The notes under the pieces: model-generated
Told to the model about the DNA's origin: nothing
What the model saw: the letters and a program-made list of their open reading frames with translations, nothing else
Database searches by the model: none
Program-made: the position numbers and the translations under genes
Assembly (NCBI GenBank): GCA_023374045.1
Contig: CM041779.1
Coordinates: 300,710,167 to 300,774,166 of the forward strand
Direction: 5' to 3'
Length of the DNA: 64,000 bases
Source: Limonium bicolor
Taxonomy: Eukaryota > Streptophyta > Magnoliopsida > Caryophyllales > Plumbaginaceae
Part shown: piece by piece, positions 1 through 64,000 of the stretch
Numbering within the stretch: the stretch's first letter is position 1
Layout of the letters: every line of letters begins with the position of its first letter

Positions 1-79
1 GAAGCAGTAGATAGATATGTTTGCAGGCGCCGAAGAAAATTGAAGAAGACGGTCGGCGTAGTTGCAGCTCTATTTGTTG

Positions 80-360
80 TCCGGTGTTATTTCCACGGAC
101 ACATTGTGTCTTGTCCGCCCCTTGTCCGGTCAATTTTCCACGGACATATTGCTTATGTCCTGTCTTTTTCCCACGGTCATAACACGAACGTAATCTTCAA
201 ATTGGGCGTGTCCGTACCACCGTCCGGACCATGGTGGTTCGGACGCTGTGATTCTGTCCGTCCTAATTTGAGCGGACACACCACGGACATCCAATTGCAT
301 TGTCCGAACCACTGTCTGGACCAGCCTGGTTCGGACAGGTTGGGGTTCGGACAGTGGTTC
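80..360. repeat. GC-rich GGAC/GTCC palindromic array in LTR F'
   Basis: Many degenerate copies of CCACGGACA, TTGTCCG and GGTTCGGAC occur in both orientations. The array resembles those in the mid-LTR of B, C, E, G and H. The short open frames here are by-products of the repeat. Confidence 0.6.
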
Positions 361-1084
361 GTACGAAATTGTTTTGCTCCTAAAATATTCATTTCAGCTC
401 CGATTTAAGATCCGTTTGCGCCTATGCGTTTGTCTCTTCGCCTACTTTGCTCCTAGCTTGGTTTTACTCATGTTTAACCAATAAATTTGTGAGATAACCA
501 ATAAAACATAAACTAGAGGAAAACTAAGCAAAGTGGAGAAATGAGCAAGAAAAGTGTTGATATAATATATGAAATACACCCATAAAACATGCTCATTTGG
601 ACACTTATCATATGTATTCTAGAATAAAATCCTAACTTGTTAGATTTATTTAATGACCTTCCCTAATGTATTTTGACATGAAATTTTAACCATAGATTCC
701 TTATAAATGTAGTTTATTTTGATGCAAATTAATATGGGTTTTGAGTTTTTAAACGTAAATTATAATTTTTGTAAATTTTGTGAATTATGGAATTGTTTAG
801 ATAATTTAAAAAGATATTTTTATGAAATAAATATTTTATAATATGTCTAAAATATTATAGTTACATATATTAAATTTGGGGATTTTTAGACAAGAAGAAA
901 AAGGTCTAAAAATTGTAATTCTGAATTTTTCCTAAGGTATATTATATATGGTTTTGAATGCAACAAAAATTAAAGTATAGATGATTAATAAACTTTGTAG
1001 GTTGAGAATAATAAAATAATGCTAAACTAACATTGAATACACGATGTTAAGAAATATTTTTGAGTACAAACTTTTAAGTGAAGT

Positions 1085-1110
1085 AAATATATATATATAT
1101 ATATATATAA
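1085..1110. repeat. TA dinucleotide microsatellite
   Basis: An uninterrupted run of alternating T and A within the AT-rich part of LTR F'. Confidence 0.8.
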
Positions 1111-2170
1111 GAAATGAAATAGTAATATGTTAAATCAAGGATTTTAGTCAATCTATGTTATACCAACTGTATAATGTGGAGGGTAATATACTTAAATAAA
1201 ACTAAGGAAAATATGTTATTTTATTAACCATATATCGGGTGTCGATATGTGTAAAGGTTATTAAAAATAATTAAATACAATAAAAATTTCTTAAAGAATG
1301 CTTTGGATAAGTCCTAAAAAAATATATGTATATATATAAATACATTAGAAGTAAATAAAAGAAGTAACATACCTCATGGGAAATATGATAAGAGGGAAAA
1401 TTAGAGTAAACCTAATTCATGCGTAACAATTAAGATATTAAGTGTTAATGTGACTTCTAGGTGGACTATTAGGGGAAATACATATCCTAAACCTTAAATA
1501 GGTATTAAAGTAAATTGGCCAAGTGTAACTAAAGAGTTTAATTAAGCTAAACCTATATTCAAGAGTAGGTAATTGGAATAAGTTAAAGTGAACATTAAAG
1601 ATTTAATTAACGAGATCTAGCCCAGATCCTTAAGAGAGAGTAATTGTAACCAGACACTATAGACTAGTAAGAATGAAAGATGTTTAGCATTATAGTTCCT
1701 TAACTAATCAATTCTTGGAATACCTTAATTATAGGAGATTAGTGGAAGTAGTTCGCACTTTCAAGTTTGGTTACGGCTTCTACACATACCAGGTACGATT
1801 TCTCGTACTCAGATACTTTTGCTAACGAACTTTATGAAATGTTTTGGAAAACGTTAACTGAGCTTAAATGAATTTCCAATGGGAACTGTTTGTGTGACTA
1901 ACTCGGCTTGATGTGACTAAGTGAGCCTTGAATGTACAACTCACATGATCATTGGTTCCTCTTATCTGGTTGTCTCATTAGATATTAACTGTCGAGGGTT
2001 TACGCCTCTGCACTCTGTAGGACTGAGTGTTTTGGTATTGCACTTGTGCAGTTATTAATCTAGTGGGAATATGTGAAATGTCAATCTTGGTAAACTCTTC
2101 TTTTGACTCTGAATATTGTTTCATCCATGAGCTGAGTCTTTGTTGTGATGTGTGCACATCTTCACCGGTA

Positions 2171-2290
2171 AACAGCGAGGGGCTGTATATCCCCTGTCCA
2201 ATCAGACGTTGTAAACAGCGAGGGGCTGTATATCCCCTGTCCAATCGGACGTAGTTAACAGCGAGGGGTTGTATATCCCCTGTCCTAAAT
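2171..2290 (+). repeat. Three tandem ~43-bp hairpin units in LTR F'
   Basis: Three units start near 2171, 2214 and 2257. Each contains AGGGG-CTGTATAT-CCCCT, a 5-bp stem with a TATA-containing loop. The same triplication occurs inverted in F at 53528-53645, so it predates the separation of the two copies. Confidence 0.8.
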
Positions 2291-2942
2291 GGACATACTT
2301 GGTAGTGGGGCCATCTCTCCCAATTGGTTTTATTCCACTCTTGAGTTGTTGGTTCTTGGATTTCGTCCTTTCATTCCTAGTCCTTGTGACTACTTGAGTC
2401 TTTCTACTCCTAACTGGAATTGAATCTAACTTAAGCATGGGATGTTCACTAACTCATGGTGTGGTTTTAATTGACTAACTTTACCTTTCTGTTATTTATC
2501 TCTATTCTTAGCTTGTTAAGTTTGACTTGGTGATTTTGAAGTGCCTTGTTCCTCTGTTTTGTTTTAAGAGCTTCTTTCCAAGTTACTATATTGTTTAAGG
2601 ATTATGTTTTAATTTCTGTTATGAGAATCGAACCAGTTCCATTCCAGGGAACTGACTCACCCCTCCCGAGGTGGGCTGCTTGGTTTTATCTTGCAGGTAA
2701 GAATTGTTATGCAGGTGGCCACGAAGAGTATGAGTGATTAGGATGGGAATTAGGATTTGTGGAGCGTTGGTGTATTTTGCTATTGTTAGGTTTATTTTAT
2801 GTTTTCTCGAGTTTAGACCGTAGCATTTGTATTATTTTAGGTTGTAATTGGTGAGGTTGGTGCCGGGTGTTTGGAACCCGATGATCTGTAATCGCCTTAG
2901 TATTTTATTTCCACTGCATTTTCGTTAAATAGGGGTGTTACA

Positions 2943-4340
2943 CAAACTCTTTACCTCCAATGCTTATCTTTACACCCTTAATCTTTTTAGTACATCCTAC
3001 CATCTTCCCCGTTCGTGTAGAAACTGATAAACTAACATCTATATTGGGTACTACCCCTACTCTTTTCAGAAATGCAGAAGATATAAAAGAGCGTGATGTA
3101 CCTGAATCAAATAGCACTCTCGCACAAGTTCCAAGGACTGGAAACATACCTGTTATTATGTTTCTTCCTTCCTCAGCCTCAGCTTCAGCCTTGGTGATCA
3201 CATTGATGCGCCCTTGAGTCTTATAACCTCCTCCTCCTTTGCCTCTTCCCTGTGCGCTACCACCAGCATACTGTGGTTGCTTTCCTTGGCCTCCATATTG
3301 GTTCCTTGGTCCATTGTAGTTGTTTCTCTGGCCACCTTGTTTACCCCCACCGAATATGTTGGTATAACCTTGTTGAGGAGTACTTCCAGCACCCTGACGA
3401 CCACGCTCGAAATCACTACCACTCACCACATTCCTAACCTTGCATTCAATGGCTCGATGGCCTAACTTTCCACATTTATAACACTCCACCATCCTCCCTT
3501 CACAGTTAACTCAAGGATGGTTCCATCCACAAATTTTACAAATATACCGCCTAGCCCCTCCATTCGGATTAACAGTCGAACTCTGCCCATGATATAAGGG
3601 TCTGCCTCCCCTACTTGGTTTAGAATCATCCTTAAACTTCTTCTCCGGTTTTCCGGCTCTGTTTGGCTCCCAGCTCCTCTTCTGTCCTAATTGAACCTAT
3701 TTTCTCCTCTGTTGCACACGATAGAGATTGGCTGCCTTCTCATATGCTTCTTACAGGGTAGTTAATTGTATCACACTCAGAGTCTCCAGTAATTCCAATC
3801 AAATCCCTCGAGAAAACATTGTACTTTCGATGCTTCATCCGGCACCATACTTGGGGCGAACCGAGCAAGCTCTACAAACTTCGCGTGGTAAGTCTTAACA
3901 TCATCTGCTCATTGTTTTAATCCCGCAAACTCATGATATTTCTGCAGTCTAACATGTTCTGGGTAGAACCTCTTCCTCATTGCACTCTTAAGCACTTCCC
4001 ATCTGAAATTTGGTTTATCTCGCAACCTCCCTTCCTCAGCAGTCCACCAGAGATTAGCCTCTCCCCTAAAGTAAAATGCAACCCCACTAACTCTCTTTTA
4101 CTCAGGGCAATCAACCATATCAAATATCTTGTCAAATTCCCTAATCAACTCCTCTAAAATTACAGGATCTTCTTTCCCATAATAAGTACTCGGCTTCATA
4201 GCGGTTATCTTCCGGGAAATGTCCTTTGGTTCTTCCGCCCTGGCCTCATGCTGTTCCAAGATCTTCCCCATGCTCATAGTCAATTCCCTTAACTCATCTA
4301 GTTGACCCCTCCCCTCACCATTGTTCTGGTGCACATACAT
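2943..4340 (-). pseudogene. gag and partial protease of element I, broken
   Basis: Gag is the particle-forming protein of the retroelement, and the aspartic protease would cleave the polyprotein. The N-terminal Gag (4340-4098) contains a stretch including PSTYYGKEDP, typical of plant Ty3/gypsy Gag. The middle (4097-3493) is broken by stops. Two zinc knuckles follow: CKICGWNHP-stop-VNC (about 3530-3495), then CYKCGKLGHRAIEC (3483-3442). A Gly/Gln-rich linker leads straight into protease with the DSGTSRSFIS active-site motif (about 3090-3060). The frame runs from knuckle into protease without an intron, unlike element C. It ends at 2938-2943, where LTR F' begins. It is certainly non-functional. 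Confidence 0.85.
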
Positions 4341-4506
4341 TATTTATATCACAAAACAATCAATCAATGCAAATAATCATGCAATGATAGATATAGTAAA
4401 CAAATCATATTCTCAGAACTTAGTTAAGTTCTGCTTAGGTTACTAGAGTTGTGCCTGGGCCACATGACTCCCTATTGATTCTAATTGTCTCTCTTACTAA
4501 ACATGA

Positions 4507-4519
4507 GGCTCTGATACCA
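4507..4519 (-). other. Primer binding site of element I (tRNA-iMet type)
   Basis: The minus strand reads TGGTATCAGAGCC three bases after the LTR end at 4523. This is the usual plant initiator tRNA-Met primer site. Confidence 0.85.
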
Positions 4520-4522
4520 AAC

Positions 4523-7234
4523 TGTAACACCTCGGTTCTCCAATCCCAAATTAACAACCATAAAATTTCATAGCTACTTTTATATTGCAGCGGAAATTAG
4601 TAAATTACAACCATCGGAGTGCTACATGCCACACCTGCTATCAGCTAACAGGTGCACAGGCTATTACAACCCTCACAAAATTTCGCAAGTGCTATCATTC
4701 TAACTTCAATCCACCACTCCAAAAAGTACACCCAACTTCACCTCTTACACCTTACATACCAACATTCTCCCTTTTATATTTCTTGCTAACCACTAAGTTG
4801 CTACTAAGTCACTGATAACAATAATGTGTAAGGGGTAACAAAAGTGACCTATCCTATCCTAGCTTAGTTCTCTCCAGAGTACTTGAAGAAGTTCTTGACA
4901 ACACAGGTGGAAACAAAAGTAGACTCACGCTCAGCATTCCTATAGTTGTGAATACTTTGGTACCAATCATAAAGTGTAATCCTTGTGACCTCAGGTGACA
5001 GCTTCTTTGAGTAAGTGAAATAAGCAGTAACATAGAGAATATCTAGAGTGGTATCTTCCTTCCTGATAACCTTTCCATAGTAATCATCCTGCAACCATAA
5101 ATCCATACATACACACACGAAGGGGTTGCACAAAATCAGCGAAGCTGAGTAACAATTACCTCACCCTGTAAAATTCATTTTCTCTTTAAAACTCTTTGTA
5201 TAACAAGTAAGCATCACACAAGCATAGGCAAGCAGTAAGAGTATATCACACAGAAGAGTTTACCTGCCCTTGGATTACCACCACATTCGTACCTCGTAAA
5301 TCGGTTAAATCTCAACACCCCATTAGAATCACAAAGTGAAATCCACAACTCTCAATTCTCTGGCCATATGTCCTTATGTGTGCACACCCCCTAAGGCTAA
5401 CCATAACTGAAAGAGTAGATCATAGGACGACCCCAACTCTCAAATAGCTTTCCATAAAGAGGATAATCATAGCCTTTCTCAATATCACCATCCAACCAAT
5501 CAACAAGTCCACCATCACATAGTATCACACACAACACAATTTCCAATCCAACATTCATAATCATGATCAACATAATTAGTAAAACTCTTAAATAGATTCA
5601 TCATATTCATGTAGTAACAAGCTCCTTCCATGAATACACCATCCACTAAACCAGAAACCAGCTCATTCTCTTATCAGTCATAAATCAACATTCAACACGA
5701 GGATAACTCAAAAATCATTTCCAAAACCTTCCAGAAGAATATTACAACACAATCGACAATTTTAGCACACATATATAACCTTACAGAGCTCCCTTATATA
5801 TTCTACACTTCACCATCTCTTAAAACTTCAACCACAAGTCATTGTAGGACTATAATGACCAGATAAACCATTAAATCCATTAACCAACACAAAATTACAC
5901 TTATACAAGCTTAAAGTACACCTTTTACCCAAATCACATCCTAATAATTCCAATGACTTCCCAAAGGAGTTTGGACCTGAATTCTTGACCATGGATCTAA
6001 ATTCAAAATATAAGATTACCCTCAAGTTTTCAGCTCAACTTAACATCGAAAACCTATTTAACCAAGTCTCAAGGCTTAAAGCGCCATTTAAGCCCTCCCA
6101 CCTCAACCTAGCATTTGTATGTTTACCCACGAGTTCCCACCATCTTGAATCAATTATTATGAGTTCATATAGGTATAATAACACACCAAACTCAACGAAA
6201 TCCCATCAAAATCACTCATGGAGTCTTAAAACATATTTTCCTTCCTAAAGGTCTCCTAGAAATTATCCTACTTCCTAAAATTATTTTCGCCTGAATTTTT
6301 GAGCATAGTCTAGTAATAACTATCTAAGAACCCTGTCTACATTTCAGTGCAAGATCATCTATGGTTCGAAGTGGACAGATCTAGAGAAATCAAAGAGAAA
6401 ACATGCCTTAAGGTGAGTTTTTGGTGAGCATAAGTGTTACCTGGACTCTCCTTGTCATTTTAGCCACGACATTACAAGTTCCTTAGATAATTGAATCAAT
6501 TTATTCCACCAAACAATTCACCCAAGGTCACCAGCTGCTTCTCCCTTCTTGAAATCTTGTTTTTCCTTGATTTCTAGCTTGAATTCTCTTCTCTAATGGG
6601 GGTGTTGTGTCTATGAGCTTCTATGGGCTCTAATGGGGTGAGAGTGTGTAAATAAAGGTAAGGAATTCAGAACCAACTGCCTCTAATAATAGGCATGAAA
6701 GGACTTCAAAATGAGTTAATTTTACTTCATTAATAAGTGTAATGATTAAAGAGATAAGCCTTATCCTTAAGGAGCCCTTAGATGAGAGCCACCTTGCTGA
6801 GCTCTAATCCTATCCATCATGTGACCTCCCCCTCATTAATGAAGATGACATAAGGCTTCTCTTGATTGGACCATGTGTAGCCTCTCATCTCTTGACACAT
6901 CAATGCTTACATCATCATTATGTCATGGTGACATCATTGCTGCATCATCACTACATCATCACTGCATCAGCATGGTCAAAGTTAACCATTGACCAAAGTT
7001 TGACCATCGTCCAATGTTTGACCGAGGTCAGACCAAGGTTTGACCACAGTTGACCGGGGCTTTTTTGACCTCTAAGTAACTTCCCAAAATTTCAGTGTTT
7101 TCTGGGACTTCCTGAATTAGGGTTTCTCCAGGGTTTCTTGGTTGATTCCCGACCCCTAGGGTTTCCTAGTGTTCTCTTATAATTCCTAAGGAACTATGGT
7201 TTCCATCAGGGTTATAAAAATTCGGGATATTACA
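4523..7234 (-). repeat. 5' LTR of element I (2.7 kb)
   Basis: On the minus strand it starts TGTAATATCCCG (7234) and ends GAGGTGTTACA (4523), giving canonical TG...CA ends next to the primer site. There is only one copy, since the other LTR is outside the window. It holds no coding sequence. The U3 part has a W-box cluster. The ORFs seen here (for example 4864-5133 and 5985-6248) show no family motif. Confidence 0.85.
6974..7070. promoter_or_regulatory. W-box cluster in U3 of element I
   Basis: Six TTGACC hexamers (6989, 7000, 7018, 7040, 7050, 7065) and one inverted copy (6974) lie within 100 bp, about 165-260 bp inside the 5' end of the LTR. TTGAC(C/T) is the core bound by plant WRKY factors. 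Immediately to the left is a CATCATCACT-type repeat (about 6905-6968). Stress-responsive transcription is an inference. Confidence 0.5.
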
Positions 7235-7741
7235 GTCTTGGTTGCGTTTAAATGTTTTCCTTCCATGTATTAACAATTTTATTAAATCTGTAAACCGGTA
7301 CAACATGTAACAAATCTCATGGTAAGACGGCGAATGGACCAAAATGACCTAAAGGGTCTAGGACAACATAGTTAACATACTTGGCCAAGTGCTGAGCCCT
7401 CCCTGGGCACCGAGATTTTATGTTCCAGGTGAATGGTGATTGGCGCCGGAGTGCGGGATCGTGGGTAGATGCCCTCGACCTTTATTTATTACGCTTCTAG
7501 TATTAATTCATGTTAGTACGTGATAACTTTGGGATACTATATGTGCTCGCTAGTCATAGTTATTGAGTTGTATTTAGGATGTTATAGTTAATATCTCGTT
7601 CGTCACTGCGGTTATTTATTGTCGTTGTTTACTATCTTTTGTTTATGCTTCATTATTCGCATGGGTGAGTAATGGCATGTGACACCCAAGTGAGGTTTAT
7701 TAGTATTTCAATTTCCACTCTAAACGTCCTTAATTCTGCTA
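7235..7741 (+). repeat. 5' LTR remnant (R-U5 part) of element A
   Basis: The motif GCTGAGCCCTCCCTGGGC followed by a T-rich stretch and CCAG/GTG (7390-7430) matches the conserved LTR hairpin/acceptor of the other families. The leader after about 7742 (GAGTGATTATTACGAG...CTTTGATGACGAG) resembles the hairpin leader of C and G but has lost a recognisable PBS. The LTR end is approximate, and its left part was cut off where element I lies. Confidence 0.5.
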
Positions 7742-7940
7742 CAGAGTGATTATTACGAGTACCGCTTTGATGACGAGATATTAGGATTCAGACAATGAGC
7801 TTAGGACTGGGGAAATACAGGAAAAGTTTGTGAGATACAAATCGCCTTCATTTTAGCGAGTTTACAACTTAGCAGCGCCTACGACAGACGAGTGCTAGTC
7901 TTATTGACAACCCAATGTTCCCTAGTTGTTTACCATATAC

Positions 7941-8893
7941 TTACCAAGTAATGATGAAGCGATCTATAACACAGATGTCTAGTGATGGTGATGGCCCAGT
8001 AGCTGGCCAAGGGCACAGAGGCCCAGGACTATGAAGCATTCCCGAGACGGTTGCTGCCATCATGGCCCAGCTCAGGGCACAATGTAGAGGAGACATCTCG
8101 AACGAAGAGAGTAGGTTGGCGACAGTCCACTTCCACGTGCAAGTCCAGCTTAGATTACCGTCGATAGTAGCCCTCCTGCCACAGCCCAGTAATACCGACA
8201 CGACTGAAGGACGCAAAACCCCGGGTTAGAGAAAGAAGGCTAAGGGGTCTTATATGCCGCCTAAGCATCTACGAACCGGAGGTACGAAATATGATTCTTT
8301 AAACCCAGTCAAAGTCAATACCTCACCATTCCTTATTAGTGGCCAAAAGTTGTAATAAATAGGCACTGCCAAGAGAGAGCACCATTACTACTATAAGCAC
8401 TGTGGAAAGGATCACCCTGGAGTTGACTGTAAGGGCCGAAAGGTGGTGTGCTGATATTGCAAGAAATAGGGCCATCAGGACCATGAATGTCGTAGCAACC
8501 CGGAGAGCAGATCCTACTGTCCACCTAAGGGTGACCAGACCATTACTCCTGTTGGATCTGGGGCACCACAGAGATCTGTGCCTCCTAAGAGTGTGAATAC
8601 CATCTTTTTTCCCCAAATTATAAGTCGATGTCCTACTATTATTCTCAACCAAATCTGTATAACTTCAAACATTTATATCTTACTAACCTAAGTGTGTACT
8701 ACCAATAGGCGTAAGGAAACCGAAGCGCCACTTCTTCTGTCAGTGTTGTGGCAAGGACCATCCTGGCAAGGACTGCGGTGGGTGGACTATGACCTGCCAC
8801 TACTGCAGCAAGAAGGGCCACCGAGCGTATGAATGCTACACCAATCCTAAGAGCGAGTCTTACTGTCCACCCGAAGACACCCAGGCCGCCTTG
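7941..8893 (+). pseudogene. gag of element A with duplicated zinc-knuckle exon
   Basis: The N-terminal piece begins near 7951 and contains AIMAQLRAQ, comparable to the Gag start of element C, with stops. A likely intron (donor GAG/GTACGA at 8282, acceptor AAATAG/GC at 8362) precedes a first knuckle pair, HCGKDHPGVDC and C-stop-YCKK-stop-GHQDHEC (about 8390-8500). A second intron-like stretch ends AATAG/GC at 8708. An intact second pair follows: CQCCGKDHPGKDC and CHYCSKKGHRAYEC (about 8730-8838). The exon then ends at CTTG/GTGAGT (8894), a consensus donor. Knuckles bind RNA for packaging. The paired arrangement looks like a tandem exon duplication. It is broken by stops in the first copy and upstream. 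Confidence 0.7.
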
Positions 8894-11697
8894 GTGAGTA
8901 GACCAGGGGTACCCTGAGCTTCGCGAGACTTGTGCCAGCAATGAAGAACTTTTGTCTAATATATCACCATATTCTAGTCCCAAATTGTAGAGTGAAAACT
9001 ATGTAGTAAGCGTGGGGAATGTTGTTAGTCATTCACTCATTTTGCTTACATTGAAATCCTGAACTAGCCATGTGTTCACACTACAAAAATCCGAAAACTT
9101 TATTTTGGCAGCACATATGTATGTACAGATTTACACCGCCTACATTACCATGAATCCTGCGCAAAATAGAGTGTAGGAAATGTCATAACTTCGATGAGCT
9201 TAACAATTACATCGCCAAAAGACCTTCCAAACCTCAATGGTTTTAAATAGTCACAAACTATCTTCGAAGACCGGAATCGCCTAAACCGTACTCGAACGAC
9301 CAAAGCGTCAGCAAAACAAACCATTTCGGAAACCGATAACTCAACCTGCTTGGCGCGCTTTCTACAGCAAGCGCTTTAACTCATATTATACTCCCAATTC
9401 CTTCTACCTCGCACACTTGCTACAGCAAGTGCTGCCACCACAACCATAACTGCAACCACTACTACAACTACAACAACAATTACAACTGTAACTCTAACAG
9501 CAAATACAACTGAATTCTACAGGCCGTGTAGACCATAGGCGCAACACCATGTCTACCGGTAAACACCAAACATTCATACAACTTCAATATGAATCCCTTA
9601 ACTGCAACTTGTCACCATAGGACCACGAAACTCTTAGAATACAAATACTGTAACCACGGGAAGACCCGACGAGTCTGAACATTACAACAAAAGGGGGCAC
9701 ACTCCAGCCCATAACCAGCTTCACCCCTTAAACAATAATGAATCAATAACATCAGCACATGAGACAACAACCATAATATACTTGATAATTATTCAATGGT
9801 TTGAAGTTGACGTGGAAGGTGGAACTTGATCCGGTACAGATCAAGGGAAGTTGAACACAAATTGGGGTGGAAGGATTGTTCAACACTGATACTGATCACA
9901 TCAGGGTCGAATGATTCCTGAGACTCTCTACAAGTGGCCACAATTAATCACATTAAGAATTGACGAGGAACTGAAGTATACCAACTACAAACAACTAATA
10001 CTCATACAACCTAACAAGTAAATCACCAAATCCGAATGTTAGTGAATAATAGTTCACCCCCGAGTATATATATATAAAGAGTGGTGGTAGAACATAATCA
10101 CGTGACAACTAGGGCGATGCTACACCATAATGGCATACGCCAACACATACTAAATATTGGAAGAAGAAAAGAACATGCTAGTCCTTAATAGGACCGACAT
10201 TGAATATATTACATCACAACACAGTTATTGCTTGAACCAACTGCAACCATAAACGCGAATCGATGTTGAACACTTAAATAATTAACACTGAGGCACTACC
10301 CTTACCAAGGAGTGCCATAATCAACAAATAACAAACAAATGTTCAGATGTAATTATACAATTCTAATTCATTGATCACACCAATCAATGCATGAAAATCT
10401 CCAAGTAAAAATAGAGGCTACCTCTAATGACGCTCCACCATACAATAGGTAACAACAAGGAGTACGTCTTAAGGACATGTCGCCTACTAACATGACGACT
10501 GTCAAATGATAACGAGCATATGAGCTAAACAATGGCAAACAGTATAAACAGTAATACAAGACAACAAGTATAAACGCCATGAAATACAAGTCTAAGTAAA
10601 AGCACTCAAAATACATGAGAAGAACACAAGTCTAGGAGAGTTAAAGTACCGCCTCCTTCTACCTTTCAACGTATACCAATTGAACAATAACATCTAAAAT
10701 AACATGACAAGTAATAGAAACTGGATAAAACCAGACCACAACAAGACTACCATAAAAAGGAGAAAACACAAGTCTTCGCCATGAAGCTTCGAAATCTCAC
10801 CAAATGGTATAACCCAAGTGATAGGGTAAAGTGAGAGGAACAACAATACGCACTGCAAAGAACGTGCATAATTTACTAACCAATGAACAACGAACAAACG
10901 CCAAACTGCGCACGTGGTAACCAGATAACAGTAATTGGAGATCAACACATAAGTAACTCCAATAAAGAACTTACTAACCAAAAAACAACAATAACTTAAC
11001 AATACGAGGAGTCGTAAACTTTTAAAACAATGGTGAACTCTGGTCAATAACGAAACAATGACAGAGGAGAAAGACCACCTCGTACCACTTAGAAGCAAAC
11101 TTTGCCATTAGGGCGAGATATCACAAACACCTATCGAATGAAAGAAACTAAATCATACCATGGGGCTGGGAACTCAGGGAACCAAAAAGAATTTTCTTTG
11201 GGATACCCCCGACAAGAATTGAAAAGGGAGATTGACAACAAAATACTTCATGAACGCGTAACGGACACTACGAGGATACAAAACAAGATATGGGACGATC
11301 GCACTCCATAGGAGCTTGTGGGCTTGACAAGTTTACTTATAAGTTAGTGAAGTAAGTAGCAATGTATTAGTAGGGTACCCCATACGTGTAGACAAGTTGT
11401 GTAAGAAACACAAGAAGTAGTCCACCCCATACCAAGGCCAGTGATGCAAATCCAAACCAGTACGAATAACTACTTAAAGTAAATTAATAGGAAGAATTCC
11501 AATTTAATCAACTAGATTAGAGAAACCAAAAACTTTGAATTGAACCCGACTAAGTCGTAACTCAGCAAAGGAATGGTTACCAGACAATAACATAAAAGAT
11601 AACCTCTTGAAAGAAGAGAGATTGGTAGGCAACCTAATAAAAGCTATGAAAACCCATTAAATGGGCAAATAACCATAAATAAACCCTCATTAGGTTC
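8894..11697 (+). other. Non-coding internal region of element A, left half
   Basis: No protease, RT, RNase H or integrase motif is recognisable on the plus strand. A CAA/ACA-rich stretch lies at about 9430-9515, and CTACAGCAAG(C/T)GCT is repeated near 9362 and 9420. A 134-residue hydrophobic frame on the opposite strand (10694-11098) has no family motif and is probably chance. Confidence 0.5.
11693..11697. repeat. TSD of element B, left copy (GGTTC)
   Basis: GGTTC lies immediately before the LTR start and is repeated exactly at 40057-40061 after the other LTR. Confidence 0.9.
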
Positions 11698-14600
11698 TGC
11701 AACACCTCAAATAAATAACACAACACCTAACAAACGATTGCTGCGGAATCACAACCCAACATTAAACATAATCATTGGTGTTACACGCCGTTAGCCTCCC
11801 ACGTGGCTAACAAGGCTAATACTTACACAATGAATCGGTCTGATGGACCAGATTCTGGAGCACTTATACATTACAAGACCTTTCCATTTCTCAACAAACA
11901 AGCACATTTATATCCAAATTGTACCGAGTATTTACAAACTAATGCCGACAACAGTTCGGTCTTACTAAACTTACAAATGCATAAGTAACTAAATAACTAT
12001 CCATGCATAACCAGCTACCCCGTCCTACTCTCGAACGGCTACCAGCTCCATTGTACCTGAAAGGAAAAAGGGTGGTCCACAAGGGGCTTAGCACCTTTGC
12101 TGGTATGGTAATCATGCAGCCCGCATACTACCGGGCCACGCACAACTAATTGTTGTGTGAGCATGCAGTTGATTTTATTTAGAGCATGCAAGAAATACTG
12201 TAAACACATATCATGCTTATAAATCACACATATCCAATCAATAGGATACAATCAAGAAGGTTAACACATCAACACTTGTTAGATCAAATTATTGTGTTCC
12301 TTGACCCTGGAGGGTTTCTACCTTAATGGAACTAAATTCTTATTAGACAACACTTACCAATTTGATCGGGTTACAACTAATTACTTCTTATATTAATACG
12401 GGGTTGATTTCGGTGATCAACATACACAACATTACAACACACATCACGTAATAACCTATACACAACATAATACCATTCTTGTTAGAGAATGTACACTTTA
12501 CTTAAGATGTGTCAGATAAAATATAGGTCCGAACACACCGTACACATTTACTTTGCTTAGATGTGTCGGCCATAATATAGGCCCGATCACACCATACACA
12601 TATCCCCCTATCCCTGAATAATAGTCAAGGTAGGAGAGCCAGCTATTGGTTCGTGGGAGGTTAGATTCCAAGAAGGAAAACAACCGAACAAGGGAGAGAG
12701 TTGAACCAAATATAGATATCAACTCCCATGCATACGCGTGCGACCGGACACCCGGATTCCTCACCCCCCAATTATATGTTAGTTAGAAGTTTCCATATGA
12801 AACTTATCACATCATGAAACCACATGGTGTTACAAACTTAGTTAAACACACAAGGGAGGTAACATACCATTCATCACATAAGAACAACAACAATTGTTAA
12901 ATAATGACATAGTCAAAAGGGCAACACACATCACACACACAATACCTTATGCAACTAATGCACCGATAGCCGTAGTTAGAATGTTCCCAGAGATTGGGAT
13001 GTTAGGTCCGAATACCGATATCTTATGTGATCCTAGAGTCGGTTAGCTACGGTTTAACACATATTCGAGGTTAAACAATATCGGAACGAAATATGCCACA
13101 TAAATGAATTACAATGAACTCATTACATGCTTTTATCTTATAAGGTAGCAAACATTCAGAAAAACACATTGGCATACAAGCCGGTGTAACCCGGTAGGAC
13201 ACAGGTTGCAAGAAAATCATACCTTACACCTTGGGTTACTCTACCGTGTCCCCGAGGATTTACTCTTAGCTCGTCACCTCTCGCTCCTCTGGTAGTTTCC
13301 GAACAACTAGTATTTTTTTCAAATGTTTTAATCAACATCATGATTATACGGTATGTAAGCTACTATCACTCCTGTACTTAACCCATTGCCCCGTTATACT
13401 TAGTTTTACTCTTGTCATTTTAAGTCCATACTTCTCACTCATTTGTAACACTTCTTTAGTCTTTTTAGGACCTTTAAAAGTCATCAAACAAGGCCTTAAC
13501 AACATCTAAAACCATTACCCATCAATCCCCCATCTTTAGAAGCCTTTAAAACACATTTTGGACAAATTTTGGTCTGGTCCGGGACTTGGTCCGGACCCAA
13601 GGTCTTGGACAAACACTGAAACGCACTCTCGGCTCATTCTTCTACCTGGTCCGGGACTTTGTCCTGGACCTAGGTCCCGAACCACCTGCTGTCTGAACTC
13701 TTGGGGCAATTTTAAGGGCAGTCCGGGACTTGGTCTGCCCCCTAAGTCCCAGACCCTGCTAAAAAGCTGCTAAAATTGTATTTTTTTAGCCCCTAAACTA
13801 ACCTTAATCCACACCTAATCATTCCAAAATCTTTCCACATGTTTCCTACATGTTTAAACACCCTAAAACACTCCTTAAACGCTCCTAAATCATTGGTCAC
13901 ATTCACTACCCAATTCTTGTTCAAATATCAATTTCCACATTTTGCACTTTGCACACTAATGCACTTCTAACTTCCTCTTGATGGTTTCCAACCTCCTACC
14001 TCCTCACCAAATCGTTATTGAGCATAACCAATTCATTCCTAGACATTTGCATTAGCTATACCCAAGTCCATCCTTCATTTCCAAGGTTTGCACTCTAACT
14101 CTTTTCCTAGGAATTCTAAGATCTTCACAAGTCATTTTGCTACAGATTTTTATCTTTCTCAAACTCATTCTCAATTTACCATTCCAAGGTTAAAAAACAT
14201 CTCTACTCAACCCAATACACACCCAACTTCTCCAATTCATTTAGTCACCTAATAACACCCAATTTCTACACCAATTTTGTCATAACCTCCCCATAAACCT
14301 AACATATCCACATTTATCAATTTTCACCTTTTTCAATCCTAAACTAGCCACACCCTTACAATGGTCCTATCAGCACACAATTAATTCACCAACCTCCACC
14401 AAATCTCATAACGCACAATATAACACAATAACTCAAAAGCTTAGCACCTAAGTCCTTAATTCAAACATCAATTCATAATTTTCTTTCAACTTTCACCAAG
14501 CATATTACTAGCACAAATTTTTTGGTTCATTCCTTTAATTACCCATCCCATGTTCTAAAACAAAAAAAATAAGCATTAAGGTGAGTTTCTTGCCTTAAGC

Positions 14601-15903
14601 TCACAAATTCTTCTTTTCTTTTCCAATCTCCTCCTTGGTCAAAATCGGCCAAGTTGGCCACTCACTTGCCAACCTCAAATTCAGCACCCAAATTGGGGAA
14701 TTAGGTACTAATTAATACACCTATGCTTATTAATCAAGCTAGAAGGCAAGAGAAAGTGCTTAGAGCACTAAAATGAAGATTTACCTTGAAACCCTAAGAT
14801 GGGCTTTTGGCCATGAATCAAAAAGAAGCTCTAACCCACCATTGGAGGCTTAGAGAATAGCTCAAAACATGAAAAATAAAAGGCATAAGAGAGGGCAAAA
14901 ATTGGCCATACTATGAGGTTGAGAAAAAAATGAGTTTTTCTTGGAGATTTTTACCTTAGGAGAAAGAGGAGACTCCAAGCTTCAATTTGATGCCATTTTC
15001 TCTTCAACTAGGCTAAACCCATGGACATGAAGTTCATACTTTTGGGATTTTGAAAAGAGGGAAAGGTAGAGCTTGATGAGAGGAAGAAGAATATGTGGTT
15101 AGTTTTTCATTTGGAGCTTTAATGAAGCTTGTACAAGTCAAAGAAGAGAGGAAGCCATGGAAGGTTGGTGGAGAAGCTTAAAATTGGCAGCTTGGGGAGG
15201 AAGAAGGAGAAAAATTGGCAGAGAAAAGAAAGAAAGGAAAGAGAAGAGGGAAAAAGAAATAAGAGATGGGAGATAGTAAAATGTCTTTTCTACTTTTCCA
15301 CTTTTTCTTTCTTTTCTTTTCTTACTAGTTACTTATAGAGAGAGTGGAGGCTGATTTAATCTCTAAAAACCGGCCCCCGCCATATATGTATGCTGGAGAG
15401 TTTTTTGCCTTTAATAGAAAACACTTGTTAATTTACCCGGTTTTAGAACAATTCACTAACCGAGCCCGTTTTCCGGATTTTTCTCGTTTCTTTAATTTTA
15501 ATGGTTCTCAAGCTTCCATTAATGTTTAATTATAGTTAGTTTTCTGACTATAATTTTACGGGTCCATTTGACCACTCAAAGTCACGTTTTAGGGTTTTCT
15601 TGAAAAAACGTGCGTTAAAGCTTTATTAGCGTTTTTAATTCATTTTATGGATCCGTTTTCTTTGAGAATTGTTCCCGTATATTAATTAGGCCTAACTATG
15701 CCTTAGGACTCCATCTAAGACCCTTGTCGAGGTCGTATTCCTCCCATGGTCACATAACGCTCATTTTTGCGTTTTTCGCTTTTTAAGCGTTTTCTCTTTT
15801 CTTTTGGATTTATTTTCTCTACCCAAAATTCTTAAGGACTTAATTATCCTTGTAAAATCATAATTACATAATTAATTAACACATAAAGGTTTGGGGTATT
15901 TCA
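11698..15903 (-). repeat. 3' LTR of element B (left copy)
   Basis: On the minus strand it runs TGAAATACCCC (15903) to GGTGTTGCA (11698), a one-base change from TACA. It holds the hairpin/acceptor motif at 12053-12110. The second half includes long A- and G-rich sense stretches (14750-15300) without a gene. A short frame at 15129-15338 is Lys/Glu-rich low-complexity sequence. Confidence 0.9.
13568..13755. repeat. GC-rich GGTCCGGGAC array in LTR of B
   Basis: Alternating (G)GTCCGGGACTTGGTCC and GGACC(C)AAGGTC units occur in both orientations, about 2.2 kb from the LTR 5' end. The right LTR carries the same array at 37725-37905, shortened by one unit. Confidence 0.75.
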
Positions 15904-15919
15904 ATCTACCCCCCTAAAA
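15904..15919 (-). other. Polypurine tract of element B
   Basis: The minus strand reads CTTTTTAGGGGGGTAGAT directly before the LTR start TGAAAT. It is the second-strand primer site. Confidence 0.8.
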
Positions 15920-17277
15920 AGAACTTTAGCCTCAAAGTTCACAACTTCCCATGCATCCTTTAATTAGAATACTGGGATTACTTTTACAACACGAATCTCA
16001 CATATTAATTACACTTGACATAAACCTTCAGACCCAAGGTCTGGATAATACATCAACCTTCAGACTCATCGGTCTATATAACATATACCACACATATCAG
16101 ACAACATGTCTTAGCATGTATAACAATCAGAAATACCTTTTACATCTCTTCATGGGCTCGGTCTAAAGACTACAGGACGTCACAGTCCTCGAGTCCCCTG
16201 TCCAGTAAATATACACTGTGATCCCGTAGATACCGGTCGCGATGGACACCTTCTGGTCCCCGGTTCTTGGAAGATCAAAACAATCACATACATTTTTAAC
16301 ATATACTTCTCATGTCACCGGTCCGCAGACAAAGGCTCATACGTCCTCGGCTCGTGAGCAAGTAATACAAAAATTCTCTTTACAAGGTTAAATAGAACAA
16401 AATCCTTTATCGGAAAAGTACCAATTGAAAATCCTTTTTTTACAAGGTCAAGTAAAAGAAAATCCTTCATTTGAATATACCATTTGAGAATCTTGGAAGT
16501 ATTAATTGAAGTCTTGAAAATACCAATTGAAAATTTGAAAACACCAATTTAAAATCCTTTTTGAAAATGCAATACAACTCCAAGTCCTATTTATGCTAAC
16601 TGCATCTTATTGTTAACGTCATTATTTGTGACCGCTTATAGGGAGTTTCAAGAGTCATCCAACCCTAATGTGATCAACATCAGTGTTGAACTATCTTTCC
16701 ACCCCATTTTGTGTTCAGTTTCCCTTGATCGCATGCAAATCCAGTTCCACCTCCCACTTCAATTTCAAACAAGCAACTAATTCAAACATTTACCCTTTTC
16801 TATCTTCTTAATCCTTCTAGTCATAATCATAGAGCAGTACATTTCCAAAGGATGGAGCTCTGTCCATCAATTATTCTCAATTCACCACTAACCATGTTAC
16901 CTAAAGAATTATACCACTTCATACATCACAATACTATATATATGTATATAAAATATATTTTTGATCAAAATCACAATACTACATTAGTTCTTAAATAACA
17001 TATACTATCGGGGTTATAGTTCCCAGGGAGTTCCTCTACTCCCTTACACTTATATTTACAGGCCAATGTTAACAAGGTAGGTACACTAATAACAATGGTA
17101 GTCGCATCTTCTATGTGCAGTTACCAAAATTGAGTACGTATGTTCATGTAACATACGCACCAACCACCAAAAGAATTATATTGTTCTCATGCACAACATC
17201 GTAATAGTTATTTTGTGCTATGCACAACACCGTTCACGCATACTTGTATGTAAACATTCACTAAGCGTTTTTGCGCT

Positions 17278-17294
17278 CTACCCCCCTTAAAAGG
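17278..17294 (-). other. Second (internal) polypurine tract of element B
   Basis: The minus strand reads TCCCTTTTAAGGGGGGTAGAG, near-identical to internal tracts in C (23926-23944) and A (41556-41573). It lies about 1.37 kb upstream of the LTR-proximal tract. Confidence 0.6.
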
Positions 17295-19492
17295 GATTAC
17301 GCCCGCGTAATCAACCATATGTTATTACTTAACATTGGTTTAAGGTGTTCTGCCATCCTGAAGTATTTTAACTTCCATGCGGTTTATCATACAATACGTT
17401 TAAGTCAGAGGATCTTAACCATATTGACGGTTTACTCCCTGAATCCAGAGTTCTCAATGGAGTTCGTTTACTCATAACCAGTTTCGGTTCTGACCTGTGC
17501 GGCTTCTAGGCACAGATAATTCGCTCTTTACTCGTATTCACTAGGTATATTCAACTTTGAATCATGGCCTACTAGCTTCTGTTGTGCCACTATGATAACT
17601 TTAGGGCTTAGTTAGCCCTTTTTGTTATTCTTAATGTATTGTGCATTTCCCATTTATTCCTTTACTTGGGAATAACGGTTCCTCAGCCGACGCGTGGTAT
17701 CCCTTACCGTGCATGAATTCGGTGAGCTATATTCCATTCTCCGAAAACTTATTGTGTATACCACTGTATATCTCTGTGTTTATTCAGTTGGTCTTTCCAA
17801 CTTACTATCGGTTGAGGTTGAGCTACTATCTAACGTGTAGTGCTCCCACTGCTGTTCTCACACATAAGGTATATGCTATACCTGTATTTGGTATTCAGTT
17901 ATTCTATAGTCACTGACTTCTGATCACTTCGCTTGAATCATGCTTATTACAAGCACTCTTCTTTTGGATGACCTCGCATCCGCTTTTATTGAGGTTGAAA
18001 TAATTCTGTGTTGTTATTGTTGGTACCTCATACACTCTTCGTGTCTCCATGGCTCCCGGTCGCAGGGTTTTGTTTCTAGCTTTTGCTTAACCAACTTGCG
18101 CCATATTCACTGGTGTGTTTACCAGTCTTCTGTATCTAGTACGGTTTGGTTATTTAATAATGAGGTATTATCGTCCCAAGGCTTATTACTTTAGTTATCA
18201 AACTGATCCTCTGAGGATATACTTCCAGTTCCTTATGCAATTGCAATAGGAATGAACATTTGCTTATTCGTGAGATTCCTTCGTCACACAGTACAGGCTA
18301 CTGGCTTTACTGCCCAGTCTACTTACTATCACTTACCTTCTGACATCACTGAGTGTAACTTAGAATTCCGTTTGTTCTCTATACTTGGTGTGTACCAAGT
18401 TCTTATAAGTTATACAGCATTGATTTACATGACATCCGCCATTACTAGCTTCCGTTCAGGTACTTACGTCATTTATATTACGACTCGCCACTTATGTGTC
18501 TGATTACTAAATATGTTATTCCATAAGTCCTTATGCTCCTTGAGCGTTGTTCCATCTAAATTTCATGTTGAACACACGTGGTGTTTGCTGCTAAACTGAC
18601 CACTCTTCCGGTCTTCCACAGTTGCTATTAAAGCTTCTTCCGTACACTAGTCTAGGAGATCACTCCATATACTCAAACTTTAATTTATCACATGAACAAA
18701 TAGAGATGTTCTCTTATTTACTACATATTGGTTTTCCCACCCTTCTAAGGTGTGGTTCGTTCACCGCTCTATTAATTTGTATAACGTAATCTCCTCTTAC
18801 TGGTGCCATTACAGGCAGTGCTCCTTATGAGTTTATCTACATTTTGTATTCATTTAAATTTATGGCTTATAAGCCTCACTGCCTTGAGCTCTGCTCATTG
18901 TAGGTTATTCACACAAATTTTACTTCTTTGTATACCATTAGGTAAATTGGAGGTAGGTACTGGGCTCCATGACAAGGTCGTTGCATCACGCTTTCTTTCA
19001 TGTTAGGTAAAATCAGATTGTTCTTATGGCCACTTAGGGTATTTCCCTTTGGTATTTAAACCAAGTATTTAATTCAATTGTTCAACTATTGTTGACTCAG
19101 GCACCCTTCAAGGATTACTCTTGGGTGTTGCTGAGTTACGTCATTTCGTCTGGCTTGTATTTCTGAGCATGTTTAGTTGACTACACCACCTTGCGGTATT
19201 ATATTTTAGACTACTTTGTCTTACATTGTAGTGTCTCCCGTCTTGGGTAGACCATTCACGTTGCCTTGTGTTTGGGGCTAGGTTTAATACCCTCTTCAAT
19301 TAAGAGTAATATTTTTCCCTTGGTGACAGCTCTGGATGTTTATCCCGTTCCTTGAACATTGATGTATTTTTGTTAGGCCTTTGCCTTACCGTATTTGGGT
19401 TGGTTATTTCCTCCCGCTATCATGGGTTCCCGTTGCAAACGCTTAAGACATAACTGATGTTTGTACTAAACAATTAGTTCTCCTCACACTTC

Positions 19493-19497
19493 ATAAC
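19493..19497. repeat. TSD of element C, left copy (ATAAC)
   Basis: ATAAC precedes the LTR and is repeated exactly at 34116-34120. Confidence 0.92.
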
Positions 19498-22400
19498 CGT
19501 AACACCCCAACCTCTAATCCTTCCATTATCCTCTAATCACTCCCATACTTACCTCACTCGCAGCGGAATACTTACTTACTCCCGGCGGGTGATACAACGC
19601 CGTTAACCATCCAATGGTTAACAAGGCTACTACTACTTACCGTGTCGGTCTGATGATTAGAATAAACCAAATACATACTACTTACCTTACAATACCAAAT
19701 ACTTACTTACATTTGATTACCGAGTATACGGAATATATGAATTACATTCCATGACTACTTCCCATAAATGAAGAGTTTATACATCCTCTCCTAACTATCC
19801 AATCAAGATTTCAATATCCAAAAGGTGTACCACATGGTACACCGGCTACTCAAAATGGCCTAGCCGTGTACAACTCGGTACACTATTCCAGTCCTACTGC
19901 TACATCCCAAAAAGAATCACATCACGTCCTTACCCTACCGTCACGCCTCGCGGGTACCTGTGGAGTAAAAACATTCCCCTAGGGGGTCAGCTTACGCTGC
20001 ATATGATAACCGCATACCCCGCGTGCTAGCGAGGGTACGCCAACTAATTGGTCGAGTACATGCGGTTCGTTTCATTCATACATACATACATGCTTTATAC
20101 ATTACAATACAATACATTCCATACACAAGGCATACATAATACATACAAGGAAGACAATTCAAGTCAACCATTCATACTTACCGAATACTCACGCATTACG
20201 GAGATACAATCTCCAATACATACAAAGGTCTTGTTAGCCTCATTACACACCCGGGTTAATCGGGTGTTCAATACTCTTTTACTCCGGGTCAATGACTTAC
20301 AATAGTCAAGACCAATACAAATACAATACTTACTTCTTACATACTTTACTTCCAGTCAAGTCGGTATGACCTCCGGGCAGGGATTACTACATCCCACCAC
20401 CGGGCTTTAGGTGGCCCACTAATCCAGGATGCTACCCATTCAAGGGGATTGCTCCAAGGAAAAGATTATAGCCAGGATTCGGATCCAACCTCTTGTGTCT
20501 TATCCTCACGCGTGGCCGAAACTATATCGGACTTCTACTCATTCCATTTTACTCATTACTCAAGTTAGGAGTTAGAATGTTAGGAATTAGTAGAAGTCGG
20601 TACTTCGTATCCATACATACATACATACAATACACAAGAACACAATACTTACACGTACTTCTCATATCCATTCATTCATTTCATGAATTATACAAACTAA
20701 TTGTTCAAGAAGATACAACAAGAACAAATAGTTCAAACACAATTAAGTGCAATATAAGTCCGATTCGTGCATTTATCTTATTGGTGATCACATAAGCACA
20801 CAAATCGGGGTAACCAAGTTAGGATACAGGGAATGAAGAAATCATACCGTTCACCGTCATATACGTACTACCGGGTTCCTTCGAGGATCAACTTTTTGAT
20901 TCCTATACATACATGAAATAGTATGATCAATGACCTATTATTGATCTAACTTACTCCTTCATTGATACTTTTAATATTTACTTACTACTTCATTACTTTC
21001 TTACTTGATTATAAAACCATTCTTTTCTTTACTACTTCTTAGACTTGTTTCCTTACTCATTTACTTACTTTCTTACCATTACTACATTACTACTTCATTA
21101 ATGGTGTATTACTACCTACATATGCTTATATGTGTATAGGCATATATATATATATATACATGATTACTATAATCATATAATAAAACATTTTTTTTTACTC
21201 GACCGACCCACCCTGGGTCGGACCCATGGGTCGGTCAGCTGCAGAGACTTCGATTACCGAAAATTCCAGTCCGGCCGACCCAGCCAGGGTCGGTCCATTG
21301 GGTCGGTCGGTTACAGAAGAAATCCCACTACAACTTTCCACTCGACCGACCCAGGTAGAGTCGGTCCCCTGGGTCGGTCTGATGCAGAAGCATTTCCGAC
21401 TACAAATTTCCACTCGACCGACCCAAGCAGGGTCGGTCCCCTGGGTCGGTCGGATGCAGAAACTTCCGAGTTTGCAGATTTTCGGGTCGACCGACCCTGC
21501 TAGGATCGGTCCTAGGGTCGGTCCAGCCCAGTACCCATTTTAATTACTTATTTTGAACTTCAAACTCTACTCAATTCACACCCAATCCTTTCCTACTCAT
21601 TCCCAACATGTTACCACTCATTTTGATGCTCTAAATCACCTTAATTCATCCCCAAACTTACTGCTCAAATTCCTACCAACTTAAACCAATTTTCATCATC
21701 TCAATCCAACACTTACATTGGTTTCTTCACACTAATGCTACAGATTTGGTTTCCACTATCATGCTACAGATTTTCACTCAACTTCTAACCTCATTACTTC
21801 CTCAACTAATGCTACTCTCCTAGCATCCAAAATGCATTACTCACAACTTAATTCCATCCCATTTACAACCTCATATCCAAATCTGTTACAATCTACTGAA
21901 CCACTCATTTTAACTTTCCAAAATCTGTTCCAAATGTATCTAAGTCCTCAAATTCCTAGATAAAATTCGACATAGTCTCCCCTTATAATTCTTACTTGCT
22001 CACACACCATTTCAGCTCACAATTTCCATTCTCACAACCTGTTTATACAATACATCATATCCACATCTCAACATCATTACAACACAATAAAATTCCTGCA
22101 CATACTCAATCAATACCCAATGTTTTCCCAAGCTTTTAAAACTCATTTAAAAACTTCAAAACTGTTACAATATCATTACTCATCATACTACAATATGCTT
22201 ACTACTCATTCCTCAATTCGTTACTCAGTTTACTACTCCAAAACTGTTACACTACTACATACAAAACAAGCTCAAGGTAAAGGTAATTACCTTGTGTTTC
22301 TAGTTTTCTTTTCTTTCTTTCTTGCCTTCTTCTTCCTTCTTTCCTCTCCTTTGTTCTTCCTCACACATTGCACAATACTACAACCACCATACCATACCAC

Positions 22401-23476
22401 ACACACCCATTTAACATTCATTTTTGCACTAACCCTAGAATTTAAATGTTTTAGGGTTTAGAGATGAGCATTACCTTCCAATGAAAATGATGTTCTTGAC
22501 TAGCAAGAGAACAATATTCCTAGCCCAACAAGAGAGCCAAAATCGGCTGGAACAAAGAGGGCCAAGAGTTCAAAAACTGAAAATCCTTATAATGCCAATG
22601 AGAGCTAGAAATGGAGGATTTTTGAAATTCTTTTTACCTCAAGATGATAAGGAGGTGAAGGTGCTTCTAATGGTGGACTTGAATCTTCAAATGGAGAATA
22701 CCCACTGAAATGAAAGTGGTCGTTTTCGATTTTTGAAAGGATGAAAATGTTCTCCTTTGCAAGAGGATTCCAACGGTATAATTTTTGTTGGATTTGGAGA
22801 AGGTTTGAGTGCTCAAAGAGAGGAGAGAAGTGAGGGGTTTTGTGAGTCTTCTCCTTTCTCCATGGATGTCGCAGGTGCAAGAGGAAAATAGAGAGAATAG
22901 AGAAAGAGAGGGAGATGGGTACGTGAGAGGAAGAGGGAAAAGTGAGGAGAGAGACTTATTTTACTTTTGTAATTCTCTCTTTTTCCGCTTTCCGTTTTAT
23001 AGTTTTGTCTCTCCTAGTGTATTAGGAGCTATTAAAATAATGAGAGAGGGAGGGGAAATCGGTCCATACCCCCCTCACACACAGATTTTTAATTTCTTTA
23101 TTTACAATTGGGACACAACAACTTGTTGTTATTGCAGTTTGTACCCCGTATGTTCTCGTTTTTCCGGTATTCGCTAACGGAGACCCGTTTTCCGAAATTT
23201 TCTTGTTTAATTAATTTTATTGGTTCCCAAGCTTCACTAATATTTATTAGTGACTATTTAGTTGACCAAAACTGTTACGAGTCTATTTGACCCGCTTAAA
23301 GTCACGTTTTCCCGGTTTCCTCGAAAAACGCGCGTTAAGGTTCGTTTATGCTTTTAACCCATTTTAAGGGTCCGTTTTCTTCGGGATTTGTTCCCTCGTA
23401 TTTATTTAAGTGTAATTAAGCCTTTAAAAATATAATTAGCCTAATTAATCACTGTTTTTAATTGCGGGGTATTTCA
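19498..23476 (-). repeat. 3' LTR of element C
   Basis: On the minus strand it runs TGAAATACCCCGC (23476) to GGGGTGTTACG (19498). The last base is changed from the CA of the other copy. It contains the hairpin/acceptor motif at 19954-19994 and a T-tract beside the GC array (21187-21195). No coding sequence. Confidence 0.94.
21199..21525. repeat. GACCGACCC palindromic array in 3' LTR of C
   Basis: About five units of CGACCGACCC-(n)-GGGTCGGTCC-(n)-GGGTCGGTC separated by about 35-40 bp of unique spacer ending GCAGAA. Each unit can fold as a hairpin. The array adjoins an A-run on the sense (minus) strand. The frames at 21132-21543 come from this repeat. Confidence 0.85.
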
Positions 23477-23490
23477 ATCTACCCCCCTTA
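23477..23490 (-). other. 3' polypurine tract of element C
   Basis: The minus strand reads TAAGGGGGGTAGAT immediately before LTR start TGAAATACCCC. Confidence 0.9.
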
Positions 23491-23627
23491 AGAAACTTTG
23501 CCCTCAAAGTTGCTCAAGGTTACGGTTTCCCTTTTCTACTCATTTGGCAAGCCAATTGCCACAATACATTCTACTACCACCTTACAAGGTGTCCACCATT
23601 CTAATACTACCAGCATACACAGTTCAA

Positions 23628-23725
23628 ATACCATGCACCATACTCAATCCAAATACCATACACAATACTCAATTCAAATACCATACACAATACTCAATTC
23701 AAATACCATACACAATACACTTCAC
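23628..23725. repeat. ~25-bp minisatellite downstream of pol in C
   Basis: Three to four near-perfect copies of a unit containing ATACCATACACAATACTCAA. It lies between the end of pol and the PPT. Flanking 23491-23920 is A/C-rich and non-coding. Confidence 0.8.
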
Positions 23726-23925
23726 AATGTCATTCGTGTCATATACCATACAACACAATGCATTACTGATTACATACATACCCTACTCGTTGTACTACAT
23801 ACAGTATACTACTAGCACTACTTTGTGCCAATACAATACAATTAGCACTACATGTGCCAACAAAATACAATTACAATACATACATACTACACAATGCTAA
23901 CCCGAAGCAACGCAAACGCAAAAGG

Positions 23926-23944
23926 CTCTACCCCCCTTAAAAGG
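23926..23944 (-). other. Internal second polypurine tract of element C
   Basis: The minus strand reads CCTTTTAAGGGGGGTAGAGCC, about 440 bp upstream of the LTR-proximal tract and just after the pol stop codon. Confidence 0.6.
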
Positions 23945-23985
23945 GGTACACCCCGTACCCTCCGTAGTATACGGATACTAGACAT

Positions 23986-25405
23986 CTAGTCTACAAATAG
24001 ATTCGGGTACTTCGCCTTCATGGCGTCCTCTAATTCCCAAGTCGCTTCCTCGACATCGTGGTTAGACCACAAGACCTTCACCATTCGTACAGATTTATGG
24101 CGAGTGTCTCTTGTCTTTGTATCAAGGATTCACAGTGGAGTCTCGACATATCTCATCGTCGGCTCTAGGGACAAATGTTCGGGTTCTAATACATGAGAGG
24201 GATCGGCTATGTATTTCTTGAGTTGTGATACATGAAAGACATCATGAACACACCCCAATTCTTCAGGCAATGCTAGCCTATAAGCTACGGTTCCAATCCT
24301 CTCGGTGATGGTATACAGGCCTACAAATTTCGGGCTCAGCTTGCCCTTTTGGCCAAATCGAAAGCCGCCCTTCATAGGTGAGACACGCAAGAACACTTGG
24401 TCGCCCACGGCGAACTCAAGGTCGCGTCGTCGCACATCCGCATAGGATTTCTGTCTATCTTGGGCTACTTTCATATTTGCTCAGATTTCTTGTACCTCAG
24501 CTTGTACTTGTTCTAAATACTCCGGTCCTATGATGACCGCTTCACTTGACTCATCCCAACACAACGGGGTACGGCAAGGTCTACCATACAAAGCTTGGAA
24601 TGGCGACATCTTAATCGAAGCATGATAGCTATTGTTATACGAAAACTCGATAAGATGAAGCTTGTCAATCCAGCTCCCCTGGAAGTCTAAGGCACATGCC
24701 CTTAGCATATCCTCTAGTGTTTGGATGGTCCTTTCTGTCTGACCGTCGGTCTGTGGGTGGAAGGCGGTGCTAAGCTTCAACTCAGTACCAAGCGCTTCCT
24801 GTGTCGCTCTCCAGTATCTCGAAAGAAATCTGGTGTCGCGGTCAGATACTATAGTTTTCGGGACTCCGTGGTGTCGAATGATCTCCTTGTCGAATAGCTC
24901 CGCGAGCTTCGCCACCTTCCAGGTGTCCTTCATCGGTATGAATCGGGCAACCTTGGTGAGACGATCGACTACTACCCAGATCATGTTGAGTCCTTCCCTA
25001 GCAGGTGGGAGTCCAACAACAAAATCCATAGAGATATCGTGGAATTTCCACTCCGGAATGGCGATGGCATGGATTGCACCATTCCTCCCGGTCTTCGGTG
25101 CTCGAACTTCACCTTCTGGCATGTGAGACACCTCAGAACATACTCAGTCACGTCGGATTTCATTCCTGACCACCAGAAGTACCTTTTCATGTCTTTGTAC
25201 ATTTTAGAGGCTCCCGGATGGACATGCAATGTCGAACAATGTGACTCTCGCAGAATGCGATCCCTTAGCTCAGCATTGCTTCGGGGGACGCATAATCTGC
25301 CATTCAAACGGATCAGACCATCTTTATGCAGTTTGAAGTCGTGCTTTCGGCTCTCGAAGGTACCATCTGTGATTTTCTATCTGATCTCTGTGAAGTAAGG
25401 GTCGC
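23986..25405 (-). pseudogene. pol of C, 3' part: integrase and chromodomain, broken
   Basis: Integrase would insert the cDNA, and the chromodomain would direct it to chromatin. The zinc-binding HHCC domain is visible (SHCSTLHVHPG...CLTCQKVK, about 25260-25100). The catalytic core follows with D in SMDFVVGLP, D in VSDRDTRF and E in QTERTIQTLEDML. A C-terminal GDQVFLRVSPMKG motif is seen near 24400. After an in-frame TGA (24132-24130) the frame continues with VLWSNHD and EEATWELEDAM, a chromodomain-like end, and stops at 23988-23986. Breaks are TAG 25379-25377, a frameshift near 25070 (about 5 extra bases with CCAT doubled), TGA 24483-24481 and TGA 24132-24130. Both TGAs fit CGA to TGA changes. 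Confidence 0.93.
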
Positions 25406-27354
25406 TCAACTGAGCGTCTCGCACCTCGTCAACCAAGCTAGAAGAAGCGAGTGTGCTCGACGACTCAGGGCGTCGGCTACAACGTTTGCCTTCCCTTCTT
25501 TATATTGGAGGTTGCTGTCGTAGTCTAATAGGAACTCCATCCACCTCCTCTGTCTTAGATTCAGTTCTTTCTGGGTGAATACATACTGCAAACTTTTGTG
25601 GTCAGAGTAGATGGTGATGCTTACCCCATAGAGATAGTGTCGCCATATCTTCAAGGCGAAGACAATGGCTCCTAACTCTAAATCATGTGTCGGGTAATTC
25701 TCCTTATGCTTTTTCAGCTGGCAAGAAGCATAGGCTACTACCTTGCCATGCTGCATGAGTACGCATCCCATGCCCTTGCCCGATGCATCACAATACACCT
25801 CAAATCCCTCCGTGCCCTCTGGAAGTGTGAGAATTGGCGCTGAGGTCAATGAGTCTTTTAGTTTCTGGAAGGATACCTCGCACTCGTTTGTCCATACAAA
25901 CGGTGCATCTTTCTTCATCAATGACGTCATGGGCTTAGCGACTTTTGAGAAGTCCTTTACAAACCTCCGGTAATAACCGGCTAAACCAAGAAAGCTCTGG
26001 ATGTCGGTAACAGTCTTAGGTCTAGGCCATGATCGCACTGCTTCGATTTTGGATGGGTCTACTGAAATGCCCGCGCTCGAGATGACATGACCGAGGAATG
26101 ATACCTGATCTAGCCAAAACTCGCATTTGGAGAACTTCGCATACAGCTGGTTCTCGCGCAGTGTCTCAAGTACTCTTCTCAAGTGGTTTTCATGCTCTTC
26201 TGGTGACTTCGAATACACAAGGATGTCGTTGATGAATACTACTACTGAAGTGTCCAGCTGATCACTGAATAACCGATTCATTAGGTCCTTGAATTTGGCT
26301 GGTGCGTTAGACAAAACGAATGGCATCACCGTGAATTCGTAGTGGCCATATCTTGTTCGGAATGCTGTTTTCTCAATATCTTGCTCTTTGATGGCAATTT
26401 GGTGATATTCGGATCGGAGATCAATCTTAGAAAAGACCGAAGCTCCCTTCAACTGGTCGAACAGGTCGTCGATGCGTGGCAATGGATATTTGTTCTTTAC
26501 AGTGACCGCATTCAATTCGCGGTAGTCGATGCAGAGGCGGAGACTACCGTCCTTCTTCTTCACGAAGAGAACCGGTGCTCCCCAGGGTGATACACTCGGG
26601 CGTATAAACCCTTTGTCGAGTAGATCACGTAGCTGCTCTTTCATCTCTGTCATTTCTGCTGGTGCCATATGGTATGGAGCCCTAGCAATGGGACCAGTAC
26701 CCGGTACGAGGTCGATTTCAAACTCTACTGCTCTCTGTGGTGGCATATCAGGTAGCTCTTTCGGAAATACATCAGGGAATTCTGAGACTACTGCCACATC
26801 ATCACTGAATTCTGGATCTCTCTCTAGATCTTGCACATGGCATAAATACACTTCATGTCCTTTTCTGAGCTCCCGGTACATTGCCATAGCGGAGATGACT
26901 GTAGTTGAAGGCTCCCTTGGTCTCTGGCGGTATGAAACAGTGACCCTAGATGGACTCTTGAGCAGTAATCGGTGCTCGGCGCATAGGATCCGTCCTTTGT
27001 GCCGCTCCAACTAGTTCATTCCAATTATCAAGTCGAATCCCAATCCGTTGAATTCAATGAAGGAAATGGGAAACGCTTCACCTTTGATTTTAATGGAAGC
27101 TGTGTGGTAATACTTAGTACACTTTACCCGCTCCTTCGACGGAAGAGTAACCAGGAAATTGGGTAACTCATCTGCGTCTAGCCCCAACCTTGTAGCGAAT
27201 GATGGCAATACAAAGGTGTGAGAGGCGCCGGAGTCGAATAATACTGAGGCTTCGATGCCGTTTACTGGGAATGTTCCCGTTAGAATGGTGCCGCTCTTGC
27301 CGGCTTGTTCTTCGGTGAGGATGCTCAGGTTACCTTCGGTACCGAGTCCACAAC
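25406..27354 (-). pseudogene. pol of C, 5' part: protease, reverse transcriptase, RNase H, broken
   Basis: The exon starts at 27354 after acceptor AATAG and keeps the Gag frame. Protease has the DSGASHTF site (Asp codon 27235-27233). After IIGMN a TAG (27013-27011) replaces an expected Trp codon, then the frame is open for 534 codons. RT motifs are [27 protein letters not shown] and FINDILVYS. The first Asp of the FxDD catalytic pair is Asn (codon 26230-26228), which should abolish polymerisation. DLRSEYHQI and the V in MPFVL also depart from the usual Gly residues. RNase H has [24 protein letters not shown] and [10 protein letters not shown] frameshift near 25450 ends the frame at 25406, ahead of integrase. 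Confidence 0.95.
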
Positions 27355-28424
27355 CTATTGATTCATGAGATGATAAGTAAAGATGGTGGAACGCAAGTGG
27401 AATTTAATAACCAACACTGCTTTTATTGAATAACCAACCATCATACATATTGTGTCTCTAATACACGTTACTACTGGATTACATGCTACTACAAGATTAA
27501 TACTTTCTAAAGGTAAGGTTCAGGCGTCCTGGTTTCATGTGGGTGGCATTGATTATTCCCGGTGGTGCCGTATTTAACTTGATCTTCTGGATCCCGTGAT
27601 ACAGCAACCTTGACTTTCCACCCATGATTAGGACATCTCCTGATCTCAATACCAATTTCTCTGCGAGGTCTACACGCTTCTGCTGGCTATACAAAAATAC
27701 GGCGTCGTCACCAATGGACCAAGACACTACGGGCACTCCTAGTTCAAGAGATTCCACTGTCTCATCCTTATCTTGGTGCAAGCCAAGTCGTCCTTCTTTC
27801 TCATAGAAGTTGATGATACATAGATCTGCTTCAAGTGCAGGGATTGGTTCATCTTCATACTGTTATGCAACCTCTACAGCTTGTGTACCAAGCGTTTGGA
27901 ATTATGAGGGTATTGCTGGAGGTGTGGCTCCGTCTCCTGCTCGCGTTGTTTGGTATGTCTTGGTATAAGGGTTCCAATCCTTTCCCAAGCACATCATTTT
28001 CAGCTTCATTGTAGCTCCACCGGGGAATTCGGGTGTATAAAATCCTCCTGGACCCATTCCTAACTCGTTGCATCATCGGATGATTGAAACTTGTGCTTCG
28101 GGTGTCAGGTATCCTTTTAATAAGATCATACCTGGGCGGATGACCTGACACTGATTGTTGTTGAAGTGGTGAGTGGCGATGTCGGTCTCTTCATGAGGTG
28201 AGTTCGAAGGTATCGGGTAACAAATAAGGAATTTCCCTAAGGTGGTAATCACATCTAGAGTGAGTTCTAGGCTTACTAATTCATTTCATGCTTAATACGT
28301 GCTTCCATGTTACTTACTCATGCTCAATTTCATACTTCAAGTACTTACGCTTTCATACTCCCATTCATACAATTACTTTAATACTTAGTCATGCTCTTCA
28401 AGGATTAAAGGTTACGGTAGTTAC
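27355..28424 (-). other. Intron 3 of C gag-pro-pol (1070 bp), contains the AlkB frame
   Basis: The donor is CCGG/GTAACT (first intron base 28424) and the acceptor ATCAATAG/GTTG (last base 27355). Splicing joins a split codon (G/GT) and continues in frame from the zinc-knuckle exon into protease. Without splicing, Gag would stop at 28405, a few codons into the intron. Splice sites are inferred from consensus and frame, not from transcripts. Confidence 0.7.
27497..28285 (-). pseudogene. AlkB-like 2-oxoglutarate/Fe(II) dioxygenase carried by element C
   Basis: AlkB proteins remove methyl groups from nucleic-acid bases by oxidation, using Fe(II) and 2-oxoglutarate. The minus-strand frame shows RPGMILLKGYL (about 28130), GPGGFYTPEF (about 28055), MKLKMMCLGKDW and CIINFYEKEGRLGLHQDKDE. 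The last contains the HxD iron ligands (His 27778-27776, Asp 27772-27770). LRSGDVLIMGGKSRLLYHG follows, with the third ligand His 27598-27596. The end is PGRLNLTFRKY with the RxxxxxR 2-oxoglutarate motif (Arg 27526-27524 and 27508-27506), then stop 27499-27497. All catalytic residues are present. In-frame stops are TGA 28075-28073, TAA 27904-27902 and TAA 27865-27863, each explicable by one C-to-T change. The frame is open upstream to 28285 with no clear ATG, suggesting entry by splicing. It resembles plant ALKBH1-type proteins more than viral AlkB domains. This is from motif memory, not a search. Confidence 0.88.
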
Positions 28425-29893
28425 CCGGGCCGGACTTAGTCCCGGTCCCATCACGGTCGATGATGTGTAAGGCCGGCTGCCTCTGCGGTGCGCCCTTCTG
28501 CGGACCTCGGGATCCCTGTCCCTGTGAGGTATGCTGGGCATGAGCATCGCCAGTTGCAGCTTCCTTGCCCTCACGCTGCTTGTAGCCCTGATAGTTGCCC
28601 TTGGGCTTAGAGTTTTCTGGGCATGCATTGGCACGGTGCCCCGGCTTCTGGCAAGTGTAGCAGTGGATCTCCCTTCCTTGGCAATCTGTGTCGGGATGAT
28701 CCTTATTGCAGTTTCGGCATATGTAGCTGCGGCCATCAGATTGGTTCTTGCCTTGACCAAATCCAGAACCTATAGCTTCCAAGTTAGCAAGGTTCAGTAT
28801 ACTTACAATACTCTATATACATACAAATTCACAAGTGTACTAATTCGATTTCGGTTCTTACCCCTGTAGGGCTGAGACCTCAGTGGCTTCGCTGCCACTG
28901 GTGCGGTGTAGGCAATCTGTAACGGTTCAGCTGCCTTGCCCTTCTCAGTATGGGCACCGCCGTCTCCGGAAGTGTTCTTCTGATGGGAATGCTTCCCCTT
29001 CCTCTTCTTCCAAGGTTTGGATTGGTTTTGATCATCGGAGGGGTTACCTTTGCCGCTCACCTTGGGCTTCAGCGCTTGCTCCTCATCTCTTAGCTGGCAG
29101 GTGATCCCAACTCGAGATGCAGTGTGGTAACACTCCTGAATTACTTAGGCATTAGGTTACACTTACATACGGGAATACTAATTTACATTACTCATGGCTT
29201 TTAAGGGTTCAGCTTGTTTACCTGAAGGGAGGTAAACCGTGTGAAGCCCATGCCATACCGGAGTCGATGGCTCAATCCGCCATAGAAGCGGTCGACCAAG
29301 ACTTGGCCGGTATACCCAAGGTCGGGTAGAAGTCGGAGAAGAGAGGTGAAGGTGCGGTAATATTCATCAACCGTCATCTTCTCGGTCATTTTTAGTGCAT
29401 CGAGCTCAAGCCTTTTCTTGGTCTTGACATGCTCGGGGTAGTACTTAGATCGGAGGAGAGAGGTGAATGCTTCCCATCCGAATGCTGGGTCTGCAACGTG
29501 CTCGGCCTTAACAAGCTTCCACCAGTCCATAGCCGCGTCTTTGAGGTAGTACGCAGCTATCCTCACTCGAACTCCAGCGGGAGTCTCAAGTGTCTCAAAG
29601 GCCGTCTCCATCTCGGAGAGATAAGCCTCGAGTTTGGCGGGGTCGCTCTCGCCTCTAAAGCATGGAGGTCGAAGGTCGGCGACTGCTTTTACCCAATTTG
29701 TTTCTCGGGGATAAGGTGGGTTGGGCTGCTGCTGTTGCTGCTGCTGTTGTTGAGTTTGTTGTGTTTGCTGTACAGTAGTGATTACATCCGGTAGCATCTG
29801 TGCTACCGTGGCGGCGACGATTTCAGCTATCGTCTGCGCGCTTGGTCTGTCACTAGTCCCTCCTCTGGGATGACCTGGACCTCGTCCTGACAT
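28425..29893 (-). CDS. Gag of element C, three exons (430 codons up to the protease junction)
   Basis: Gag forms the virus-like particle and packages the RNA. Exon 1 (29893-29222) starts MSGRGPGHPRGG about 225 bp after the LTR. It has a Gln-rich run near residue 45 and the retrotransposon Gag core (DAAMDWWKLV, SKYYPEHVKTKKRLELDALK, MTVDEYYRTFTSLL). Exon 2 (29135-28862) continues with ECYHTASRVG and a Lys-rich, probably nucleic-acid-binding linker. Exon 3 (28769-28425) holds two zinc knuckles, CRNCNKDHPDTDC and CYTCQKPGHRANAC. The introns at 29221-29136 and 28861-28770 are 86 and 92 bp, start GT and end AG, and keep the frame. Intron retention would truncate Gag. The joined frame has no internal stop, in contrast to pol and AlkB. 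Entry into pol requires removal of intron 3. Confidence 0.85.
28770..28861 (-). other. Intron 2 of C gag (92 bp)
   Basis: Donor AGGG/GTAAGA, acceptor GCTATAG/GTTCT. Phase 1, splitting a Gly codon. Element A has an intron-like acceptor (AATAG/GC) at the equivalent place before its knuckle exons. Confidence 0.7.
29136..29221 (-). other. Intron 1 of C gag (86 bp)
   Basis: Donor CTTCAG/GTAAAC, acceptor TAATTCAG/GAGTG, phase 0. A CTAAT-type branch candidate lies about 20 bases before the acceptor. Reading through gives a stop seven codons into the intron. Confidence 0.7.
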
Positions 29894-30086
29894 CTGAACA
29901 AGTGTGGATTACATTAGATGTCGTGATACTATGACCTCATGGTCTTGATTCAAACAATGGTATCGTCTTTGCAGACGTCAAGGGTATCCGCTGTTAACAA
30001 CGGTAGTTCCTAGTTAGGTTTCTAAGTATCCGTCTTAAGACGGTTGAAATCCTAACTCGGTAATCACTTCACTTAGGATTCTAATC

Positions 30087-30114
30087 ATCAGAGCGAGACT
30101 TCACTCTGATACCA
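30087..30114 (-). promoter_or_regulatory. Primer binding site and overlapping stem-loop of element C
   Basis: The minus strand reads TGGTATCAGAG (30114 downward), matching initiator tRNA-Met, five bases after the LTR end at 30120. ATCAGAGTGA pairs with TCGCTCTGAT across a four-base loop, so half of the PBS is in a stem. The leader 30086-29894 holds no further motif I recognise. Confidence 0.85.
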
Positions 30115-30119
30115 CTTTT

Positions 30120-33100
30120 TGTAACACCCCAACCGCTAATCCTTCCATTATCCTCTAATCACTCCCATACTTACCTCACTCGCAGCGGAATACTCACTTA
30201 CTCCCGGCGGGTGATACAACGCCGTTAACCATCCAATGGTTAACAAGGCTACTACTACTTACCGTGTCGGTCTGATGATTAGAATAAACCAAATACATAC
30301 TTACCTTACAATACCAAATACTTACTTACATTTGATTACCGAGTATACGGAATATATGAATTACATTCCATGACTACTTCCCATAAATGAAGAGTTTATA
30401 CATCCTCTCCTTACTATCCAATCAAGATTTCAATATCCAAAAGGTGTACCACATGGTACACAGGCTACTCAAAACGGCCTAACCGTGTACAACTCGGTAC
30501 ACTATTCCAGTCCTACTACTACATCCCAAAAAGAATCACATCACGTCCTTACCCTACCGTCGCGCCTCGCGGGTACCTGTGGAGTAAAAACATTCCCTCT
30601 AGGGGGTCAGCTTACGCTGCATATGATAACCGCATACCCCGCGTGCTAGCGAGGGTACGCCAACTAATTGGTCGAGTACATGCGGTTCGTTTCATTCATA
30701 CATACATACATGCTTTATACAATACAATACAATACATTCCATACACAAGGCATACATACATACAATACATACATACAATACATACAAGGAAGACAATTCA
30801 AGTCAACCATTCATACTTACCGAATACTCACTGCATTACGGAGATACAATCCTCCAATACATACAAAGGTCTTGTTAGCCTCATTACACACCCGGGTTAA
30901 TCGGGTGTTCAATACTCTTTTACTCCGGGTGAATGACTTACAATAGTCAAGACCAATACAAATACAATACTTACTTCTTACATACTTTACTTCCAGTCAA
31001 GTCGGTATGACCTCCGGGCAGGGATTACTACATCCCACCACCGGGCTTTAAGGTGGCCCACTAATCCAGGATGCTACCCATTCAAGGGGATTGGTCCAAG
31101 GAAAAGATTATAGCCAGGATTCGGATCCAACCTCTTGTGTCTCCTTATCCTCACGCGTGGCCGAAACTATATCGGACTTCTACTCATTCCATTTTACTCA
31201 TTACTCAAGTTAGGAGTTAGAATGTTAGGAATTAGTAGAAGTCGGTACTTCGTATCCATACATACATACAATACACAAGAACACAATACTTACACGTACT
31301 TCTCATTTCCATTCATTCATTTCATGAATTATACAAACTAATTGTTCAAGAAGATACAACAAGAACAAATAGTTCAAACACAATTAAGTGCAATATAAGT
31401 CCGATTCGTGCATTTATCTTATTGGTGATCACATAAGCACACAAATCGGGGTAACCAAGTTAGGATACAGGGCATGAAGAAATCATACCGTTCACCGTCG
31501 TATACGTACTACCGGGTTCCTTCGAGGATCAACTATTTGATTCCTATACATACATGAAGTAGTATGATCAATGACCTATTATTGATCTAACTTACTCCTT
31601 CATTGATACTTTTAATATTTACTTACTACTTCATTAATTTCTTACTTGATTATAAAACCATTCTTTTCTTTACTACTTCTTAGACTTGTTTCCTTACTCA
31701 TTTACTTACTTTCTTACCATTACTACATTACTACTTCATTAATGGTGTATTACTACCTACATATGCTTATATGTGTATAGGCATATATATATGTACATGA
31801 TTACTATAATCATATAATAAAACATTTTTTTTTTGACTCGACCGACCCACCCTGGGTCGGACCCATGGGTCGGTCAACTACAGAGACTTCGATTACCAAA
31901 AATTCCAGTCCGGCCGACCCAGCCAGGGTCGGTCCATTGGGTCGGTCGGTTACAGAAGAAATCCCACTACAAATTTCCACTCGACCGACCCAGGCAGAGT
32001 CGGTCCCCTGGGTCGGTCTGATGCAGAAGCACTTCCGACTACAAATTTCTACTCGACCGACCCAAGCAGGGTCGGTCCCCTGGGTCGGTCGGATGCAGAA
32101 ACTTCCGAGTTTGCAGATTTTCGGGTCGACCGACCCTGCTAGGATCGGTCCTAGGGTCGGTCCAGCCCAGTACCCATTTTAATTACTTATTTTGAACTTC
32201 AAACTCTACTCAATTCACACCCAATCCTTTCCTACTCATTCCCAACATGTTACCACTCATTTTGATGCTCTAAATCACCTTAATTCATCTCCCAAACTTA
32301 CTACTCAATTCCTACACAACTTACACCGATTTTCATCATCTCAATCCAACACTTACATTGGTTTTCTTCACACTAATGCTACAGATTTTGGTTTCCACTA
32401 TCATGCTACAGATTTTTCACTCAACTTCTAACCTCCATTACTTCCTCAACTAATGCTACTCCTAGCATCCAAAATACATTACTCACAACTTATTTCCATC
32501 CCATTTACAACCTCATATCCAAATCTGTTACAAGCTACTGAACCACTCATTTTAACTTTCCAAAATCTGTTCCAAATGTATCTAAGTCCTCAAATTCCTA
32601 GATAAAATTCGACATAGTCTCCCCTATAATTCTTACTTGCTCACACACCATTTCAGCTCACAATTTCCCATTCTCACAACCTGTTTATACAATACATCAT
32701 ATCCACATCTCAACATCACTACAACACAATAAAACAATGTTTTCCCAAGCTTTTAAAACTCATTTAAAAACTTCAAAACTGTTACAATCTCATTACTCAT
32801 CATACTACAATATGCTTACTACTCATTCCTCAATTCGTTACTCATTTTACTACTCCAAAACTGTTACACTACCACATACAAAAAAAGCTCAAGGTAAAGG
32901 TAATTACCTTGTGTTTCTAGTTTTTCTTTTGTTTCTTGCCTTCTTCTTCCTTCTTTCCTTCTCCTTTGTTCTTCCTCACACAATGCACAATACTACAACC
33001 ACCATACCAATACACACTACCATTTAACATTCATTTTTGCACTAACCCTAGAATTTAAATGTTTTAGGGTTTAGAGATGAGTATTACCTTCCAATGAATG

Positions 33101-34115
33101 AATGAAGTTCTTGACTAGCAAGAGAACAATATTCCTAGCCCAACAAGAGAGCCAAAATCGGCTGGAACAAAGAGGGCCAAGAGTTCAAAAACTGAAAATC
33201 CTTATAATGCTAATGAGAGCTAGAAATGGAGGATTTTCGAAATTCTTTTTACCTCAAGATGATAAGGAGGTGAAGGTGCTTCTAATGGTGGACTTGAATC
33301 TTCAAATGGAGAATACCCACCGAAATGAAAGTGGTTGTTTTCGATTTTTGAAAGGATGAAAATGTTCTCCTTTGCAAGAGGATTCCAACTGTATAATTTT
33401 TGTTGGATTTGGAGAAGGTTTGAGTGCTCAAAGAGAGGAGAGAAGTGAGGGGTTTTGTGAGTCTTCTCCTTTCTCCATGGATGTCGCAGGTGCAAGAGGA
33501 AAATAGAGAGAATAGAGAAAGAGAGGGAGATGGGTACGTGAGAGGAAGAGGGAAAAGTGAGGAGAGAGACTTATTTTTACTTTTGTAATTTCTCTCTTTT
33601 TCCTCTTTCCTAGTTTATAGTTTTTTGTCTTCTAGTGTATTAGGAGCTATTAAATAATGAGAGAGGGAGGGGAAATCGGTCCATACCTACCCCCCTCACA
33701 CACAGATTTTAATTCTTTATTTACACATTGGGCATAAAAACTTGTTGTTATTGCAGTTGTACCCCGTATGTCTCGTTTTTTTCCGGTATTGTCTCTAACG
33801 GAGACCCGTTTCCCCTTCCGGAATTTTCTCTCGTTTAATTAATTTTATTGGTTCCCAAGCTTTCACTAATATTTATTAGTGACTATTTAGTTGACCAAAA
33901 CTGTTACGAGTCTATTTGACCCACTTAAAGTCACGTTTTTCCCCCGGTTTTCCTTAAAAAAACCTCTGTTAAGGTTCGTTTATATTATGCTTTATAACCC
34001 ATTTTAAGGTCCGTTTTCTTCGTGATTTGTTCCCTCATATTTATTTAAGTGTAATTAAGCCTTTCAAAATATAATTAGCCTAATTAATCACTATTTTTAA
34101 TTGCGGGGTATTTCA
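30120..34115 (-). repeat. 5' LTR of element C
   Basis: On the minus strand it runs TGAAATACCCC (34115) to GGGGTGTTACA (30120). The hairpin/acceptor motif lies at 30573-30614. The segment 33580-34035 shows many one- to five-base homopolymer or tandem insertions relative to the left copy. Confidence 0.95.
31838..32165. repeat. GACCGACCC palindromic array in 5' LTR of C
   Basis: It has the same five-unit organisation as the left LTR copy. A T-run of 10-11 bases (31824-31834) sits just left of it, which is an A-run on the sense strand. Confidence 0.85.
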
Positions 34116-34120
34116 ATAAC
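34116..34120. repeat. TSD of element C, right copy (ATAAC)
   Basis: Exact match to 19493-19497. Confidence 0.92.
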
Positions 34121-35857
34121 TCCTATTCTACGTGTTCTCAACTTCTGTTGTTCATGGTAATCGGTTGTTCTAGTGTGAATTTGCACTGCTGACCATAGTA
34201 TGGAGTCAACTACTTCCCGTGTTCCATACTCTACTCGTATACATATGTGGGGCACCCTACGGATACATTACTACACTCGTAGAGTCCGTCACACGCCTAT
34301 GTGAAGTATTCTGTTGTCAACTCCTCTTATATTGTCCTATGATACATGCATTCACTGCTTCCCAAACTTAATCAACGGAAATTTGTCCACTGTCTGTATT
34401 TAGTACGAACTTGTTTCCTTCCCTCGGGTTAATACCCTCGGTTATTGAATAGTCATCATGTTGTTCGAAAGTGAACTAGGTATAACTTACCTACTGTGTG
34501 GCTCTGAGGCCGGTGTAGGTCTTCTAGTTTTGCTTTAAAGAAAATCTAAAGTTTAGGAGATATTTGGGCATAAAAGAAGGTTTGAAATAGATATGAGTTT
34601 GGAATAAAATTTGGTTGTGAAAACGGTTTGAAATAAATCTGAGTTTAGAAGAAGGAGTTAGATCTTAAAAGACTTTGTGGTATTTAGAAAGTCTCCACGC
34701 CTTGACAGAGTCTAGCTTCTCACTGACTGGTATATCCTCAAATACAATGGTTAGGCCTCTAAGCCCTTCCAGGTTCCATTCTTCAAATTCTTGGATTCGT
34801 GATCCCATAATTACCTCATTCGCTGTCATGGTACTTTACTACGTACTTCTCTGTTGTTAAAGTCTTCCCGAATAGACCCGTTATAACAACACTTGCCGTG
34901 GCAAGTGCGCCATGCTGGCTAGCTATCAGTTCAACACATACCGGTTGCGGTATTGTTTCCACCCGCACCGTATTCGGTAGCCTTACTGGCTCTACCTTTG
35001 ATTTCCAGCCAGTTAATCAACTTATTGTGCAACTTTTCATTGATCTTTACATGGTAGTCATGATTCAAGGTGCTTCTCTCCTCTTGGAGGCCCCTATGCA
35101 CTTATTGTTCATTCCCACACGTTTACCGTGGTTACTGAGTCTTGACTCTTGTTTAGGAACTACCTCTGCAGTCCTATCGGAGTATATCCCGTAGATGTGC
35201 TCATGATTGTCTGAGTACTGTTAATTAGGTATTGTACTCTCCTCAGCCTTGTAAGTTTGGAGTTCACCCACTCTCGACTTGTTCCTTAGTCGACTAATAC
35301 ACCGTTGGTGGTATTGTCTCACTATTGAGGTCCGTAGACGTGTGTCTCGGGTTTCGCTACTTTTCCATTTTTTCCATTTGTCACACAGGTCATGCTGTCC
35401 TTCATGCTATCCAAGCTGGGTTCTCTCGACTACTAAGCATGTTGACCCATGCTGCCAGAGAATTCGTTCTCCTTAGGTGTAGGATTTGCAATCTCCCTCT
35501 ATTGAGTGCGGGTAATATCATTCAACATGAACCGTCACCGGGATTTCCGGTTCTTAGAATCTACCGTGCGACATGTTCCTTGTTCTTACAGAAACACTTG
35601 ATAACAGCCAGATCGGGTTTTCCCGAGTAAGAGATAACCTTCATCTCTCTAGCGTTCTTTCTCGAGTTATAATACGGGGGTTGTAAAGGGTGGGTATAGA
35701 TATTGTACGTATCCTATACACATGGGGAATGCCTAACTAGCGTATCTCTCACGCTATCACTAAACCCTGAACCCAAAGTTTTAAACTCCTAACTCGGAAT
35801 TTCCTAATCTTGGTATTTCCAGTCATCAGAGTGATACTTCGGTCTGATGCCACCTTT
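34121..35857 (-). other. Leader and 5' internal region of element B, non-coding
   Basis: The minus strand starts AAAAGGTGGCATCAGAC, a mutated Met-tRNA primer site (about 35854-35843). Several leader blocks match element G at 59599-59812 and 63711-63780, for example GATAGCGTGAGAGATACGCTAGT and GATCTGGCTGTTAT. No sense-strand frame of note. The plus-strand frames at 35279-35630 are antisense. Confidence 0.7.
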
Positions 35858-38800
35858 TGTAACACCCCAACTAAATAACACAACACTTAACAAATGATTG
35901 CAGCAGAATCACAACCCAACATTAAAATTTATCATTGGTGTTACACGCCGTTAGCCACCCACGTGGCTAGCAAGGCTAATACTAACACATTGAATCGGTC
36001 TGATGGACCAGATTCCGGAGCACTTATACATTACAAGACCGTTCCATTTCTCAACAAACAAATACATTTATATCCAAACTGCACCAAGTATTTACAAACT
36101 AATGCCGACAATAGTTCGGTCTTACTAAACTTACAAATGCATAAGTAACTAAATAACTATCCATGCATAAACAGTTACCACGTCCTACTCTCGAACAACT
36201 GCCAGCTCTATTGTACCTGAAAGGAAAAAGGGTGGCCCCCAAGGGGCTCAACACCTTTGCTGGTATGGCAATCGTGCAGCCCGCATACTACCAGGCCACA
36301 TACAACTAATTGTCGTGTGAGCATGCAATTGATTTTATTTAGAGCATGCAATAAATACTATAAACATATATCATGCTAATAAATCACACATATCCAATCA
36401 ATAGGATACAACCAAGAAGGTTAACATATCAACACTTGTTAGGTCAAATTATTGTGTTCCTTGACCCTGGAGGGTTTCTACCTTAATGGAACTAAATTCT
36501 TATTAGACAACACTTACCAATTTGATCGGGTTACAACTAATTACTTCTTATATTAATATGGGGTTTTCGGTGATCAACATACACAACATAACAACACACA
36601 TCACGTAATAACCTATACACAACATAAAACCGTTCATCTTAGAGAACATACACTTTACTTAAGATGTGTCGGATAGAATATAGGTCCGAACACACCGTAC
36701 ACATTTACTTTACTTAGATGCGTCGACCATAATATAGGCCCGATCACACCATACACATATCCCCCTAGCCCCGATAATAGTCAAGGTAGGAGAGCCAGCT
36801 ATTGGCTCGTGGGAGGTTAGATTCCAAGAAGGAAAACAACTGAACAAGGGAGAGAGTTGAACCAAATATATATATCAACTCCCATGCATACGCGTGCGAC
36901 CGGACACCCGGATTCCTCACCCCCCAATTATACGTTAGTTAGAAGTTCCCTTATGGAACATATCACATCATGACACCACATGGTGTTACAAACTTAGTTA
37001 AACACACAAGGGAGGTAACATACCATTCATCACACATGAACAACAACAATCGTTATATAATGACATACTCAAAAGGGCAACACACATCACACACACAACA
37101 CCTTATACAAGTAACGCACCGATAGCCGTAGTTATAACGTTCCCGGAGGTTGGGACGTTTGGTACGAATCCCGATCTCTTATGTGATCCTAGAGTCGGTT
37201 AGCTACAGTTTAACACATATTCGAGGTTAAATGGTATCGGAACTAAATAGGCCACATAAATGAATTACAGTAAACTCATTTCATGCTTTTATCTTATAAG
37301 GTGGAAAACATTCAGAAAAACACATTGGCATACAAGCCGGTGTAACCCGGTAGGGCACAGGTTGCAAGTAAACCATACCTTACACCATTGGTTACTCTAC
37401 CGTGTCCCCGAGGATTTACTCTTAACGCGTCACCTCACGCTCCTCAGGTAGTTTCCGAACAACTGGTATTATTTCAAACGTTTTTATTAACATCATGATC
37501 ATACGGTATGTAAGCTACTATCACTCTTGTACTTAACTCGTTTCCCCGTTATACTTAGTTTTAATCTTGTCAATTTAAGTCCTTACTTCTCACTCATTTC
37601 TAACACTTGTTTATGCCTCTTAGGACCTTTAAAAGTCACCCTAACAAGGCCTTAACAACATCTAAAACCATTAGCCATCAATCCCCCATCTATAGAAGCC
37701 TTTAAAACACATTTTAGACAAATTTTGGTCTGGTCCGGGACTTGGTCTGGACCCAAGGTCCCGGACCAACACTGAAACGCACTCTCGGCTCATTTTTCTA
37801 CCTTGTCCAGGACTTGGTCCTGGACCACCTGCTGTCTCAACTCTTGGGGCATTTTTAAGGCCGGTCCGGGACTTGGTCCGCCCCCTAAGTCCTGGATCCT
37901 ACTAAAAAACTGCTAAAATTGTTTTTCCAGCCCTTAAACTATCCTTAATCCACACCTAATCATTCCAAAATCTTTCCACATGTTTCCTACATGTTTAAAC
38001 ACCCTAAAACACTCCTTAAACACTCCTAAATCAATGGTCAAATTCACTACCCAATTCTTGTTCAAATTCACAAATATCAATTTCCACATTTTGCACTTTG
38101 CACACTAATCACTTCTAACTTCCTCTTGATGGTTTCCAACCTCCTACCTCCTCACCAAATCTTTATTGAGCATAACCAATTCATTCCTAGACATTTGCAT
38201 TAGCTATAGCCAAGTCCATCCTCCATTACCAAGGTTTGCACTCTAACTCTTTTCCTAGGAATTCTAAGATCTTCACAAGTCATTTTGCTACAGATTTTTA
38301 TCTCTCTCAAACTCATTCTCCATTTACCATTCCAAGGTTAACAAACATCTCTACTCAACCTAATACACACCCAACTTCTCCAATTCATTAAGTCACCTAA
38401 TAACACCCAATTTCTACACCAATTTTGCCATAACTTCCCCATAAACCTAACATATCCACATTAATCAATTTTCACCTTTTTCAATCCTAAACTAGCCACA
38501 CCCTTACAAGGATCCTGCCAGCACACAATTAATTCACCAACCTCCTCCAAATCTCATAACGCATAATATAACACAATAACTCAAAAGCTCAGCACATAAG
38601 TCCTTAATTCATACATCAATTCACAATTTTCTCTTAACTTTCACTAAGAATATTACTAGCATACAATTTGGTTTCATTCCTTTAATTACCCATCCCAAGC
38701 TCTTAAACAATCAAAATAAGCATTATGGTGAGTTTCTTACCTTAAGCTCACAAATTCTTCTTTTCTTTTCCAATCTCCTCCTTCTCTCATTCTTGGTCAA

Positions 38801-40056
38801 AATCGGCCAAGTTGGCCACTCACTTTCCAACCTCAAATTCAGCACCCAAATGGGGAATTAGGTACTAATTAATACACCTATGCTTATTAATCAAGCTAGA
38901 AGGCAAGAGAAAGTGCTTAGAGCACAAAAATGAAGATTTACCTTGAAACCCTAAGATGGGCATTTGGTCATGAATCAAAGGGAAGCTCTAACCCCCCATT
39001 GGAGGCTTTGAGAATAGCTCAAAACAAGAAAAAGAACAAGGCATAAGAGAGGGCAAAAATTGGCCACACTAAGAGGTGGAGAAAAAATGAGTTTTTCTTG
39101 AAGATTTTTACCTTAGGAGAAAGAGGAGACTCCAAACTTCAATTTGATGCCATTTTCTCTTCAAATGGGCTAAACCCATGGAGATGAAGTTCATCCTTTT
39201 GGGATTTTAAAAAAAGGGAAAGTTAGAGCTTGATGAGAGGAAAACAAATATGTGGTTAGTTTTTCATTTGGAGCTTTAATGAAGCTTGTACAAGTCAAAA
39301 AAGAGAGGAATCCATGGAAGGTTGGTGGAGAAGCTTAAAATCGGCAGCTTGGGGAGGAAGAAGGAGCAAAATCGGAATAAAGAAGAAAGAGAGGAAAGAG
39401 AAGAGGGAAAAAGAAATAAGGGTGGAGAGAGAGTAAAGTACCCTTTCTACTTTTCCACTTTTTCTTTCTTTTCTTACTAGTTACTTATTGAGAGATGGGA
39501 GGCTGATTTAATCTCTAAAATCTGGCCCCCACCATATATGTATGCTGGAGTGTTTTTCGCCTTTTACAGAAAACGCTCGTAAATTTACCCGGTTTTAGCA
39601 CAATTCACTAACCGGGCCCGTTTTCCGGATTTTTCTCGTTTCTTTAATTTTAATGGTTCTCAATCTTCCTCTAATGTTTAATTATAGTTATTTGGTTGAC
39701 TATAATTTTTACGGGTCCATTTTACCACTCAAAGTCACGTTTTCGGGTTTTCTCGAAAAAACGGGCGCTAAAGCTTTATTAGCGTTTTTAATTCATTTTA
39801 TGGATCCGCTTTCTTCAAGAATTGTTCCCGTAAATTAATTAGGCCTAACTAAGCCTTAGGAATCCATCTAAGACCCTTGTCGAGGTCGTATTCCTCCCAT
39901 GGTCACATAACGCTCATTTTTCCGTTTTTTGCTTTTTAAGCGTTTTCTCTTTTCTTTTGGATTTATTTTCTCTACCCAAAGTTCTTAAGGACTTAATTAG
40001 CCTTAGAAAATCATAATTACATAATTAATTAACACATAAAGGTTTGGGGTATTACA
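35858..40056 (-). repeat. 5' LTR of element B (right copy)
   Basis: On the minus strand it runs TGTAATACCCC (40056) to GGGGTGTTACA (35858). The hairpin/acceptor motif lies at 36213-36270 and the GC array at 37725-37905. It differs from the left copy by many substitutions and small indels. Confidence 0.92.
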
Positions 40057-40061
40057 GGTTC
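40057..40061. repeat. TSD of element B, right copy (GGTTC)
   Basis: Exact match to 11693-11697. Confidence 0.9.
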
Positions 40062-41934
40062 AATGACTACTTGCATTATCACAATTATTAGCATCCAAAA
40101 TAACCTACTTAATATTAAACATCGCCACCCGTATGAGGGGCATAAAGAGAATTACTCTCCAACAGAGAATACAAACAATACCGAATGAGGAAACAATCTT
40201 GCATGCCCGAATTAAGGGCAGTGATACGTTTACACCCACAAAGGGGCTGAGCATAAGTACACCAATATACAATAAAAGACAAGCAAGCTAGCGCACTAGC
40301 AGAGACCATAAGCTACAAAACAAATGTCATAATAACTTAACTGCCGAATTGGCTGAAATATGGTGTGCACACAAGCAGCCATCATAAAAAACCATTACAA
40401 TGAATACCTTGACAATACCAGACGAGTGAAACTCGTATATGACTCAATGATGAGAAACGAATCGAGGGAGGCTATACAAACGGCCTAGACCGTCAGAGGA
40501 CACACTCCAAACAAATACGGCGTCCAACATTATAAATCACACGGGAACTCATAAGAGCATAATTATACCCCTGTTAAACAACATGGGAAATATAAAAGAT
40601 AATAAATATACCAAAGGAAAAATGCCTCAATTTCCAAGGAACATACCCTTATGGGATGTCGAAAGAGGCAAGGCACAATATAAATTCAACAAGGATTTTC
40701 CATAGCAAAAGCGGGGCGAACCATGCAAATATTGGCGTGAGACTGAGGTACTGAAAATACAAGATACAATAACAAGAAGTATATAACAAATATCACAATT
40801 AATGCATTACTTCGGAACAAAACAACTGGGAGTCATGGGACGACACAAATTACTTCATCGATTTACAAGCGAATACATCCAAAATTACAGAGACTAGTGC
40901 AAAGAGCACTAGTGACAAACGATATCCAATGTCACACTTCATCTCAACAAAAAAAAACCTGAGTGAAGATAATAAGAATCCAAAAATATTACACGCTAGT
41001 AATCCAGAACACCTGGATACGATTTAAACCCAATCGTGTGCATGTACAATCGATGATACCCCACTGATTGAGATACCTTCGTACCCAAATTAAGAAAAGA
41101 CCGTGAATGACACTATCATGTTGGAACGAGGTCAGCAATTACTTGCTACTAAGAAATCATCTATAATACGTTCTTAGGAGCAAAAGGGCAAACCAAGCCA
41201 TATGTGCGTGGGTCTGCACCTCATTATAGAGCAAGTGGGCCCAATAGAACGTATTTGGGGGAGCGCACAAGTATTCTATGCCTTTGGCTAAAAAGTACAA
41301 GCCTCACCCTTCAAATATTACCTTTCGGAGCTGTGTGACGAGAGATCAACCCATCTCTCAAATATAAGAAGACTTCACCACAAAGTTTCAATGCAAAAAC
41401 GAGGGAGACCTAGAACACGGCCATTAAAAGAAGTCCGTTGGTCAAACCATGAGGCAAAAAGGCCACATGGGAGTTGGAGAACTCAATGAGAGCCAAATAT
41501 CCAGCACTTTGCTGATAGTGACTGTTAGATACTTTTGGGGTCACGGGGCGTAACCCTTTTTAAGGGGGGTAGAGCCTCTTGGCATATTTAGTTGTTGTGT
41601 TGTCTTTGTTGTGTTTATGTTGTTTTGTGGCATGTATGTGCTTCATGCACTGGTATTATGTTGTTGAATGCACGTGATTTTAGCACTTGCGAGATATTCT
41701 GATTATGTGGATGTGCTTTAAGCATTTGAACAATTATATACTGATGTCCTTCGGGACTTGTGATATATACATGTTGATTGTGTGGATGAATGGAATTGAT
41801 AACACTTCGGGGATGTGTCGAGACCTTAGAACTGATAGGCCGAATTTGTAGTGATCATTGAGTCTACATTAGGCAGTTACATTACCTATTAATTTAGATG
41901 ACTTCGGGACACAATCCTTTTAAGGGGGGTAGAC
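40062..41934 (+). other. 3' internal region of element A with two polypurine tracts
   Basis: No coding motif is recognised. TTTTTAAGGGGGGTAGAG lies at 41556-41573 and TTTTAAGGGGGGTAGAC at 41918-41934, the latter directly before an LTR-like start. Spacing is about 360 bp. Confidence 0.6.
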
Positions 41935-43381
41935 TAAAAATACCCCTAATATTTATTACCTTAATTAGTAAGGGTTAAATTAAATCATGGACGATAATTG
42001 CTATAGATATTATCGTATCAATAGATAATCCAAGATGAACATTAAACTATACACGAAAAAGGAGAATGTCATTAAGAAAAAATTAACTCCAAAATCTAAT
42101 ATCACATGGGAGTGACGAAATATTATATTTAGTATAAACAAATGATATCACTCATTAAACTACATAAATATTACATAGTCTAAACAAATCACAAATACTA
42201 TATAGATATATCCATATACATTTACATTTTAAACAAGAAAATAATAATAATATCACAAGATACTAATTAACACATAATAATAATTACATATGTACAAATA
42301 ATATTACAATATTAAGAGGATGGAAATTAAAATTCCCCCCCCCCCCATTTCTCTTGCCGGTTACAAGAAAAAAATAGGATGAAATACAAACTAATTTAAA
42401 TAAGTACAACTTATTCCCATAATTACCTCTCATCTTCTGTCACACATAATCCACGGATTTCTCCATACACCACATCAGTCTCGATAAAACATCACCTATA
42501 AAACAATCTGAGAAATAAAATAAACTACAAATACTACATGTACAACTAGGTTCCTTTTTCTCCTATTACCCATGCCCTCCCTCGGTTACCACCCTGCCTG
42601 CATCAGCTACTGATTCCCTTTTTTTATCCTTCCCTTACGACAGAATAGCCCCTTGCTTCCTCACCCCTGAATTGTAATAGCAAGGACAAAAGAGAAGCTG
42701 TTGCAGTCTTCTTTTCTCTAGCCACGACCGCACCACCATCACTTCTTGCAGAAGTCCTTCTTCATCCTTGCAGCAGCAACACCTCTCATTCACCTCTTTC
42801 TTTCTCTCTCGAGGCTGTATCAACGAGGCGGAAACAAGCTACCATTTCTTTTTACATCCTCAGTCTCGGTTAGAACAGCAGGAAAGCATGCTCTCCTGTT
42901 TCCTTCCGTCTGCTTTTCCATGAGAAGTCTCCACTAGTTTCTTCTCCTCCAACATGACAGAAACCTTCTCCTCCCTTTCTGCTTGATTCGAGTCGACAAC
43001 AAGAGAAAACAAAAGCAAGAAAAAAAACAATCATGATTTCCTCCTCCATGACAGCATACGTTCTCTCCACTATCTTCATTTTTCTAGCTTCCAAAGTAGC
43101 ACACTGAAACAAGGAGCAAGGTCCTTCTTTCTATTGCATTAACAGCTACAGAGCAATCCAACTTGAGCTCCTCACTACCAGGTTACAAACAACAAGGAAA
43201 CAACAAGATTGTGAAGGTAAGAAAACGTTACCTCTTCCTCTCTTCTTCCCACGGTTCTATCCCTCCTTTCTCAGTAGATCCTTTCCTCCATAACCTCCAC
43301 TATAATGCAGCTCATCCTCCTCTCTACAGCTTTCTCCCTTCTTAGCAAAACCAGAGGAGGAAATAGCAAGCAAAAACTAGC
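41935..43381 (+). repeat. 3' LTR of element A, truncated by D
   Basis: It starts TAAAAATACCCC, a mutated form of TGAAATACCCC, right after the PPT. It is AT-rich to about 42320, followed by a run of about 13 C, then a C/T-rich stretch to 43381 where LTR D begins in the opposite orientation. No coding sequence is recognised. Confidence 0.55.
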
Positions 43382-44399
43382 TGTAACACCCCAACTCATC
43401 CAAACGTGGTTATCGCATAACTTACTAACATATATATCAACATCGCAGCGGAATCATAATACAATACCCATCAGCTTGCTATGGTATGAAATACGAGAAT
43501 ATACCGAACTTAAATATTTACCACCGTTTATCCAAAAATACCAACCGAGTTTTAAGTATCTCTAACACCAACATAGTTTACAATAACTTCTAATATCAAT
43601 AGACAGGTGTACATACAAAACCCGTACTCAAAATAAATCCTGTCCTAAGTCTACCCGCTCCTACTCTCGAGGTTGGTCTTCTGAGGCCTCTTTCCTGCAA
43701 AATTAATATGGATGCCCCGAGGGGCTCAGCACCTTTGCTAGTACGATAATCTTATAGCACCCAAGCTAACGGGGCTACGACGACTACTTTGTCGTAAACA
43801 TGCGGTTGATTATTAATACAACATTAATAAGAAGTACAATAAACATCACACCACATATGAACAAATCATAGTTCATGCGCAATGAACGACTTAAAAGCGT
43901 CCCTTAAGTAAGTGAGTAAGCTTTTAACTCTTTAGGTCAGGATTTCTCTTATTCTCTCTTATCTCAACGTACCAACCTTTCTTTAAATAGAATTGGTTAT
44001 TTCTTAACTCAATGTTTATCTTTGTCGGGTCATAAGTAACCCTAGCCAATGAGCTATTAACTCCATTTGTTAAATAAATAGTATATCTAAAATTTGGGAT
44101 TTAGGAAATCCCACCACACCATCTTAATCTGGCCTCCCACCTTGAACTGTAATCCAAGGTGGTCGAGTCTATAAGTCGACTCTAGGCAACAAGTCAAAGA
44201 CGAGTCTCAAACGGAAGTCGATCTGATACAGATACCAACTCCTTTTTCCTTAACATGCATGAGCGGAGTCAGTCCCGGATTCCTCACTCCCCTCAAGTTC
44301 CAGTTAGTAGAAGTCTTAAAGACGAAGGTGTTAGTTAAACGTTTTTCAGGTATTAACCAACCAACAATTAGGGAGTGTATTCTTATCTCATACCACAGC
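43382..44399 (-). repeat. LTR fragment D, R-U5 part
   Basis: On the plus strand it starts TGTAACACCCC at 43382, the complement of an LTR 3' end. It has the GCAGCGGAA block and the hairpin/acceptor motif (43691-43745) shared with B and G. It is interrupted by E at 44400 and resumes at 52802. Confidence 0.7.
44395..44399. repeat. TSD of element E, left copy (ACAGC)
   Basis: Repeated exactly at 52797-52801. Confidence 0.9.
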
Positions 44400-46131
44400 T
44401 GTTATACCCAAAATTTCAACCCCCCCGGAAGAGTCTCTACTAATAGGCTAGTAGCAAGGGTTCCCAGTTCGATTGGCACATTTTAGAGTACTAGGGACAG
44501 CTTAATCATCTCCAGGGGCATTTTCGTAATTTTTCAAGGCTCCTAAGCCCCCTATAGGCTTTCTCTCTCCTCCAAAGAAGGGTCAAATCAATTGAAAATG
44601 CTATGAAATTTAAACCCAATATATAGGATGACATCTTAAGCATAACGGCGTTGGAATTTTGATTTTTCAAATTTCCAATAATATTCTAGCAATTTCTGAT
44701 TGAATCTGACGGGAAATTAAATTTAAAAATATTCCAATATCCAAAAAATTCAATTCCACTTTATAAAAATCAGAAATATCATCCTTTACCCATGTGTAAA
44801 ATTTCATAATCAAATTCCTTTTGGAAGCCCTTGAGCTAAAACGTCGGTAAAACTCAGTTTTTACCAGATTTTTCTATCTTTAAGGAAGACTATATAAGGA
44901 ACCTTATCCCATGATCAAATCAGAACCTCAAGAACCCTAGACTCTCAAAGAAGGCAGCCGTCACATTATCTTCACGTTTTTACACATCCAAGCACCAAAA
45001 TCACATCAAAAATCCCCCGAAATCACCATTTAAACAAAATTTTCAACTCCGAACACATCAACAATCATCAAACATCAACCAAATCACCTCCAAAACGTGA
45101 AGAACATCATCAACAATCAACAAACAGAAGCTCGGGTCGAACTCAATTCAGAACTGAGATTAACGGAGCACCGAAAGAATCCCAACGTGAAGAGTCTCGT
45201 TGTTCCAGAAGCCAAAACAGGTTGTAATCACACTTTTCTGAAACCTTACGACTTTATTAGTATTTTGTAATATTTTGGGTTCATACCAACCCTTTTTGGC
45301 TTCTGTATTGCTAATTGTTTTTGTTTCTGCCTTGTTACTTGTTCGTTAAGTTTCGCGCATAATTCGGCTTCAAACTGGAATCTTTCAATTACTAAGGTCT
45401 TGTATACCTTTCAGGCTACACGTGCATAAATTTTGAGCTGAAAACACCTTCGGGAACCACCATAAAACCCTTGTCCGTGGGTGGTCCGGGACCACGGACG
45501 GGTTGTCCGTGGCCACGGACATCCACGGACGGCGGCGGGATTTTAAATTTTTCAAATTTTAGGTTTTCTCTAAACAACTGTCCGGGCCCATGGACATCCT
45601 GTCCGTCGCCCCGGACCTCTCAAAATTGTGTTTTCTGTTTAATTCAACTTTTATGTTCACATAGGTTAACTAGGGTCCGTGGGTTCGGACATTAGGTCCG
45701 TAGCCACGGACGAAAACAAATTTTGACCTAATTCTGCCTCTGAAACCCTAGTTTAAGAATCGTTAATTTTCTGTCAAAAAATGCTTAAAAACACACAAAA
45801 AAAACAGAAGCTCGCGCACTTTGGTTAAAACGACTCGTAATAAGCCCTAATTAAACTAAGTAGAGGAAAAAACGACTTGTAGGGTTAATGAAAGTAATTG
45901 AACCCTAAATAAGTCGAATACCAAGCCCCCGAACCCGAACTCTCCTTTCCTAATTTGATCTAGGTTAAAATTAGGTGGCGACTCATAATAGGTACCAGTG
46001 AGCTTTCTTAGGTTTTAATAATTATTGTTATATGACATAGTTATTAATCTTAGTTATAAGTGGACCTAAAACCCGGTTAGATCCTAATCAGCTTTAATCA
46101 ACTAGGATAGGGTTTAAAATCGAGGCTCACC
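44400..46131 (+). repeat. 5' LTR of element E
   Basis: It starts TGTTATACCC and ends GGCTCACC, whereas the other copy ends GGCTCACA. A GC array is at 45472-45710. The region before 44980 contains TATATAAGG (44890-44898), a plausible TATA box. Confidence 0.9.
45472..45710. repeat. CCGTGG/CCACGG array in 5' LTR of E
   Basis: Units of GTCCGTGG(G)TGGTCCGGGACCACGGAC in both orientations. In the 3' LTR (52117-52300) one unit is duplicated. Confidence 0.8.
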
Positions 46132-46134
46132 GAC

Positions 46135-46151
46135 TGGCGACTCCACTGGGG
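46135..46151 (+). other. Primer binding site of element E
   Basis: TGGCGACTCCACTGGGG starts three bases after the 5' LTR. It is the form I associate with tRNA-Arg-primed Tat/Ogre elements. The tRNA assignment is from memory. Confidence 0.7.
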
Positions 46152-47396
46152 ATCACTTCTTAATTTTAACTTGTTTAATTTTAAGAAAGAGGGCTTAACT
46201 TGAGAAATGTTTATTTATGGCTTTATTACTTTGTTTGTTTATTTTGTGCGCACTTTAAATTTCTGCACCTTTTGCATCATATGAGAGCGAGGGTCCACGC
46301 AAACCAATTTCACCCCGGGTCCCGTTTGAGGGTCCTCTGTCAGGGACTCACACCTTTTAGGTGATGTGAATAAGCGGGGGAAAAGAGGAGGATGTCGTCT
46401 AACCACGTCCCCTTAATACCTGGGCCTTAGCCCCAAGTGTTTTCCTAGCAGTGCCCTTACCTAGCCCATTGTTTGGTCAGTCAAAGACCCCACCGTAGAC
46501 GCACACCTTCAGGTGATGTGAAAAAAGTGGGGAAGCCCAAAGAGAATAGTGTGCAAGCCCTATTCCTTTGTGGTGACCTGGGCCCACGCCCCAAGCACAT
46601 CTCCGGATCGATCCATACCCGAATTGGATAAGTGTCAAGTGAGGACATGTAGAATTTGTATGGGCCTTGTCTGTTTGTGTGACCGGTCCACTACCCAGCC
46701 TAGGAATCGATAGGAACTTTTCCTACATCAACTCAGCCCAACCCGAATTTATGGCTTTATTGTTTGCTGCCCAAAGGCTCTGTTTGGTTTAACATGTGAC
46801 TTATGTGGGCTTCGGCCCAAAAGTTTAGACTTAGGTGATTTCTCTCTTTCTGCCCAATTTTAATTATCAATTTAGTTCTAGGCCTATGAAAAAACAAATC
46901 CACCTAAAGCGATCGATAAAAATCCATCAGGCCTTTCCTTTTCGAGGCCCATTCTAGTCCAGGAAGACTTTCCACTCGGGTTTTGACCCACAATCCTAGA
47001 CATGGGTATCATCTTCAGGCCCAATCATAATCACTCGGCCCAAATTCTAATTCACATCCAGAACATGGTTTAGAAATCACTTTGGCCCATGCGCTTTACT
47101 TCTAGCCCAAACATATTCTGGCCCAAGCGCCCAATTCTCAAAACATTCCGGCTCAAGAACCACGCTCTTCAAACATTTAAGCCTAGGCACTAGTTCACAG
47201 CTCATGAATCATTCCGGCCCATGTGCCTCCCTTCCAACTCATCTCTGGCCTCAGTGCCTACCCACAATCTTCGAAACACTCCAGCTCATATGCTTTTCTT
47301 GCAGCCCAAACAAGTTTTTACCTAAAACTTCTTCATGGTCCAGAATTTTAGCTCAATCCACTTTTGTTTTCCAACAGATTAGCCCGAATCCCAAGT

Positions 47397-47537
47397 ATGG
47401 CAGAGGGAGGAAACCTAGTCAGCGTGGAGGCCCAGTTTGCAGCCTTAGAGCAAAGGTACATGGCCGCCTTTGATGCCATGGAACAGAGACATAGGTCCGC
47501 CACTAATGACATGGAGGATGAACACCAAAACCTATGA
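47397..47537 (+). pseudogene. N-terminal Gag fragment of element E
   Basis: A 46-codon frame starts MAEGGNLVSVEAQFAALEQR and continues as a short helical stretch (FDAMEQRHRSATNDMEDEH) before TGA at 47535. The next Gag segment is in another frame, so the central part of Gag has been deleted with a frame change. The spacer 46152-47396 has degenerate direct repeats around CATTCCGGCCCA(T/A)G(C/T)GC and no gene. Confidence 0.7.
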
Positions 47538-48228
47538 AGAGATTTGTGAGGCTTTCCTGCACCATTTCGAGTATGCTAAGAATCTTGAAGTCACCAGGTC
47601 CGATCTTATCAGTACTCAGCAGGGAAACAGTGAATCAATGTCCGACTTCATCAAACGGTGGAGGATGAAGGCCGCTGCTATGCCTACGAAAATGGATGAG
47701 CAAGAACAGATTCGAATGATTGTAAACAATATGCAGAAGCAATACAACAACGAGCTGAGTTGCACATATTTCACTAATTTTGACATGCTGATGGGGCAGG
47801 TAAGAGTCATGGAAGAAAAGATTCACAAAGGCGAGCTGGAGCTAGGAGAACCCAGAGCTCAGGGTATGGGTGTCAGGACCTTTAGATCAGGGTCAGCCAA
47901 AATAGTCTTAGTTTCACGACAGGAGAACAATGTGCGCCAGCTCAGTGTTTCAAAGCAGAGCACCAAGGCCACATCTCGACCTAGGCGGTTCCCCGCACCA
48001 AGGCAGTTTACCGACATCGGCCGACCCCTTAGTCAAGCACTCGTGAAACTACAGGAGTTGGACCTACTACAGCCTCTCACGCCTTGTACCGGAGTTACCC
48101 AGTCCGGGGAGTACCTCAATCAGTTTTGCCAGTTCCATCAACTACCAGGGCACAGTACTGACGATTGTAGGACGCTGAAGCATAAGATTGAAGATCTCAT
48201 CGAACAAGGGCTCCAGTTTGTCGAGTAG
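47518..48228 (+). pseudogene. C-terminal Gag of element E
   Basis: A 236-codon open segment. It begins in the Gag core (TYEEICEAFLHHFEYAKNLE, MSDFIKRWRMKAAAM). It ends with a knuckle-like CQFHQLPGHSTDDC followed by RTLKHKIEDLIEQG, then a stop at 48226. Plant Tat-type Gag proteins have this knuckle. No protease follows. It lacks the N-terminal third, which is in another frame at 47397-47537. It may be packaged in trans by an autonomous relative, which is an inference. Confidence 0.85.
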
Positions 48229-49825
48229 GCTAGAGTCTAGTTGCATGTTGCTTTCTTAATTTTTCTTTTCAATTTTGTAAGGATTTTATGATATTTCCAT
48301 TTTAACGAGGTTTAGATGTTCGAATTTCAGTCTCTTGTCTTTTCAATTTACAATCTCAAGAAAACAAAAAATGTTTGTTCGTTTTGCACCATCAACCAAG
48401 TCATCTTTCAAAACTAATGTTCATGAAACGGTCATTTTCTGGCAATTGAATAAAATGATTTGTCTTTTTGTTTCTAAAAGGATGAACATGTCTAACCACA
48501 CACCACAACTCACCCCATAATATCCAAACAACCCACAAAGAGGTTCAAGGTCCACATCTATCGAATTGTTGTCACAAACCCCAAATCAGTACTGGGGGCA
48601 ATCAGAGTTTAAATTCGTCATCTTTCAACTTTCATCTAAACGCGTGAATGAGTTTCCGAGGGAGAAATTCACGAGAGTGTCTTAAGCGAAAAAACCATGA
48701 GTGAACGAGCGTGTCATTTTTACACGACTCCGGTGAGACTACATTCAAAGGTAAAGTAAACGGCATAACTCCGACCGAAGGAAATAATTTGTAAATTTAC
48801 TCTTAGACATGCAAAAAGTAACAAAGAGCGGGTACACAACTATCAGGAATGACGAAGCACCTAGGTACAGCACCACATATCCAAAAGCTTGTGAACCCTG
48901 ACATTAAACCCTAGGCACCCCCGCTAAGCCTTTCATATATCCCTTTTCGTTATTATGAACTCTACAAAAATAACCCAGCCAATGATGAATGTCCGACCCG
49001 GTGACCGGAGGAAGCGAGGAATCCGACTCTTAGATAGCAATCTAATCAGTCCAAAGAAGCGATGCCGCCGTCAGCATGACAAAGCAATCCGTAAAAGGTC
49101 CCAAAGTGACACAGGATCCAGAGAGCTCACATCAAAACAGCTCTCAAAACTCAAAACCGGGAAACACAAGAACCCCGAAGGCAAAGTACGGAAACGATAA
49201 AACAACAAGGCAAACCCGAAGTGCCTCGAACAAATCCGAACGACAAAAAGATAAATGGTGTAAAGGACAACTTCAAAAGTCCGAGTCCAGAAGCTCGAAG
49301 ACAACGTCAACATGAAGCAGCTGGACGACTTCAAGACAAGGAAGATGAATCTGAGAGAAGACACAAGTTCCAGCTTCGGTCACCCATTTAAGCTCCACAT
49401 ACCTCGAATATCCCTCCATGATCCTGTCGTCTCTCATCAGACCCTATGGCCACGTTATAAGCCTTTAAGACTTCCGACCTGATAGTTGTGTATTTAATCA
49501 CGTGAAAGTAACAGATCAAACGTGTAAATCCATCAAATATCGAATTCAATGGTCTAAAAGTTTTGACCTTAGGTGAGGAACGAGGGCAAGCACCAAACAC
49601 GCCGAGTGTAGGTTAGGAAGCACCACATATAAACATAAGCCTTGACCCTGTGAGGACGAGACTTGTTCGCATGTTTAATCAAAGAAAATACTGGGCGCAA
49701 TCGATCGTTCGGATCGATTGCCACGAACTCTAGCTCAGATTGTCTTAAGGGGAAAATACTGGGAGCAATTGATGGTTCCAACAATTGCTATGACAACACC
49801 AATTGGAACCCAAAGCCCAAGCATC
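48229..49825 (+). other. Non-coding region of element E after gag
   Basis: No pol motif in any frame. PPT-like TACTGGGGGCAATC occurs at 48585 and near-copies AATACTGGGCGCAAT (49689) and AATACTGGGAGCAAT (49755) follow. Short frames (48955-49200 and others) show no domain. Confidence 0.6.
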
Positions 49826-50395
49826 ACCACCACCATCATACACCACCAACCCGCATAACCCTTACCTTTCACCATCATACATCACATAGGCTCGCAAGCC
49901 CCTACTTTCATATCATACACTACACAGGCCCAAATAAGCCCTCACCTCCACACCACCACAACACAGGCCCACATAAGCCCTTACCTTCACATCATACACC
50001 ATACCCCAACGATGGCATGTTCATCTCCTAGGAGATAAATTACAAGTCCGAAGTCTATAGTCCGGAAGTGATAATTTCACTTTCCTTTTCGATAAACAGA
50101 ATTTTCTTCAAGCACTGCCACGTTTGGCACCTCTTTCAACAATTTCTTGTCTTGAACAACTTTCCTTCAAACACTTCGGTTTCATAAACCTCATCATGGC
50201 CAGATTTGGCACACTTTCTAGTAATGTCTTGCTTTGGACAATTTTGTTGATCCTTAACATTGCCATGTTTGGCATGTTATCCAATGATTTCTTGTTTTGG
50301 ACAAGTTTCCTACATACGCTTTGATTGTATTTTGACATGCATTGTCACGTTTGGCACTTTCATAATCAACTTTCATCATGACCATTTGCATAAAA
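49826..50395. repeat. Tandem repeats in 3' region of E: CA-rich and TTTGGCA families
   Basis: The first block (about 49830-50010) has irregular units with ACACAGGCCCA(A/C)ATAAGCCC and CACCATCATAC. The second block (about 50116-50365) has about 3.5 units of 65-80 bp starting GCCA(C/T)GTTTGGCA and containing TTTCTTGT(C/T)TTG(A/G)ACAA. Confidence 0.75.
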
Positions 50396-50437
50396 TTTAC
50401 CTTGCATCCATCCGTACGACACTCTCATCATAGGCCA

Positions 50438-50935
50438 GAGATATAGATTCTCACTCGAATATACAGATTCTCCAGAGATATAGATTCTCACTCGAAGATA
50501 CAGATTCTACAGAGATATAGACTCTCACCCGAAGATACAGATTCTCACCTGAATAGAAGAACTCACCCAAGTAGAAGAACTCACCAGAGTAGAAGAACTC
50601 ACCCGAGTAGAAGAACTCACCCGAGTAGAAGAACTCACCCGAGTAGAAGAACTCGCCCCCACATTAATTTTCAATCACCTATAGGTAGTCAACGACATCA
50701 TTTCATCCATCATAGGTAGTCAACGCCTTAGAATAGCTTGACATCATTTCATCTATCAGAGGTAGTCAACGCCTTAAAATAGCTTGACATCATCTCATTA
50801 CAGGTAGTTGGCGCCTTAGAATAGTCCAACATTACTTCGTTTTGCTTTAGGTGGTCGACGCCTTAAAATCGCTCTACATCCTTCCACTTCACTCATAGGT
50901 AGTCAGCACCTTAGAACAACTTGACCCAACTTGTC
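50438..50935. repeat. Three successive minisatellites in 3' region of E
   Basis: A 37-bp unit (AGAGATATAGATTCTCACTC...) repeats about three times (50438-50545). An 18-bp unit (AGTAGAAGAACTCACCCG) repeats about six times (50553-50655). A unit of about 50-55 bp (ATAGGTAGTCAACGCCTTAG...) repeats about five times (50680-50935). Confidence 0.85.
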
Positions 50936-51030
50936 GGATTTCAATTGCATGTGGGATCTTTTAAGATCCAAAATTTTTGGGTATCACTCAACCATCAACT
51001 AGCCTTTTCATTTCCATTACAAAGTCTAGT

Positions 51031-51045
51031 TGACGGGGGGCAATC
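51031..51045 (+). other. Polypurine tract of element E
   Basis: TGACGGGGGGCAATC immediately before the 3' LTR start. Confidence 0.85.
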
Positions 51046-52796
51046 TGTTATACCCAAAATTTCAACCACCCCGGAAGAGAGTCTCTACTAATAGGCTAGT
51101 AGCAAGGGTTCCCAGTTTGATCGGCACATTTTAGAGTACTAGGGACAGCTTAATCATCTCCAGGGGCATTTTTGTAATTTTTCAAGGCTCCTAAGCCCCC
51201 TATAGGCTTTCTCTCTCCTCCAAAGAAGGGTCAAATCAATTCAAAATGCTTTAAAATTTTAACCCATGATATAGGATGACATCTTAAGCATAATGGCGTT
51301 GGAATTTTGATTTTTTGAATTTCCACAAATTTTCTAGCAATTTTTGATTGAATCTGACGAGAAATTAAATTTAAAAATATTCCAATATCCAAAAAATTCG
51401 ATTCCACTTTAGAAAAATCAGAAATATCATCCTTTATCCATGTGTAAAATTCAATAATCAAATTCCTTTTGGAAGCCCTTGAGCTAAAACGTCGGTAAAT
51501 CTCGGTTTTTACCGGATTTTTCTATCTTTAAGGAAGCCTATATAAGGAACCTTATCCCATGATCAAATCAGAACCTCAAGAACCCTAGACTCTCAAAGAA
51601 GGCAGCAGTCTCATTCTCTTCACGTTTTACACATCCAAGCACCAAAATCACATCAAAAATTCCCCGAAATCACCATCTAAACAAAATTTTCATCTCCCAA
51701 CACATCAACAATCATCAAACATTAACCAAACCACCTCCAAAACGTGAAGAACATCATCAAAAATCAACAACCAGACGCTCGGGTTGAACTCAATTCAGAA
51801 CCGAGATTAACGGAGCACTGAAAGAATCCCAACGTGAAGAGTCTCGTTGTTCCAGAATCCAAAACAGGTTGTAATCACACTTTTCTAAAACCTTACGACT
51901 TTATTTTTATTCAGTAATATTTTGGGTTCAAACCAACCCTTTTTGGCTTTTGTATTGCTAATTGTTTTTGTTTCTGCCTTGTTACTTGTTCGTTAAGTTT
52001 CGCGCATAATTCGGCTTCAAACTGAAATCTTTCAATTACTAACGTCTTGTATACATTTCAGGCTACACGTGCATAAATTTTGAGCCAAAAACACCTTCCG
52101 GAACCACCATAAAACCCCTGTCCGTGGGTGGTCCGGGACCACGGCCGGAGTGTCCGTGGGTGGTCCGGGACCACGGACGGGTTGTCCGTGGCCACGGACA
52201 CCCTCGGACGGCGGCGGAATTTTAAATTTTCAAATTTTAGGTTTTCTCTAAACAATGTCTGGGCCCACGGACATCCTGTCCGTGGCCTCGGACCTCTCAA
52301 AATTGCGTTTTCTGTTTATTTAGACTTTATGTTCACATAGGTTAACTAGAGTCGGTAGCCACATACGGAAACAAAATTTGACCTAATTCTGCCTCCGAAA
52401 CCCTAGTTTAAGAATCTTTAATTTTATTTTAATTTTCTGTCAAAAAATGCAAAAAAAAACTAAAAAAAACAGAAGCTCGCGCACTTAGGTTAAAACGACT
52501 CGTAATAAGCCGTAATTAAACTAAGTAGAGGAAAAACGGCTTCTAGGGGTAATGAAAGTAATTGAACCCTAAATAAGTCGAATATCAAGCCCCCGAACCC
52601 GAACTCTCCTTTCCTAATTTGATCTAGGTTAAAATTAGGTGGCGACTCATAATAGGTTCCAGTGAGCTAGCTTAGGTTTTAATAATTATTGTTACATGAC
52701 ATAGTTATTAATCTTAGGTTATAAGTGGACCTAAAACCCGGTTAGATCCTAATCTGCTTTAATCAACTAGGATAGGGTTTTAAATCGAGGCTCACA
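51046..52796 (+). repeat. 3' LTR of element E
   Basis: It runs TGTTATACCC to GGCTCACA and is homologous over its whole length to 44400-46131, with scattered differences and one duplicated GC unit near 52117-52190. Confidence 0.92.
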
Positions 52797-52801
52797 ACAG
52801 C
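52797..52801. repeat. TSD of element E, right copy (ACAGC)
   Basis: Exact match to 44395-44399. Confidence 0.9.
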
Positions 52802-52874
52802 TTATTACTCATAGTTAGTAAACAATCTCAATGTCAAGTGTGTTAGTTCAAGGCAAAACACACAAGTAACATAA
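52802..52874 (-). repeat. Continuation of LTR fragment D
   Basis: Sequence on the far side of E, cut at 52875 by the start of LTR F. It holds nothing else. Confidence 0.5.
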
Positions 52875-55156
52875 TGTAATGCCCCTATTTACCATAAATG
52901 CAGCGGAAATAAATACTAAGGCGATTACAGATCATCGGTTCCAAACACCCCACCAAACCTCACCAATTACAACTTATGATATTACAAATGCTACGGTCTG
53001 AACTCGAGACATAACACAAAAGGATATAACAAAATACAATAGCTCTCCAAAGTTCCTAATTCCCATCCCCTACACTCATACTCTTCGTGGCTACCTGTAT
53101 AACAATTCGTACCTGCAAGATGAACCAAGCAGCCCACCCCAGGAGGGTGAGTCAGTTCCCTGGAATGGTACTGGTACAACTCTCCAAAACAACCATTTTA
53201 AAAAAAACATAACTCTTAAAATAACAATAACTTGAAGTCAATGCTCAAACAACAATCAGAAGAACAAGGCACACCAAAACACCAAGTCAAAGATAACAAG
53301 TCAAGGATAGAGATATAACGTGAAGGTAGAGTGAGCCAACATAAAAGAAACCACGCCAGAAGTTAGTGAACACCCATTGCTTAAGTTAGATCTCAGTTCC
53401 AATTAGGATTAGAAAGACCCAAGTAGTCACAAGGACTAGGAATGAAAGAAGATATCCAGAACATAACTCAAGAGTGGAATAAAACCAATTGGAAGAGATG
53501 GCCCTGCTGCCAACTGTCGTCCTTTTGGGACAGGTATATACAGCCCCTCGCTGTTAACCTACGTCCGATAGGACAGGGGATATACAGCCCCTCGCTGTTT
53601 ACAACGTCCGATAGGACAGGGGATATACAGCCCCTCGCTGTTTACCGGGGAAGATGTGCGCACATTACAACCAAGACTAAGCTCATGGATGAACCAATAT
53701 CCAGGGTCAAAAGAAGCATTTACCAAGATTGACATTTCCCATATTTCCACTAGATCATTAACTGCACCAGAGCGATACCAAAACACTCAGTCCTACAGAG
53801 TGCAGAGGCGTAAACCCTCGACAGTTAATATCTAATGAGGTAACCAGATAAGAAGAACCAATGATCATGTGAGTTGTACATTCAAGGCTCAGTTAGTCAC
53901 ATCAAGATGAGTTAGACACACAAACAGTTTCCTTTCGAAATTCATTCAAGCTCAGTTAGTGTTTCTCAAAACATTCCATAAAGTTCGTCACCAAAAGTAT
54001 CTGAGTACGAGAAGTCGTACAAAACATTCCATAGAGTCCAAGACACAACAAGCTGAGTACGAGAAATCGTACTTGGTAATCGCTGTAGCAGTTCTAGTCG
54101 ACTTGTGCAAATAATGAACAATACTCTGAGGAATATTAAAGGTAGTCTAACATCAATAACTTGTAACCTAAGTTAAACTTAAATAAATTCCTCACTCTTG
54201 TTTCTAAGTCTCAATTGTCTTTTAAGCCCTCACTTAAATGTTATGTTAACCTTCGACTTACATTAGAATGTTGTATAACCCAAGGTTGTAAGACTAGGGA
54301 ATGTATGTTATTAACACTTGTTAATTGTTACACTCTTATCCACTTTATTCATACTTAACCCTAATTCTCAATTCAAGACTCTTGAGACCCTTATATCATA
54401 ATGCGTATTATATTATTCATCTAATCTTAGAATCTCAATAATAATTTTAAGCGTAATACATTTATTCTAATTTAGAATAAATATCGGGTTTATGACCTAT
54501 GATAGGTTTTCTTAGAATATTATACTATTATTTCACAATGTAATGATTATGTATTTTATATCATTATACCAAATAATCCATTATGATTAAGTTTTCCCCT
54601 CAACTTAATTAAGATCTACATCCTGTATATTGGAAACATGGTGTTATAGAGCATTTTATGATAACCTAATTGAGTTTCTAAACTCATTTATCTTATGTTT
54701 AGTTTAGGATGACTTTTATTACAACCATCTAATAATCTTATCATAAGATGTTAAATTGCTTCTCATCTTGAATAACTATATTATAGTTAACTTAGATTTA
54801 TCGAACTCTTACATTTAGTATTTCCAAGGTATATTATTTACTTTATCATTAACTATACAATAAGGCACTTTAAGATAACCTTTTATTTATCCTTGCTTAC
54901 ATTCAATTTCCCAAATGTTTTATTTTTTCACACATTCCCGCTATAGACCATGTATAATCCTTTTATACTAAATTTTAATAACTTACGTCTTAAAATACAT
55001 TTTTCATATTTGTTTACAAAACCTAAGGTTTCAAAGGATAACTTAATAAATTAATCTCCTTTATTATGTTTTAGATGAACATTATATCTTAACATAAGTA
55101 GAATTTATCTAAGAATTAAACTCTCATTCACAAGTGAAATTGTCAATAACTTAATA
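52875..55156 (-). mobile_element. LTR fragment F (inverted relative of F'), cut by G
   Basis: The plus strand starts TGTAATGCCCC at 52875, the complement of the F' 3' end. Shared blocks with F' include the hairpin/acceptor motif (53111-53156), the hairpin triplication (53528-53645) and the TCGTACTCAG region (about 54000). The AT-rich part 54120-55156 is diverged. Element G interrupts it at 55157, so its 5' end lies beyond the window. Confidence 0.7.
53528..53645 (-). repeat. Three tandem hairpin units in LTR F
   Basis: Repeated AGGGGATATACAGCCCCT units at a ~43-bp period, matching F' in reverse complement. Confidence 0.8.
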
Positions 55157-57410
55157 TGAAATACCCCAAACCTTGGTATGTTGTTAAATGTTAAACTATG
55201 GTATTTAAAGGCTAAAAAGTGCCTTAGAAACATAAATGAAACATTTAAACCATGGTAAAACACAATGAAACACTAAGACACGGTTTGAGCAAAAACATGC
55301 TCTAAGCTTGGAGTGAACTTGGTTAGGACCCAAAGAGCCTACCAAGACTTGATAATGTTTAATTATGACTTTATAAGGCTAATTAAGTCCTTAGGAAACT
55401 TGGTAGACAATGAAACCAAACAAAACACAAATAAATACCTTAAGGTCAATATGGGCTAAAATGTGCTCTAAGCTTGGGATAAATGTGTATAAGACCTAAT
55501 GGTCATACCTATGCCTTATTTATATGTTAATGAACAAATTAAATCAATTACTAAAGAAAACCAAGCTTGAAAACAAGTTAGAACACAAAAAGTGCTTTAA
55601 GAAGTCTTAAAGCACGTTTTTGAAAAATTGTCTTGTAAATGAGTTTTGAATGGCTAAATGTCCATCATTACTCTTTAATTAACATGTGTACTATATAGTA
55701 TCACATTTGGGTGGCTATATCAATGGGAAATCAAAAATTTCACTTCTATGTGCCTTGTTTTAGTGAATAGTAACTTTTATAAGCTAGTTTGTAACATATA
55801 ATGTTATAAGTAATTAAATTGGTCAACAAAGACCAAAACACCCTTCTACCTAAATGGTGGCCGGTTTTTATCAAGGTGAGTCACCAACATGTAAAAAATC
55901 AATTAAGGAAAGGAAGGGTAGGAAGGTAAAAAGGAGAAACTTACCTTTTAATACAAATATCTTGTTAAAGCAAGTTCTATCTTCATTTCTCCTTTCCTCA
56001 TTCATTTCACACGTCTCCAACCTCCCTTCTTGCTCTCTTTTACGAGCTTCAGCAACACCAACACCACCATTGTTTTCCATCTTTGACCACTTGTAACTCC
56101 TAGCTCCATGGTCCAAATTCAATTCCAAGACCACCATTCTTCTAGTTGGAGCAAGCTCTACACTTCTACCTTTTCAAATCTTCAAGAACTCAATTTCGGT
56201 GCCAAGGAGATTCACCATTGATGGAGCTTGAGCTCACCTTTTCACATATTATTGTTCTCCTTTGCTTCTAGGTAAGGAATCTCAAAGAAAAATCAAGTTT
56301 CCTCTCCTTTTAGTACATGGCCGAAAATTCACCTCACCATGGTGTCTTTACCATGCTTGTTTTAGCTTCATTTGGATCTTCCAAGGGCTTGGTGGAGTCC
56401 TCTCTTGATATATATTCAAGCTCTCTTTCCATTCCAAGGTAAAACAACTACATTAATGTTTTTGAAATAATGTAAACCTAGGGTTTACAATGAGATGAAG
56501 CTTAAAGCTTATATACTCATTTCAATGTTGGTATATTGTTTAGTAGTTGACAAGGAATGAAATGCCTTACCGGTTTTAAGAGGAAACAAGAAAGAAGTTT
56601 GTGTGGAAAAAAGGTAAATATACTAACCTAATGTGGTTTAATGCCTTAGTAGAAAAGAGCTTATAATGCTTGTTAAAACTACCTAAAGAGCAAATGGTGA
56701 ATGACCTAGTAAAGTGTTCTCAAGGAGACTAGTAAAAGAACATATGTATTGGTGTATGTATTTGCAGGTCAAAGGCATTATTGATGTGGGAAATTCAGTG
56801 TTTAAGGTTATGCAATTTAAGGGCCTAAGAGCCATGTTGTTTAAGGGCCTAAGTGCCAAGCAATTTAAGTTATGCACTATATTGTGATGTAGTGCTAAAT
56901 GTGTGAAGTTTGTGTATAAAATGTGTTTGATGGATTTTAGGTGTTCTTGAATGAAATAAGGTAAAAACCTAGGTGTTTGGATGTGAGTATATACAAGAGA
57001 AGCTATGGCCAAATTTGGAGAATGTATTTAAGTCTTGGAGAAGTTTGTTTAAGGTCTAGGAATGTTGATGTACAAGGAAGAAGTGATGTTTAGGTAAGAT
57101 GTGAAAAAGTAGATTTAGTTAGTAAGAAAAGAAGTTGAGAGATGATGTTAAGGTGTAGAGGAAACACCTTGGTATAATGGTCAATATTGGTGAAATATCA
57201 CTTAGGAATCTTAAGGAGGAAACATTCCAAGTGCTGAGAATCTTGTAAGGAATTTGTGAATGATAAGATGGTTTTGGTGTGTGATTTAAAGAGTTTAGTA
57301 CATGGCTAAAGGTGTGTTTGATGTGCCAAATGATGTTAGAACACATTAGGAGGCTTGAGGAAAAATTTGGAGAAAGTTTGACAATGTATGGGAAGTTTCT
57401 GCACCATACC

Positions 57411-57537
57411 TACCCAGGGGACCGACCCCAGTCTGGGTCGGTCGGGCTGAAACTGTGAACTTAGGTGATCTCTGCAGCCGACCTACCCAGGGGGTGGGTC
57501 GGTCGGTGGGTCGGTCGGACCTTAAAAAAAAAAAAAA
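57411..57537 (+). repeat. GGGTCGGTC array plus A-run in LTR of G
   Basis: Units of ACCGACCC, GGGTCGGTC and GGTCGGTCGGACC followed by 14 A (57524-57537). Confidence 0.8.
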
Positions 57538-59180
57538 GTTAATTAATTTTAATAATGTTAAGTGGTATTAGTGGTATGCCATTAAGAGAGTATTGATGAT
57601 TAGAAAAATAATTATAAAAGGACTTAAGAGATTAAGTTAAGTAAGATGATTTAAATGTTTAAGGTATGGAAATGATGTGTAATGTTGGGGATTGATGGTT
57701 AATGGTGTTCTAAGGTTGTTTAGGACATGTTAGGTGAGTTTTAATGACAATTAAGTAGGTGAAAGTTGTAATAAAATGTGAAAGTAAATCAAGTTAAAAA
57801 TGCAAAGTTATGTAACTAAACTAACAGGGAAAAATTATAAGCATTAGACATTAAATAATCATGCAACCCCGATGTTAATAAACGTATATGTAATGTTATC
57901 AGTTGTTCGAGAATTGCTCGAGGAACATAAGTGGACGTGGTAAGTGGACTCCGGTGACAGGTATGGTTTTCTTGCAACCTGTGTCCTACCGGATTACACC
58001 GGCTTGTATGCCAATATGTTTTCTGAGTGTTTGCCACCTTGTAAGATTAAAACATGTAATGAGTTTATAGTAATTCATTTATGTGGCGAATTTGTCCTCC
58101 GATACCATTTAACCTCAAATATGTGTTAAACCTTAGCTAACCAAAACTAGGAACACATGAGTGATCGGTATTCGGAGTTGACGGCCCAAACCTGGGGAAC
58201 GTGCTAACCACGGCTATGTGTGAGTTAGTTGGATATTGTTGTTGTATGCAAGTGTGTGAACCCCCTTGTGTGCTTAACTCGGTTTATGATACCGTATGGT
58301 GTGTGTGTGGATGTGGTAGGCCCATAATGGATCTCTAACTACTATTATAAGTGTATATGTACTAATGGGGGGTGAGGAGTCCGGTTGTTCCGGCCACGAG
58401 TGTGTGTGATGGACGGGAGTCGATGTCATATCCGGTTCTCTCTTGGTGTATGTATAGGTTGTATTCCAATTTGGTTTCTACCTTCCCTTAGCTTATCCAA
58501 AGCTAGTTACTGACTCACGTCGGGCCACAGGGGCATACGAATGCTATTTCGGTGTGCTTGGGATTACTATATCCGACACACCTTGGGTATAAGTTAACCG
58601 TTCTATAATAACCGGACGGTAACGAGGTTGGTAACGAGCCAACATGGGATTGGTAATAATCTCTAGGCTCACTATGTATACTAACTATGGTGGAAGGTTC
58701 CTTGTGAGAACCGATTTACGGTGTTATGTATTGGTTTGTGCTATGCAAATTCCCTTGCTATGCTACGATAAGTATACGTCAGGTGTTTAAAATGATTGTG
58801 ATGTTGTCATGTGTACGACGAAACAAAAAGGTTTGTTATGTTTTGTTATGTGAGGAATGAGATATGTTGTAGGATATGGAGTGTGTGGATCATGGAAATG
58901 AATCCCAGTTGTGACAAGAGGCGTTTAAGGATAACCCGATTAATGGGTACATGTCGTTCGTTAAGGAAGTAGCTCCGTTTTAGAGGAGAGCCACTCTAGG
59001 GTTTAAGGAATTATTGAATGGTTGGTTAAGTGTGGATGTTTGGTTATAGGTTGAGCCCATTGAGGCGAAATGTTATGGTTGTATGTTATGGCTCGTATGC
59101 ATGATTTAAATATAATCAACTGCATGCTAAGACGACAATTAGTTGTGCGTGGCCCGGTAGAGCAGTGGGCTGCGGGATTA

Positions 59181-59241
59181 CCATACCAGCAAAGGTGCTG
59201 AGCCCCTTGGGGCCACCCTTTCTCTTTTCTATTTCAGGTAC
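59181..59241 (+). promoter_or_regulatory. Conserved LTR hairpin and acceptor-like site (G copy)
   Basis: CATACCAGCAAAGGTGCTGA, then AGCCCC-TT-GGGGC(C), a pyrimidine/T-rich stretch and ATTTCAG/GTAC. Equivalent sites are at 2651-2700 (+), 7385-7432 (+), 12053-12110 (-), 19954-19994 (-), 30573-30614 (-), 36213-36270 (-), 43691-43745 (-), 53111-53156 (-) and 63276-63335 (+). The role is unknown. A 3' splice site of a leader intron or an RNA 3'-end structure are both possible. Confidence 0.5.
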
Positions 59242-59603
59242 AAGGAGCTGGAAGCCGTTCGAGAGTAGGACGGGGTAGATGTTTATACATGGGTAGCCAT
59301 TTAAGTGGCGTAAGCATTGTAAGCGTAGTAAGACCGAAATTGTTATCGGCATTAGTTTGTAAATACTCGGTACAGTGGGAATGTATGTATATAATAAATG
59401 TTGAAAATGGAATGAGGATGGTATTGTGTAGTTGCTCGGGAATCTAGTACATCAGACCGATACAAATGTATATGTATTAGCCTTGTTAGCCACGTGGGTG
59501 GTTAACGGCGTGTAACACCATTGAATTAAGTAATGTGATGAGTTGAGATTTCCGCTGCAGATTGATGTTAAGTGTACGGTGGTGGTTGGGGTGTTACAAA
59601 AAG

Positions 59604-59631
59604 TGGTATCAGAGCGAAGTATCGCTCTGAT
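59604..59631 (+). promoter_or_regulatory. Primer binding site within a perfect stem-loop, element G
   Basis: TGGTATCAGAGC starts five bases after the LTR. ATCAGAGCGA (59608-59617) pairs perfectly with TCGCTCTGAT (59622-59631) around loop AGTA. Confidence 0.85.
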
Positions 59632-59812
59632 GACTGAATTACCGAGCTTAGGAAGTACCGAGTTAGGATTTAGGTACTTTGGGTTAAGGGTTGAGTGATA
59701 GCGTGAGAGATACGCTAGTAAGGAACTACCAGTGAATACTGGAAACCTACTATATCCTTCCCACCCTCCACAATCCCTGTATATGACTTGGGGAAAGAAT
59801 GCCAGAGAGATG
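59632..59812 (+). other. Leader of element G, left part
   Basis: Non-coding. It shares blocks such as GATAGCGTGAGAGATACGCTAGTAAGG with the leader of B, and is interrupted at 59818 by H. Confidence 0.7.
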
Positions 59813-59817
59813 GAAGT
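59813..59817. repeat. TSD of solo LTR H, left copy (GAAGT)
   Basis: Repeated exactly at 63706-63710. Confidence 0.9.
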
Positions 59818-62800
59818 TGAAATACCCCAAACCTAGTTATGTTGTTCAAGCACCTAAATAGGGTGTAACAAGACTAAAAAGAGTCTTAGAAACCTTAGTA
59901 AACAAATTTAAACAAAAGGAAACACAAATGTGCTTTAAAGTCAATAAGAGCTAAAATGTGCTCTAAGCTTGGGATAAACTTGAGTAAGGCCTAATGAGCT
60001 TACCAAGACCTCATTTAGATACTAATGAACATATTAAACCAATTACCAAAGAAAACCAAGCTTGAAAACAAGTTAAAACACAAAATGTGCTTTAAGAAGT
60101 CTTAAAGCACGTTTTTGAAAAATTGTCTTGTAAATGAGTTTTGAATGGCTAAATGTCCATCATTACTCTTAAATATATATGTGTACTATATAGTATCACA
60201 TTTGGGTGGCTATATTAGTGGGAAATCAAAAATTTCACTTCTATGTGCCTTGTATAGGTGAATAGTACTTTTTTATAAGCTAGTTTATAACATATGTTGT
60301 ATTAAGTAATTAAATTGACAAACAAAGACTAAAATGCCCTTATACTAATAAAGGGGGCCGGTTTTTATAAGTGTGGTGACTCACCACTCTCTAGTTAAGG
60401 TAATAAGTAATTAAAGCAAACTAAGTAAAACTACTTTTTACTTTATAACATAAATATCTTCTAAAAGCAACTTCTATCTTCATTCTCATTTCTTTCCTTC
60501 ATTCCCACGGTTTGCAAATACCTCTCTTCTTCCTTCTTCCTTGTTCTCTCTCGGTAATACCACTATCACCATGGAAGTTCCAACTTTGACCACTTGTTAA
60601 ACCTAGCTCACTTGTCCAAATCAAAAACAAATACCACCAATCTCTTCCTCTCATCAAGCTCTTCATTCCTATCTTCTCAAACCTCCAAGAGCTCCATTTC
60701 GGTGCCAAGGTGTTCCACCATTGAAGGAGCTTGAGCTTATATTTTGACATATTATTACTCTCCTTTACTTCTAGGTAAGGAATCTCAAACAAAAATCAAG
60801 TTTCCTCCTTGTTTTTGTCATGTCCGAAAATACACATTGATATAGCTCATTGTGTGACTTTGTTCTAGCTTCATTTCAACTCTTCATGGACTAGGTGGAG
60901 TCCTCTCTTATTGTATATCCAAACTCTCTTCAAAGAACAAGGTAAAACAACTACATTAATGTTTTTGAAACTATGTCAAATTAGGGTTTACAATGAGATG
61001 AAGCCTATAGCTTGAATACTCATTATTAAGTTGGTATATTGTTTAGAACTTGTCAAGGAATCAAGTACTCTATTGGTTTTCTAAAGGAAACAAGAAAGGA
61101 GTTATCTTGCAAAAGAGGTAAATCTACTAACCTAATGCTATTTTAATGCCTTAGGAGAAATGAGCTTATAATGCTTATTAAAACTATCTAAAGAGCAAAT
61201 GGTGAATGACTTAGTAAAGTGTTCTTAATAGACTAGTAAAGGGCATATGTGTATGTTGAGTGTATTTGCAGGTTAAAGGCATATATATATTGTGGAAATT
61301 CAGTGTTTATGATTTAAGCACTTTAAGGGCCTAAGAGCCATGCATTTTAAGGGCCTAAGTGCCATGCAAACTATATTGTGCACTATGTTGTAATGTGGTG
61401 TAAATTTGGTGAAATTATGTATGTGAGTGTTCTTGATGATTTTAGATGATCTTGTGTGTTTAAAGGAGAAGGTAAAATGTTTGGGCTTAGTAATGTTCTA
61501 AGGGAACCCATGTCAAAATTTAGGTAAGAAGCAAGAAGTTTTAAGTGTTTACATAGGTTTGGTGAGTTAGAAAGTGTAGGAGATGAATAAGAAGTTTAAG
61601 ATGTTCTTAAGGAATTTTGGTGAACTAGGAGACATACTATAGTGTAATAAGGACTTAGGCATGATCTTGAGATTTAAGTAGGTACCAAAGTCACTTTGGG
61701 ACTTAGGTAAAAACCTAGGCAAACTTTGGTAAAATAAGGAGAAGTGTACACTAGGAAAAGAGTTTCAAGAAGGAGATAAGGAATTAGTGTGAGAGATGAT
61801 GCTTGGGAGATGATGTTAAGTTAAGGAGAAAACATTTTGGGATAGTAGTTACCATAGGTGAGAAACACCATCTAGGAACCTAGTATAAAATAACATAGGT
61901 GTTAAGGAATTTTTACAAGGAAATAAGTAAATGTTTTAAGGAATTAGAAAATGAGTTTCATGGATGTTGTATGTGGATGTAAGGTTACCAAATGTTGCTA
62001 GGAAGCATTAAGAGGCCTTAGGAGAAGTTTGGTGAAGAATTGGCAAGTTTAGGTAAGTTTAGTAGGCGACCGACCCAGGGGCCGACCCAGTTTGTGGGTC
62101 GGTCGAGTCTCTGTAAAATGTTAGGAAGATGTTCGGTGACGGTCCGACCCAGAAGGGTGGGTCGGACATGGGTCGGTCGAGCCTCTGTAAAATGTAAGGA
62201 AAATGTTCGCACATGGACCGACCCAGAATGGTGGGTCGGACATGGGTCGGTCAAGGTAAAGTTTTTCAGACCCGAAGACCACTGGGAGGGTCCGACCCAG
62301 TTGTGGGTCGGACGGTGGGTCGGTCGGACCAAAACATGTAAAAAAAAAAACAGAAAAAATGTGACTTATGTAGTTAACCCTAGGGTATTTAATGAAGGTA
62401 ACCTAGGGTAAGATAGGCATTAAAGCATGTCATACAAGCATGTTGAATATATAGTAAGTGTGAAGTTAAATAATTAATTAACCGACCTTACTAATGTGTA
62501 TAGGATTCTCTCAAGGTGGGAACGAAACAAGGCAAGGACCAGGTAGGTTTTCTTGGCAGTCTGTTGCCTAACGGTTTACACCGGCTTGGGTGTTGTTTGT
62601 TTTCTGAGTGTTTAACCTTATAAGATTAAGGCATGAAAAGAGTTTACAGCTGTTATGTATTATGATGTTGTGTTATTATGACTCCTTTCCCCTTGGTGTG
62701 TCTAACAAGACCTGAATGTTTGCTTGTATGTGACTTGACAAATGTTGTGTGTTTACTAACAAGTGCTAATCGGGGGGAGTGAGGAGTCCGGTAAGTTCCG

Positions 62801-63705
62801 GCCACGCGTTGTGATGGATGGGGGTCGTTATCATATCCAGTTCGGCTCCCTAGGTGTATGTTTAGGTGGTATTCCAATTTGGTTTCAACCTTCCCTTAGC
62901 TTATCCAAAGCTAGTTTACTGACTCACGTCGGGCCATAGGGGCATACTGTGTTGTTTGGTGTGCTTGGGATCACTATATCCGACACACCTTGGGTTTAAG
63001 TCAACCGTTCAAATAACAGGATGGTGATGAGGTAATTAACGAGCTTGGGGGAGATTGGCAACAATCTCTATGCTCATGGTATGTACTAACTGTGGTGGAA
63101 GGATCTTCATGTGAACCGTTCTTGTGGTGATATGTATTGATGATGTGATGCTATGCAATTTCCCTTGCTATGCTATGGTATATGTGTATATATATGTTGG
63201 TTGTTCTAAAATGAATGCCATGTTATTATGACAATTGGTTGCGCGTATCCCGTTAGTCGATGGGCTGCGCGTTAGCCATACCAGCAAAGGTGCTGACCCC
63301 CTCGGGGGCCCCATATTTTAATTGATTGCAGGATGAGGATCGAAGAGGCTGAGTGGCTCTAGGTCCTAGGCGGTAGATATAACTTTTGGTTAAGTAGGTT
63401 GTTGAGCCCGGGATGCGCCTGTGCTCCCGAGGCGTACTTATTGATACCTTGTTATACAGTTATGGATGAGTATGGTTTGGAGGTGATTGTAAATTAAATA
63501 CTCGGTATTGTCGTTTATGGTTTATATAGGAATGTTAGTTACTATGCTCGGGAGTCTGATCATCAGACCGATACCTGTTATTTATTCTGCCTTTGACCAC
63601 GTGGGTGGTTTAACGGCGTTGTAACACCAATTTGTTAGTTGATGATTAGTTGGTCATTTCCGCTGCGACTGTATTTATTGTTAGGCGCGTAGTAGGGGTG
63701 TTACA
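59818..63705 (+). mobile_element. Solo LTR H (3888 bp)
   Basis: It runs TGAAATACCCCAAACC to GGGGTGTTACA, flanked on both sides by GAAGT with no internal region, so it is a recombination-derived solo LTR. It belongs to a family related to G but shorter. The GC array is at 62067-62330 with A10 after it, and the hairpin/acceptor at 63276-63335. No coding content. Confidence 0.92.
62067..62350 (+). repeat. GGGTCGGTC array plus A-run in solo LTR H
   Basis: Four units, each GACCGACCCA-(n)-TGGGTCGGA-CATGGGTCGGTC or similar, with spacers containing CTCTGTAAAATGT. It ends in GGTCGGTCGGACC and a run of 10 A. Confidence 0.85.
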
Positions 63706-63710
63706 GAAGT
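63706..63710. repeat. TSD of solo LTR H, right copy (GAAGT)
   Basis: Exact match to 59813-59817. Confidence 0.9.
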
Positions 63711-64000
63711 CCACTCTCATACTCGGGATAACCGATCTGGCTGTTATTAAATACCTTAGGGGTACGGAGAACCTGTCATACGGTAGATCCCGAAAATTGG
63801 GAATCCCGGAGGCGGTCTCCACCTGAATGATGTTAACCGCATTAAATAGCGAGGAGTGAAGAATCTTGTGTATAAGAGAATAGAATTTCCGGCAACCTGG
63901 GTCGACATGCAAAGCAGTCGAGAGTAACCAGCTTGCAACGCACCAACCGTGCAACAGGCAAGAAATGGATTAATAAAACCCGAGACGAGTGTCTACGGAG
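63711..64000 (+). other. Leader of element G, right part
   Basis: It continues the B-like leader (ACTCGGGATAACCGATCTGGC...). The opposite-strand frame 63646-63954 is antisense and shows only that the block is conserved with B (35325-35630). Confidence 0.6.

Follow-up and report, generated by a model that had tools for sequence, protein, structure and literature searches.

The locus considered here raises the question of why a gene for a nucleic-acid demethylase of the AlkB type should lie inside an LTR retrotransposon, and whether it is a working part of the element. The window, a 64,000-nucleotide stretch of the Limonium bicolor genome, carries the reading frame on its minus strand (28285-27497), which is the element's own sense strand, as an earlier note written from the letters alone had proposed; the opposite (plus) strand gives a stop-rich reading. 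Searched with its in-frame stops entered as X, the frame matches the Pfam family PF13532 (2OG-FeII_Oxy_2) with an E-value of 6.5e-43 and 147.7 bits, where the cut-off is 31.2, and this is the sole Pfam family that it gives. The AlkB hallmarks claimed in the same note, namely HxD, the distal His, RxxxxxR, and the NFY and SGDVL..GGKSR blocks, are each present in the window frame, and by profile, iron triad (HxD...H) and RxxxxxR the encoded protein is a member of the AlkB family. The constrained part of this 2OG-Fe(II) dioxygenase gene extends from Met37 of the predicted AlkB exon to the stop (27497-28129, minus strand; 210 codons plus the stop). The window copy is nevertheless dead, with three in-frame stops at codons 71, 128, and 141 of the 28285-27497 frame.

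To judge from its closest relatives, the element AlkB is of the ALKBH1 type, rather than of the ALKBH5, ALKBH9, or ALKBH10 types. Its best solved relative is 5xeg, which is OsALKBH1 by title (E 7.3e-71, 241.6 bits), followed by E. coli AlkB (1.2e-23, 86.9 bits) and animal ALKBH1 (1.3e-11, 47.4 bits), and no ALKBH5-named entry occurs among the 21 PDB matches at E 0.001. A protein search with AlkB returned 1697 matches, and among the best 120 of these four proteins (P0001-P0004) stand apart, with 57-71% identity as compared to 45-55% for the other 116; the P0002 alignment covers 98% of the 28285-27497 frame. In a quick, midpoint-rooted tree of 48 rows, for which 40 of the 116 other listed matches were used, the window copy, three other copies of the element, and P0001-P0004 form one clade with an SH-aLRT of 100, while the 40 rows outside this clade are plant proteins where named. 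This tree provides no test of ALKBH1 versus ALKBH5 because none of its rows is known as ALKBH5. The four close relatives may be element-borne or may represent a cellular paralogue; among the best 120 of 7977 matches of an RT protein search, none lies on a contig with the length of one of theirs. Searches by tblastn of subsets of viral and genome contigs gave no relative. Structure was predicted for P0001 in place of the broken window copy (pLDDT 92.7), and this model of a relative has the AlkB fold, with OsALKBH1 nearest (TM 0.92-0.94), E. coli AlkB next (0.81-0.83), and ALKBH5 chains at 0.57.

The element that surrounds the frame is ~14.6 kb in length and lies on the minus strand, as do all of its features given below. 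Its ~4-kb LTRs, which are 95.3% identical, occupy 30120-34115 (5' LTR, TGAAATACC...GTTACA) and 19498-23476 (3' LTR), and they delimit a single insertion because the target-site duplication GTTAT flanks both of them (34116-34120 on the 5' side and 19493-19497 on the 3' side). AlkB is located within this one insertion, bearing out the claim that it is carried inside an LTR retrotransposon. A putative primer binding site, TGGTATCAGAG, which we take to be of the initiator-Met tRNA type, is present at 30104-30114. The AlkB frame also has the position between gag and protease that had been ascribed to it, lying between a zinc-knuckle ORF (28782-28408) and the protease (27352-27012), both of which are confirmed by Pfam. 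The pol exon starts with the aspartic protease (27012-27354, PF08284) and continues with reverse transcriptase and RNase H (25406-27010; PF00078, PF17917, and PF17919), an integrase core (24481-25131; PF00665, 28.1 bits, under the cut-off of 32.6), and a Tf2-1-like, SH3-like integrase C-terminal domain (24130-24474, PF24626). With two LTRs, a target-site duplication, a putative primer binding site, gag, and the order PR-RT-RH-IN, this is a Ty3/gypsy LTR retrotransposon. We call it chromovirus-like because of the SH3 domain and a weak chromodomain match (PF00385) that ends the integrase frame of another copy, L011, at E 0.0015 and 18.8 bits, under the cut-off of 25.1; no chromodomain match was obtained with Pfam in the window copy's own integrase frame. 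The element presumably resembles Tekay.

Several other repeats are visible in the window. An older element appears to enclose the AlkB element (LTR pair at 11695-15900 and 35855-40053, 92.2% identical), and short tandem repeats occur within both LTRs of the AlkB element (21197-21523 and 31839-32162). A related Ty3-like element at 4256-2944 (minus strand), in which gag, knuckle, and protease are continuous without AlkB, offers a natural no-cargo comparison. There is also an LTR-like direct repeat pair at 44399-46130 and 51045-52795, with pieces that are 94% and 89% identical, and direct repeats of ~1.6 kb with 80% identity are found at 55386-56949 and 59882-61454.

Whether AlkB is peculiar to this insertion was addressed by searching the 2.92-Gb assembly with the window AlkB DNA (789 bp). 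This gave 6014 first-look candidates, which are unscored and not verified copies, so that no copy number follows from them, and the best 40 were scored. These 40 matches, the window included, span positions 1-789 of the query in 39 cases and 2-789 in one, and the 39 other than the window have 95-96% identity. In all 20 other copies that were fetched with 10 kb each, the element order is LTR-gag-AlkB-pol-LTR or, in detail, partial 5' LTR, gag, knuckle, AlkB, protease, RT, integrase, and partial 3' LTR, except that one copy (L014) lacks the integrase end and anything after it and another (L018) has only a short piece of 5' LTR, preceded by an inverted LTR-like stretch. Because these copies had been picked by AlkB, a second search was performed with protease/RT DNA, which yielded 5209 first-look candidates, the best 40 again being scored. 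AlkB is present in 29 of the 29 copies examined from this list, comprising nine known AlkB carriers (the window among them) and 20 of the remaining 31, with the other 11 of the 40 outside the count; all 20 newly checked copies, from which AlkB-sized pieces were fetched, carry the gene, one with an internal gap. Both lists consist of best matches and are not random samples, but the copy number of the family is apparently very high. AlkB is therefore found at many loci with the same element order and not at this locus only, and the 40 scored matches, the constant order in 20 of 20 copies, and the 29 of 29 protease/RT-chosen copies rule out a chance capture at one locus. A separate insertion of AlkB with its own duplication is likewise ruled out, the sole 5-bp target-site duplication lying outside the LTRs and the order being the same in all 20 copies.

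Evidence that the family has had a use for the enzyme comes from the pattern of substitution among copies. Amino-acid-changing (N) and synonymous (S) changes at variable sites were classed by the number of copies sharing each change, the rationale being that changes common to at least two copies should mostly date from replicating ancestors, and were compared with a neutral expectation in which the same base changes were placed randomly on matching sites, with a real copy as reference. For Met37 to the stop in 60 copies, shared changes number 21 N, one shared stop counted among them, and 34 S, where 36.7 and 18.3 are expected (ratio 0.31, P<0.0002). For AlkB in 40 copies the values are 20 N and 30 S, with 34.1 and 15.9 expected (ratio 0.31, P<0.0005), and for Met37 to the stop in the 20 protease/RT-chosen copies plus the reference L011, which is also on the protease/RT-chosen list, they are 7 N and 15 S (ratio 0.25, P 0.0025). 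When the same test is applied to 21 copies, AlkB (0.30) proves to be less constrained than RT-RH (0.13), integrase (0.17), and gag exon 1 (0.18), and a control LTR stretch read as a frame gives 1.00. Wrong AlkB frames exhibit no significant depletion, with ratios of 0.97-2.77 over all classes. Moreover, of the seven active-site residues Asn, Tyr, His, Asp, His, Arg, and Arg, the sixth (Arg) is retained in 59 of the 60 copies and each of the others in all 60. The shared substitutions thus indicate purifying selection on AlkB, and the mutation pattern suggests that the family has needed a working enzyme; this is the outcome that the earlier note had named, for a dN/dS-type comparison with intact catalytic residues, as support for a functional cargo. 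Sorting the changes into old and young in this way is not clean, because private (single-copy) changes, which were expected to be near neutral, are depleted too, both in AlkB (0.51 in 60 copies, 0.39 in the protease/RT-chosen set, and 0.65 with P 0.065 in a further analysis) and in RT-RH (0.56).

The state of the frames in individual copies has to be read with the choice of copies in mind. AlkB is open from Met37 to the stop in 27 of 40 AlkB-chosen copies, a figure inflated by that choice because in the protease/RT-chosen set just 3 of 20 are open (a count that excludes the nine previously known of the 29). Disrupted frames are not peculiar to AlkB, because Pol is open throughout in none of 21 copies, with a longest frame of 744 codons. 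Many one-base indels disrupt the gag, pol, and AlkB frames in loci L009-L067, and these may reflect genuine decay or mistakes in the assembly. Low divergence taken alone proves nothing about AlkB, because the non-coding gap between AlkB and protease (27496-27355, minus strand) is even less diverged (0.010 versus 0.016) and is the lowest of nine segments in 20 AlkB-chosen copies; this low gap divergence may reflect copy choice, conversion, or hidden function.

How the gene might be expressed is suggested by a predicted exon-intron structure. Gag exon 1 (29222-29893; PF03732 and PF19259) would be followed by predicted intron 1 (29136-29221; GT-AG, phase 0, AT 0.65), predicted exon 2 (28862-29135), predicted intron 2 (28770-28861; GT-AG, phase 1), and predicted exon 3 with the CCHC zinc knuckle (28425-28769; PF00098). 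A third predicted intron (27355-28424), with its donor at 28424 and a protease acceptor that ends at 27355 in phase, contains AlkB, which would place the whole gene inside a gag-pol intron. AlkB itself is then a predicted alternative terminal exon (27497-28236) that ends in TAA; its acceptor AG (28238-28237) would keep the phase of gag exon 3. This acceptor AG is present in 20 of 21 copies and in 39 of 40 in a larger set, and all other predicted GT and AG sites, those of intron 1 included, are present in 21 of 21, but conservation of GT-AG alone lends weak support because mean copy divergence is just 1-5%. The predicted introns have an AT content of 0.65-0.67, as compared to 0.42-0.54 for the exons. 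In addition, shared changes reveal constraint on exon 2, exon 3, and the protease in their predicted frames (ratios 0.24, 0.12, and 0.03), exon 2 giving 2.84 and 1.41 in its other two frames, and intron 3 is without constraint in any of three frames (0.83-1.72). Within the predicted AlkB exon, codons 1-36 are unconstrained in 60 copies (N 8, S 3, ratio 0.80) and differ from the rest of the exon with a Fisher P of 0.048 (0.067 in 40 copies), so that a conserved Gag-AlkB junction at 28236 is disfavoured and translation of the working protein may begin at Met37 (28129). A second in-phase AG at Met37 (CAG/GTATG) is invariant in 21 aligned copies. When searched apart against RT-bearing database proteins, the gag exons give weak matches that are roughly collinear, and a protein search with gag exon 1 found none at E 0.001 among 660 candidates. 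In some database relatives a single protein spans gag, knuckle, and RT, which decides nothing on introns because such entries may be spliced. Plant LTR elements are described in PMC12786077 as generally intronless, with Ogre and EVADE as exceptions.

What can be read directly from the DNA is the position of the gene, its spread over many copies, its constraint, and its conserved active site, and on this footing we regard AlkB as a real, selected, multi-copy cargo of a plant Ty3/gypsy family. The explanation that we favor, and consider fairly probable, is that a lineage of chromovirus-like Ty3/gypsy elements captured a plant ALKBH1-type dioxygenase and was then amplified with it under purifying selection, the product being an intron-lodged adenine eraser that aids copying. 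Splicing of the gag exon to the protease would yield Gag-Pol, and unspliced or alternatively spliced RNA would yield Gag together with the AlkB protein, which would either be fused to Gag or be translated from its own Met. The enzyme would act on methylated adenines, whether m6A in genomic RNA of the element, 6mA in its single-stranded cDNA, or those in host nucleic acid that marks the element for repression, and removal of these methyl groups would help to make new copies. Because the enzyme is of the ALKBH1 type, its substrate could be 6mA in DNA, m6A in RNA, or something else, and a Nicotiana ALKBH1-like protein is reported in PMC12736721 to be an m6A RNA demethylase. According to PMC12786077, which cites Fan et al. 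2023, m6A on ONSEN RNA restrains ONSEN in Arabidopsis and AtALKBH9B releases it; the statement in the earlier note that a host ALKBH protein promotes mobilisation of an Arabidopsis LTR element is correct in that AtALKBH9B does so for ONSEN (cited in PMC12786077 and PMC9289625). The proposal that a captured AlkB has been kept as family cargo stands, given its presence in every examined copy, the purifying selection, and the retained catalytic residues, and the role suggested for it, that of an eraser which would rid element RNA or cDNA of methylated adenines, appears to be the likeliest.

Other roles have been weighed against this one. Reversal of alkylation damage in element RNA or cDNA, rather than erasure of regulatory methyl marks, is one alternative; repair has been proposed for the AlkB domains of plant RNA viruses (cited in PMC9289625), and E. 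coli AlkB, a repair enzyme, is the second fold match of P0001 after OsALKBH1 (TM 0.81-0.83); the nearest relative by sequence and by fold is, however, plant ALKBH1, and we think repair unlikely. In rice, ALKBH1 reportedly impairs the binding of PRC2 and thereby keeps the H3K4me3/H3K27me3 ratio high (PMC10469495). The element AlkB belongs to the same subfamily and might similarly act on host chromatin to keep element loci expressed. Silencing of plant LTR elements relies mainly on other marks, however, and we consider a chromatin effector distinctly improbable. That AlkB is a functionless fragment of a host gene, transduced once and hitch-hiking through amplification, agrees with the three stops of the window copy, with closure from Met37 in 17 of 20 protease/RT-chosen copies, and with host-gene transduction by plant LTR elements as reported in PMC7264820, but it is very improbable and seems largely refuted, since a passenger should resemble the LTR control (1.00) whereas shared changes in AlkB are strongly depleted in amino-acid changes, each of the seven active-site residues is unbroken in 59-60 of 60 copies, and Pol, too, is not open throughout in any of 21 copies.

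A broader picture may also be drawn, which we hold tentatively as a possibility worth serious thought. This would be the second independent capture of AlkB by a plant Ty3/gypsy element, after the one in Phalaenopsis discussed below, here of the ALKBH1 type and within a gag-pol intron, where splicing would determine how much demethylase is made relative to Gag and Gag-Pol; the clade that includes P0001-P0004 would represent a group of AlkB-carrying retrotransposons that has long persisted in several plants, and adenine methylation would be a recurrent barrier that elements overcome with an eraser of their own. Two unrelated plant retrotransposon lineages with erasers from different AlkB subfamilies would suggest that adenine methylation of element RNA or cDNA is a real form of host control, and one worth paying to evade. 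It would also be unusual for the cargo of an LTR element, here an enzyme gene, to be housed and regulated within a gag-pol intron. With its copy number and selection signal, the family lends itself to finding out which of the methyl marks is important.

Among known systems, AlkB domains also occur on mobile genetic elements in plant RNA viruses of the Alphaflexiviridae, Betaflexiviridae, and Closteroviridae (PMC9289625), but these carriers, likened here by description alone, are RNA viruses and not retroelements. Ogre and EVADE are reported to have functional introns that yield subgenomic RNAs (PMC12786077); the present element differs in having three predicted introns in gag and gag-pol, the third of which would hold an entire enzyme gene. 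Plant ALKBH1 (OsALKBH1, PDB 5xeg/5xoi) is both the best sequence match and, for P0001, the best fold match, yet the element copies and P0001-P0004 form a clade separate from it, and in the alignment they are without much of the N-terminus of cellular ALKBH1 and have one shorter loop. The statement in the earlier note that no LTR retrotransposon with this cargo was known has to be withdrawn, because Alvarado-Marchena et al. 2022 (PMC9289625) described Ty3/gypsy elements of Phalaenopsis with a 2-ODD ORF2 (Gypsy_Pa_2799). Within the open-licence PMC literature this is the one AlkB-carrying LTR element that we found, an earlier description elsewhere being possible, and in a screen of 121 angiosperm genomes, consensuses with the 2-ODD domain were reported for two Phalaenopsis species but for none of the other plants (PMC9289625). 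Both families are high-copy plant Ty3/gypsy elements with an extra AlkB-type dioxygenase in which HxD...H and RxxxxxR are intact. The Phalaenopsis element, however, is 25.5 kb long with 6.4-kb LTRs, as compared to 14.6 kb and ~4 kb; its RT is nested in Tat beside Ogre, a lineage marked by a second RNase H and a tRNA-Arg primer binding site, whereas the present element, with its integrase SH3 domain and the weak chromodomain match in copy L011, is called chromovirus-like; its primer binding site is antisense to tRNA-Arg, in contrast to the PBS-like TGGTATCAGAG; and its Gag-Pol is a single ORF with AlkB as a separate 565-aa ORF2, whereas here AlkB lies between zinc knuckle and protease amid predicted introns. 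Furthermore, the Phalaenopsis AlkB is of the ALKBH5 type and demethylates m6A in vitro, while the present AlkB is of the ALKBH1 type and is known from its sequence. Membership of the Phalaenopsis 2-ODD family is ruled out by the different AlkB type, gene position, and element. The present family, which differs in its AlkB subfamily, in the size of the element and in where the gene sits, and apparently also in lineage, appears to be a new variant, and its capture of AlkB was probably independent of that in Phalaenopsis.
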